Assembly: GCA_016647705.1 (NCBI GenBank)
Contig: CM028335.1
Span: 43,249,526-43,313,525 of the forward strand
Reading direction: 5' to 3'
Length of the DNA stretch: 64,000 bases
From: Eucommia ulmoides
Lineage: Eukaryota > Streptophyta > Magnoliopsida > Garryales > Eucommiaceae
Part shown: positions 1 to 64,000 of the stretch, piece after piece
Numbering within the stretch: the first letter of the stretch is position 1
Layout of the letters: each line of letters begins with the position of its first letter
Notes under the pieces: generated by a model
The model's database searches: none
What the model saw: only the letters and a program-made list of their open reading frames with translations
Told to the model about the DNA's origin: nothing
Position numbers and translations under genes: made by a program

Positions 1-1375
1 CATCCAGACCTCCGCCACGGCGGTAAAGATGCAGAGTGCACTAATTCTTGTTGAACGTCCACTGCCGCGGTGCTAAGATCCACTGCCGTGGCGGTGACAA
101 TGCAAGATGTCACCAAGTCCACCATCTAGGCAAACCTTACACCGACTTACTCCACCGCCGCGGCGATGAATCCCACCGCCGAGGTAGTTAGCTCTGCACA
201 GTCTTAAGATATTTATTTAGATATTTTTCCTATTTAAACCCTTCCTCTCATCTTCTATTTCGGTAGAATCATCCCCCCCAATCCCTTAGGCTATATTTTA
301 AGGTGAGTTTAAGAGATTTTTGAGGAAGTGCTCTCAACCCGAGGTGGAAGATGAAGAGGGAAGCGATCCTTCGATGGTTCTAGCGCTAATTCTTTAGATA
401 TCGGCTAAGTCACTCATTTCTTCTATTTATTTTCTTCATTTTGGTAGTTGTTGAGAATGTTTACGCCATTTTACATTGTATACATGGTTATGGCCATTGG
501 CTAAATATAGGTTGTTTAGGGATTATTAATATAATTTATGAATACATTGTTTAATTGAGTTTGTGTTTTGTTTACAGATGTTCTTCGTTATTTTGATTGT
601 GTGTACTGTATTATTTGTTTATCATGTTATGAGAATACGGGGTTTAACAATTCCTAGATTCGGACTAGAATAAACGAACTCCACAATCCAATAACCCAAG
701 AGGGAGTTGGATTGTGGACAATCGATGATGTTGGGGCGAGACTCACGTGACCTAGAGTCGTTAAGACATTGAGGGAGACTTCGGCCATTACACGAAGTCA
801 CGTATTCCCCTATTTTACACTCGAGAGAGGTGGCAGGGGAGTTTTAAAACTAAGATTATTAATAGGGTAAACACAACGCGACGATCCAATAACCTAGGAG
901 GGAGTTGGATTGTGCGTAATCAATGACGTTGAGGCGAGACTCACGCGATAGGGTTGTCAAGATGTTGAGGGGGACTTCTTCATTGACACAAAGTTGTGTA
1001 TTCCCTCGTCTTACACTCGGGAGAGGTGGAGAGGGAGTTTACAAACCGAGATTGTCAGATAAGTCGAACGCCGTTAACATAAACTAAAACAATATTGAAC
1101 ATGTATTCGTAAATGAAACTAATCCTTAGACAACCTATTCTCTCAAAACTATCTCAATATAGTATTAGTATAGTTAAATTAGTATTTTAGTATTAGTATT
1201 AAATTTTATATTCCATTTTTGTCGCCTAGATAAAGTCGGGTTATAACAATCGCGGTACTCAATAGTAATTTCAACCAATCCCTGTGGATACGATACCCAA
1301 CCAAAAGGTCCATTATACTAAAACTTGATCCGTACGCTTGCAGTGAAAGTGGCAGCGCATAAATTGCGACCACCA
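1..1375 (+). repeat. Family A LTR, copy A1 (left end outside the window)
   Basis: This is the reverse complement of the LTRs at 49358 and 53811. It ends in GCGACCACCA, the mirror of the TGGTGGCCGC start of those LTRs. It holds a U3 with GC-rich palindromes (about 15-185), a TATA-like TATTTAAAC near 230, and two copies of a roughly 190-bp sub-repeat (about 660-1060). The distal part carries the TATCCACAGGGATTGG block found in all A LTRs, here inverted at about 1283-1300. It inserted into the chromovirus integrase sequence that resumes at 1376. Whether it is a solo LTR or the end of a full element cannot be told, because the left side is missing. Confidence 0.85.
660..1060 (+). repeat. Two-copy 190-bp sub-repeat in LTR A1
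   Basis: Two tandem copies of the family A sub-repeat lie here in inverted orientation relative to the other A LTRs. Each carries the GGAGTTGGATTGTG, GGGGCGAGACTCACG and GAAGTC...CACGAAGTCACG blocks in the same order. Other LTRs of the family have one, two or three copies. Confidence 0.75.
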
Positions 1376-1955
1376 TAGAGCATCCATGGGAGACTATCTC
1401 TGTGGACTTTATATCGGCTTTACTAGAGTCGAAAGGTTGTGGGAGTATTATTGTGCTAGTTGATCGGTTTGGAAAGTATGCCACATTCATTCCTGCACCA
1501 ATTGATTATACGATTAAAGATATAATCCGACTATCCTTGAAACATATGGTGAAACTCTAGGGAGTTCCACTACATATTGTTGGTGATTGAGACCCTCAAT
1601 TCACAGAGCGATTCTAGATGGAGTTGTTCAAGCTATTGGGGATGGACTTGAATTTCTCAACAAGTTTCCATCCACAAACTAATGGGCAGATAGAGTGAAT
1701 CAATACCTTGTTGGAGTTATATTTGCGACACTACATTAGTGTTGACCAAACTGATTGGGCTAAACTACATAACGTGGCACAATTCTTGTAGAACTTGTAA
1801 AAAAATAAAGTGACCAACCAAAGCCCTTTCGAGATTGTTACGCAAAGGAATCATTTAAGCCCAATGCCTTAGCAACAAGCTACGATGGAAAAAGTCCTGC
1901 TGCGTTCAAGTTTGCAAAGGCGTGGAATGAACAGACAGATATGGCTAGGGTATAT
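1376..1955 (+). pseudogene. Ty3/gypsy chromovirus integrase core, first part (broken)
   Basis: A decayed integrase catalytic region of a Ty3/gypsy element. One frame reads PWETISVDFISALLESKGC, followed by VDRFGKYATFIPAP, then, past stops, FSTSFHPQTNGQ and LLELYLRHYISVDQTDWAK. These are typical of the DDE core of plant chromoviruses. Several stops (near 1556, 1588 and 1615) and a frameshift near 1870 make it non-functional. The region starts abruptly at the end of LTR A1 and stops at LTR A2, after which the same protein resumes at 3569. Upstream RT and RNase H are not in the window. What is seen is the motif order; assignment to the chromovirus clade rests on the chromodomain in the second part. 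Confidence 0.88.
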
Positions 1956-3568
1956 TGTACGGACGAGGATTTAGCGTCCTCACCTGTTTATGACTACTCG
2001 AAAGTGTACGAGGTCAAATTTTTAGTATAGTATGATCGTTAAGATCGGGTTATTGTATCCACAGAGATTGGTGTCGTTACTATCAAATAACTCGCTTGTC
2101 ATGACCTAACTTTATCTAGGCTAAAAAATAAATGTATTTAATTAATTAAACTAATACTAATATAACCTAAATTAAATACATTAATATAATAATATGCTTT
2201 AGGGTAAATAATTGCCTAGGGATTAATGTGTTTACAAATACGTGTTCAATTTCGATTTACTCACGTTTACGGTGTTCAACCTATTTGACAATCTCAGTAC
2301 GTAAACTCCACCGCCACCTCTCCTTAGTGTAAGATGGGGGATTACATGACTTTCAGTCAAAGAATAAGTCCTCCTCAACGTCTTAACGACCCTAGGTCAC
2401 GTGAGTCTCGCCCAGTATCATTGATTACACACAATCCAACTCCTGACCGGATCATTGGATCGTGCGTTGTATTTACCCTATCGACAATCTCCATTCTAAA
2501 ACTCCATTGCCACCTCTCCCAAGTGTACGACGGGGGATATAACGTAACTTCATGTCAATAAAGAAGTCCTCCTCAACCTCTTAACGACCCTAGGTCGCAT
2601 GAGTCTTGCTCCAACGTCATCGATTGTCCACAATTAAAACCCCGATCGGGTTATAAAATCGTGGCGTTTGTTTACCCAAATCCAAATCTAGGGTTTGTCA
2701 AAATCCCATATTCTCCATTTATATAACTAAGCATTATAAACAAACAATACAATAAACACAATCAAACTACAAAGAACAAACATAAACGCAACACCGAAAT
2801 CATCTAAATAACGTATTTATAAATTTTATCGTTAATCCCTACTACAATCCACATTTAACTCATGGTCATAACCATATAAACAAATAAGAACAATCTAAAC
2901 ATGCTCACATGATCCTAAGTTAAAGAAATAAGAAAAAATAATTGAAGAACTTAGCCTTGTCTGAAGATAAACTGCTAAGAACGCTCAACGATCGCTTTGC
3001 TGTCTTCTCCACTTCAGGATGTGAGCTCTACCTCTAAAACTTCTAAACCTTAGCCTAAATATGGACTAAAGTTCTCAAATGGCTGGGGGGTTCAAAGGAG
3101 GGGAGAGAGAATGGTATTTGTAGGCAAAAGATCTGTAAAATATCTAATAAATATTTAGGTTGTGCAGAGGCTCTTCGCCTAGGCGAAGGGTTCCACTGCC
3201 TAGGTGAAGGTAGGTCGGTTTGGCTGATCGCCTAGGTGAAGAAGTAGGCGGTAGACTTGGAAATCTTTCTGCTGGGTTTTCACCTAGGCGGTGGGCTGTC
3301 AGTAGCCTTTGGTCTTTCTCAACATCTTTACCGCCTAGGCAGTGGGCCTCTTTCATAATTTTGTCTCTGAGCTTGTTTTTCCACCGTAACTTCGACCACT
3401 TTTGGTTCGATCTCATCGTTTTCGCTTCAGTTTCCTATCTTTTTGCCCCCACATGCCTGATTTATACGAAAAGTATGAAAACTAATTAAAACATAATAAA
3501 ATACTGTAAAAACGCTCAAAAACTAACTTAATTCAGTTTGGAAATACGTAGGTAGATCACACCTATCA
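1956..3568 (-). repeat. Family A solo LTR, copy A2, inside the integrase pseudogene
   Basis: The unit starts TGTACGGACG and ends ACACCTATCA, the two ends seen on family A LTRs, and no internal region follows, so it is a solo LTR. Flanks are TATAT (1951-1955) and CATAC (3569-3573), a possible decayed 5-bp duplication. Its start belongs to the TGTAC subtype, shared with the right LTR of A6 and the LTR nested in A5. It holds two copies of the 190-bp sub-repeat (about 2290-2665). Its U3 palindromes have the CCTAGG core (3175-3345). The promoter should fire on the - strand. Confidence 0.88.
3173..3345. repeat. CCTAGG-core palindrome array in the U3 of A2
   Basis: Five short palindromes with a CCTAGG core lie within 170 bp. 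The best is CTTCGCCTAGGCGAAG, a perfect 16-bp palindrome near 3175-3190. Others are CACCTAGGCGGTG and CCGCCTAGGCAGTG. They sit upstream (- strand sense) of the presumed TATA element near 3110-3120. Confidence 0.7.
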
Positions 3569-4111
3569 CATACCTAGGCAAAGAGACCAAGAAGATGAAG
3601 AAATAGGTGGACAAGGCTAGATGGTCACTAGAGTTCAAGGAGGGCAACTTGGTTCTTGTGAAACTTTTATCGCAACAGTTCGAAACTCTAAGGAAAGTTC
3701 ACAAGGGCCTAGTTCGGCATTACGAGGGTCCCTTTCTGGTAATAAATTGTGTAGGGAAGGTCTCGTACAAACTCTTTTTCCCTCCAAAGTTGAAGATACA
3801 TCCTGTCTTCCATGTCAATTTTTTAAAACCGTATCATGAAGACATAGAAAAACCAAAACGCAGGGCATCAAAACGGGAACTAACTACTATAATAACCACT
3901 TTTAAAAAATAGGTTGAATGCGTACTAATCGATCGAGTCATACAGAGGAAAGGCGTGCTAAACTACCAAAAGTACTTGATCAAGTGGAAGAAACTTCCAG
4001 ATAGCAAAGCGAGCTGAAAGCACGAAGACTTATTATAGAGATTTAAGGATCATATCCAAAGGTACAAGGATGAAGGAGTGATGAGGGCATCACAAAAATA
4101 GGTGGGAAAAA
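3569..4111 (+). pseudogene. Chromovirus integrase C-terminus with GPF motif and chromodomain (broken)
   Basis: Continues the protein interrupted at 1955. Visible are FKEGNLVLVKLL, the GPY/F-type motif in RHYEGPFLVINCVGKVSYKL, HPVFHVNFLKPYHED, then a chromodomain-like tail with YLIKWKKLPDS. Stops occur at 3604, near 3910, in the chromodomain and near its end, so no complete protein is made. The longest open piece is 3607-3912. The chromodomain places the source element in the chromovirus branch of Ty3/gypsy. The junction with LTR A2 falls inside the linker between integrase core and C-terminus. Confidence 0.88.
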
Positions 4112-4182
4112 TGTGATGTCCCTTAGACTTTGGCACCTTTACTTGGGGAATTCTCTAAGTATAAAAACCAAGTCATCTATAT
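4112..4182 (+). repeat. Short start of a chromovirus 3' LTR (tentative)
   Basis: Just after the chromodomain the sequence reads TGTGATGTCCC, a plausible LTR start, preceded by a purine-rich stretch (GGTGGGAAAAA). Only about 70 bp remain before sequence shared with the B 3' LTR begins (compare 4183 onward with about 37063 onward). It may be the stump of the chromovirus 3' LTR. Confidence 0.4.
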
Positions 4183-4574
4183 ATAGGGATGAAATGGAAT
4201 GTATGTATGCATTGAATCTATGTATTTTTATCAAAATATCTTAGGGGTAACTAGGAACCCTGAAATCCAACCATCAGTTACAAGGAAAACTAACCCGATT
4301 CAATCCAAAACTAATCAAATGTGTGTTCACTAAGTAATGACACGTCATACAGCATTCAATGGAAGAGGACACATTAAGACTATGTACATTACATCTTGAA
4401 AGCATTGATGTCAACTAAACTGAAATAGTGAAACTAATCGGTACTTAGCCCCTAAACCAAATCAGAAGTATCACAACTTGCCATTAATATACTCATATGA
4501 AACCAACAGGATTCAAGGGAGTGTAATGATTGGTAATGATTTCCAATCATTGCTAATCATTATAGAATCTAGGA

Positions 4575-4603
4575 AAAGATTTGGTAATGATTACCAAATC
4601 TTT
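4575..4603. repeat. 29-bp inverted repeat in the U3 of B
   Basis: Two 14-base arms, AAAGATTTGGTAAT and its exact complement, are separated by a single G. It lies about 140 bp upstream of the TATA box. The matching place in the 3' LTR (near 37456-37484) is a degraded version. A weaker repeat (TGATTGG...CCAATCA) sits just upstream. Confidence 0.85.
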
Positions 4604-4740
4604 GAGAATCTTCCCTTACACCTAAAATTCGTTCAAAGCTGATAAAAAACAAATCAAGAGATCAATTCCCCTAGGCTAAACAAACCGTAAGGAAGGGCCT
4701 GGATTGCCTTGTGCATGGGTAAATGTGCAGCATCCTAACC

Positions 4741-4749
4741 TATAAATAG
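4741..4749 (+). promoter_or_regulatory. TATA box of the B LTR
   Basis: TATAAATAG preceded by CC and followed by GGGGG. The 3' LTR has TATAATAGGGGG at 37622 in the same context. This fixes the + strand orientation of B and places U3 to the left. Confidence 0.6.
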
Positions 4750-6876
4750 GGGGAATTGGTTTTCATTTTTTTCATGTCTTGAAGACATAGCTTATCTTTC
4801 TAAGCTCGAGCAATAGTTTCGGGTGCTAGGATTTTTGAGAAATTCTCTTGAATAACATGTCACTATTCTACTAAAATTTGATCTCGGAAGATGTTATTGA
4901 GGTTCATGAAGCAAGAACTCAAGAGGTTGGCGGTCATCGATCGAGTTCCAACCAAGAAGATCAAGAAGGATAAGAAGGTTACTTGTTTAAGGAAAGACAA
5001 CTCCCCTAAACTAGGTATGTGTCTTGAACATCCCTTGACCTTGTCTTAAATTTCATGTATTATACTTGTACATAGTAGAATCATTTAGATATCATGTATT
5101 AATTTCATGTAATTTGCATAAATAACCCATAAATAACTAAAAAAAAACATTAAATTTATGTTATACAAACCAAACCATAATAAATTTGTTCAAGATTATG
5201 TCAAGAAAATCAAGGACATCCAAGAACATGTTAAGAACATATGAGGAACCAAATCATCTGAGAACATATTAAGAACACGTGAGGATCTAAACGAAACATC
5301 TATCACACCATGAGTTGTGCATAATCTCTACGATTTTCTCAAGAAAACTTTAAATCGAACTCTTATAACTATTAACCTAACCATATAAACTATTAATAAA
5401 TTGATTTACTTTATGATAAATGTTAAGATCACATCCTTGTAGGCTAGTGTATTGGCACATATATATATATATCTATATACTACACTGACAGACCCTTGTG
5501 GTTAAAAGTGCATATAAAGGGAGGGCCTCTATTCCTTCGGGATATGTGTGATTCTTCTTCAGGAACCTTCCTATTTAGTTACGAGTAGGACTAGCATAAA
5601 TATATGGTATTTTCTTTTCTTTCTAACTAAACATAACTTAAAAACAAAACTAAACTAATGAGTTATGTTGGCCCAGTGATCTACCCAAAATGGGGGTGAA
5701 TTGGGTAGTACTAACAATTATCAGATAATAACACTTCAAAATTCAAACAAATAATTTTATCCTAAAATTAATTATTATCTTTATAGCAGCGGATATATGT
5801 TATCAACTAGGTGCACACCCAAACAACAGTATATAAATAATATAAAGAAACAAAGTAGAACACCACAATATATCCTGATTCACCAAGCTACTCTTGGCTA
5901 ATCCAATCCTCCGACCCAACGGAGATTTGCACCCACTAATCACTAAGATTCCTTTAAACAGGTAGGAACCAAACCTTTACACAATGATGCTTTTCACATG
6001 TTCAAAATCAACCTTTACAATTCATTTTCCCAAGCTTAGGAATAACCTTTTCTTTTTCCCAGACTCAAGAATAACCTATCTTTTTACAGGCTAAAGATTA
6101 ACCTAATTCTATTACAGGGAGAATCACGACCTAATCCTTTTTATATCTTAGGCTCAAGAATTAACCTCACAATCACTCCAAGTATCATTTTTCCAGATGA
6201 GGATGGAACCTTTACAATTCACTCACAAATCTAATTCTAGGCAAGAAGAATTACCCCTTAATCTTTTTGTACTCTAGGCAAATATCAAAACCTCAATCTC
6301 TTTACTAGAAGAGATTGAAACCAGCTATCTTTAATTAGACACTCCCGATAGTATCTAATCCGCACACAACTCACCAATTACAAAAATTGATAAGTTCTTC
6401 CCACTCAGAGCATCTACCACCCCAAATTAATTAATACTCAATTAATGTCCTGATTCTAGTGATAGAAATAAAGTGAGGAAATAAAATCTGATTATAATAA
6501 AGAATGGGGGTAGCACAATTAAGCACGTAATCAGATTAACACACAAATCCTTTTTAAAAGATTTTTATACTTTTAAAGTTCAAAAACGATTTCTCAAAAA
6601 GATCAATTCACCAAACAAATAATAATAATAAAATACGTAATTAAAGAATAAGCTTGGAATGATCTCACCAGGAAAACACCGAACAGATTACACGTAGTAT
6701 CGCAAGATAGCTTAGATAGGTAACGCTAAGTCAAATAGCATTTTAACTCAAGAACTTCTCAATAATCGATCTCACAATTGATCTCTCAAAATAATATCAG
6801 AATGATAACTCTTAGAAAAACTTAGGAAATGAATAGTTCTTGATATTGTGTGTATTGTCATGTGAAATCCATAGGT

Positions 6877-6886
6877 CTATTTAAAG
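6877..6886 (+). promoter_or_regulatory. TATA-like element of C1
   Basis: CTATTTAAAG, conserved at the same relative place in C2 (near 20360). In C3 the matching place (near 47686) reads CTATATATATGG. It supports the + orientation of the C units. Confidence 0.45.
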
Positions 6887-7539
6887 TCACTTAAAACAAA
6901 CCCTATAATGGTTAGTTTCCACAAAATATGTTATTTAAAATCACCTATAGACCCCATATATTTATTCCTTTCAATCCTGATATATTTAACTTAATAATAT
7001 AACTTCTAAAGCTCTCAATTTAGTCCCCGAAATAATTTCATCTTAATCAATGAAAGTAAATATATGGACTAAATCGTAAGATCAAAATAAAATCCCTTAA
7101 ATCTCTCCCATATATTAGGTTCCAACTATTCTCCACCAAAATAACAATATTTAAACTCAAAATTCATAGGTTTAAATATAGGAATTTCTAAGATATCTTA
7201 TAACAACTACTCTTCAAATATTATGTCATTAAATGACACCCCCAAGACCCCATACATCATATATAATCAAAATAGATATTTTTCATTTAAAAATATTCTT
7301 GGAAAATTTCATTTTGGTCCTTAATCATTTTTAAATCGAAATTCATCAAAATAAAAAGTATTAAAGCACTTTAATTAAAATAACATTTAATTAAATAGAC
7401 CAAATTAATAGGGATAGTAGAATAGATAGATCATATATCAATTAAGTTTAGATTCCTAAGATATCTCTCATATCCCAACCATAAAATGGTTAGTATTTGA
7501 ATAAATCCAGAAATTCCACAAATCCTAAAATTGATCATC

Positions 7540-7790
7540 GGTTGACCGTCCAACACCCATCAGTCGATTGCCCAATTCAAGACGTAGCCCAAGCCAAAAT
7601 TACTTCGCCATCAGCCGACTTACCTGTCGACCGGACGATCCAGAGACTTTCACAAGTCGACCGACCTATTGACCGGAAGATTCAGAGAATTCATCCTCTA
7701 AGCACAGGTCGACTTACCGGTCGACCGAACGATTCAGAGAGTTCCATAAGTCAACTTACCTGTCGACTGACCAATACTGGAACACCGCTC
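7540..7790. repeat. GTCGAC minisatellite in C1
   Basis: About four copies of a unit of roughly 60 bp. Each pairs two GTCGAC-like hexamers around a short spacer (GTCGACTTACC then GGTCGACCG) followed by ATTCAGAGAGTTC. The same array lies at about 20735-21060 in C2 and 48050-48310 in C3. Confidence 0.75.
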
Positions 7791-8215
7791 CTTAATTCAT
7801 TTTCATTCATTTTCTTTAACGTTTTCGCCTATTTAACCGATTTCTTTTCTCGGTTAGCTCCACTAAATCCTTAATTCAATTTTAATCAATTATTTTTCTT
7901 CAATTACACATAGGAGCAAATAATTTAACTAATTAGGATTCTATCAAAAACACACATAATTGTAAAACCATTTTGTGTCGTGTGTGATCCTAATCGAGAT
8001 ACATTAAGAGTAAAAATTTTAACCTGAGTTATTTTTCCTAGGTTCTTCAATTTCTTCGGTCTCTTAACGTCGATCATCTTTATCAGTCTCTTCAGCATTT
8101 GTTTTCTTCATGATAATATCTTCACTGGAACTTATAAACTAAAACACTCAATAAATCCATTAGTTCCACAAAAAACAACAATATTTAACTGTCAATCAAA
8201 ATCTTAGGATCAACA

Positions 8216-9181
8216 AGTTCAGTTAAGGTGTTCTTGACAAAATCAAAGAGATTACGTATACATCATGTTGTGAACTACGTCAGACCTGATCTTTGGTTAT
8301 TTTCCAATGTAAGTAGGCAAACTCATATGGGTTCAGCCACCTTTAATAAATAAAACCATAACCTTTCAACTTTAAAAGTAAACGAACTACATGATAACCT
8401 GATCTTTGGTTACTTACCAAAGTAGGTAATAATACAAAAAAAACATTTTATTTTAGTATACCTTGCATGCTGGAAGTACATGTCAACCTGATTCCTTGTG
8501 AAAATAAGGATATGGTGGAAACCTATATAAGGTTCGGTCGGTTATATTTCTACATCTTATAAACTGCTATTGGGTTGTCGCTGCCTAGACTAGTCTAGTA
8601 TAGTGTAGTTTATTGCTTTTATTGCATAAAAAAATACAAAAATATTTTCATTTGTAGCTGCATAATAAATAATTAAACATTTACAGCTTTAATTATGTCA
8701 AAATACATAACAAAAAAAAGAGGGGGCAACTTTAAAAAATGAAATTATTTTGTGAATGAAATCAAAGAAAGTTACTCGAGTAACATTTAATAGTTAATAT
8801 TCATTTAGATAAAGGTACTGTTACGGACAGGTGTCTTAGGGTGCATAAAACCTTTCCCGAGTATAACCAACCCCTGAACTTAAAGAATATCTCTAGTACA
8901 TAGACTTGATGAAGTTAAAATACGGTCCATTTGAAAATAAAAATGAATTTATAAAACTCTCAGTGACCTATCACACCATTTAACCCCATACTAGGTGGCG
9001 ATTCCATTTCTATCGTAAAATCCTGGCCCAAGAAGTTTTTCAAAACTGACGCTAGAAAATCCCTTGAAGAACCATTTCAAAATTAACAGATTTGGAGAAC
9101 TTAGAAAGGGAGAAATGGAAACTTGTTTCCTCATTTTCTCAAATTTTTACTTTTTCGGCTAACAAAATCTGAGGTGTGTCA
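8216..9181 (+). repeat. Element B 5' LTR, second part (R/U5 side)
   Basis: Collinear with 43850-44675 of the 3' LTR. It carries GAACTAC...GACCTGATC...GTAGGCAA modules (about 8270, 8383 and 8475), the GGGTTGTCGCTGCCTAGACTAG block, and the ending GAGGTGTGTCA. The CA at 9180-9181 lies two bases before the primer binding site, which sets the LTR end. Confidence 0.82.
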
Positions 9182-9183
9182 GC

Positions 9184-9201
9184 TGGTGACTCCGCTGGGG
9201 A
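9184..9201 (+). promoter_or_regulatory. Primer binding site of B, tRNA-Arg type
   Basis: TGGTGACTCCGCTGGGGA differs by one C-to-T change from TGGCGACTCCGCTGGGGA, the site complementary to the 3' end of tRNA-Arg used by Ogre/Tat elements. It identifies 8216-9181 as the end of a 5' LTR and 9202 onward as internal. Confidence 0.85.
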
Positions 9202-10251
9202 TTTCTAATAAGAGGGTCAGGCCTAATCTAAGTCCAAATTTATATTCATGGATAAATAAAACCTGAGAACTATGTCTTTGACTTTAGAACGTAAGTAATT
9301 CCCTTCCCAAAATAATAAATAATAATGAAGTAAATAAAAATATATAAAAAAATAAAAATAAAATAATAATAATAATAATAATAATAATATTTATTAATGA
9401 TAATAATAACAATAATAATTTTAATAATAATAAATAATAAATAATTTAAATTAAGATTTATTTTACATATCCTGTATATACTAGCATGCATGCATATTTA
9501 CTGTATTTTACTGCATTTATATTATTGTCTCTAAATACTACATTTAAATTTTTGTCTTTACATTCCTGCATTTCATTACTATATACACTCTCCAACGCAT
9601 GAGCACTCACTTTACATTGCATATCATAATGAAAACCCAAGCCGTAACCCTCTTAGGGATAGAGAGGCCAACAGTAGAGGTTGATGTCGGTGATTTCATC
9701 ATACTAAACTAAGCCCTGAAAACCCTTAGGATAGAAAGAGGCTTTAATGGAAGCAAGGTTGGGGGGTTTTTCCCATAGGATCCAGCTACGAACCTTACCT
9801 CTCTCAAACTACCACCCAACAATGGATGTTTCCTCGGGGAGGACACCGAAGGTTTGAAGGTCTAGGAACCGAAGCTTTCTAGGATATGATAGAAGAAAAG
9901 CCATGAACCGTATATAGTGAGCTTAAGATAGAGGAAAAATCGAAACCCTCTCTATTTAGGACACTTATCTTGGAGAGAGATTTTTTTTTTCCTTCGGTAC
10001 AATTATTCATATAATTGTTATAATAGGTAGATAGAATAAAATGTCTAGGACAAGTAGGGGCATAATAAATGGTGTAAGAGTCCTTGTTCAATCCCACAAA
10101 TTACTAACTTCTTCAACGTCTAAAAAACATTTTCTAAAATTTAAATACAAAGCAAGCTACATTAGAGAACAAGAATCATTATTTTACTTAACACAATATA
10201 TCCTTTAAGTATAAACATTAAATCCTAAATGCCCATTTCATCCATAATAAT
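9202..10251 (+). other. Element B leader region
   Basis: Non-coding sequence between PBS and the A3 insertion. It includes a TAA-rich microsatellite (9347-9441). Short open stretches on the - strand here are low-complexity artefacts. The last five bases (ATAAT) are the target site duplicated by A3. Confidence 0.6.
9347..9441. repeat. TAA/ATA microsatellite
   Basis: Near-continuous AAT/TAA triplets, purest at 9361-9389 with interruptions on both sides. Confidence 0.85.
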
Positions 10252-11625
10252 TGGTGGCATAATATTATGTTGCCACTTTCACTATAAGTATACGAGTCAA
10301 GTTTTAGTAGAGTGTGAAGAGTAAGGGTTATCATTTACACAGGGATTGGTTGAGAATATTGTCGAGTACCGTAATTATCATAACCTAATTTTATCTAGGC
10401 GATAGGAAATGAAATTTATAATTAACAATATACTCATACTAAATACTAATTTATCTAATTATACTATATTACTAATATGAGATGTTTAAGGGAATGGATT
10501 ATCTAGGGATTAACTTCGTTTACAAATACGCATTTGATCTCGTTTTACTGACGTTAACGGTGTTCGACTTATCTTACAATCTTTGTATCGAAAACTCATT
10601 TACTCCCTCTCCCAAGTGACAAGTGAATGAATATGTGACTTCGCGTTAACGCCGAAGTCCCCCTCTAGCGTTTTTTAGAACACAAAGTTACATGAGTCTT
10701 GCCCTAATGTCATTGATTGCACACTCTCTAACTCTCTCCCAGGTTATTAGATCGTCGCGTTGTGTTTAAACTCACGTCCGAATCCGGGGTTTCCTCTCCC
10801 GAGTGTCAAACCCCGTATTCTTAATATATTATAACAAGCATAATAATCAAAGAACAAAGAACAACCATTAACAAAACACCAATTTCAAAACCACATATTC
10901 ATAAATTATAGTAATCCCTAGACAATATCTATTTATCTAATGGTCATAACCGTATATACAATGACAAGCAAGCTAAACATGCTCAAACCATAATCCAAAG
11001 TTAAGAAATAAAGAAAGAAACAATAGAAACTAGCCGTTGTTCGAAGATTTGGTGCTAAAACCGTTCCGAGATCGCTTCTCCTTCTTCACAACGTGTTCTT
11101 CTCCTTCAGATTTGGTGGAGCATTCCCCAATAACCTCTCAACCTTATTCTCACCCTAGGATCTCTCTTATAGCTGAATTAGAGGAGAGGAGGAAGATATA
11201 GGGCTAAAAAATATCTAAATTGTGAGCAGAGAGACCGCTGCACTGTGGTTAAGTTAGTTTGGTCACAGCCTCGGCGGTGGACTCAGCGGTGGGAGTAGAA
11301 ACCTCTCTGTTGTTTCACCACCTCAGCGGTGGGCTTTAAGCAAAAAAAGGCCTTCTCTACATATTGACCACTACGACGGAGGTCTGGACTCCACGGCGGT
11401 GGGCTGTATTTTAGAATTTTACCTTTATGCTTGTTTTCCCACTGTTCTTCCATCGTTCTTGATCTGATTTAATCGTTTATGATCTATTTTCATCCTTTTT
11501 TACCCCCACACACCTAATTTATACAAAAATAAATAAAAACGTATGAAAACGTATTAAAATACTATAATAACACTCGAAAACTAACAAGTTCGGTTTGGAA
11601 ATAGATATGTAAATTAAACCTATTA
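10252..11625 (-). repeat. 3' LTR of A3
   Basis: 1374 bp, + strand start TGGTGGCATAA and end CCTATTA, where the usual final CA has become TA. It has one copy of the 190-bp sub-repeat (about 10570-10760). GGCGGTGG-type motifs in U3 (11260-11400) are mostly eroded. Confidence 0.88.
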
Positions 11626-11640
11626 AATACCCCCAAACTT
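11626..11640 (-). promoter_or_regulatory. Polypurine tract of A3
   Basis: Read on the - strand: CAAGTTTGGGGGTATT abutting the LTR. The same purine run borders the 3' LTR in A5 (30623), A6 (40448) and A7 (51138). A second look-alike lies at about 12268-12283. Confidence 0.65.
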
Positions 11641-13060
11641 GGAATTTTGCTTGTCCCTGAGAAAAACACTCACACTAAAATAAAAAAACACAACTAAATT
11701 AAATAACATAAACAATCTAAACATAACGATATGCGAGTTTTGAATTCTTCTATCGACCAAATTATTTTCCCCTCAACAACCCCCAATCATATCGAGTTCA
11801 GGTGGTAAAACGCACCATATGATGTTCTAGAATTTCGACATTCAATAATGGTAAATACCATTCTAGATCCTTTCAACGTGTATGTGCGAGACTCAATGAT
11901 ATAACTATCCAACAATCGGATTGGATTATCCACCAACGAAACTCACGACTTAAAACGTAAAGGATTAGGATAGCCATATGCTTGATTGGGTTCCACACTC
12001 CAATAATGTAGGCTTAAAAGTTCATAATGATCAGAAGGACTTGGTTCAGTTTTGGGAAAACGGCCAAGGGTATATCGGGAATATAAAATAGGTTTATGTT
12101 GTTAACTTAACATTACCCAATGATCAACGCTTGGCACACTTACACTCAAACCCCCATAGATAAATTGGAAATAATTCGGAAAAATCATTAAAGACCGACA
12201 TACTCACTTGTCAAAAGAAACATAAATTGAACAATATTTACATAAGTTTCTTTTTTTTCAAACTTACCATACCCCCAAACTTATTCAATTTTTAGAATTT
12301 CACGGGTATGGTTAAAATGAAAGAAAAGCGACAAGTGAGTACTCAAATACCAAACCAATCAGAAGTTCGCCCTAAACCCAACCATTCACTTCAAGTAGCA
12401 TATAGGAATGCTAACTTGATTCACTCAAATTGTGCCTTTAATTCAGCGATATAGGTTTGGAAAAATTTCAATTGGCCAGGATATTTGTTTATGTGTTCAA
12501 AATTGAAATTGCATTTAGGCTTTAACAGGGTAACAAGGGATAAACATATAACATAGTAAGCTTAAAAGGCTCAAGTGACAAAATGAATGCCTAAATCACA
12601 TCTCCTGAACTACCTCGCCTAGGATTTCGCCTTAAGTTTCCCCTCAATCAGGTTCTAGAATCCTTAAATTGTTATGCATTTGGCTAATAGATAATCAGCC
12701 TCAAATCAATTGAATATAAATATATTAAGTCTATATGCTCGTGCAAATTAGGATCAACAATAACTTTCACCAAAACACATTGTCAAGAACACAAAACACA
12801 CATGCATGGGTATTACCCTTGACCTCAAAAAATAACTAGGGGATAATATCATCATCAGGTAATGGCCCAGATGAACGCAAAACTCAACATGCAACAACAA
12901 CAACACAAAAACATTCTACACTAAACAAACATACAATACAGTAAAACAGTAAAACATACTAACATCCTACACATCACCGCTAAACTTAAAACAGTCAGTG
13001 TCCTCAATGACCCATCAGCGATCCCATTGAAAGCATAAAGCATGATATTGAAGACGAGGG
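11641..13060 (-). other. Non-coding 3' internal region of A3
   Basis: About 1.4 kb without a credible frame, yet closely matched in A6 (40460-41940) and A7 (51150-52640), and more loosely in A5. Blocks such as GTTCTAGAATTTC, CTTGATTCACTCAAATTGTGC and CAAAGAC/CATGATATTGAAGAC recur. Conservation without coding suggests cis-acting function or simple shared descent. Confidence 0.6.
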
Positions 13061-13236
13061 ATTAGAACACGTACCTGGGAGGCGAGAGAATCTCGCCTCT
13101 GAATGAAGTCGACTGTGATAAATTTAACTTATTTTTGCGTTGGGTTGCCTCCCAAGAAGCACGTGGTTTATTGTCCTCATCCCAACACGGAGAATAACTC
13201 ATCAAAGAGAGGTTTTTGCCTGTAGTACGTGTCATA

Positions 13237-14181
13237 CTACACAATGTATGGGTCTTGATTTTGAACGCCCTCAAGACTGGAGAGATATGACAATGAATGG
13301 CTCGATCTTTCAACTCGGCTCAGCTCTGAATTTTGTGCTTGGGGAGCTTGAACGTACTGAGCTGGAAATGGGGTAGGGTAGGTGAGCCACATCGGATCCT
13401 CATAGATACGATCATCTTGGATCGAGCGCGGCATCACCAACTGGAATTCAAACGGTGAAAACTCACAACAATTAATATGTGAATCTCCATTGCTAATCCA
13501 CACTTGGGTTTTCTCTTCATTAAAATCTTCATTAATGAATTCTCTTAAGCTCCTCCCATTCGTATTCAATTTCTCACGGTGGCTTTCACATTCGGATGTG
13601 ACATGCCCATTTCTCAATGCCACCGCTTCTGATTTGGCATCAACAAAGTAGATAAGCTGACTGATTTGCATCTGCAAAGACGTTACGGTCGCATCAATAT
13701 CGGCGTAGACCGCCTCAATATAATCAAGATGATCCTCGTGCTCGTTAAGTCAGTCTTGCATCTCTCTCAAAAATGTCTTGAGTCTTTCCATAACAATGGC
13801 GAACACGTCTTCCATGGCAGAAGAAGACTCCACATCTTGAACCGGAGTGTCAATCCATAGCACAATAGTGTTGGAACAATCCCCCAAACTTTGGTGACTT
13901 GGTGAATGATTCCAACTTTGATAATCAAAGGCCACCATTTCCTCCAACGACCAAAGGGCATCGTCCACGGTTAGGTCGTAGAAGGAGAAGGTACTATTTC
14001 CTCCTTCCACCCATGTTCTGGTTACGGCTGATAACCCATTGAGAAAATTCAAGAGTTGACATTCCCTCGGGAAATCATGGTTTGAAAACTAGAATAGGAG
14101 CTCGTTGTAAGGATTCCAAGCGTAATAAAATGGCTCGGAATCCCAATGAAAGAAATGAATCAATACTTGTCGATCTAACAT
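13237..14181 (-). pseudogene. Gag-like protein of family A, A3 copy (two in-frame stops)
   Basis: One frame of 315 codons from the ATG at 14181 (MLDRQVLIHFFHWDSEPFYY) to the stop before 13237. It is broken by two in-frame stops, near 14090 and at 13747-13749, and by no frameshift. Residues about 15-95 resemble the retrotransposon Gag core: an aromatic WDSEPFYYAW region, F.NH.FPRECQLLNFLNGL, an RTWVEGGN stretch and LTVDDALWSLEEMVAFDYQSW. This follows the pattern of Athila/Tat Gag (CPHHG.P...FYNGL...T.EEAYE.LE.MA..NY). A heptad-like segment (HLDYIEAVYADI...LQMQISQLI) follows, then an acidic C-terminal part with DPMWLTYP and DPYIV. No CCHC zinc knuckle is seen. Presumed role: particle formation and RNA packaging, perhaps with proteins of an autonomous relative. 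Confidence 0.75.
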
Positions 14182-14192
14182 CTCCAAGTACC

Positions 14193-14275
14193 CTGCATAA
14201 GAAATAAAAACAAAACTACAAGCAAAAAATTATACACAAAAGAAATGCCTAAATTAAAATCAGGTCATTACTCAC
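14193..14275 (-). other. Likely intron in the A3 leader
   Basis: On the - strand GTGAGTAATG (from 14275) fits a donor and TTATGCAG (ending 14193) fits an acceptor after a T-rich tract. It is 83 nt long and ends 11 nt before the Gag ATG. A7 keeps the same signals (53675-53760). The donor is mutated in A6 and both ends are weak in A5. Confidence 0.5.
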
Positions 14276-14301
14276 AATATCAACAATAATCTAAAAACCA
14301 A

Positions 14302-14319
14302 TCCCCAGCAACGGCGCCA
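14302..14319 (-). promoter_or_regulatory. Primer binding site of A3, tRNA-Asp type
   Basis: On the - strand TGGCGCCGTTGCTGGGGA, complementary to the 3' end of plant tRNA-Asp (CCCCGGCAACGGCGCCA) with one mismatch. It lies six bases from the LTR. Athila-type elements use the same primer. This sets the - strand polarity. Confidence 0.88.
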
Positions 14320-14325
14320 AAAACT

Positions 14326-15712
14326 TGGTGGCGGAATACTATGTCACCACTTTCACCACAATTGTACGGGTCAAGTTTTAGTAGAGTGGGAAGAGTAAGG
14401 GTTATCGTTTCCACAGGGATTGGTTGAGAATATTGTCGAGTACCGTAATTATCATAACCTAATTTTATCTAGGCGATAGAAAATGAAGTTTATAATTAAT
14501 AATATACTTATACTAAATACTAATTTATCTAATTATACTATATTACTAATATGATATGTTTAAGGGAATGGATTATCTAGGGATTAACTTCATTTACAAA
14601 TACACGTTTGATCTTGTTTTACTTACGTTAACGGTGTTCGACTTATCTGACAATCTCTGTATCAAAAACTCATTCACTCCCTCTCCCAAGTGACAAGTGA
14701 ATGAATATGTGACTTCACGTTAATGCCAAAGTCCCCCTCTAGCATTTTTTAGAATATACAGTCACATGAGTCTAGCCCCAACATCATTGATTGCACACTC
14801 TCTAACTCCCTCCCAAGTTATTAGATCGTCGCATTGTATTTAAACCCTAGTCTAAATCCAGGATTACCTCTCCCGACTGTCAAATCTCGTATTCTCAATA
14901 TATCATAACAAGCATAATAAACAAGGAGAAATGGAAAACACAATCAAATAACAAAGAACAACCATTAACGAAACACTGATTTCAAAACCACATATTCATA
15001 AATTATAGTAATCCCTAGATAATATCCGTTTAGCTAACCGCCACAACCATATATATAATGATAAAGTAGCTAAACATGCTCAAACCATAATTCGGAGTTA
15101 AGAAATAAAGAAAGAAATGAGATAAACTAGCCGTACTCCAAAGATTTGGTGCTAAAATCGTTCCGAGATCGCTTCTCCTTCTTCATAACGTGTTCTTCTT
15201 GTTCGGATTTGGTGGAGCATTCCCCAAAAACCTCTCAACCCTATTCTAACCCTAGGATCTCTCTTATGGCCGAATTAGTGGAGAAGAGGAAGATATAGGG
15301 CTAAAAAAAATTTAAATAAATATCTAAATTGTGTGCAGAATGACAACCGTGGCGATAGTTAAGTCGGTTTGGTCATGGCCTCAACGGTGGACTCAGCAGT
15401 AGGAGCAGAGACCTCTCTGTTATTTCACCACCTCGGTGGTGGGCTTTCAGCAAGAAAAGGCCTTCTCTGCATATTGACCGCAGCGGCAATGGTCTGGATG
15501 CCACAACGGTGGGATATATTTCAGTATTTTGCCTTTATGCTTGTTTTCCCACCGTTCTTGATTCGATTTGATCATTTATGATCCATTTTCATCCCTTTTT
15601 ACCCCATGAACCTAATTTATACAAAAATAAATAAAAACGTATTAAAATACTATAATAACACTCGAAACTAACAAGTTTGGTTTGGAAATAGATAGGTAAA
15701 TTACACATATCA
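14326..15712 (-). repeat. 5' LTR of A3
   Basis: 1387 bp, + strand start TGGTGGCGGAATAC, end CACATATCA. Closely collinear with 10252-11625, with scattered C/T and G/A differences. One copy of the 190-bp sub-repeat (about 14640-14830). Confidence 0.9.
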
Positions 15713-17339
15713 ATAATGTACTTAATACCTACTCTAATCAAATCACAATTATAATTTGCCTTTAAAATGCACAATAAGTAAAACGTAATAGCTTGTGCCA
15801 AACAAAGTTATCTAAGCTTCGCCCACTAAGAAAACACAAAGTAATCTACTTCGATCATGCAAAATCACGCCGATCTTACCAAAATATAGGAAAGTGTCAT
15901 CACCAAGTCAAATCAGGACTGTGTGATCTAAATAATAACCATACCTTAGGTTATGTTTTCCCTAGGGTTTTTGTGTCATATCCTAAGCATATATTTTTTT
16001 TCTCATAAATCCTATACAGTAAGAATTATGCACCTTTAGGAAGACATTTTGTTTAGTTTGAAAGCGCCTTATGTTGGTCAAAATCTGTTCTGATAGGAGG
16101 CCACCTAAGGTTTACCAGTCAGTCTGTCAAAATAAAGTCGCCCTCAATAAGATATCATGAGATCAAAGGTGTCTTAGAACCTTATTCCATCCCTAGGAAT
16201 GATAATCCATCTTTTGAGGAAGAAAAATGATAAGTTCCGCCATTAGGTCCTATGGAAAATGATCCAAGTTTTGAGAAAAAAAAAAAAGGATGATTCCTTC
16301 ATTAGGTCCTAAGAGCATTGATATATTTTTCATGGAAGAAAATAGATGAATCTACCATCATGTTCTAGGATCAATTATCCCTACTTTGAAAAAAACTAGT
16401 AAAGAATAATTATGCCATTAAGTTCTAGGGGCCATGATCCATGTCTTGAGAAAAAAATGACAACTTTGTCTTAGAGTCCTAGGAAGAATGATTTGTATCT
16501 TGATGATAAATGGTTAATCATGCCATAGTCCTAAGATGACTATAACTTTTAAACTTGAGGATGAACCAAAAGTTGTAAGCTACTTTGGTTCTATGAAGCC
16601 ATGTCCAAATCGAGGTTTGTCTAGAACATGCCTTAAAGTTGTTTGCTAGAGCTACGTCTTCCTAGGTTAACATATTTACAGTACAAACATAATCATCCAT
16701 GTAGATACACTCACACACAGTCAAGAATATAACCATGCATAAAGATAGGGTAATCTGCATCCTTAAAAAATATTCATTAGTAAAGGTCTAGATTGTTAAT
16801 TACTTAATAAATCTAGAAAAATCTGCTTTAGGTGACTTTTACTAAAAGCCATCTGAAATCTACTCTCAAGATCATAAAATGGACCCGATCTCTCCCTTTG
16901 TTTGAAGTACTCAGGACGACTCCAAAATTTTGAGGATGCAAGAAGATATTACTTCCGACATAAATGCTAAGCCAGATAAACCCAGCCTCGCTCTTCCAAG
17001 GAGAGAAGAAGGAGGATTAACTGCCATCACCTAGAAATACCCTTAGCATGATAAAATGTTGGGATAAATTATGAATCGAGAGGTTCCCTCATGGAAAATG
17101 GATTGCAACTGAAAATTAAAATGGCCTTACTAAACTAGAAGACTTCATTTGTGCTACCACCGCAAGTCAAGACCTGCCTTGCTGGGAGAAGAACCTTGAA
17201 CCTATGGAAAACTCAATCCAATGAGATATTTCTAAGATATGGAAGCAGATGGACTACATGATCCGATCTATTAGTAAGATCGAACAAGTCATCTGGACCC
17301 TTATCTAGCCAGAGCACCAACATTTCATCTCTATTTCTG
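15713..17339 (+). other. Element B internal region between leader and Gag remnant
   Basis: Sequence continuous with 9202-10251 once A3 is removed. There is no reliable frame; many stops. It contains a decayed tandem repeat (16190-16545). In Tat/Ogre elements this interval would hold the leader, an extra ORF and the first part of gag; any such frames are unreadable here. Confidence 0.5.
16190..16545. repeat. Decayed 50-65 bp tandem repeat in B
   Basis: About six imperfect copies of a unit holding ATGATCCAT.TTTTGAG, a run of A and ATGCCATTAGGTCCTA(A/G). Spacing varies between copies. Confidence 0.65.
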
Positions 17340-17700
17340 TATCCCAATGATTCTCCTCAAAACTGCAGTCAACTACAAACCCCAATGCTTGCCTCATCAA
17401 GTCTTTAAGCCTACCCAAACACCTAAAGAAAGAAGACGATTCACCTCATTCCCTGTTCCACTCTCTCAAATCTACCGCTATTGCTTCAAAAATAAATTGT
17501 TAGCACCAATTTTCCCTAACCAAAGAAACCCTCATGATCTGAGGTTTAACCCTCGCACTTTTTGTCGATACCACTCTGAAGAGACTGGTCACCACACTAA
17601 CTAGTTCCAGGACCTCAAGAACCGTGTCGAGGATCATATCCAAATAGGGATCATAAATATCTCAGGAGAAACTCTGACCATCAAAGAATAGGGGGATAAA
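17340..17700 (+). pseudogene. Gag C-terminal remnant of element B (Tat/Ogre type)
   Basis: An open stretch 17347-17604 reads RRFTSFPVPLSQIYRYCF, then LLAPIFPNQ, FNPRTFCRYHSEETGHHTN, a stop, and FQDLKNRVEDHIQIGIINI. The order PLS...L...P, CxYH...GH.T..C..LK..V.DLI..G is the hallmark end of Tat/Ogre Gag; the last cysteine of the knuckle is replaced by the stop. Gag normally continues upstream, but that part is too decayed to call. An A/G-rich GAATAGGGGGATAAATG follows. No RT, RNase H or integrase follows, so B may be a large deletion derivative. Confidence 0.72.
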
Positions 17701-19177
17701 TGTCTATATCTTCATTTCCTTTAGTTTCTTAAGTACTTTTTAATAAACTAGGAATTATCTTATATGCTGATGTACTAGATCTACAAATTACTAAATGCAA
17801 GTTTATTTTATCTAAGTTTGACTCGGGTCTTTATAATCTAACTTTTATAATTCAAATTTCTTGTCGCAATTTACACACCATGAATAATTAAAAATAGTGA
17901 TAATCTAATTTCAATACTAAATTAGACCATTATTTAAAGGAAAATGTTAAAAGAAATGTATTGGTTCAACCAAACATTGGTGCGATATTGACAAAAAATC
18001 TGAGAACGTTAGAAAGAAAACTTAGGAACCCTGTTGGGAATCATTACACATGTTCCAACCTGGGAGTATCCAAGTAACCTTGAATAAGTATAGATGACCT
18101 CCTCAATCAAAATAAAGGAAGAAATATCCAAAAGAGTTGTGATGTGAATAATAATAATAATAGAAGAAGTCTTAGAGCCCAAACCCGCCAGAGAAAAATT
18201 CTTGAAAGATCGGGTAGTTAAACAAAGAATGATGGACTAATATAAACTAAGATTTTATCTAGATATAACTAATTCAAAAATACATGGAAACCTACCTGAA
18301 ATAAAAGTATAAGGTACCTTGTAGAATTGAAGACAACCAAGAATGGAAGAAGACAATGAGACTTTATCCAAGTAATACCTAATAACAGGGAAAATAGTCG
18401 GGATAAAAGAAAAAACCAACGAAGACATTAAGACTGACCTTTTTACCCTAATTCTCTAAAAATGTAAAATCCTAAAAGTATGTGTTAAGAGAAGGAAAAA
18501 TAATAAACAAAGACTGGTCTCAGAAAGTTTATAAACACTGAGTGGTTACACGAAAGCAGTCAAGTGAATCACGCTCTTTATATAATCCGAGTATTAAGTT
18601 GTAGAGGTGTCTCAACACCTAGTAACTTGGGCTAACGGAACTGTGATCACTACCCAAAACTCACTACATAGATTATATAGAACGTATGATACCCTACTTG
18701 CTGGAGTTAAGGAAATAAAATAGAATTCTCTTAACACTACCAAGATAGAATAACATTTGTTAGTTGTCATTAACTAACACTTGTTTATCCATCACTTCTA
18801 TTCTCCCTCCTCTGAGTTATCTTGGGAAAGCCCATTCCGTTTTCCCCCAGTTCAAGACAGAAAAAGTGAAGCAGAGCCATTGAAGAAACCTAGGGTAGCA
18901 TACAGGGCCTAGGTAATCTCGATAACAATGTTAAAAAAAATATCTAGATCAAAACTTGGAGGAATTGAAATAGACAACCTCTTTAACTAATAACTACGAA
19001 TATTTGGTCTAAATTACTATTGAACTTATGTTTATCACAATTTAGATTAATCAAATACAAAAATCGCGACAATTATTAAGATGATTGAATGTTTGAATAA
19101 GATTATCTGAGTATACTCTAGTCAAAATAATCTTGTATAAAACATGAAAAGGGAAATATACATGGCATGTGTAGGTA
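17701..19177 (+). other. Unassigned internal sequence of B before C2
   Basis: AT-rich, without a supported frame, known repeat or RNA. The last five bases (AGGTA) form the target site of C2. Confidence 0.5.
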
Positions 19178-21495
19178 TGTTGGCCCAGTGAGCTATCCAA
19201 GAGGGGGGTGAATTGAGTAGTAATAAAAATATCAGAACATAATACTTTAAAAATCAAGCAATTAATTTTATTCTAAAATTAATTATTATCTTTTATAGCA
19301 GCGGATTATGTATTATCAACTAGGTGCACACCCAAACAACAAAATATAAATAATGTAAATAATGCAGCACACAGAAATTTATACAGGTCCACTAAGCTAC
19401 TCTTAGCTAATCCAATCCCCCCGAGCTCAGCAAAGAGTCGCACCCACTAAACTCAAGATTCCTTTAAAGGTAGGAACCAAACTCTCACAACTATTCTTTT
19501 CACAGGCTTAGAATCAATCTTTATAATTCCTTTTCACAGGCTAAGGAATAACCTATATCTTTTTACTAGGCAAAAGATTAACCTAATTCTATTATAAGGA
19601 GAATCACGACCTAATTCTTTTTATACCTTAGGCTTAAGAATTAAACCTCACACAAATACGCTCCAAATATCCTTTTACCCAATAAGGATTGAACCTTTAC
19701 AATTTCTTCACAAATTCAATCAAGGAAGAATTAACACCTAATATTTTTATACTCTAGGCAAAGATCAAAACCTCAATCTCTTTACCGGAAGAGATTAAAA
19801 CCAACTACATTGATTAGGCACTCGCAATAGTATCTAATCCGACACTCAACTCACCAATTACAAACAATTGATAAGTGATTTTCCTATTCAAAGCTCCTAC
19901 CACCCCAGATAAATTCAAACTCAATTAATGTCCTAATACTAGTAATAGAAAAGTGAGAATTTCAAATTTTGATAAATAAAGATGGATAGCAAGCAATTAA
20001 GCACGTAATCAGATTTTCTCAAGAAATTGTTTCAAAAATAATTTTCAATTAAAAATTTGGAAAACAATTTCAGAGATCAAATTCCAAATAATAAATAATA
20101 TAATCAAGAAAAAATTAATAGTAAGTAATTTGGAAAGATCTCACCAGGATTCCACCGAAAAAATAATGATTAGAATAGCAATGAAATTTCAGATCGGTAG
20201 TAGCAATAATCCACAACAAATATTTCTCAAGAATAACTCTCAGGATAGATCTCACAATTTACTCAGTATGATTACTCTTAGAAGGCACTAGAGCTAACTA
20301 ACTCAGAATAATTTAGATTCTCTTGATTTTTGATTATTTTACACGTGAAATCCGCAGATCTATTTAAAGTCATTGAAACAAGCCCTATAACGGCTATTTC
20401 CCATAAATCATGACATTTAATTACATCAATAGACCCTCTATATCATAATGATTCATTCCTAATATAATTCACTTAAAATATCTCTTAAAATATTCAATTA
20501 AGTCCCTCAAACTTTTACTCAAACTCAATTAGATAAGATGAAAAGAATTACATGTACCAATTTGAGAAATATCAAAACTACTTGAACCATATCTATAGAA
20601 ATAATTACATATTAATTAAATAAATCAAAACATATCAAATCCCTAAGATATCTCATATATCTTAACCATAAAACGGCTAGTAACGGCTATTTTTTGAATA
20701 AAATCCGAAATTCTATAAATCCTAAAACAGCTCCATCTGTCGATTGGCCAAGACCCATCAGTCGACCGCCTAATTCAGGATGTAGCCAAGCTAAAAACTC
20801 TTCGCCCATCGGTCGACTGCCCATCTATCACTTGTTGACTGGACGATTCAGAGAGTTTAATAAGTCGACCTATCTGTTGACTTATAAATTCAGAGAGTTC
20901 ATTATCTGATCACAAGTTGACTTACCTGTCAACCTAGAGATTCAAAGACTTCTTGTTTTAAGCTCAGGTAGACCTATCTGTCAACCGAGAGATTCAGCAA
21001 CTTCATTCATTAATCACTAATTGACTTACCTGTCGACTGAGAGATGCTAGAATCCTCTCTTGAATTCATTTTAAATCCAATTTCATCGACGTTTTCGCTC
21101 CTTTAACTGATTTATTTTCTCGGTTAGCTCTACTAAATCTTAAATTCAATTTTAGTCAATTATCTTTATTTCTTTTTCAATTACACATAAGAGAAAATAA
21201 TTTAACTAATTAGGATCCTATAAAAACACATAATTTTGAAAAACATTTTGTATCGTGTGTGATCCTAATCGGGATACATTAAGAGTTAGAATTTAACCTA
21301 AGTTGTTTTCCCTACGTTCTCCAATTTCTTCAAACTCTTAATCTTCCATCATCTTTATCATCATCTTTAGCATTGCCACAATATCTTCTTGATCATTTTC
21401 ATCACTGGAACTAATAAACTGAAATACTCAATAAAATCGTTAGTTCCACCAAACACATCAACATTTAATTATCCATAAAAATCTTAGGTTCAACA
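19178..21495 (+). mobile_element. Family C unit C2, likely solo LTR
   Basis: Starts TGTTGGCCCAGTG, ends GGTTCAACA; flanks AGGTA (19173-19177) and GGGTA (21496-21500), four of five bases equal. Collinear with C1 throughout, including the GCAGCGGAT...CAACTAGGTGCACACCC block, TATA-like TCTATTTAAAG near 20360 and the GTCGAC array at about 20735-21060. No coding capacity. Confidence 0.75.
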
Positions 21496-21500
21496 GGGTA

Positions 21501-22640
21501 TAATACTTAAAACATTAGAAATGAACTTAGGAAAAAAGAGGAAAAGGAAAAAAGAATCTTTGTTCAGTAAGCCATTCACTTGAAACCCCCTCCCAAAAAT
21601 CATTTAAAGCCCGAGCCAAATCAGCATTGATCTCTATTCCAAGCCAAATATTCCTATTCTGGAATATTTCGAGCTCAACCAAGTGAGACATGAAATAACC
21701 TTTCACTATTCCTAACAAAGCCTTTACATCTTACAACCAAAACTTAGAGAGTGTTCGAAAAAGAGATCTCGATCAGAATTCCAGTTGCAACACAAGAAGA
21801 AACAAAAGAGTAGGAAGCCTCTCAGAAGCACCAATCAGCTTTCTGTATTAGAACGACATGGAAATAACCAGGGGATACGGCTAATAGAAAAAATTACCTA
21901 GCACAAACACTTTAGGAAACATTCTAGGAGAAAACTAGTAGCTCTAGATAGATGATGCATTCTCTAGGAAAATATTCTAGAATTGGGCATCATAAAATCA
22001 TACAATACATAAAGTCAGTATCGAGATACACAAACACCTCGCATCCTAATTCACTTAGGCCTACATAACTTGTATACGCATGAGAAAACTTAGGCATCAT
22101 ACTCCAAACAAAAATCAATGGCATCTTGGATATCATGTTGCATCAAAAGGTCTTTATTATTATAATACTTTCACCTATACACCTTAACTAGGAGATTTAG
22201 TAGGCTAGCAGGCAATCATCAGGCATGTAATCTGGTCACATTACCTCATTAGTCATCGTATCGTTGTCTATCTCCAATAATGGGTTTAACCAACTTAGAA
22301 TTTAGATAAGGAATCAACCTCACATAAGGTACGTCTTGATAATAGACCTCACTCATTACTAATAAGTGTCAGTATGTAGTAGAGTGTCATTAGAAAGTTA
22401 GCCTTACTAGGATCTAACACAATCTTCCTAGAATTGAGCAAGTCCTAGAGTCGTACCAAGCCTCCAGTAGACTAAAACGAAATAGTGTAATTCAAAAACA
22501 TAAATAAACTACCAATCAAAAATAATGACCAATTTGAAACTAGCTAATGCTTAGGCACAAAACTCTATTCATTAAACTAGGGCAAGATTACTGCCTAACA
22601 GTAGCTATCTTTATCAGCGATAGTTATGATTCTTAGAATC
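21501..22640 (+). other. Unassigned internal sequence of B after C2
   Basis: No supported gene. The short - strand frame at 21527-21718 has no recognisable domain and no counterpart elsewhere. Runs of CTAGGA/TAGGCA-like words hint at decayed repeats. Confidence 0.45.
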
Positions 22641-23599
22641 GTCTAGCTTAGAACTACATTCTACTTGACCCTTGTTAGGTCACCAAAGTACGTAAAAAAA
22701 AAACAAATTCCGTTCGGTCGAAATGAAAAGAGAGAGAGGTGTTGGTTTCACGATATTCTCTCAGCCCTATAACAAGACGCATATCTTGAATAATCCCTTA
22801 ACATTATGAAGGAGAGTCTTTTCGCTTTCTTTCCTATTCAAACAATTGGTGATACTTGAACCTAGAACTACAATTGACCTGATCCTTGGTAGATCACCAA
22901 GGTACATAGGAAACCCAAGTGGGTTTGGTCGAAATAAAAGGAAAGAGAGGTATCATCTTTATGACACTCTCTCAACCCTATATCAGGGCTTCTCTCTGGA
23001 ATAGTCCTTTGACTCTCCTGAGAAACGCTATATTCACTCTCTTTGTTTACCAAACAATAGAGGATGCCAAAGAAAAAACTACACTTGACCTAATCGTTAG
23101 TAACCTACCATAGTACGGAGGAAATCCATTGAGGTTTGGTCATCAAACTGTAGGAACCCCCCAGCCATAAGCTAGAGTGTGTTCTCACAATTTACATCAT
23201 CGTACATAGATTGGGACTAATAAAGTCCATTGTACGCTCTCCACCAAGCGGTAGGGGTTTAAGTTCACATTGTCACTCCCAAATAAAATGTACTAGGGGT
23301 AAAAATGACAAACCAATAGGGAAAAACAAGTTATTCAATTTTGGTTACTAAGGAAGATCTTAGGTTCATCTAAAGGCAATAATTTCAAAATCGGGTTGAA
23401 AATCTAGAATTTGACTAGTAATTCAGAATTCTTCAGGATTAGAAGGAATAAAGGTCGAAAATTTCAAGGAATCTGGCAAACTTGCATAGTAAATTACAAC
23501 TTCCAATTGTCTGTGTGCTAGGTTTTTCTGTGACTAACATCTCAGAATAGATAGATGAAAAATTAAACAGCATGAGAAAAAATAAAAGGTAGGAGAAAT

Positions 23600-23750
23600 A
23601 TTGTCCAATACTAAGTGGTCAGAGAAGTTACCTACTTCCCAAGCTTAAGTGGTTGGAAAATCAACCTTCTTACCTACCTCAAGTGGTCAGAGAAGAATAC
23701 CTACTGACCTAGTAGTCGAAGAATTTACATACCTCCCTAGTCGGAGATTC
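23600..23750 (+). repeat. AAGTGGTCAGAGAAG repeat
   Basis: Four or five short imperfect repeats of AAGTGGTCAGAGAAGTTACCTAC with slippage between copies. Confidence 0.6.
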
Positions 23751-23787
23751 TGCCATACCATACCACCAATTAAAATCAATCAAAAAA

Positions 23788-23998
23788 CCTTTCACGGTGT
23801 ACTTCACTATCTTAAGAACATTGTGTCAGAATCAAAAAACCTTTCACAATGTTCTTTGCTATCTTTAGAACATTGTGTCAGAACCAAGAAGCCTTTCACG
23901 ATGTTCTTAGCTATCTTTAGAACACTATGATAGAACCAAAAACCTTTCATGGTGTTCTTCGCTATCTTTAGAACATTGTGTCGGAACCAGAAACCTTT
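23788..23998 (+). repeat. 52-bp tandem repeat, four copies
   Basis: Units start CCTTTCAC at 23788, 23840 and 23892, then CCTTTCAT at 23943, with a partial fifth at 23994. Each contains TCTTTAGAACATTGTGTCAG. Period 52, 52 and 51 bp. Confidence 0.9.
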
Positions 23999-26589
23999 TT
24001 AAATATTATCTTGTGATTCAAATTCATTAAAAAACCATAGAACTAGAAAAATCATCGTGCACCATAGAATGCCTGGTTTTCAACGACTAGACAAGTATGG
24101 TACACTTTAGAGTTACCTTAAGGAAGGATTTTTTTAAAATAGAAGAATACCATTGACAAACGAAGATTAGGCAACTTTCAAAGAAAGAAGCTAGTGTACA
24201 CCGTTTAGGCAACAATACCAAGGAACAGAGACGGGGGTTCATTTTCTTCTGATAATACTTTGACTATCAAAAAATGCAGGAAATAGACATTGGTTGCTTA
24301 TATGATGACATTTGAAATAGAACATTTGAATCAAAAAAGGACTAAATGGAAAGGAGGAGGTTCGCCATCCCAATTTCCAACAAACAATCTGCAAGCCTCG
24401 GAGCAACAGGTAATTCCTTTTATCAATTCAGCACTAAATAAACAATTTGAATAGCCCATATATTACACCAACAAGAAAAAACCATGAAGATTAAGTCTTA
24501 AAAAATACTTTAAATAAAATAAATAAACGCATCAACAGGGTATTTAGGGATTTAAATCAATAAAATCACGAATTCATTTTTCATTACCTCCGACTAATAT
24601 CAAGACGAACCGATTTAGTTTCTCAATCCAGTTGCTAATCCATCTCCTCCATAGCCCATAGGCTGAGGCATATTTTACCCTATCAATAATCATGAATCAC
24701 ACAATTGGAAGTATTGTATTAGATTCCTAAATGGAACTTACAACCCCTAGTCTATGACTAGGGCACATGTCATCCTATTCATATTTTCTTGATGGAAACA
24801 GCATTCATTTCATCTCACGACATGAAATGAATACCTGAATCATAATGAACTTAATCAAATGCATTAAACCAAAAACAACACGAACTACATGTCAACCTAA
24901 TTCCCGGCAACATCCGAGATATAGGATACAGAGAAAACCCTTGTGGGTTCGGTTAATAATTTAAGAACCAGGAACTACGAATCAACTTGATTCTCAGAAA
25001 TGTCCGAGATACGTAGGAAATCTTTATAGGTTCGGTTGATAACCAAAAAGGGATGAACTATATTTGACTTGATTCTCGGCAAGTCCGGGATATGTAGGCA
25101 ACCTTTTAAAGGTATGGCCATCATTTTCGAAAATCCTATACCAATTAGGATTGAATCATGTCATTCAACATTAAAACTCCCCATGGAGTCACTTAAATCC
25201 TCCATCAGCAGGGATTAAAATCACGTAAATATTAAAATCAGTCCCACAGTCAACAATGAACTAGGTGTCGACCTAAGTCCTAGATTTACCAAAACACATG
25301 AAACCTTTAGAGGTTCAATCGTCACTTCATCCCCAGTAGACTTCACTTCGACTTGTCCTTGGTAGATTACCAAGGTACATAAGAAACCTGAGTGGGTCTG
25401 GTCAAAGTTAGAGAAGTGTTAGCCTTATGACCATTCTCTCAAGCCTTGTACCAGGAAGTCCCTAGACTCCCCTGTGAAATCATTGTCAATCATCTTGTTT
25501 GGTAGAACAGCAAATGAGACACGTGTATTACTACGCTGCGACCTGATCCTTGGTAATTAACCAAGGTACGTAGGAAACCTTTATGGATACGGGCGATAAA
25601 ATTAGCATAGGGAGTGCCGAACTACATTTCGACTTTATTCTTGACCTAGGAAATCAGTGTATATAGATAACCCATGTAGGTTTCAGCTACCTAAATGATC
25701 ATTGTCTAAGATAAATACCTGAACAATAAGTTGTAAATTAAAATATATAAATGACCTAATGAGGTCCCCAGTCTCAAATGGACATTAAGAAAGTTACATG
25801 CTCAGTTCAGGATATATGGGCAACCCATGTGGGCTCTGTCGCATTCTCCGAACACTCAGGAAATAATCTTGTGCCCTAACTAGAGTTAGGGCACATTATA
25901 TCTAGTTTATCTATTGATATATTATGATAGGATTCTCCCTAGCTAGAGCTGGGGCACATTATATCAAATTTTTCCATTGAGACTTCTTAATAAATTCACT
26001 AGTTATGACTGAAGGAAAAATCCAAAATTTAGGAAAAAGGTTTATAACCCCCAAAATAAACGAGCATCATTAAGCCCTAGTCTATGACTGCGGCACATTT
26101 TATTTGAGGTTAAATTTTCCCCAAGAAATTTTCCAGTCTTCATCAGGCAATCCCAGGTGGGATATAGCCAAGAAACTCCACTAGGTGTCGAGTTTTTCCG
26201 AGAGTTTCTCCGATAAGAATTCTCTCAGTCATTTTCAATCATGTATTGATATGACGACCCAGGAATTAGTTTCTCTAACCAAGAGCCTTTTCCACCAAAT
26301 ATCTTTTGAAATATGTGTCTGAACTACATTTGACCTGATTTTCAGTTAAGTCTGAGGTAAGTAGGTACCCCAATGGGGTTTGGTTAAGCTAGCTTTAAAT
26401 AACCATTGAACTCAGTCTCAGAATGATAAGACATCTTGAATTAGTTCTCTGACCCAGAACCACTCTACCCAATCTAGATTTATTTTGCTTGTTAGAACTA
26501 CATTTAGCTTGATTCTCAGTTTGGTTTGAGATATGTAGGAAAGCTCCTAAGTAAGCGCGTACATAACCAGAGGTGATAATAAGTCATCA

Positions 26590-28290
26590 AAACTATAGTG
26601 ATCCTCAAGGATGGTCATTTAGCTACCTTTAAAGAAAGTCCGTAGTAATTCTCATAACGATGGTCATTCAGCTACCTTAGAGAATAACCATCGCCGTTTA
26701 GGTAAGATTGCGGTAATCTCAAGGATGTGTCATTCATCCCCCTGAAAAAGGTCCTGTAAATACTCAATATTAGTTTATTTAGCCTACTTTGAGCTCCTCA
26801 GGAAAGGTCATTCAACCTCTTGCGAGGAGAGTCCTCACCCATTGGCAGGTAGTGTAATCCTCCTAGGATGATACAATGGTGACCAAGGAACCCATTCGTT
26901 TGTTTTTGGAATTTATTTCCCAAGAAGCTACAAATATAAAAATAAGTCATCCCAACTATGGTTGTACTCAAGGATGGTTACTCAGCCACCTTAGAGATCT
27001 TCAAGGATAAGGTTATTCAGCCCCCTTAGAAGAAAACACAGTAGTAATCTTCAATGACTGGTAATTTGGCCCTTCTTATAGAAGATTTCTTACCCATTGG
27101 GAAAGAATGTAGTCCTCCTAGGATAATGCAACGCTGACCAAGGAACTCATTCGTATGTTCCAGGCATTTGCTTTCCTACGAATTTACGAAGATGTCGATG
27201 AGTTGGAATTCTCCAAAAATACGGTAGTACTCCTAAAGGATGATGCAGTGGTGACAATAAACCCATTCGTATGTTTTTGGCATTTGTTTAACTGAGAAGC
27301 TACAGAGATAGAAATACATCATCAAAAATATGATGGTACTCAAGGATAGTCATTCATCCACCTTAGAGATCTCAAGGATAAGGTCATTCAACCCTCTTAG
27401 AAGAGAACACAGTAGTAATCCTCAAGGACTGGTCATTTGACCCTCCTTAAGAAGATTCCTTACTCATTAGGAAGGAATGTAGTACTCCTAAAGAATAATG
27501 CAGCGGTGACCAAGGAACCCATTCGTATGTTACTAGCATTTTCTTTCCCAGGAAGCTATAGAGATGGAAAAGAGTCATCATTCTCCTAATACTGTGAAAT
27601 AGATCCTCAAAGATTGGTCATTTATCCATCTTTGAGATTCTTCAAGGACATATTATTTTAGCCTCCTTTGAAGAAGTTTCGTTAGTATACACCAAGAATG
27701 TTATTCAGTCTCCCATGATATTTACGCCGGGAAAGTCGTTTACCCTCTTGTGATATTTTCGTCGGGAAGGTCATTCAGCTTCCTGTGATATTATGCCAAA
27801 AAGACCATTCATCCTTTTGTGATATTGTGCCAGGTTGGTCATTCAGCTACCTATGAGATTTTTCAAAGACCAGTCATTCAATCACATTTGAAGAAAAACA
27901 CAATGTAGATCCTCAAAGTTAGGTCATATAGCCTTCTTTGAAGAGATCCCATAGGTACTCAGGGATAGTTCATTTAGTCTCCCTTAAAATCCTCAAGGGA
28001 TGGTCATTTAGCCTCCCTTGATATGATTCTACATCCCCCAAGAATAGGTTATTCAACTTTCTTTGAGAGGATCTAGTGTTAAGTACTCAATGATGGTCAT
28101 TCAACCACCTTAGAGAAACCTCAAGTACGATCATTTAGCCACCTTAGAGATCCTCAGGAACAGGTCATTCAGCCTGCATTGGGAAGATCCATTAAAGCCT
28201 CATGGACCGGTCATTCAGCCTGCTCTGAGATCGTCAAGGACCAATCATTCAGCCTTTTTAGACAAAATCCTTTACTGCTTCCAAATGGTA
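26590..28290 (+). repeat. Array of about 27 GGTCATTCAGCC units
   Basis: A 1.7-kb array of imperfect 35-60 bp units: (A/T)CCTCAAGGA..GGTCATTCAGCC..CCTT.GAGA. A second, longer unit with GACCAAGGAACCCATTCGTATGTT recurs near 26880, 27137, 27252 and 27507. The whole therefore has higher-order structure. No frame runs through it. It ends about 130 bp before the polypurine tract. Confidence 0.82.
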
Positions 28291-28419
28291 GATGCAGCAA
28301 TGTTCAGGTACGTTCCTAAACTTTGCTTAAAGTAAACTTAAAATTTTTGTATTAAATATCATAACTAGCTGAACAAAATATTATGTCTCCTTCTTTGTCA
28401 TTACGAGTAAACTCGCATG

Positions 28420-28434
28420 ACAAAGAGGGGCAGT
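28420..28434 (+). promoter_or_regulatory. Polypurine tract of B
   Basis: ACAAAGAGGGGCAGT immediately before TGTAGACACC at 28435. This is the usual Tat/Ogre arrangement and marks the start of the 3' LTR. Confidence 0.8.
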
Positions 28435-28988
28435 TGTAGACACCACATTTTGTCCTGCCCAATCATTGTTGAATCAAAAGTACAAGTTCAGATAAATTTT
28501 AAATTTAGGCTTAAAGTGAATGAATTTCTACTTTGGATCACACTAGATAATAGAGAAAACCCTTAAAAACATAAGAAAACATAAAAATTGTAGAATTTGA
28601 CTAAAGTCGGTAAAGTAAAAGTTTCAGGTCAATCTCAAAATTCTTAAAAGTAAATGGGGTCTAAAATGACATTATTAAAGGTTGGTTTTCATTAAATTAC
28701 CTCCAATATAAATAAAGATTAGATACTTCCCTTTAATTATAGGAAATTTGACCACATTACCTCGGTTACCTACTTTGGCCCCTTAAATATTTACTATCAC
28801 TGATTTCATCTATTCGACCCCAAAAATATTTGTTTAAATTACTATTTTAAGTGTGAATATCATTAAAAAAAATCTAAAATACCTAAAAAAAGGCATGAAA
28901 TTTCTATGTCAAGTGCAAGTTACACAATGTAACAAATGATTAAGACGGGTTGAAATTAACCAAAACCGAAGTCATGTTGGTTAACCAC
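28435..28988 (+). repeat. Element B 3' LTR, first part
   Basis: Begins TGTAGACACCACATTTTGTCC, the Tat/Ogre LTR start also seen, inverted, at 45423 and 61787. It is interrupted by A5 at the ACCAC target (28984-28988) and continues at 36657. Confidence 0.82.
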
Positions 28989-30622
28989 TGGTAGCGAATT
29001 ATTTCGTCGCTACAATACCACAAGTGTACAGGTTAAGTTTTAATGGTATAGGAAGAGTAGGGTTGTCGTATCCACAGAAATTGGTTTAAATTGTCGTTAA
29101 GTACCGCAATTATCGTAACTTAACTTTATTTAGGCGATTGAATTTTGGGTTTTTAAAACTAAAATAAATTCAAATACAAAAGTAAAATAAAATATAATAT
29201 GTATTTTCTATGCACTAATGTTCTAGGGGTTTGATTTCATCTCGTTATTCTCATGATATCCTATTAAGAAATTATTAGTCAATTTCGTTCATTCAACAAT
29301 CAAGATCTTTAAAACTCACTCACCACCTCTCTCGAGTATAAAGTGAGTGAATATGTAACCATGTCAAACCAATATCCCTTTCAAGAGTTTATATGATTAC
29401 ATACGTCTTGCCCCAACATTATAGATTACACAAGTTCTAATAATCTCCTGAAACATTAGAACTTGTGTTGTGTTTAATCCTAGTCTGAATCCAGGGTTAC
29501 CTCTCCCGAGCGTCAAACCCCCCGTATTCTCAAATCAACTACAATATCATATACAAGCATATAATAGAAGTAATAAAACAATCAACACAATTGAATGGCT
29601 ATTCTAATTTATCAATTTAAAACTCGATTACCTCCCGGCCTCATGAGATCCTAAATTCCCAACTTGAATACTTAGGTGTTGATTTTCTCCCAGATTCACA
29701 TAACCTACGTTATGCACTCCCAAATCCAGTTACGAATTCAACATCTCCCGAGTATAAAATTCGCAACCCAACATCATCTAAATCATTGGCTACATGAATC
29801 AAACACGTTAGGCCTAGGGAGTGCATAAAATGGAATTAAATCCAACAATAGACAAAATATTCACAACATGGTTCAAATGAGACTACGTCAAGCCCTAAAT
29901 CTAAATGACAAACACAACATAGACAAATCAATAGCTAATCTTCTCAATAAATTCATGTATGTAAGAATATTCAACACAAAATTACAAATACAAACTCAAA
30001 ACACAAGATTAGGGAGAGAGAAAGGAAGAGAAAATCTTATTCTGGGTTTAGGATTTGGATCTTCAACTATACGTGTCACAAATGATGTTTTCTTTGTCGA
30101 TCTCGCATCAAAACGCCATCACCCAGTATTTTCGCCTTCAAAATCGCCTCAATTAGCTCCAAAATCATACCCTCTATTATTCCTCTCTCTCCTCTCTTAA
30201 AAATTAACCCTAAAATATCTATTTAATGTGTTAGATCTGACCGTCAGTGCTGCAGCGAGCTAAGGGTAGGAACACTGCCATTTGCGCGCTGCAGCAAGCC
30301 CAAGGCAATGTTGACGCCTGGTTCGTATGTTTGCCATAACGTTCTTGTCCGAACTCCGATTGAGATGATTCCAAAACCTATGGGAAGCTAAGATGTAGAT
30401 ATACAACTTATATGTGTTGCAAGATTCCAAAATCGAATTGAATAATTGTCAAAAAAAGGCCTTGAAATTACTACACCTGAACCGATTTTGCATATTTTTT
30501 TCCATTTGTTTATAAACCTACAAAACAACGCAAAAACACATTAAACTAACAAAAATAGTTGAAAACACAAAAATATTTGAATCTAAAAGTACTTGATTTG
30601 TTGATAAATAAACCACTCATCA
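28989..30622 (-). repeat. 3' LTR of A5
   Basis: 1634 bp; + strand start TGGTAGCGAATTATT, end CACTCATCA. One copy of a shortened sub-repeat. U3 palindromes have a CTGCAG core (GCTGCAGCGAGC and GCTGCAGCAAGCC, 30248-30302). The open stretch 29868-30200 is LTR sequence, not a gene. Confidence 0.9.
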
Positions 30623-32340
30623 AATACCCCCAAACTCAAACGTTTGTTTGTTCTCAAGCAAAAGAAAAAAAAAACACAAATCAAGTACTAAAACACTACA
30701 GATAAAATGTGAGTTTTATATCGAATCGATGACTGTCCAAGAATCTCTGATGGCACTAAATGCTCCAAGCTCAAAACAAATGCACATATCGAGATTATCT
30801 AGATTTTCGACTTTAGGCATCAATTTCAATCCACTCAAGACTCTAGATGTGTCTGTGCATGCACAATCACTCTCATCCAACCAAACGAGCCTTGGATATA
30901 TTTTTGTGCTAAGGCGACATTGAAAAATCTCTAGATAAATAATGCAAGAACAACCATAAGCCCATTTTTTGTGTCACTCTCCACTAATTATGTAGATGCA
31001 TATGTCATTAGAGATCAAAGGACTTTGTGGGTTGTAATGTATGGTTAGGGTAAAAGGTAGATGAAAATGTCATGTTTAGGCTCAAATCACCCTAGGCATA
31101 TATCACAACTCATGGATCTTGCACGATTTCTGAGAAAAATTCACCGACTCCCTCTTTCATCAAATATCTTCTTTCAATCAATCCCACGATGTATTATTCA
31201 CAAAACACCCCAAAACAACAACAAAAAAATTCCTTTTTTTTTTTTTTTGTCCATATAGGTGAGAACCACACCCCCAAACTCAAACTCAACATTGTCCGCA
31301 ATGTTGCAGGGAAAAACGAAAGGGACATATGATAGTCACCACTATACTACAACTACTTTTTATTTTTTTTACAAAGATAACTCATATACAAAATGAAACA
31401 CACAACCCAACCCGCCAACGACTTTCCAAACACAACCCAAACTCACCCTGACACTCAATGATCCATGCAATAATACTAATTAGTGACGGGTTTAGGAAAT
31501 GAAAAAACATGTAGCGGGTCGGATGCACAAAAGTGGGTAACGAAAAAATTAGGCAATAAAGTTCAACAGGGGTAACAAAGGGTAAACAAATTTTTTTCAG
31601 GATTAGCTTTAAAGGCCCAAACGATCCAAATAATGCCTAAATCATCTCTCCAATAACACATAACCTAGCATTTCACTTCAAGTTTCACTCAAATGGGTTC
31701 TAGTGTTCACGAGATAGAGAAGCCTACCTAAAGTACATAAATGGTCTCCAAGTACTAAAAAGGCCAAGTGATTGTGATTCATGGTGCTTGAGTGTAACGA
31801 GTCGAGAGTGAATTTCAATTAACACAAGTCAAGCACATAAACATCTCAATACAATACATTTCAAACAACCTAAGAGAACATCATGTGTCTAAACTCATCA
31901 GCGATTTCAAGTCATATCATCTCAACGAAACTCACAATTGATATAAACAAACCAAAGAAAAGAAACTAAAAACATGGCCACAAGAACACAGGTTATACGA
32001 AGAAAAGTCACACACACAAGCATACCCTAACCCAAACCAGTATAAACCAACATGTGTCCCACCCCCAAACTCAAAAATCAAAGATGTAATCAGATTAAGC
32101 ACAAGGGAATAGCACATGTACCGGGGAGGTGAGACAATCTTTCCTCCGAGTATGGTCGGCGGTGATGCTCCAAGTAAGGTGACCGATGTGGGGTTTTCTC
32201 CCATATCGTGAATCCTTAGGCCCCATTATTTGAAAACTTAGGTTGCCTCCCAAGAAACACTTGGTTTATTGTCCTTGGCTTGACACAGAGAAGGGCTCGT
32301 CAAAGTACGGCTTCCGCCCATAGTATGTGTCAGACAACAT
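30623..32340 (-). other. Non-coding 3' internal region of A5
   Basis: Begins with the polypurine tract (30623-30640, complement of AATACCCCCAAACTC). No supported frame. Extra CACCCCCAAACTC motifs occur near 31270 and 32060. Positions 32220-32340 match the Gag tail region of A3 and A7. Confidence 0.6.
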
Positions 32341-32445
32341 AATGAATGGGTCTTTGTTCAAGATGCCCTCAAGCTTGGTGAGATGTGACATTAATCGGCA
32401 GGTACTCTCAACATGACTCAGCTCCATCTCATGTGCTTGGTTGGC

Positions 32446-32853
32446 CTAAATTAACGGTGCTAAAAGTGGAGGATGACAGGTGAGCCACATCGGATCCTCA
32501 AATATATGTTCTTGTTTGATCGGTGTTGGTATCACAACATGGATCTCAAATGGTTGAGAATCACAAGTTTTATTTTGTGATTCTTCATCATCAATCAACT
32601 CTTGGGTTTCTTCCTCATTAGAATCATCATCATTACACGAACCCAAGTTTCTCCCACTTGTGAGCGGTTCCTCACGGTGGATTTCAATGATCGGCGGTGG
32701 CAACACCAATTGGATTTCAAGAGATGAGAACTCAAAATCATCTTTTGATTTGTCATCAATGAACAATTCTTGAGTCTTATCCTCTTTCGAATCATCCTCA
32801 TAAGGCACCTCCAAAGTCTTCCCACGTGCATTCGTTTCCTACTCGCTCACATT
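32446..32853 (-). pseudogene. Family A Gag-like C-terminal piece in A5, with internal duplication
   Basis: The frame at 32446-32814 encodes the acidic C-terminal part of the Gag-like protein, ending in EDPMWLTC as in A3 and A7. An approximately 165-bp stretch is duplicated: TQELFIDDKS...SSLEIQLVLPPPI and TQELIDDEES...QPFEIHVVIPTPI, where A3 and A7 have one copy (...EFQLVMPRSI, ...EIQLVMLPSI). The N-terminal side is cut by the nested LTR at 32854. Confidence 0.65.
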
Positions 32854-34439
32854 TGTTACACGCTCACGTATTGACTACTCACAAGTGTAAGAGGTCAAAA
32901 TTTTAGTATGATGGATCTTTTAAGATCAGGTATCGTATCCACAGGGATTAGTTGTCGTTATTATCGAGTACCGTGTTTATCATGTCCTAATTTTATCTAG
33001 GTGATAAAAATGTAATTTAATTAAATACTAATACTAAAATACTAATTTAACTATACTAATACTATATTGAGATAGTTCGGAGAGAATAGATTGTCTAGGA
33101 ATTAGTTTTGTTTACTAATACGCGTTCAATCTCGTTTTAGTTTATGTTAACAGCATTCGACTTATCTGACAATCTTAGTTCGTAAACTCTTCCGCCACCT
33201 CTCCCGAGTATAAGACGAAGGAATACGTGACTTCGTGTCAACTAAGAAGTCCCTCTCAATATCTTAACGACCCTAGGTCGCGTGAGTCTCGCCCCAACAT
33301 CATTGATTACGCACAATCCAACTCCTTCCCGGGTTATTGGATCATCGCGTTGTGTTTACCCTATCGATAATCTTAGTTCGTAAACTCTCCCGCTACCTCT
33401 CCCGTGTGTAAGACGAGGGAATACACGACTTCGTGTCAATGAAGAAGTCCCCCTCAACGTCTTAACGACCCTAGGTCACGTAAGTCTTGCCCCAACGTCA
33501 TCAATTGTACACAATCCAACTCCCTCCCGGGTTATTGGATCGTGACGTTCGTTTACCCTAGTCCGAATCAGGGGTTTGTTAAACCCCAAATTCTCGATAT
33601 ATAAATCTAAGTATAATCAATAAACAAGAATGATAAACACAATCAAACATTGAAGAACAACCACAAACAAAACACAAACTCAACTAAACAACGTATTCAT
33701 AAATTTATTAATAATCCCTAAACAACCTATGTTTAGCCAATGGCCATAACCATGTATACAATGTAAAATGGTGTAAACATGCTCAAAAACTACTGAAATG
33801 AAGAAAATAAAGAAAATAAATGAACGACTTAGCCGACATCCAAATATTTAGTGCTAAAACCGTTCACCGCTCGTTTCCTCCTTCATCTTTTTCCTCGGGT
33901 TGAGAGCTCTCCCTCAAAAATCGATCAAAGTTGCCCTAAAATATAGTCTAAGGGCCCTAGGAGGTGATTGCATTGGAAGAGAGGAGAAGATGAAGGGTTT
34001 AAAGAGGCAAAAAATCCCAAAAAATATCTTAAATCTGTGCAGAAGCCACCGCCGCGGTGGTGGAGTATGTCGGTTTAATGTTCACCTAGGTGGTGAAGAA
34101 AGCGATGGATTCAAGACCATCGTGTAGTTTCACCGCCATGATGGTAGATCTCACCGCTGTGACGGTGGATGTCCAGCAAGATAAGCCCACTCTGTATTTT
34201 TACCGCCGGGTGGTGGGTTGTTGTTCTGAATATTGCCCTCGTGCTTGTTTTTCTACCGTTCTTCGACCGTTTTTGGTCCGAATTGATCGTTTATGCTCCA
34301 ATTTCATACCTCTTCACCCCACACACCTGATTTATGCAAAAAGAATAAGAACTAATTAAAACGTAATAAAATAAACTATAAAAATACTCTAAAACTAACA
34401 AAACTGGTTTGGAAATATATAGGTAGATCACACCTATCA
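32854..34439 (-). repeat. Family A solo LTR nested in A5
   Basis: About 1586 bp; + strand start TGTTACACGC (TGTAC subtype), end CACACCTATCA. Two copies of the 190-bp sub-repeat (about 33170-33550). U3 palindromes mostly have a CCGCGG core (ACCGCCGCGGTGG near 34049). Flanks ACATT and ATGAA do not match. Comparison with A3 and A7 shows that about 160-180 bp of Gag sequence is missing at the site. Confidence 0.82.
33170..33550 (-). repeat. Two-copy 190-bp sub-repeat
   Basis: Two tandem units, each with CCACCTCTCCCGAGTGTAAG or its equivalent, GACTTCGTGTCAA...AAGAAGTCC, CCTCAACGTCTTAACGACCC and CACAATCCAACTC. Confidence 0.8.
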
Positions 34440-34446
34440 ATGAACC

Positions 34447-34899
34447 TTATGTGTCGCCTATTTCCCTCATAATGTTTTGAGTTTCCATCATGAATGCATT
34501 GAACATGTCTTCTAGATTGGGAGAAGACTCCACAAGTTTGTGTGGGGTGTCAATCCATAGCGCCGAAATATTGGAATAATCCCCCAAGCTTTGGTGGCTT
34601 TTTGAATAATTCCAACTCCGATAGTCAAAATAGCTCATGTCTTACAACGAAAAAATAGGCATCGTCCACGGTTAGGTCGTAAAAAGAGGTGGTACCATTT
34701 CTTCTTTCTACCAAAGTTCTTATTGCAGCATGTAACCCGTCGAGGAAATTCAGTAATTGACACTCTTTCGGGAAACCATGATTTGGGAATCGAATAAGAA
34801 ACTCTTTATATCTTTCGCAAGAACAATAAAATGGCTCGGAATCTCGTTGAAAAAAACTCATGAGGACTTGTTGATGAGCTATCTCCAAGTACCTCGCAA
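34447..34899 (-). pseudogene. Family A Gag-like core in A5 (start lost, frameshifted)
   Basis: Reads QRDSEPFYCSCERYKEFL, then IRFPNHGFPKECQLLNFLDGL, RTLVERRNGTTSFYDLTVDD and, after a frameshift near 34630, YFDYRSWNYSKSHQSLGD. The ATG of A3 and A7 is ATA here. It matches the A3 protein along its first 150 residues, then meets the nested LTR. Non-functional in this copy. Confidence 0.72.
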
Positions 34900-34996
34900 A
34901 ACAAATCAAACTAAAAACAAAAATTAAAAATAAAATAAAAGCCTAGATTAAAATCAAGTTACTTATTCACGATATTAACAACAATCTAAAAGTCAA

Positions 34997-35014
34997 TCCC
35001 CTACAACGGCGCCA
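34997..35014 (-). promoter_or_regulatory. Primer binding site of A5, tRNA-Asp type
   Basis: On the - strand TGGCGCCGTTGTAGGGGA, six bases from the LTR at 35021; two mismatches to the tRNA-Asp complement. Confidence 0.85.
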
Positions 35015-35020
35015 AAAACT

Positions 35021-36656
35021 TGGTAGCGAATTATTCCGTCGCTTCAATACCGCAAGTGTATGGGTCAAGTTTTAATAGTATATGAAGAGTAGAGTTGTCG
35101 TATCCATAGGGATTGGTTTAAATTGTCGTTAAGTACCGCAATTATCGTAACTTAACTTTATTTGGGCGATCGAAATTTGGGTTTTTAAACCTAAAATAAC
35201 TAAAATAAATACAAATGAAAAAGTAAAATAAAATATAATATGAATTTTCAATGCACTAATGTTCTAGGGGTTTGATTTCATCTCGTTATTCCTATGTTAT
35301 CATATTAAGCAATTATTAGTTAATTCCATTCATTCAATAAGTAAGATCTCTAAACTCACTCACTATCTCTCCCAAGTGTAAAGTGAGTGAATATATAACC
35401 ACGTTAAAACTGATATCACTATCAAGAGTTTAGATGATTACATGCGTCTTGCCCCAACCTTAGGGATTGCACAAGTTCTAATAATCTCCCGAAACATTAG
35501 AACTTGTGTTGTGTTTAATCCTAGTTCGAATCCGGGGTTACCTCTCTTGAGCATCAAACCCCGTATTCTCAAATCAACCACAATATCATATACAAGCATA
35601 CAATGGAAGTAATAAAACGATAAACACAATTGAATGGCAATTCTAATTCATCAATTTAGAACTCGATTACCTCCCGGTCTCATGAGATCCTAAATTCCCA
35701 ACTCGAATACTTAGGTGTTGATTTCCTCCCGGATTCACAACAACCTACGTTATGCACCCCCAAATCCGGTTACGAATTCAACCTCTCCCCAGTATAAAAT
35801 TTGTAACCTAACATTGTCTAAATCATTGACCACATGAATCAAACACATTAGTCCTAGGGATTGCACAAAATGGAATTAAATCTAACAATAGACAAAATAT
35901 TCACAACATGGTTCAAACAAGACTACGTCAATCCCTATATTTAAATTACGAACACAACATAGACAAATCCATAGCTAATCTTCTCAATAAATTCATATAT
36001 GTAAGAATATTCAACACAAAATTACAAATACAAACTCAAACCAAGATTAGGGAGAGAGAAAAGGAAGGGAAAATCTTCTTATGGGTTTGGGCTCTAGATT
36101 TTCAACTATACATGCCACAAATGATGTTTTCTTAGTCGATCTCACATCAAAACGCCATCACCCGGTGTTTTCGCCTTCAAAATCACCTCAATTAGCTCCA
36201 AAATCGCCTTCTCTATTATTCTTCTCTTCAAAATAAACCCTAAAATATATATATTTAATGTATCAGCTCTGACCGTAGGCGCTGCAGCAAGCTAAGGGCA
36301 GAAACACTGCCATTTGCGTGCTGCAGCGAGCTCAAGGCAGTGTTGATGTCTGGTTCGTATTTTTGTTGTACCTTTCTCGTCCAAACTCCGATTGATGTGA
36401 TTTAAAAACCTATGTAAAGATAAGACATAGATATAGAACTTTTGTTCTTTGAGATTTTCCAAAATCGAATTGAATCATTGTCAAAAAAGGTCTTGAAGTT
36501 ACTGTACCTGAAAAGATTTTGTATATATTTTTTTCATTTATTTATAAACTAACAAAACAACACACAAAAAAAAATTAAACTAACAAAAATACTTGAAAAC
36601 ACACAAATATTTGAATCTAAAAGTACTTGATTTGTTGGTAAGTAAACCATTTATCA
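35021..36656 (-). repeat. 5' LTR of A5
   Basis: 1636 bp, almost the same length as its partner and collinear with it. CTGCAG-core palindromes at 36280-36335. + strand end CCATTTATCA. Confidence 0.9.
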
Positions 36657-38565
36657 ACCACCAAGGACCAATGGATTAAGGGCCCAATCCATGAGCAAAA
36701 AGGAGACTTTAAATGACCAATAAACCCTTAGATATTGTCTACACAAATATCTGAGGAAGGAAACCACGACACTTAGAAGGTAACCAACCATTATCAAAAC
36801 TAAACCGATTCGGTTTGCCACCTAAGTTAGGCATATAATAAGCATTGAATGCCCATCCCATTAAAAATTAATTTCTTGGGATGATATGGATAGGACACAT
36901 TTAATGTATTAATATATTTTGACCAAAATATCTTAGAGTTAACCGAAAATCTTGAAATATGACTACCCGTTATCGAAACTAAACCAAATCGTTTTGCTAC
37001 CTAACCCTTACATTTAATGATCATTAAATGAACGTCCCATCAAGAATTAATTTCTTAGGGATAACATGTAATGGATGGATGCATTGAATCTAGATATTTT
37101 ATCAAAATATCTCAGGGGTAACTGGGAACCTTGAAATCCAACCGTCGGTTACAAGGAAAATTAACCCAATTCAATCCAAAACTAACCGAATGTGTGCTCA
37201 CCAAGTAATGACTCATCATAGAGTATTAAATACAAGAGGACACATTAATACTACATACATTGCATCTTGAAAGCATTGATGGCAACTAAACCAAAATAGT
37301 GAAACTAACTGATACTGAGCCCCTAAACTAAACCGAAAGTATCACATCTTGCCATTAATGCACCCATGTGCAACCAATAGGATTAAAGGGATTATAATGA
37401 TTTGTAATGATTGTCAATAATTACAAATCAGTGCCAATCATTACGAAATCTAGGAAAAGATTGGATAATGATTACCAAATCTTTGAGAATATTTCCTCGC
37501 ACCTAAAATTCATTCAAAGATGATCAAAAACAAATCAAGAGCTCGAGTCCCCTAGGCCAAACAAACCCTAAGAAAGGGCCTAGATTTCCCTACGCATGGG
37601 TGAATGCGCAGGACCTTGGCCTATAATAGGGGGTCCTAGTTCTCATTTTTTTTAAAGTCTTAAAGACCTAGCTTCTCTCTCTAAGCTCGAGCAATAGTCT
37701 CAAGTGATAGGCTTTTCAAGCAATTCTCTTGAATAACATGCCATTATTCAGCTAAAATTTGGTCCCGGATGGTGTTCATGAGATTCTTGGAGTAAGAACT
37801 CAAGAGGTTGGTAGTCACCGATTGAGTTCCAACCAAGAAAATCAAGAAGAATAAGAAGGTTACTGGTTTAGGGAAAGACTACTCCCCTAAACTAGGTATG
37901 CGCCTTGAAAATCCCTTGATATTGTCTTAAATTTCATGTATTATATTTGTACATAGTAGAATCATGTAGATATCATGTATTAATTTCATGTACATAGAAT
38001 AAATAACCAATAAATAATTGGGAAAAAAAAAACATTAAATTTATGTTATACAAACCAAACCATAATACATTTGTTTAAGATCATATCAAGAAAATCCAAG
38101 AACATGTTAAGAACATGGAACCAAATCATCCAAGAACATGTTAAGAACATGTAAGGATCTAAACAAAACGTCTATCACACCATGAGTTGTGCATAATCTC
38201 TACGATTCTCTCAAAAATACTTTAAACCAAACGTCTAGTGGACTGGCGAGCACGCGCGTGCGTGCGCGCTCGCGCGCACACACACACACACATATATATA
38301 TTCTTTTCTTTTTAACTAAGCAAAACTTAAAAACACAACTAAACTAATGAGTTCAAATAAGGTGTTATTGACATAATCAAAGAGATTATGTATACATCAT
38401 GTTGTGATTGATGTCTTGTTTTAAAGATAACATTAACAAAAATTAGTTTGTAACCTTATAGTAAAGGAACTACGTTAGAGTTGATCTTTGGTTACTCGCC
38501 AAAGTACGCAGGCAACCTCATACGGGTTTGGTCACCTTTAATAAATAAAACCGTATCTTTTTAAT
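36657..38565 (+). repeat. Element B 3' LTR, second part
   Basis: Continues from 28988. Contains two to three imperfect copies of a block of about 180 bp (about 36755-37130) with AAAATATCT.AG.GGTAAC and ATTAATTTCTTGGGAT, the TATA-like site at 37622, and the region matching 4183-5665. The C1 target site is intact here (38350-38370). It ends at the A6 insertion. Confidence 0.78.
38250..38301. repeat. Alternating purine-pyrimidine tract
   Basis: About 50 bp of CG/TG/CA then TA dinucleotides (GCACGCGCGTGCGTGCGCGC, then CACACA, then ATATAT). Absent as such from the 5' LTR counterpart near 5458, which has only ATAT. Such tracts can adopt Z-DNA. Confidence 0.85.
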
Positions 38566-40447
38566 GGGTGGCCACAAATAATGCGCTGCCATTTTCACCG
38601 CAAGTGTACGGATCAAGTTTTAGTATAATGGACCTTTCGGTTTGGTATCGTATCCACAGGGATTGGTGTTGTTACTATCGAATACCGTGATTATCATAAC
38701 TCGACTTTATCTAGGCGACAAAAATGTAAGTTAATTAATTAATACTAGTACTAATATAGCCTAATTTATTCTATACTAATACTAATATTAATATGAGATA
38801 GTTTTGAGAGAATAGGTTGTCTAGGATTAGTTTCGTTTACGAATATGTGTTCAGTCTCATTTTAGTTTATGTTAATAACGTTCAACTTATATGACAATCT
38901 CAGTTCGTAAACTCCTCTGCTACCTCTCCCGAGTGTAAGACGGGGGAATACGCGACTTCGTGTCAATGAAGAAATCCCCCTCAACATCTTAAAGACCCTA
39001 GGCCGCATGATTCTCACCCCAACGTCATTAATTATACACAATCCAACTCTTTCCCGGGTTATTGGATCGTCACGTTGTGTTTACCCTATCTACAATCTCA
39101 GTTCTAAAACTCCTCTGTCACCTCTCCCGCGTGTAAGACGATGGAATACATGACTTCGTGTCAACTCTGAAATCCCCCTCAACGTCTTAACGACTCTAGG
39201 CCACGTGAGTCTTTCCCCAATGTCATCGATTGTCCACAATCGAAACCCCGATCGGGTTATAAGATTGTGACGTTCGTTTATTCAAGTCCGAATCCGGGAT
39301 TTGTCAAACCCCGTATTCTCGATATGTAAATCTAAGCAATATAAACAAACAATATGGTATACACAATCAACATAAAAAATAACAATCGCAAACAAAACAC
39401 AAACTCAACTAAACAATGTTTTCATAAATTATATTAATAATCCCTATACAACCTATGTTTAGCCAATGGCCATAACCACGTATACAATGTAAAATAGCGT
39501 AAACATACTCAGAAACTACTAAAATATAGAAAAAAAAAAAAAAAAAAAAAGAAGAAATGAGCTACTTAGCCAATATCCGAAGAATAGCCACTAGAACCGT
39601 CCACCGATTGCTTCCCTCTTCATCCTCTACCTCGAGTTGAGAGCTCTCCCTAAAAAATCCCTAAACCTAACCCTATATATGGCCTAAGGCTTTAGGGGCC
39701 AAAGATATCAGAAGAGAGGAGGAGAGAAGGGTATTTTAGGCTCAAAAATATCAAAAAAATATCTATTCTGCGCAGAGGCTACCGTCGCGGCGAAGGGTTC
39801 ATCGCCGCAGCGATGGTTGGTCAGTGGAATAGTAGTAAGGCATCCTGAACTTTCACCGCTGTGGTGGTGGTATTCACCACTATGGCGGTGAAGTGTTTTG
39901 TTGAAAATGGCCATCCTGTATTTTCATCGCCGCGGCGGTGGTGTCACCGTTGCAGCAGTGACACCCTTTGGTATTTTAGCTGTAACTTCTTCATTCGAAC
40001 TTCGATTGAGGTGATTCAAAAACCTATGGAAATATATACAACTTAAATGTTTTGAGTTTCCCAAAAATATAATTTAATAATATTCAAAAAAAGGTCTTGA
40101 AGTTACTGCACCTGTACCGATTTTGCAGGTTTGGTGACCGCCTAGGCAAAGAAGTAGGCGGTGGACTTGGAAATGTTATTAGCATATTCATAGCCTAGGT
40201 GGAGGTCTAGATGCCTAGGTAGTGGGATTCTTTCACAATGTTGCCTCCTTGCTCATTTATCCACCGTAACTTTGTTCGCTTTGGTTCGATCACATCGTTT
40301 TCGCTCCAATTTCATACCTTTTCACCCCACGCACCTATTTTAATACAAAAAGAATAAAAACATATTAAAACTTATAAAAATAACTATAAATGTACTCGAA
40401 AAATAACAAATTTGGATTAAAAATATATAGGTAATTTACACCTATCA
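38566..40447 (-). repeat. Left (3') LTR of A6, composite U3
   Basis: 1882 bp, + strand start GGGTGGCCAC (first base changed from T). Two sub-repeat copies (38885-39260). Its U3 holds a CCGCGG-type palindrome block (39780-39965), a segment shared with A5 and A7 (about 39985-40130), then a CCTAGG-type block (40138-40222). It looks like a join of two U3 types. A poly-A run lies at about 39530-39550. Confidence 0.8.
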
Positions 40448-42262
40448 AATACCCTCAAACTCAGAATTTTGCTAGTCCTCAAGCAAAACACCCACACAAT
40501 ACAAGAAAGTATACAAACTAATTACGAAATTAAAAACTACAAACGAAAAATATTAAAAACAATAATGTGTAAGTTTTGATTATCATCTACCGGCCGAAAT
40601 ATTTTTCCCTCGTCGGCCCCCAATCCTATTAAGTTCAAGTATAAATCACACCATGTGGTGTTCTAGAATTTCAACGTTCAAAAATAGTAAGCGTCATTCT
40701 AGATCTTGTTTAAGTGTGTATGTGATTAAACTGAAATATACTACTATCCATTGATTAGATGGGATTATCCCTAAATAAAGATCATGACATAAAACCTTTA
40801 CGGTATACGGAATCCATACGCCTGACCTGAGATCTATTATCCACTAATGTAGGCTCTTAGATTCATGAAGATCATTAGGGCTTGGTTAAATTTTGGGAAA
40901 ATGGCCAAGGGTAAATTTGAATAAAAAACGGGTTAACATCGTTAACTTGACGTTACCCAAGGCACATCGCTTGGCACTGTCACACTTGAAACCCCATAGT
41001 TTATTTTGAAACAACCCTGAACATATATTAAGAACAACGTACTCAGTTGTCATGTAAAAAAGAAACGATTTTTTTTTTTTTAACACACTCCCAAACTCAT
41101 TCTAATTTCTACATTTTTAGGAGTGTGCAAAAATGATTAAGTAATACATCCCTAAACGTATTTGAATTCTTACAACTTTAGGAATGTGCAAAAAAAATAT
41201 GAATGACAAACGACAAGCGAGTAATCGAATACCAAACCAATTAGAATTTCTGCCTAAACCCAACCGTTCACATCAAGTAGCAAAATGCTAGCTTGATTCA
41301 CTCAAATTGTGCCTTCAGTTTAGCGATATAGGTTTGGAAAAAGTTCAATCGGCTAGGGTATTTGTTAAGTGTTCAGAATTGAAACGGCTTTTAGGCTTCG
41401 ATAGGGTAACGAGGGGTAATGATTTATTAGGGTAAGCTTAAAAGGCTCAAGCGATCAAATGAATGCCTAAACCATATCTCCTAAACAACCTCGCCTAGTA
41501 TTTCGCCTCGAATTTCCCCCAAATAAAGTTCTAAAATCCCTATTGTCATAAAATTGATTGACGGATAATCGGTTTCAAATCAATAAGATAGTACAATATT
41601 GAGTTTACATGCTCTTGCATTTAGGATCCACAATAACTTTTACTAAGACGATACGTTAAGCACACAAAACTCACATGAATGAGCATTACGCTCGACCTCA
41701 AAACAATCAGGGGACAGAGTCATCATCAGGTGAAGGCCCAGATGACGTCAAAATGTAGCACAAAACAACATCTAAACTAACAAACTAATCCTAAACAAGC
41801 ATGCACATGATAAAAATAGTAAAACATGCTAAAAACATTTACACATACTAAAACATACTACACATCACCACCAACTCAACATAGGTGGTGTCCGAACAAG
41901 CCGTCAGCGATCCCAATGCCAATATATAGCATGATATTGAAGACGGGGGTTTAGAACACATACCTAGGAGGCGAGAGGATCTCGCCTCCGACTCAAATTG
42001 ACGGAGATGTATCTAACTTATTTGTGACCCTGGGTTGCCTCCCAAGAAGTGCTTGGTTTAATGTCCTCGGCCCAACACATACCCTCAAGACTGGCGAGAT
42101 TTTCAATGATTGAACCGCAGGAGTACCTGTCGATCTAACATCTTCAAGCATCCTGTAGGAAAACAAAAACAAAACTACAAAAATGAAAATTATATACAAA
42201 AGAAATGCCTAGATTAAAATCAAGTTATTTACTCCCAATATCGATAGTAATTAACAAGACAA
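40448..42262 (-). other. Internal region of A6, gag deleted
   Basis: Matches the 3' non-coding region of A3 and A7 up to about 42070. It then jumps to the first codons of gag (ATG complement near 42139), so about 0.85 kb of coding sequence is missing. No frame survives. The intron donor equivalent is GGGAGT instead of GTGAGT (42236). Confidence 0.7.
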
Positions 42263-42280
42263 TCCCCGGCAATGGCGCCA
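42263..42280 (-). promoter_or_regulatory. Primer binding site of A6, tRNA-Asp type
   Basis: On the - strand TGGCGCCATTGCCGGGGA, six bases from the LTR; one mismatch to the tRNA-Asp complement. Confidence 0.87.
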
Positions 42281-43234
42281 AAAACTTGTACACACTAGGA
42301 TTTTACATCCTCGTGGTATATAACTACTCGCAAGTGCACGAGGTCTAGTTTTAATATAATGGATCTTTTAATATCAGATATCGTTCCACTGGGAATGGTG
42401 TAATTTAGTTGAATATGGTGATTGGCATAATCTCATATTATCTCGACTATTCAAAAATGGTTTATATTTTATTTAATCTACTAAGATAAATGACAACAAT
42501 TAAGTTAGTTCTAATTACACTAATTACTTAGGTATTGATTTCTTTCACATAATGCATACTTGATTTCATTTAGTTATCTATAACAGTGTTTATCTATTTC
42601 GACAATCTCTATATCTACAACTCCTTTGCTACCTCTCCCGAGTGTAAGATTTGGGATTACATGTCAACGAAGAAGTCCCCCTCAATGCCTTAATGACCCT
42701 AGGTCACGTGAATCTTGAGCCAATGTCATGGATTGCATACATTCTAACGCCCTCCCGGGTCGTTAGAACGTCACGTTGCGTTTACCCTAGTCCGAATCCG
42801 GGGTTACCTCTCCCGAGTGTCAAACCCCGTGTTCTTGGTTTATCAATACAAGCATAATATCAAGAATAATGGTAAACACAATCTAATTTAGACAAACATT
42901 CATTAAAGTAACATTAATTCATTCAACTAACATTTACATGATTTCAATAATACCTAAGTAACATTTAACTAATACTACATAATCATAGCTATATAACATA
43001 CAAAACAAGAGTGATTCAACATCATTAGATATGGAAAAGTAATTACAAAGATAAAAACAAGAGAAGAACGATCAAATCTAAAAGTGAAATGATCCACTGT
43101 CGCTAATGATCAATCTGCAAATGATTCATCTTTGCCCAAATGATGAATCTCCTCCTTGATCTCTCAAAGATAGCTTAATAACTCTATTTTAGGGTTAGGG
43201 ATGCTCAACAACTTGTTTCAAACGAGTGGGAGTG

Positions 43235-43243
43235 GTATTTATA
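43235..43243 (-). promoter_or_regulatory. TATA box of the A6 right LTR
   Basis: On the - strand TATAAATAC within GCCTATAAATACC, just downstream of the palindrome array in - strand sense. It marks U3/R and supports the array as upstream promoter sequence. Confidence 0.6.
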
Positions 43244-43289
43244 GGCTTAAGGTTTCAAAAATATCTAAACAGATATTTTCCTCTGTGCA

Positions 43290-43640
43290 GAGCTTATCGA
43301 CGCAGCGATTGGGATCACCGCTGCGGCGATGGGTTGAGTCAATTAGTGCACCTCTACAGCAGTGGGATTCCTACTATGGCGGTAAATATTTTTACGAACT
43401 CTTTGTTGTTTCACCGCTGCAGCGGTGGCTTCTATTGCTGCTGCGGTGGAGCCTTTGAGCAGAAATTAGACTTCTCTGTACTTTCACCACCGCGGCGGTG
43501 GGCCTTTTGCTACAGTGGTGGAGCCTATGAACAAAAATCACAGCTCTCTGTTGTTTTACCGCCGCGGCGGTGAGGCATTCAGAAGGAAAACACAACTTTC
43601 TACACTTTCAACTCCACTGCAGTGGATCTACCGCTATGAC
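43290..43640. repeat. CCGCGG/CTGCAG-core palindrome array in A6
   Basis: About ten copies of a CACCGC-core-GCGGTG motif in 350 bp. Cores are CCGCGG (43490, 43560), CTGCAG-like (43410, 43440) and variants. Some are perfect 14-16 bp palindromes. Confidence 0.78.
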
Positions 43641-43837
43641 AGTGACTTACTGTCATTAAACCTTATCTTTTTCCTTCGTTTCTTCGCCGTTCTCCCATTG
43701 TTTTGCTTGTTTATTGCTTGTTAACGTCCCTATACCTGACTTACATAAATACTAACAGAAACACAATAAAAGATTAATAAAACACTCGAAAATTGGCAAA
43801 TTCGGTTTAGAAATAGATAGGTATTTTACACCTATCA

Positions 43838-44675
43838 TTAACCTTAAAAATAAATGAACTACGGGATGACCTAATCTTCGGTTACTCACCAAAGTACGTA
43901 GGCAACCCATATAAGGTTCAGTCTCTTAATAATACAAAAAACATTTCATTTTAGTATAGCTTGCATGTTGCAACTACATGTTGACCTGATTCCCTGTGAA
44001 AACAAGGATATGTAGGAAGCCTATATAAGGTTCGGTTGGTTATATTCCTGTATCTTATAAAATGTTATTGGGTTGTCGCTGCCTAGACTAGTGTAGTATA
44101 GTGTAGTTTACTGCTTTCATTACATAAAAAAAAAATATAAAAATATTTTCATTTATAGTTGCATAATAGATAATTAAACATTTACTGCTTTAAGCATGTC
44201 AAAATACATTAAAAAAATGGAAAAACTTTTAAAAAGGGAATTATTTTGTTAATGAAATCAAAGAAAGTTACTCGGGTATTGTCGAACTATGAATATTTAT
44301 TCAGACTAAGGTACCGTTTACGGAGGGGTATCTTGGGATGCGCAAAACCTCCCCGAGCATAAACGACCCTCGAACTTAAAGAATATCTCTGGTACATAGA
44401 CCTTATGAAGTTAAAACACAGACCATTTTAAAATAAAAATGAATTTATAAAACTCTCGGTGAGCTAGCACACTATTTAACCCCATGCTAGATGGCAACTC
44501 CGTTTTCAACATAAAACCCGACCCAAGAAGTTTTTCAAAACCGACGCCTAGAAAAACCCTTGAAAAAAATTCAAAATGAACGGATTTAGAGAACTTAGAA
44601 AGGGAGGAATGAAAACTTGTTTCCTTTTCTTCCTGAATTTCTATTTTTTCCACTATCAAAATCTGGGGTGCATCA
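43838..44675 (+). repeat. Element B 3' LTR, last part
   Basis: Collinear with 8380-9181: GAACTAC modules, GGGTTGTCGCTGCCTAGAC, the GGTACCGTTTACGGA stretch and the end GGGGTGCATCA. No PBS follows, as expected for a 3' LTR. The 44411-44659 - strand frame is LTR sequence. Confidence 0.8.
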
Positions 44676-45423
44676 ATCCCTTATTTCAAATGATGGGGGT
44701 TACCCCTATTTCGTAAAAATTACTCAACAGACCCTCTAATTAAGGAACGAAGTGTAAAATTAGCTTGATTTGACCTTCATTTGTTATACCATTTGGGTAA
44801 TGGTTTCAGTCACTCCCTAGGTAGCTTGGGGCACTCCAATTCTGGAATTCAAGGCTTCGCCTTAATCCCAGGAGGTGCACATTAAGTGTTTTTTTATGAT
44901 TTGAGCATTTTTTCTCAATTACATATGATTTATTTATTTTTCCTAAAATTAAAATGACAAAGGTAACATTAAACTATCGAAATTAATATTGGAAAGTTCA
45001 ATTTTGAAAAATAAATTATTTTTTGCCATCAATTTGACAAAATGGGCGAAAAATATAATTTTTGAACTAAAATGTAAAGTAGTTGGAATTGGTAAAACAA
45101 AATTAAAATTAATGGGTGGAAAATTAAATTAATCATATCCAAAGTCATATTCTATGAAAATACACTTACAATTTAACCAATTTAGTCCCCAATTGACTTT
45201 TAAAAATTTTGATTTTAGTCCAAAACTTTATTTCTTTGTCAATTTCAAACAAATTGCCTATTTTTTTAAAATTTTTTCCAAAAAATTAAATAAAATTTAA
45301 ATACATGAATCTAAGGAGAAAACTTGTCCTCTTAAATGTGGTTTAAAGTTTGTCTGAATTTGCATTTTAGACCAAACACTTTTACAAAATGCAAAACGAG
45401 TGAGACAAAATGCGGTGTCTACA
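44676..45423 (-). repeat. Element D 3' LTR, 5' portion
   Basis: Read on the - strand it starts TGTAGACACCGCATTTTGTC at 45423 and is collinear with 61200-61787 (start of the D 5' LTR). It stops at the right end of B, which suggests that B inserted into this LTR; the rest is not in the window. Confidence 0.75.
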
Positions 45424-46577
45424 TACCTGAGGTGGCAGCGTTGGTCGGTATGAAGGATAGCTCCTCTAGAGTGGTATTGATAGAAACTATGAGGGTTAAA
45501 CCTTAGAGCTTTGGGTTTTCATGGTGTGAGAGAATTAGTGTTCGTAACGCCTTTTTTAGGCAATCGTGAAAGATTTTGGAAAGTGAAACAGGAAGTGGGT
45601 TAAATTACTTTCGCTTTTGGGATACTTGAGTTGGTTTGGGCCTATAGTGCATTAGGTTAGGGGTTTGTTGGATTGGAAATTGCTGGGCATGATTAGGCCT
45701 ACTCAGGCACAAGGTAGAGAGAATGGACTTATGCCTTGGGAACACAGGGGTTCCAAATAGTAGAACCTTCTATAGGTACCCACTATAAGGTTTGCGAATG
45801 GGTTTAGATTGTTCGATCATATCTATGGATTGGTTTACGTGGTCTTTCTGGTTCTTTATCTTGGTGATCTTTCCTCAAATTTTTCTCCAATCAATTATCT
45901 TATTTTCAATTGACACAATTTCCTGATTCGTAGTGATAGTTTAGGTTTGTTGATTTGGCTTCATTCCGCCCACTAGACTTTTCTAGATCGTTGTCGTCTT
46001 CTCATCGATCAAGGTTGTTGCTTGTATTATTCATTGGTGTTGATTATGTCACCTAGTGGGTGCTGTAATTTCTTATAACAATCCATTCTTTTTGCGGCTC
46101 TACCCAATTCTTTATCTAGTATATGGTATTGTTGTCCTATGTACATATTGGTGATTGGACTTCTTTTATTTTTTGGGACGGCGGTGTTGGGTTCATTTGG
46201 CCTAGAGCTTACTTTAGAGTGGCAACATTTTCTCGTATCTTAACAATCGTGATTGAGGTCAAACCCATTTTTATGATCTTGCAAGGGGGTGGCCTCTTAT
46301 CAAAAGTTACCTTTATTATAGCAAGTTTCTTTGAATTATTAAGTAGTTAGAAACCTAGATCCTGACTAGTGAAATATTAGGATTTTTTTAATGAAATTAT
46401 TCTTATGCATGATTGTATTCTTGTCTCTGTATGAATCTATATGAAGGGTTGATTATGAACATGCAATATGTATGATGTATGTAATCATAAGAGGATGCAA
46501 CTCTAGCATGCAACTTTAGGATATGTTTAAAATATAAACCTCGACAAACCTTTGATGAAAGGGTCTTAAATTGAATT
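45424..46577 (-). other. Element D internal sequence, left segment
   Basis: No supported frame on either strand. Open stretches such as 46123-46350 lack recognisable domains. The expected polypurine tract next to the LTR at 45424 is not evident, so the 3' end of D may be deleted. Confidence 0.4.
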
Positions 46578-47009
46578 TGTTGGCCCAGTGGAATACCCAA
46601 GAGGGGGTGAATTGGGTAATTAAAAATTATTAGAATAAAATACTTAATAAATCAAATAATTAATTTTAATCCTAAATTAATTATTATATTTATATCACAG
46701 CGGAATTATATAATCAACTAGGTGCACACCGAACAACAATAATAAACAAATTAAAGATTGCAGCACACCAGAGATTTATACTGGTTCACCAAGTTACTAT
46801 TGGCTAATCTAGTCCCCTGAGCCCCACGGAGAATCGCACCCACTAATACTCAAGATCCCTTTAAAGGTAAGAACCAAACCCTCACAACGATTCTTTTACA
46901 GGCTCAGAATCAACCTTTACAAAATCTTTTTCACAGGTTAAGGAAGAACCTCTACTTTTTACAGGCTAAAGAATAATCTAATTCTTTTTAACACAAAGGC
47001 AAAAGAATT

Positions 47010-47063
<54 letters not shown>

Positions 47064-48730
47064 CTTTTACCCGGTAAGGATTGAACCGTTACAAAATTCA
47101 CTCAAATTCAATTCTATCCAAGAAGAATTGCTACCTCAATCTCTTTATAAGAAGAGACTGAAAACCGGCTACTCTTTGATTAAATACCCCCAACAGTAAT
47201 CTGTCATACTATTCACCAATACAAATTGATAAGCAAATAATCTCACTCAGAGCTTCTACCACCCCCAGATAAATTAAAACTTGATTAATATCCCAAATCT
47301 AGTGATAGAAAAGTGTGAGATTGAAAATCTAATTTTAAACAAAAGATGGGTAGTAAATAATTTAGCATGTAATCAGATTAAAAAAATTGTTTATAAAATA
47401 TTTTCTTCAATAAAGAATCAAAAACAATTTCTAAAGATCAATTTCCAAAAATTAAACAAGCAATGCACAATAGAAAGTAATTGGAAAGATATTACCCGTA
47501 ATCCACCGAAAAAATAAATAGAATGTAGTTACTCCAAACCCGGTAGCAACAGTGATTAATAGCAAATGATTCTCAAGATCGTCTCTTATAATAGCTCTCA
47601 CAAAATCTTAGAATGATATCTCTTAGAACAGCTCAATATGATCTCTTAATCACTCTCACTTCTTCTTCATATAAAAAAACGCAGGTCTATATATATGGGA
47701 TATAAATCACCTCTCTAACGACTAGTTCCTATGTGTCATGACACTTAAATGCTCTCTTAGACCCCTTATATCATTATAACTTCATTTTGGTTCAATTCAC
47801 TTAATTATAGCTTTTAAATCTCTCAATTAAGCCCCCTAAATATTTCTCAATCTCAATTAAATAGAATAGAAACAATTTTATATACCAAATTGAGAAATAT
47901 TAAAACTTAATGAACCAAATCAATAGTATTTACATAATAGGTGAAGCATATCTAAAATACCATAAAATCCCAGAAATCTCTCACAAATCGCAACCAAAAA
48001 TGACTACTTTTAGATATGAATTCGGAATCCTCCAATATCCTGAAACTGCGTATCCAGTCGATCGACCAGTCGACCGTTCGATTCAGGATGTAGCCAAGCT
48101 AAAGCTGTTGCGTTCATCGGTTGACCTATCTGTCGACTTGGAGATTCAGAGAGTTCGATTTATCTTTACCGGTTGACCTACATGTCGACTTAGAGATATA
48201 GAGAGTTCATCTTCTCTTCACCGGTCAACTTACCTATCGACTTAGAGATATAGAGAGTTCTGCCTATTTTGTCCAATCGACCTATCAGTCGACTTATGCA
48301 TGCTGGATCTATTTTCTAAACTCGTTTTGAACTCATTCTTATTTATATTTTTGCCTCTTTAACCATTTTCTTTTCTAAATAAGCTCCACTAACTTCCTAA
48401 ATTTCATTTAAGTCAATTATAAATATTTCTTTTCAAACACACATAGGAGCAAATAATTTCATCTTATCAAAACACACATAAACAATAAAAACTTTTGTGT
48501 CATGTGTGTTCCTAATTGGGATATTAAGAGTTGAAATTCACATGAGTTATTTTCTCTAATTTTTTCAAACTCTTAATTCTTCATCATCTTTGTCATCATC
48601 ATTTAGCATCCATTCATAATTTGTCATCGCATCTTTATCACTGGAACTAATAAATTGAAACACTTAACAAACCATTAGTCCCACCAAAAACATCAACATT
48701 TAATTGTCCATCAAAATCTTAGGATCAACA
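46578..48730 (+). mobile_element. Family C unit C3, likely solo LTR
   Basis: Starts TGTTGGCCCAGTG, ends AGGATCAACA; flanks GAATT and AGATT agree in only three of five bases. Collinear with C1 and C2, including the GTCGAC array (48050-48310). It carries a TA microsatellite that the others lack at this place. Confidence 0.72.
47013..47061. repeat. (TA)n microsatellite inside C3
   Basis: About 24 uninterrupted AT dinucleotides. Confidence 0.95.
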
Positions 48731-49357
48731 AGATTGGATTATGCATGATTAGGGTAATTCAAAGTCTCTGCTTGTTCTAAACTTTTAAAGCTACGAACAT
48801 TTTGAACTATGACGTAATTATCCCAGTGTGTGGGAAGTACTTATACTCCTTCCAAATAGAAATCTTGTTTCATCGTTTCTCTATCAAGCTCAAACTAGGG
48901 AAAAAAATGTTTTGGTCTCGTACGCAATATTATTTCTGGGGTTGAGTTTATTTTGACGATCTGATGGGAAAACCTTAGATGGATTTCAATAGAGCAAATT
49001 TTGAGTCTTAGTAGTCAGTTAATGTTCTTTATGAGCTAGTACGATCATTCCATAACTATGCGAACCTTAGAAGATTGTTATTTCATATGCTTCTTAAACC
49101 ATTCTATATTTAAGATTGAGAAAGAGTATTTTGATCATGCCATTATGTCTTACTTTTACAAATCGTATGACCTATAATGATATCTCTTAACCCAATAAGT
49201 TATGGCATAGACAATGTAGGACTTCAAAATTTCTTCTTATGATATGTTCATGATTTAGACAAGATCCTGACTTTGAACAAGATCATAGAAGAAAAATAGG
49301 AATTCCTAGGTTGGCTATTTCTAGGCTAGAGATTCATAGTGTATAGTTTTCAGTCTA
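48731..49357 (-). other. Element D internal sequence, middle segment
   Basis: No supported gene. The last five bases (GTCTA, 49353-49357) are the A7 target site. Confidence 0.4.
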
Positions 49358-51137
49358 TGGTGGCCTCTAATTAAGCGCTACCACTTTCACCGCAAGCGTA
49401 CGAATCAAATTTTAGTATAATGGACCTTTCGGTCGGGTATCGTATCTGCAGGGATTGGTTGAAATTACTATCGAGTACCGCGATTGTCATAACCTGACTT
49501 TATCTAGGTGACCAAAAATGTAATTTAAAATAAGTACTAATACTAACATACTAATTTAACTATACTAATTACTAATATGAGATAGTTATGGGATGGATTA
49601 TTTAAAGATTAACTTTATTTACTTAAATGCGTTTGATTTTGTTTAGTTTAGAATAATGGTGTTCGACGTATTTGACAATCTTGGTATCTAAAACTCCTCA
49701 TCCACCTATCTCGAGTGTAATACGGGGGATGTAACGCAACTTCGTGTCAACGAAGAAGTCCCCCTCAACGTCTTAACGACCCTAGGTTGCATGAGTCTCG
49801 CCCTAACCTCATCGATTGCACACAAAATCTCAGTTCATAAACTCCCTCACCACCTCTCCCAAGTGTAAGACGAGGGATATAACGTGACTTCGTGTCAATG
49901 AAAAAGTCCCCCTCAATGTCTTAATGACTCTAGGTCACTTGAGTCTCACCCCAACGTCAATGATTTCATACGTTGTGTTTACCCTATCGACAATCTCAGT
50001 TCTAAAACTCTCTCGTCACCTCTCCTGAGTGTAAGACAAGGGAATACGCGACTTCGAATCAATGAATAAGTCCCCCTCAACGTCTTAACGACCCTAGGTC
50101 GTGTGAGTCTTGCCCCAACGTCATAGATTATCCACAATCCTAACCTTGACCGGGTTATTGGATCGTGGCATTTGTGTATTCTAGTCCGAATTCGAGATTT
50201 GTCAAACCCTGTATTCTCATAACATCATTCTAAGCATAATAATAAACAAACAATATGGCAAACACAATCAACACAACGAAGAACAACTGCTAACCAAACA
50301 CAAACTCAACAAAACAACATTTTCATAAATATATTAATTCCTAGACAAAAACTTGTTTAGCTCATGGCCATAGCCGATTATACAATCAAAACTAAGCTAA
50401 ACATGCTCAAACAACAATCCTAAGTTAAGAAATAAAAGAAGGAACAAGAGAAACTTAGCCTAGTATAAAGATTTATCGCTAAAAACATTCCAAGATCGCT
50501 CCTCCTTCATTGCAACGTGATCTTATCCTTAGAATTTGAATGAGCACTCCCAAAACCTCTCAATCTATCCTCTTAAAGTCTATGGAGCTCTCTTGGCCAA
50601 ATGGAGAGGAGAGGAGAAGAAAAAAATAGAGATCAAAATATCCTAAAATATCTAAAATAATATCTAAACTGGCACAAAGGTGATGGCCGCGGTGGTAGGA
50701 ATGCAGAGAAAATGTTTCCCATCCTGTATTTTTACCGTCGCAGCAATGGTGTCACCGCCGCGACGGTGATACCTTTTGGTATTTTGGTTGTAACTTCTTT
50801 GTCCGAACTCTGATTGTGGTAATCCAAAAACCTGTGGAAATCTTAGAAAAAGATATATAACTTCCATGTTTTGAGTTGTTCCAAAATCGGATTGCATCGT
50901 AGTCAACAATAGCCTTGAAGTTACAGCATCTGTACCGGCTTTGCACATTTCCACCATTTTTCCACCGTTCTTGATCCGATTTGATCATTTTTTATCCGTT
51001 TACATACCTGTTCACCTCAAATACCTAATTTAGACAAAAACACATAAAAACATATTAAAATCTATTAAAACATAATAAACATACTCAAAAACTAACAATT
51101 TTTGGTTTTGAAATAGATAGGTAATTTACACCTATCA
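49358..51137 (-). repeat. 3' LTR of A7
   Basis: 1780 bp, + strand start TGGTGGCCTCTAATTAAGCG, end ACACCTATCA. Three sub-repeat copies (about 49670-50165). U3 palindromes at 50683-50770. Confidence 0.9.
49670..50165 (-). repeat. Three-copy sub-repeat in the A7 3' LTR
   Basis: Three tandem units, each with CACCTCTCC(C/T)(A/G)AGTGTAAG or its equivalent, GTGACTTCGTGTCAA, AAGTCCCCCTCAA and CTTAA(C/T)GAC(C/T)CTAGGTC. The first two are shortened to about 150-160 bp. Confidence 0.82.
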
Positions 51138-52740
51138 AATACCCCCAAACTCGGAATTTTGCTAGTCCTAGAGCAAAACACCCATGCATAAAAAGAAAAT
51201 ATAACAACTAAAAACTAAAAATGAAAAACACAAAAAACAAATATGTGCAAGTTTTAAGAATCATCTACCGGTCAAATGAAATATCCTTCATCGGCCCCCA
51301 ATCCTGTCGAGTTCAGGCATAAAAACACACCATCTAATGTTCTATAATTTCAACATTTATAATAGTAAATGTCATTATAGATCCTGCTAAAGTGTGTGTG
51401 TGTGTGTGTATTTAAAACTCAAATATATAACTGTCCGTTAATCGGATTGGATTATCCACCATATAAGCGCATGACAAAAAAAAAAAAACCCAAAGGTATA
51501 GGGAATCCTTAGGCTTGACCCGAGATCTATTCTCCACTAATGTAGGTTTGGAAGTTCAAAAAGATCATTAGGGCTTGGTTCGGTTTTGGACAAATGGCCA
51601 AGGGTAAATTTGAAAGAAAAAACGGGTTAACATCGTTAACTTGATGTTACCCAAGGCATATCGCTTGACACTCTCACACTCGAAACCCCATAGATAATTT
51701 TGAAACAACCCTGAACATATATTAAGAATGACGTACTCACTTGTAAAAAAATGGAAATAAAACCGTATTTAGATTTGATTTTTTTTTTTTCTTTTTTTCT
51801 ATTTTTTTTCTTTTCTTTTCTTTTCTTTTCAACGAACACACCCTCAAACTTATTCGATTGTTACAATTTAAGGGGTGTGTGAACAAACAAAAATGACAAG
51901 TGAGTACTCAAATACCGAACCAATCAAAAGTTCGTCCTATACCCAACCGCTCACATCAAGTAGCATTTGCAAACTACTAGCTTGATTCTCTCAAATTGTG
52001 CCTTCAGTTTAGCGATGTAGGTTTGGAAAGAAGTTTTATTGGTCACGTGGTATTAGTTAAGTGTTCAGAATTGAAACGGTTTGAAGGTTTCGATAGGGTA
52101 ACGAGGGATAATGATTTAACAAGGTTAGCTTAAAAAGGCTCAAGCGAGAAAATGAATGCCTAAATAATATCTTCCGAACTACCTCGCCTAGGATTTTGTC
52201 TCGAATTTTCCCTAAATCAAGTTCTAGAAACCCTAATGTCATGAATTTAGGTGACAAATAATTGTTTTCAAATCAATTAGACATATTTATATTGAGTTTA
52301 CATGCTCGTGCAAATGGGATCTATAATAACTATTACTAAAACATAACGTTGAGCACACAGAACATACATGCATGAGTTTTATGCTCGACCTCAATAAACA
52401 ATCAGGGGACAGACTCATCATTGGGTAATGGCCCAAATGACGTCAAAACGTGGCATATAACACAACAACTATCCTAAACAGACATGCACACGTAGAAAAA
52501 ATAAAACATACTAACTAAAACATATACTAAAAACATACTATACATCACATCCGACTTAAACAGGAAATGCCCATAATAACCTAGTCAGCGATCTCAATGA
52601 CATGATAAAGCATTATAATGAAGACTAGGGTTTAGAACACGTACCTGGGAGTTGAGAGACTCTCGCATCCGAATCAAATCGATTGTGACGGATTTAACTT
52701 ATTTTTCCTTGGGCTGCCTCCCAAGAAGCACTTGGTTTAT
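51138..52740 (-). other. Non-coding 3' internal region of A7
   Basis: Starts with the polypurine tract (complement of AATACCCCCAAACTC). Collinear with 11641-13060 of A3. A TTTTC-rich tract at 51778-51830 adjoins a second polypurine-like motif. A TG microsatellite lies near 51393-51410. No supported frame. Confidence 0.6.
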
Positions 52741-52745
52741 GGTTG

Positions 52746-53663
52746 TCAGCCCAACACGCCGAAGTTCTCATTAAAGAGTGGCTTCTGCCCGTAGTAAGTG
52801 TCAAGATTATCAACGCCCTTAAGCTTGGCGAGATTTGGCATTCGGCTCGAGCTGTCAACCGCATGCCTCACCGGCTCATGTACTTGGTAGGCATGAAAGA
52901 ACGTTGCTAGCGGCGGAGAAGAACAGGTTAACCATATCGGATCCTCATAAATATGATCATCTTGGATTGATGGCAGCATCACTAATTGGATCTCCAATGG
53001 TGACAAATCACAATCGTCGATCCAGGTTTGAGTTCCCAGCTCATTCGAATATGCAAAGTTGAACTCTCCCAAGCTCCTTCTGCTCGTTTTTGGCTCCTCA
53101 CGATGGCTTTCACTGACTACTGCTTGTGAATCTCCAAGTGCCACCATGTCTAACTCAGCCTCAATCAAGCAGATTAGCTAACCGATTTACGTTTGAAGAG
53201 ACGTTATGGTCGTATCAATTTCAGTGCAAATTGTCTAAATGTTGTCAAGATTATCCTCGTACTCATTTAGTCGGTCATTTGTGTCCCTCCAAAATGTCTA
53301 AGTTTCCCCAATAAAATCAGCGAGTATTTCCTCCAAGCCTAGGGAAAACTCAACGTATTGGTCCGGGGTGTCAATCCCTGGTGCCGTAGAATTGCAACTC
53401 TAATAATCAAAAACGGCCATGTCTTCCAACATCCAATGGCCTTCATCCACGGTTAGTTGGTCGAAAGAGGTAGTACCGTTTCTTCTTTCAACCCACATTC
53501 TGGTTGCAGCTTGTAACCCGTTAAGGAAGTTCAGTAATTGACACTCCCTCGGGAATCCGTGATTTGGAAATCGGAGTAGCAAATCCTTGTAACGATCCTA
53601 AGCACAGTATTATGGCTCGAAATCCCATTGAAAGAAATACAAGAGCACCTGTCGATCTAGCAT
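52746..53663 (-). pseudogene. Gag-like protein of family A, A7 copy (several in-frame stops)
   Basis: From the ATG at 53663 (MLDRQVLLYFFQWDFEP) one frame runs 306 codons to 52746 with several stops and no frameshift. It is the same protein as in A3: LLRFPNHGFPRECQLLNFL, RMWVERRNGTTSF, LTVDEGHWMLEDMAVFDY, then an acidic region (YSNELGTQTWIDD, SPLEIQLVMLPSI), EDPIWLTC and the end YYGQKPLFNENFGVLG. At least one stop is a G-to-A change of a tryptophan codon (compare FYYAW in A3). Frame retention between independently inserted copies argues for a protein that was functional in the source element. Confidence 0.75.
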
Positions 53664-53674
53664 CTTCAAGCACC

Positions 53675-53760
53675 CTATAGAAAAATAAAAACAAAAACTG
53701 CCAAACGAAAAAGTTATAAACAAAATAAATGCCTAAAGTAAAATTTGGTCATTTACTCAC
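53675..53760 (-). other. Likely intron in the A7 leader
   Basis: 86 nt. - strand donor GTGAGTAAATG at 53760, acceptor TTTTTCTATAG at 53675, T-rich before the acceptor. Equivalent in place and length to the 83-nt intron-like segment of A3. Confidence 0.5.
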
Positions 53761-53786
53761 AATATCAATAATAACCAAAAAGCCAA

Positions 53787-53804
53787 TCCCCAGCAACAGC
53801 ACCA
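53787..53804 (-). promoter_or_regulatory. Primer binding site of A7, mutated tRNA-Asp type
   Basis: On the - strand TGGTGCTGTTGCTGGGGA, six bases before the LTR; the changes from TGGCGCCGTTGCCGGGGA are all C-to-T. Confidence 0.8.
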
Positions 53805-53810
53805 AAAACT

Positions 53811-55607
53811 TGGTGGCCGCTAATTAAGCGCTGCCACTTTCATCGCAAGCGTACGGATCAAATTTTAGTATAATGGACCTTTCGGTCGGGCATCGTATCC
53901 ACAGGGATTGGTTGAAATTACTATCGAGTACCGCGATTATCATAACCTGACTTTATTTAGGCGACCAAAAATGTAATTTAAAATAAATACTAATACTAAC
54001 ATACTAATTTAACTATACTAATTACTAATATGAGATAGTTATGGGATGGATTATTTAGGGATTAACTTTATTTACTTAAACGTGTTTGATTTCGTTTAGT
54101 CTATAATAATGGTGTTTGACATATTTGACAATCTCGGTATCTAAAACTCCTCCGCCACCTCTCCCGAGTGTAATACGGGGGATATAATGCAACTTCGTGT
54201 CAACGAAGAAGTCCCCCTCAACGTCTTAACGACCCTAGGCTGCGTAAGTCTCGCCCCAACCTCATCAATTGCACACAAAACCTCAGTTCGTAAACTCCCT
54301 CGCCACCTCTCCCGAGTATAAGACGAGGGATATAACGTGACTTCGTGTCAACGAAGAAGTCCCCCTCAACGTCTTAACGACTCTAAGTCATGAGAGTCTC
54401 GCCCCAACGTCATTGATTTCATGCGTTGTGCTTACCCTATCGACAATCTCAGTTCTAAAACTCCCTCAGCACCTCTCTCGAGTGTAAGACGAGAGAATAC
54501 ACGACTTCGAATCAACGAAGAAGTCCCCCTCAACGTCTTAACTACCCTAGGTCATATGAGTCTTTCCCCAACATCATAGATTGTCCACAATTCTAACCCC
54601 GACCGGGTTATTGGATCGTGGCGTTTGTGTATTCTAGTCCGAATCCGAGATTTGTCAAACCCCGTATTCTCATAACATCATTCTAAGCATAATAAACAAA
54701 CAATACAGCAAACACAATCAACACAACGAAGAACAACCTCTAACCAAACACAAACTCAACAAAACAACATTTTCATAAATATATTAATCCCTAGACAAAA
54801 ACCCATTTAGCTCATGGCCATAGCCGATTATAAAATGAAAACTAAGCTAAGCATGCTCAAACAACAATCCTAAGTTAAGAAATAAAAGAAGAAACAAGAG
54901 AAACTTAGCCTAGTCCGAAGATTTATCGCTAAAAATGTTCCAAGATCGATCCTCCTTTATTGTAATATGATCTTCTCCTTAGGGTTTGAATGAGCACTCC
55001 CAAAACCTCTCAATCTATCCTCCTAAAGTCTATGGTGCTCTCTTGGCCGAATGGAGAGGAGAGGAAGAGAAAAAAAATAGGGATCAAAATATCTTAAAAT
55101 ATCTAAAATAATATCTAAACTGGCGCAGAGGTGATGGCCGTGGTGATGGGATCATGACCGCGGCGGTAGGAATACAAAGAAAATGCTGCCCATCCTATAT
55201 TTTTACCGCCGCGGCGGTGGTGTCATTGCCGCAGCGGTGACACCTTTTGGTATTTTGGTTGTAACTTCTTCGTACGAACTCCGATTGTGGTAATTCAAAA
55301 ACCTGTAGAAAGATACAAAAAATATATATAACTTCCATGTTTTGAGTTGTTCCAAAATAGTATTGAATCATAGTCAAAAATAGATTTGAAGTTACATCAC
55401 CTGTACCGGCTTTGCACATTTCCACCCTTTTTCCACCGTTCTTGATCCAATTTGATCGTTTTTTATCCGTTTACATACCTTTTCACCTAAAACACCTAAT
55501 TTAGACAACAACACATAAAAACATATTAAAATCTATTAAAACATAATAAACATACTAAAAAACTAACAAATTCGGTTTGAAAATAGATAGGTAATTTACA
55601 CCTATCA
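53811..55607 (-). repeat. 5' LTR of A7
   Basis: 1797 bp. Three sub-repeat copies (about 54125-54610). CCGCGG-core palindromes at 55133-55245, including ACCGCCGCGGCGGTGG at about 55205. The right end GATAGGTAATTTACACCTATC is a terminal inverted repeat of 7-base arms. Confidence 0.92.
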
Positions 55608-56297
55608 GTCTATAAAATAGGAAGCAGGATAAAGCAACTGATATATAAGTGTGTCCCTATGTAGTGTCCTAAAAGTCAGGGTTTTGGTAGCAGTCTATCC
55701 TAGGCTCACTATATGGGCATGGCTTTTCTTATAGTGTATCCTAAAAAGGTTTGGCTCCGAGATCTTGAAACCTCAGGTGTCCCAAGGAAAAATCCATCGT
55801 TGGTTGGTGATCTGAGCGAGGCAAGTTTCGAAGATGGATCCCAATGGATGAACCTCAAGACCTAACTCCTACTGACTCATCTTTTTAATCCTACAGGGTT
55901 TTGAAGCTAAAATCGACGGGTGAACCACTCAATTTCAGCTCTTACTATTAGGTTGTGATGATGTATATGAATGTATTTCGGTACTCGTGCCTTGGAGAGA
56001 ATCACAACAGGATATATGTACATAAAGCGATAAATAAATAAAATGACAAAATAAAATGCGAAAATTAAAATGCAGAAATTTAAAGTCGGAAGTAAACAAA
56101 AGTAACATGCAGTAATTCAAGAGTAGGAAATAAATATTTTTATGTACTTTGCATGAAAATAGAAAGAATGACAAATATTATTTTTTTCCTATTAAGGGAA
56201 AAACGCATTATTTTAGCTAACAAAAATGAAAACAAATTTCTTGGACTTGGATATAATTTAAAATGTTTAGACACCACTCGGCTTGACCCTCATTAAG
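55608..56297 (-). other. Element D leader
   Basis: Lies between the A7 insertion and the D primer binding site; continues 48731-49357 once A7 is removed. No supported frame. AATCGACGGGTGAACCACTC near 55911 is reminiscent of Tat/Ogre leaders (impression only). Confidence 0.5.
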
Positions 56298-56315
56298 TCC
56301 CCAGTAGAGTCTCCA
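56298..56315 (-). promoter_or_regulatory. Primer binding site of D, tRNA-Arg type
   Basis: On the - strand TGGAGACTCTACTGGGGA against TGGCGACTCCGCTGGGGA, three changes. Two bases separate it from the LTR end (GGGTGTGTCT, final A lost). Confidence 0.75.
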
Positions 56316-57049
56316 ACAGACACACCCTGGATTTTGCAAAAAAATAACACCTAATGCCGGTGTTATTCGAAATCCCATTCAATTTGAAAACGAACTTACC
56401 CTTTTCTTTGAAATGCTTTTGGATAACTTTTATTTTTGAAAATCTTTTAAAATAAGTTTAGGCGTTTTTTTCCAAGTGTCAATTTTGAAAAAAAATTTAA
56501 TTGGGCCAAAATTTATGACATTTTGAAGTCATCACCTAGTATGGTTTTAAAAAGGTGTGCTAGGTCACCGATTTTAAAGAAAACAAAAATAAAAGAAAAG
56601 AAAAATAAAGAAAAAAAATAACTTTTGAAATGACCTAAAATTTGACTCAAAATAAAAGGTCTTAACTAGAGTATTATTTTAAGTTTAGGGTTCGATTATA
56701 TTCGAGGAAGGTTTTAGGCAGCCCAAGATAACCATTCGAAAATGGTACATAGTGTCTAAGTATTTTAAATTAAATTAAGTCCAAATATTGTTTAGTTTGG
56801 TTGGTTAACATAATTTTTTCCCTTATCCATTTTTTATGTCATGCAAATGAAGTAAAACTAATGAACGCATAAGTAATAAGTATTAAAAAATATAGTGAAT
56901 AAGATAAGTAAAAACAAAAGTTCCCCTTATAAATCACTTATCGATTATGAATGAATCGACATGGTTGGTCCCCGGTGGGGGTTTTGATTTCAACTCAAGT
57001 TAAGATGGCAAAAACTTATGTATGAAAAAGTAATAAAACTTTGAAATAA

Positions 57050-57660
57050 AAAGACTTTTCCATTAAGACAAGATTTTTATCAAAAAGATGTTTATTTCGT
57101 TAAGAAAACAATTAAAGACTAAAAAAAAAAATTGTCGGCTTTCTTTAATGAAGAAAATAATTTTTAAAAGAGATTTATTAGAAAAAAATATTTTCAAAAC
57201 ATTTTTTTTAAATTTTTCTTATGAAAAAAGAGTATGACTTCTTATGAAGAAGAAACTTTTGTTTAAAAAAAAAAAACTTATTTTAAACTTTCTTGTATAA
57301 AAAATCTTTTTCAATAAGTGAAAAAGGAGTTTGTTTTATTATGAAGAAAACACACTTAGTTTAAGTGAAAACTTATTTTTGTAAAGTTGTAAAAAAAAAA
57401 TTAAATTACATGCTTAGTTTTTCTAGAAAAAAATTCTTTTAGAAAAGCTTTGGTTTTCTTATTGAGAAAAATATTTTTGGAAAAACATATTTAAGGAAAA
57501 TATTTTTAAAGTGAAGAAAACATTTTTTATATTTTTGAACAAAAACCTTTTTGTTTTTATTTGTATGGGAGGAAAACATTTTTAGAAAAAATACATTTTT
57601 TGAGTTGAGATTAAAGAAATAGAAACGTTTTTAGAAAAAAAAAAAAAAAAAAAAAATTGG
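57050..57660. repeat. AT-rich low-complexity block
   Basis: Dense A and T runs with a loose GAAGAAAA...TTTTTAGAAAA motif repeated in variable spacing, ending in a run of about 23 A at 57637-57657. No gene. Confidence 0.75.
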
Positions 57661-57739
57661 TTTTCTTAGATGAAGAAAAACACTCCAATGATAATTTTAT
57701 CGAAAGCAGGTATAAATTTGTTCAAAAAGCTTTGATCAT

Positions 57740-59504
57740 TCATTGGGTCCGACTGACACTAGAAATAGTTCTTCTATTTTGTTGTCTTCTAGCATTATGT
57801 TCTGCATGAATGGGATCATTTTCAGAGAAATCATTTCTAATTATTTCTTCAAGACATCTTCTAATAGCATAAAGACACTCGATTTTTCTTCCATCACTTT
57901 GTCTCTGTCTATTATAAAACCAAGTTTCAATAAAAGTCATATGAGGATTTGGTTGTGGATATTCATTTATGATTCTAGAATAAGTAGTTTCTAGAACACA
58001 AAATTCGTTGAGAAATTTATAAACATTTTGTAGTGAACCAAGTTTAATATCATCAAATGCAAGCAGAAATCTTCTTATGAAATTTTGTTCATTCATAAGG
58101 TCATGATTATGATAGTGATTAGAGTACTCATTCGCTATACTATCAATAAAATGCAAAGTTTCGTGATAAGTATACCTTTCTTTACCGAGATTTACCTTAT
58201 ACCTTCTAAGGGTCCACCACATCTTCTCTTTAAACCAAAGGTTATACCCTCCCCGGGACGCTTCGATCCTCTAGTGTCAACCTCTAGCGCCCAAAAAGGC
58301 CAAAAAACACAATCGGCCATACGGGCAAACAAGGCTCCAGACACAAGACCAAACTTCTACCTCTCTAGGTTCTCATAGAAGATATAGCATAATACTCATA
58401 AGGGTGATATGGGTAAACACGCCAAAGAAATGTAATACCTGACACTTTGTTTAGCTGCACCATAGAATTCCTTACATTTTGTTGTAAGGATCAATAATCT
58501 TTCAGTACTCATGGGATAGACGTATCATTCATCCCAGGCAAGGAATTTTTAAGCTTATTTTCTAGGACAAAGAATCCCAGACTTCTTCTGAAAAAGAACA
58601 AATTCTTCAATTTGCTTAGCAGTCTCAAGAGTAGGATGTTCCTTATAAATTTGATCTAGTTTAAATATAGGAATAAATTGAGGACGATTTCTTGAAAGAG
58701 TAATAATGTGATAAGCGTCATGTACTTTCTTAGGAGCAGCAGTAAAACATTTAACAATAATTGTTTCAACACTTATTTGTTCCCTAAAACTTTTGATTGC
58801 ATCTTGTACCATTTATGGGAGTCATTTTTCAGCACTAGTATTAGGATCGGTAATTAAAGTATCCAGAAATCCAAAATCCAAAATCTTTTTGATTGATTAG
58901 CAGGAGTTTCAGGTATACAAGCCATCCTTGGGTATCTTCCTTCATGGAATGGGAAAATATTGACATCTTTATCAAGAACACGAATTTCATAGGCAAACTT
59001 AAGATGCTTTAGATACTCAGCAAGAAATTTGAACATTGATTTGCGAATATTAGATGAAGAATAAGCGATTTCAGAGAACGTTTTCTCTGGTGTAACGGGT
59101 TTTGAAGTAGTTTTGATGAAAGGAACGAGCTTTGGAATTGCAGAGGAGGAAGGAGTCGTAAGGATCTCCTTGGCCTTCATCATTTGATCAACGAATTGAT
59201 TTGGGGAACGAATGAGCGTAGCATTCTGCAAATCAGTGACAATCTGACTTTTCGGAGCATTTGAACACTTAGTTTTCAAGGCATTAGAAGCCTCAGCATT
59301 AATCGAAATAGCGTTCTTTTTATCAGCACTGGAAGCTTCAGCTTCCTTTTCCTTACGTTCTTGTTCTTTAGCATTGCTGATTTCATATTTGTAAATCAGC
59401 TCTTCCACTAAGCTTAAGAAATAGTGTCCCAGGGAACAATATTTCTTAATCATTTCAATAGCACTTCGAGGAATTTGAACAGAATCCTCTTTATCAGCTT
59501 CCAT
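57740..59504 (-). pseudogene. Endogenous pararetrovirus second ORF (florendovirus-like), broken
   Basis: Downstream, in - strand sense, of the RT/RNase H remnant. The frame opens with MEADKEDSVQIPR at 59504 and runs in pieces (59504-58854, 58812-58555 and, after several breaks, 58222-57740) to the end VSRTQ. The first piece has a K/E/A-rich segment (KEQERKEKEAEASSADK), then FLAEYLKHLKFAYEIRVLDK. The last has IRRFLLAFDDIKLGSLQNV and a basic tail (HNARRQQNRRT). I know no enzymatic domain here. Position right after RNase H, as a separate ORF of roughly 590 codons, resembles the unassigned second ORF of endogenous florendoviruses. That family call is from memory of genome layout and needs a search. 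Frameshifts and stops mean no product. Confidence 0.6.
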
Positions 59505-59639
59505 GGCCTTCTCTGGATAAAAAATCAGCCAATATATTATGTTTTCTAGATCGATGAATAATATCAAAATTATAATGCTGGAAAAATGTTTGTCAACCAT
59601 TATTTTATTATATTTAGGACTTGAAGGTAACTTATTAAA

Positions 59640-60300
59640 GATAAATCATTTGGCTTGAGTATTATCAGTGATTACTATAAACTTTTTAGGAATAAGGAAA
59701 TATCTAAAATTTTCAATTCCCTTTTTAATATAAAGTAATTCTTTAAGATTACTATGATATCTTTGTTGTGTATTAGTAAATGTCCCACTAGCATATCTGC
59801 AGATTTTTCCAATAGCAGTTTGAAGCATATCTTTGTTGAGAATATCACCCCAATATGCATTTGAAGCATCAGTTCTAGAATTAAATCATCATCATCGGTT
59901 GGTAATGTCAACCTGGGTAGATGAGTAGTCAGGCTTTTGATTTCTCTAACTTTGTTAGAGAGTTCTTTAGTCTAAACAAAATTAACGCCTTTTTTTTAGC
60001 AATTTTTGAAAGGGCTGCCTGTGTTTGGCTAATCCTTCGATAAATGTTTCAGCATAATTTAAAACTCCTAAGAACCTTTGAACATGTTTTTTTTTTATCT
60101 TCAAGAGTATCAGGGAAAACAATTTTTTTTTTACAAATATGAGGCTACATTTCTATTCCAGTAGCATCAATTATTAATCCTCAAAATTCTATCTTTTGTT
60201 TTCCTATTTTTGCCTTTTTTTTAGAAAGCAGGATTCCATGATTCTTGCATAAATCTGCAAAAACCATAAGATGTTTTAGATGCTATGGAGAACTTGACTT
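59640..60300 (-). pseudogene. Endogenous pararetrovirus RT C-terminus and RNase H, broken
   Basis: Read on the - strand, 60300-59912 holds the end of a reverse transcriptase (KHLMVFADLCKNHGI, KIGKQKIEFLG, FLGVLNY) and 59910-59640 holds RNase H (CRYASGTFTNTQQRYHSN, LKELLYIKKGIENFRYF, TDNTQAK). This is the Caulimoviridae/Ty3 RT-RH fold; the wording and the ORF that follows favour a caulimovirid. The RT palm with YxDD is missing because the match stops at an AT-rich microsatellite near 60305-60330. Frameshifts and stops separate the pieces. It is a relic, incapable of expression. Confidence 0.75.
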
Positions 60301-60970
60301 AAATTATATATATGTGTATGTATATTGTCAGTCCCAACCATGGCAATAAAAGGTGAAATATCTTTGGAGAGGACCACCCTTATCCTACCATTTTCGTTTC
60401 ACAAAATCGCAAAACCAAAGTGGGGAATATGAGGTTTTTTATTATTCAATCTTTATCTAGGGAGGATTCAACCTAAAAAAGAAGAAAAAAATTCCGGAAA
60501 TTCGAAACGCAGAAAGGTGAAGAACAATAAAGTAAATGTAGGAATGTAAGAGCCCGAGAAGACGTAGAGCGAAAAAGTAAATGACAATAAAAGTAAATGA
60601 CGGCAAAGTAAATGCAAGAAAATAAACTTGTTTAAGTGTTCACTTGGGAATGGGTTTTTTAGGTTATGATCGTTTTTATTTGTCCTCCTTTAGATAGGAA
60701 AAAAATGAAAAAATATGTTTGAGGAATTTTAGGGAACTTACCTTGCTTAATAGAGGAAGTTCTTCCTTTTGTTTTCTTTTTCTTCGTCTTCTTTTTATTT
60801 TCTTATTTTGTCTATTGATCTATTTTTTGTAGAGATTTTTTTTAAACTTCTAAAACTAATTTTCTAATATTTTTGAGAGAATTTTTCTAGGGAGAGAAAG
60901 TGTTTTTGTAAGTGTATAGAGAGCATGCAAGAGATCACAAAGTGAATTGGCAAGAAAAATGGTGAGAAAG
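60301..60970 (-). other. D LTR segment between viral insert and TATA box
   Basis: Non-coding, homopurine and homopyrimidine runs (AAAAAAGAAGAAAAAAATTCC, CTTCTTTTTATTTTC). In - strand sense this is the R/U5 region of the LTR; the exact viral junction near 60330 is not clear. Confidence 0.45.
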
Positions 60971-60977
60971 ACACCTC

Positions 60978-60985
60978 TATTTATA
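60978..60985 (-). promoter_or_regulatory. TATA box of the D 5' LTR
   Basis: TATAAATA on the - strand within GCCTTTATAAATAGAGGTG. Confirms LTR polarity. Confidence 0.6.
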
Positions 60986-61787
60986 AAGGCAGAACCTGCA
61001 CACTCTCAAAGGTGTGCACCTTGGGGAGTGCACAATCCCTTTGACATCCGTTGGTAGCGATCTTTTGATGGACAACTACTCCTCATTTCTTGAATATATG
61101 CATTTTAGCTCTCCTATTTCGGGAATTGAGTAGTTGACTTTGTTTTTTCAACTTCCTTAAGTCTTACCATTATGGGTAATGACTTGGAGAACTCTCAAGG
61201 TGGCTATGGGTACTCCAATTTGGAATCCCAATGCTCTGACTTATTCCTGAGAGGTGTACATGAGGTAAATTTAGTGCTTTGGTCACTTTTTGTCAATTAA
61301 ATGTAATTTTTTGAGTTTTTTGTGAAATTAAAATTAAATGAAACTAAACTATCGAATTTTATATTGAAATGTTCAATTTTAAAAATTAAAACTCAATTGG
61401 TTGTCAGTTTGACGAAAACACATAATTTTTGGGCTAAAACAAAAAGTAGTTGGAATTGGTAAAAAAATTTAAAATTGAGGGTGAAAACCGAAATTAACTA
61501 TATCCAAAGTGATATTCCATGAAAAAACACTTTCAATGTAATCAATTTTGTCCCAATTAACTTTTAGAAATTTCAATTTTAACCAAAAACTTTATTTCTT
61601 TGCCAAATTTCTTCAAATTGCATTTTTTTTTTCTTTTTCAAAACATTATGTAAAAATTAAACACATGAATCTAATGCGTGAATTCATCCTTTTAAAAATG
61701 GTTTATAGTTGATCTAAATTTGCCCTTTAGACCCTACACTTTTATTAAATGCAAAACGAGGGGAATGAGGGGAATATGGTATCTACA

Positions 61788-63430
61788 CTTACCCTTTTTT
61801 ACAAATACGATTCTTCCACTCTAAAGATTGTGTAGACTCCAACTTTATCGGATAAAATGTCATTAAATAATCCTCTTAACTATTTATTAATATTAATGTT
61901 ATTTAAAGTTGCAGTATATTGATCAATTACCAACCTACTATTTTGCTCAAATTATGCAACTTTATGTTTAAATCTATACAAACTCCTAAATAACAATTCT
62001 CGTGATTTGGAGTTGAGTTTGATAACTTGAACATACCAACTTGCAACCCTTTGTATTTTGAAATGACGTGTTCTTCAAATTAGCCAAATTTGATTTGCAA
62101 TCAATGTTGAACATGTGTGTAACTCTCATGTGCTTACACACTAAAAAAAAATTGAACCGACTTTCTATAATCTGAAAAATTTAAATACACTAGGGGTTAT
62201 TATTTCATTCAATATTAATAAATGTTTGTTTTAAAATAATTTATAGGACAATCACATTAACTAATGTACACAAAACATTACTATCAAATGAGAAAAATGT
62301 TTTTATAGTAATTCAAATTTGAAATTTCAATTAATATATATTATATACATAAATTAATGTAATCATCATTTTAAATTAAACTAACCAAAATAAATAACAA
62401 TAACAAAAGTAAATATTTACTATTGAATTACGTTTAACAATAAATATCTTAAACATGGAAAGAGACACATTTTCAGTCAATGAAATAATATAAAATTTCA
62501 TAATTTTAAAAATAAAATAGCTGACAAATTACCAGTATATTTGTTATATTTTGCAAATTTAAAACATACATAAAAGGTTGCTACAATACTTGCCTTTCAA
62601 ACAAGTAAATGAAAATTTTAGGAATACACACCCCACAAATTGCACAGGCAAATAATTATCATAACTAAACTAAACTTAATCAATAATAATAATTAAAAAA
62701 AAAAAACATCTTACCAAAATGTATGAAAAACAAATTTCTTTATCATTTTTTTCCAAATATACTTCAAATTGCAAATTGTTAGTACATTGCAGTCCAAAAA
62801 TACAAATAACGTAATAAGCCTAAAACATTATATAAATCCAAAATAAATTTACTTATACAATTGCACTAACTAAGCATTAACCACCTTAGAAATTCACCGA
62901 ACAAACTAACTGTCAAATATACAAATTATATCAACAATAAAAGATGTAAAAAAAAAAAACTAATATTAGACTTAGGTTTCAAGAATAAAAAATACATGAA
63001 ATTGCTACTTTAAATATGAATATAAGTAAAAGTTACATATAAATGACGAAAAACACACATAAAGAGAACATCACATTTGTTAATAAATGAATTTTGCATT
63101 AATGAAATGAAAATCGAACACAAAACATACATCCGAAAAATTAACAAGCAATGCGATGAACTAACCAAAGGAAAATAAAATTCTTGAAACCCAATAGATG
63201 AAGATAAATTATACTCAAAATTTAGTTGTATGCATTTTTAAAGTAGGTTTTTGATTTGGTTAAAAAATGTAACTTTTTGGATAATTGGAAGGGGTTAAAA
63301 AGTAATTTAGTTGATGAGACCTCTCTTGGAATGGAAAGAGTCGAGAATCCATCCCAGTGGAAGGTGGTTTGCGGAAGGTATTGTTCTAAATTCACAGGAC
63401 GCAACATGCATGAGAAGAACTCAACGATCA
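61788..63430. other. AT-rich intergenic DNA upstream of the glycosylase gene
   Basis: About 1.6 kb with no frame, RNA or repeat I can support. It should contain the promoter and perhaps the 5' untranslated region of the gene at 63470, but no clear TATA or CAAT element could be chosen in such AT-rich sequence. Confidence 0.6.
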
Positions 63431-63469
63431 CATGTTGAAATTTGTCTTTTCATTACAATATCTATCTAT

Positions 63470-64000
63470 ATGGATAAGGAACCAGTGACGCCTGCAAAGC
63501 CCGTACCAGCAAGGCCAGGGAATTTGGAGGAGTCTGCGATTCTTGATTTTGAAATTGATTCTGGGAATGCATTGATTGAGACTAACGATGATTCATGTGA
63601 GTGTTTAAGTAAGTGGTATTTAAATTCTTTCTTATGTGTATATTTATATGCTTACCCAACAAGAACATTTTACAAATGATCTGAATTCAACTATAGGCAT
63701 ATCAACTGATGTAGTCTGCAAATTGTTGTACGCAGATGAAAGGCTGCCGTATCCAAATAACAAAGAGGATCAAGTCTTTGGTGGAGACAAAAATAAATCA
63801 AAACAATTGTCTTCTGCAACTCCATCATCATCAGAGAAGCCGACTTCAAGTAAAAGGCGTAATAATGGAGCAGACTTGAACGAGAAACCTCAGAAGAGAC
63901 CAAAAGTGAAAAAGCATAGACCCAAAGTGGTAGTTGAGGGCACACAAAGAAAGTCTCCCAAACCTCAAAATCCAAAGTCTTCAACTCCGAAGCCTGTTAC
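63470..64000 (+). CDS. DEMETER/ROS1-type DNA glycosylase, 5' end (partial at the right edge)
   Basis: Bifunctional 5-methylcytosine DNA glycosylase/lyase of the plant nuclear demethylase family; only the N-terminal regulatory part is here. Exon 1 (from ATG 63470) begins MDKEPVTPAKPVPARPGN; the PVTPAKP stretch matches the conserved WIPVTPxKP motif at the start of DME/ROS1 proteins. After an 88-bp intron, exon 2 (63697 to beyond 64000) reads SISTDVVCKLLYADERLPYP, an S/K-rich stretch, and KKHRPKVVVEGTQRKSPKP, the family's basic repeat (KRKKHRPKV in ROS1, PKVVVEGKPKR in DME). The short distance between the two motifs (about 120 residues) is closer to ROS1 than to DME. HhH-GPD, iron-sulfur and C-terminal domains would lie outside the window. 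The start is uncertain: ATG 63470 fits the frame, but an upstream exon is possible. Confidence 0.78.
63609..63696 (+). other. Intron 1 of the glycosylase gene
   Basis: Donor GTAAGT at 63609 and acceptor AACTATAG ending at 63696, 88 bp, T-rich. Joining keeps the frame (codon A|GC, serine) and opens a frame to the window edge. Confidence 0.8.

Follow-up and report, generated by a model that had tools for sequence, protein, structure and literature searches.

The window analysed here is a stretch of 64,000 nt of Eucommia ulmoides DNA (assembly GCA_016647705.1, contig CM028335.1, positions 43,249,526-43,313,525, forward strand) from a genome whose assembly totals 946.7 Mb and comprises 391 contigs. 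Self-BLAST showed the window to be crowded with related LTR sequences, among which three complete minus-strand elements with TG...CA ends, designated A3, A5 and A7, were delimited as follows:

10252..15712, minus strand: element A3, a complete non-autonomous LTR element (self-BLAST, end inspection)
10247-10251 and 15713-15717: A3 target duplication ATAAT (end inspection)
14326..15712, minus strand: A3 5' LTR (self-BLAST)
10252..11626, minus strand: A3 3' LTR, 88.6% identity to the 5' LTR
14302..14319, minus strand: PBS of A3, complementary to tRNA-Asp with one mismatch
28989..36656, minus strand: element A5, target duplication ACCAC (self-BLAST, ends)
49358..55607, minus strand: element A7, target duplication GTCTA (self-BLAST, ends)

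Two LTRs, a target duplication, a PBS and a polypurine tract were found, as expected of LTR retrotransposons. The exact 5-bp target duplications differ between A3 (ATAAT), A5 (ACCAC) and A7 (GTCTA), which bears out the proposal of an earlier sequence-only reading that the three are independent insertions. LTR-pair identity was 88.6% for A3 and for A5 and 91.4% for A7. The tRNA-Asp PBS claimed in that reading was located in all three elements, about 6 nt inside the 5' LTR, with one (A3), two (A5) and three (A7) mismatches to the complement of tRNA-Asp.

LTRs at 33163-33560, 38894-39274, 49826-50123 and 54282-54582 contain an internal tandem repeat of 164-198 bp, which the A3 LTRs lack. Another element of the group lies at 38567-43841; of its Gag, a few codons remain at either end (around 42000-42210), and its LTR pair is more diverged than that of A3. 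Elsewhere in the window, the following were annotated:

3607-3909, plus strand: Ty3/gypsy integrase-end remnant (SH3_Tf2-1, E 1e-14)
59649-59885, minus strand: RNase H-like stretch (PF17917, E 9e-14)
57743-58270 and 58857-59645, minus strand: frames beside the RNase H-like stretch, no credible Pfam match

The RNase H-like stretch at 59649-59885 resembles an endogenous pararetrovirus remnant. A search of the window against Rfam gave no match.

The compact Gag frame

The observation in the sequence-only reading that A3, A5 and A7 share one Gag-like frame and no pol is confirmed. The frame and its parts are:

13177..14181, minus strand: compact Gag frame of A3 (334 codons and a stop), interrupted by stops at codons 31, 144 and 315
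13894..14181, minus strand: predicted CA-CTD part, codons 1-96 of the A3 frame (tblastn with the full-Gag CTD matches 14172-13918; P0005 model)
13654..13815, minus strand: part of the A3 frame corresponding to the Gag coil (tblastn match to the full-Gag coil; BLASTP 47% over 32 residues)
13177..13410, minus strand, approximate limits: conserved tail of the A3 frame (YEDPMW ... LEGVxNQDP ... YDTYYxxKPLFDE)
34450..34882, minus strand: A5 Gag N-terminal pieces, frameshift near 34640
32269..32838, minus strand: A5 Gag C-terminal piece
52749..53663, minus strand: compact Gag frame of A7, not frameshifted but with seven internal stops

Differences between A3 and A7 fall at codon positions 1/2/3 in the numbers 89/65/123 (300 codons), and the database protein P0005, with stops read through, aligns to A3 at 14181-13195 (E 5e-58) and to A7 at 53663-52767 (E 5e-56). 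The codon-position pattern and these alignments indicate that the shared minus-strand frame is real. The claim of one common frame stands. The A3 frame had been ended at 13237, where an in-frame stop lies, but the conserved end YDTYYxxKPLFDE continues to 13177, giving a span of 334 codons. The description of the A7 frame as carrying stops but no frameshift was correct. In A5, an LTR of about 1.56 kb has inserted into Gag (at roughly 32880-34440) and divides it, in addition to the frameshift. An internal duplication is apparent by eye in the A5 Gag tail (32449-32838, minus strand), as two IQLVLP/IHVVIP blocks.

Relatives of the compact protein were found in protein databases. A profile of three N-terminal pieces retrieved 3 proteins among 70 candidates, and a wider alignment retrieved 20 among 958, five of the 20 being named as Morus. 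Intact frames are present in P0004 (306 residues, Morus notabilis, named by one source as a retrotransposon gag domain protein), P0005 (306 residues, 43 cluster members) and P0006 (273 residues, 24 members). These three have a common end-to-end architecture that includes the tail YEDPMWPA ... KLEGVxNxxP ... LYDTYYGRxPLFD. When the A3 C-terminal piece was used on its own as a protein query, 32 candidates resulted, all worse than E 1; a plasmid search and a viral-contig scan found no relatives, and a PDB sequence search with P0005 gave three matches, the best at E 1.3. On direct reading, neither the frame nor P0004-P0006 shows a zinc knuckle, and D and E abound in the tail, in agreement with the earlier description of a protein without a knuckle and with an acidic C-terminus.

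Pfam searches of eight window pieces gave nothing relevant (one weak MRC1 match). A Gag domain above the Pfam cut-off was found only in P0005, where Retrotrans_gag (PF03732) matches over model positions 51-96 of 97, that is, its second half only. The modelled domain of P0005 (residues 1-96) aligns with the CA-CTDs of Arc, PEG10, HIV-1 and Ty1 p22. Among the matches listed, 50 of 50 from Foldseek were capsid proteins and 50 of 50 from VIA-align lay on CTD parts. The predicted model and the Pfam half-domain together agree with a stand-alone CA-CTD fold of the kind seen in Ty1 p22/p18 and Drt2.

Parts of a full-length Gag of the same genome, that of L043, were compared by tblastn at E 1e-3. The NTD side matched seven of the eight full-Gag regions that were read (L041-L048), none of the 40 loci L001-L040 and nothing in the window, and the Gag middle matched L043-L047 only. 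The CTD matched 29 of L001-L040 and the coil 39 of the 40, each also matching A3, A5 and A7; the A3 and full-Gag coils are 47% identical over 32 residues (BLASTP). The 150 full-Gag rows of the model comparison are the best-scoring ones, so that their full model coverage is partly due to selection, and tblastn is the fairer comparison. As judged from these matches and the predicted fold, the protein lacks the N-terminal side of CA and the middle of Gag; what remains is a CA-CTD, a Gag coil and a novel acidic tail that is conserved. A complete Gag such as that of the Arabidopsis TR-GAG example was not found, the CA-NTD side being absent from L001-L040 and from the window.

Genomic copies, selection and non-coding regions

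With the A3 frame as DNA query, the first look yielded 6,559 candidates (41 matches from 40 that were scored), a 170-residue C-terminal piece gave 8,549 (150 scored, 150 matches) and P0005 gave 13,020 (129 scored, at least 187 matches); first-look candidate numbers differ from copy numbers. The compact-Gag family of this 947-Mb genome is large. Among the matches listed for P0005, the first 71 are near-full-length and 4 of the 71 have no internal stop. A set of 31 copies, which leaves out A5 and the duplicates L001-L008, L029, L032 and L037, was compared in detail. All 31 carry at least one internal stop and 16 have a frame-breaking indel relative to A3.

Pol was sought in the copies in several ways. 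In seven further copies (L002-L008), collinearity with A3 extends across the 3' region, although in L003 it stops at about 12010. A flanking LTR pair was seen in 14 of 20 loci (10 kb read for each); eight pairs enclose 2.60-2.75 kb, and the remaining six enclose 1.8, 2.9, 3.3, 4.8, 5.2 and 5.3 kb, some of these being partial or foreign repeat pairs. LTR divergence was estimated for 12 of the 14 pairs, leaving out L017 and L023, at assumed rates of 1.3e-8 and 2.5e-9, the former also quoted in PMC5818461 and in one further paper. When an RT from the same genome was used as query, nothing in the window matched at E 1e-3 and nothing in L001-L040 except for 80 residues at 34% in L024. No open frame above 383 residues was present among the compact-Gag matches listed for the C-terminal piece and P0005 queries; full-Gag open frames reach 1850 residues. 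The collinear copies, the LTR-enclosed lengths and the absence of an RT match beyond the L024 stretch uphold the proposed absence of pol. Full-length relatives with pol in the same place, which would have refuted that proposal, were not found among the loci checked. A recent simple deletion of pol is rejected on these collinear independent copies, with no RT match beyond that in L024.

The frame was found to be under purifying selection. The median dN/dS was 0.41 over 465 pairs of the 31 copies, not near 1 (these are pairwise counts on related copies and the pairs are non-independent), and by region it was 0.37 for codons 1-90, 0.41 for codons 91-180, 0.44 for codons 181-335 and 0.23 for the last 36 codons. 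The acidic tail is itself conserved, and this, like the restriction of the protein to the CA-CTD half of the capsid, had been missed in the sequence-only reading. Control values were 0.51-0.93 for other frames of the same alignment and 0.61-0.66 for the non-coding 3' region in 20 copies, L025 and L026 having been dropped from this control as short. In-frame stops occur at 13.1 per 1000 codons, as against 41-78 in other frames. For the A3-A7 pair, dN/dS was 0.36-0.39 (bootstrap 0.28-0.55), or 0.27-0.30 after subtraction of post-insertion divergence; shorter comparisons with A5 gave 0.16-0.51, with one interval reaching 1.26, and weak one-pair controls gave 0.57-0.99 for the 3' region and 0.59-0.73 for LTR frames. 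An unconstrained frame is rejected on dN/dS and in-frame stop density. Purifying selection on the frame also sets these elements apart from LARDs, defined as large non-autonomous elements without coding capacity.

Two further features of A3 were annotated outside the frame:

14193..14275, minus strand: possible intron of the leader, directly preceding the Gag start codon (GTGAGT donor, TTATGCAG acceptor)
11640..13170, minus strand: A3 non-coding 3' region, without pol (copy alignment)

A putative leader intron is suggested by the leader alignment of 24 copies, in which the donor pattern is present in 17 and the acceptor pattern in 15, the 24 rows including L016 (part missing) and L024 (does not align there). 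Full-Gag relatives have no consensus donor at this position.

Identity to A3, compared for 19 of 20 loci, was 86.7% in the 3' region, 83.0% in the frame and 78.9% at third codon positions. The greater conservation of the 3' region relative to the frame suggests that this region may function in cis. A second polypurine-like motif, AAGTTTGGGGGT, lies at 12266-12312 in A3 and occurs at the same place in A7 and most of L009-L028; the 3' polypurine tract follows about 640 nt downstream. The motif is flanked by complementary arms, ACCACACCC ... GGGTGTGGT, which vary in step between some copies; in A5 the arms around the motif are unlike each other. The motif may possibly lie in a hairpin. RNAalifold on the leader and 3' region (22 windows, z-scores uncorrected for window number) gave z -8.0 for sense columns 826-975 and -3.8 for 376-525, with 40 shuffles, and z -4.7 for antisense columns 751-900, with 25 shuffles; the last window is an artefact of few columns. 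The strongest usable sense score lies near the second polypurine-like motif.

Full-Gag relatives and candidate helpers

Among the full-Gag regions, L043-L047 carry a PBS for tRNA-Asp. Its junction reads CAAGTTTTTGGCGCC, with differences of one or a few bases in some. The second half of the A3 LTR and the leader are approximately 64% identical over 800 bp to L043, L045, L046 and L047 (E 5e-63 to 2e-69), L044 and A3 share the LTR 5' end (71% over 146 bp), and P0005 and the L043 Gag are 44% identical over 86 residues. The compact family and L043-L047 are alike in PBS junction, LTR second half, leader, Gag CTD and coil; they differ in that L043-L047 keep the whole Retrotrans_gag domain and the Gag middle and that in one of them, L043, an open RT frame (L049) follows downstream. 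The L049 frame is open over 333 residues (RVT_1, E 1.2e-26), is located approximately 2-3 kb downstream from the Gag domain of L043 and is in frame by coordinates with the L043 Gag, whose own open frame of 1400 residues is stop-free.

The tRNA-Asp PBS, LTR and Gag sequence relate the compact family to elements of the L043-L047 type, which we take to be Athila from their motifs (PBS, Gag pattern). A gag-only element has no RT for classification; its Athila name likewise follows from these motifs. L041 and L048 belong to another tRNA-Asp full-Gag lineage, with a CX2CX4HX4C knuckle visible by eye in Gag. The full-Gag elements, one of them with an open RT frame, are candidate helpers on sequence grounds. 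In line with the suggestion that an Athila-like relative could supply enzymes, a full-Gag relative was found with the shared PBS junction and LTR sequence and an open RT frame downstream; the interpretation offered in the sequence-only reading is supported.

Explanations and known systems

We lean, with modest confidence, towards an old, high-copy non-autonomous lineage derived from Athila-type Ty3/gypsy elements, whose reduced Gag docks on a helper Gag and so lets the element ride in helper particles. The compact protein would dock on the full Gag of the helper, presumably an element such as the candidates above, via its CTD (and coil). Docking would help the RNA of the element to enter helper particles; there the RT and integrase of the helper would copy and insert it, using the PBS and LTR ends that the two have in common. 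A CTD with a coil but no NTD is expected to be capable of joining a full-Gag lattice, not of building one. Selection on the frame in copies that moved makes it likely that the encoding copy benefits, and entry of its own RNA into helper particles would be the simplest such benefit. A wider proposal, which we advance tentatively, is of a high-copy satellite lineage in more than one plant, with a parasite-encoded half-capsid that plugs into helper particles and hijacks or tunes their assembly, much like Ty1 p22 in yeast, the conserved non-coding 3' region maybe serving as packaging ticket.

The main rival to docking is p22-like blocking, in which the CTD-only protein would act as a dominant-negative regulator, entering helper lattices and preventing their completion, and so limiting the helper or the element itself. 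We consider this unlikely, since a pure helper-blocker brings no obvious favour to encoding copies and yet the frame was selected in moving copies, and since the coil and conserved tail exceed the p22 content. Domain content and predicted fold are nevertheless the same as in the yeast restriction factors Ty1 p22/p18 and Drt2, which are stand-alone CA-CTDs (PMC8458377, PMC10951436). Unlike the compact Gag of a high-copy non-autonomous element, p22/p18 arise from an internal transcript of complete Ty1 and Drt2 is a domesticated gene, and the accessible text of PMC8458377 and PMC10951436 reports in neither the coil and acidic-tail module that the compact Gag has. In plants, a dominant-negative role has been suggested for truncated Gag isoforms of sunflower; these are spliced from complete elements and keep the nucleocapsid motif while losing the capsid, the reverse of the compact Gag (PMC7730604).

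It is improbable that the element is a Gag donor, giving structural Gag to a common particle pool as proposed for Quinta and TR-GAG. The capsid N-terminal domain is absent and no zinc knuckle was seen; in retroviral CA, the N-terminal domain is expected to be necessary for a capsid lattice. A gag-only partner with common PBS and LTR second half does correspond to the criteria used for Cereba/Quinta (PMC11302176). Compared by description, the family resembles RLG_Quinta, the partner of RLG_Cereba in wheat, as an old gag-only lineage split from an autonomous one with which it has the PBS and the second half of the LTR in common, and in its additional domain of unknown function; Quinta differs in being centromeric, in a Gag homology that is called very clear and in its proposed role as Gag donor (PMC11302176).

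Still less probable is a passenger remnant, a functionless Gag leftover carried along by cis-acting LTR, PBS and 3' sequences. The internal stops in every copy compared, the 16 frame-breaking indels and the higher conservation of the non-coding 3' region fit this account; dN/dS, in-frame stop density, the intact relatives of the same architecture elsewhere and the four stop-free rows among the 71 near-full-length matches listed speak against it. An upstream exon that would supply the capsid N-terminal domain via the leader splice site, so that the mature protein is an ordinary Gag, finds a splice-like donor and acceptor in the leader but is rejected as scarcely credible on the absence of any minus-strand frame of at least 75 residues between the Gag frame and the end of the A3 5' LTR and of any tblastn match to the NTD side in L001-L040 or the window, and the database relatives moreover start at their own methionine immediately before the CTD.

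TR-GAG elements are reportedly due to Chaparro et al. 2015. They form a recognised class of gag-only elements (PMC8704663, PMC6022998), defined by a Gag domain without pol (PMC6022998), and one was caught transposing in Arabidopsis (PMC8704663). The present family is similar in its two LTRs, Gag-like frame, lack of pol and enzymes from elsewhere. It differs in that the Gag of the Arabidopsis example has 562 residues and is called full-length, whereas the compact frame consists of the CTD half, coil and new tail. Gag-only elements are known (TR-GAG, Quinta), and a CA-CTD-only lineage is new within the literature searched, whose coverage falls short of most subscription papers and in which no description of a CA-CTD-only plant element was found.

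Why LTR elements without pol retain a Gag gene is an open question. In this lineage, selection kept the capsid half with known dimer interfaces, which the CTD of Ty1 and related capsids bears (PMC8458377), and the lineage managed without the other half. Retention of the CTD half and loss of the other make shared building material a less likely role, and leave docking and interference as alternatives that are testable with two small proteins. Through its predicted fold, the protein also connects a plant satellite retrotransposon with the yeast copy-number-control factors.
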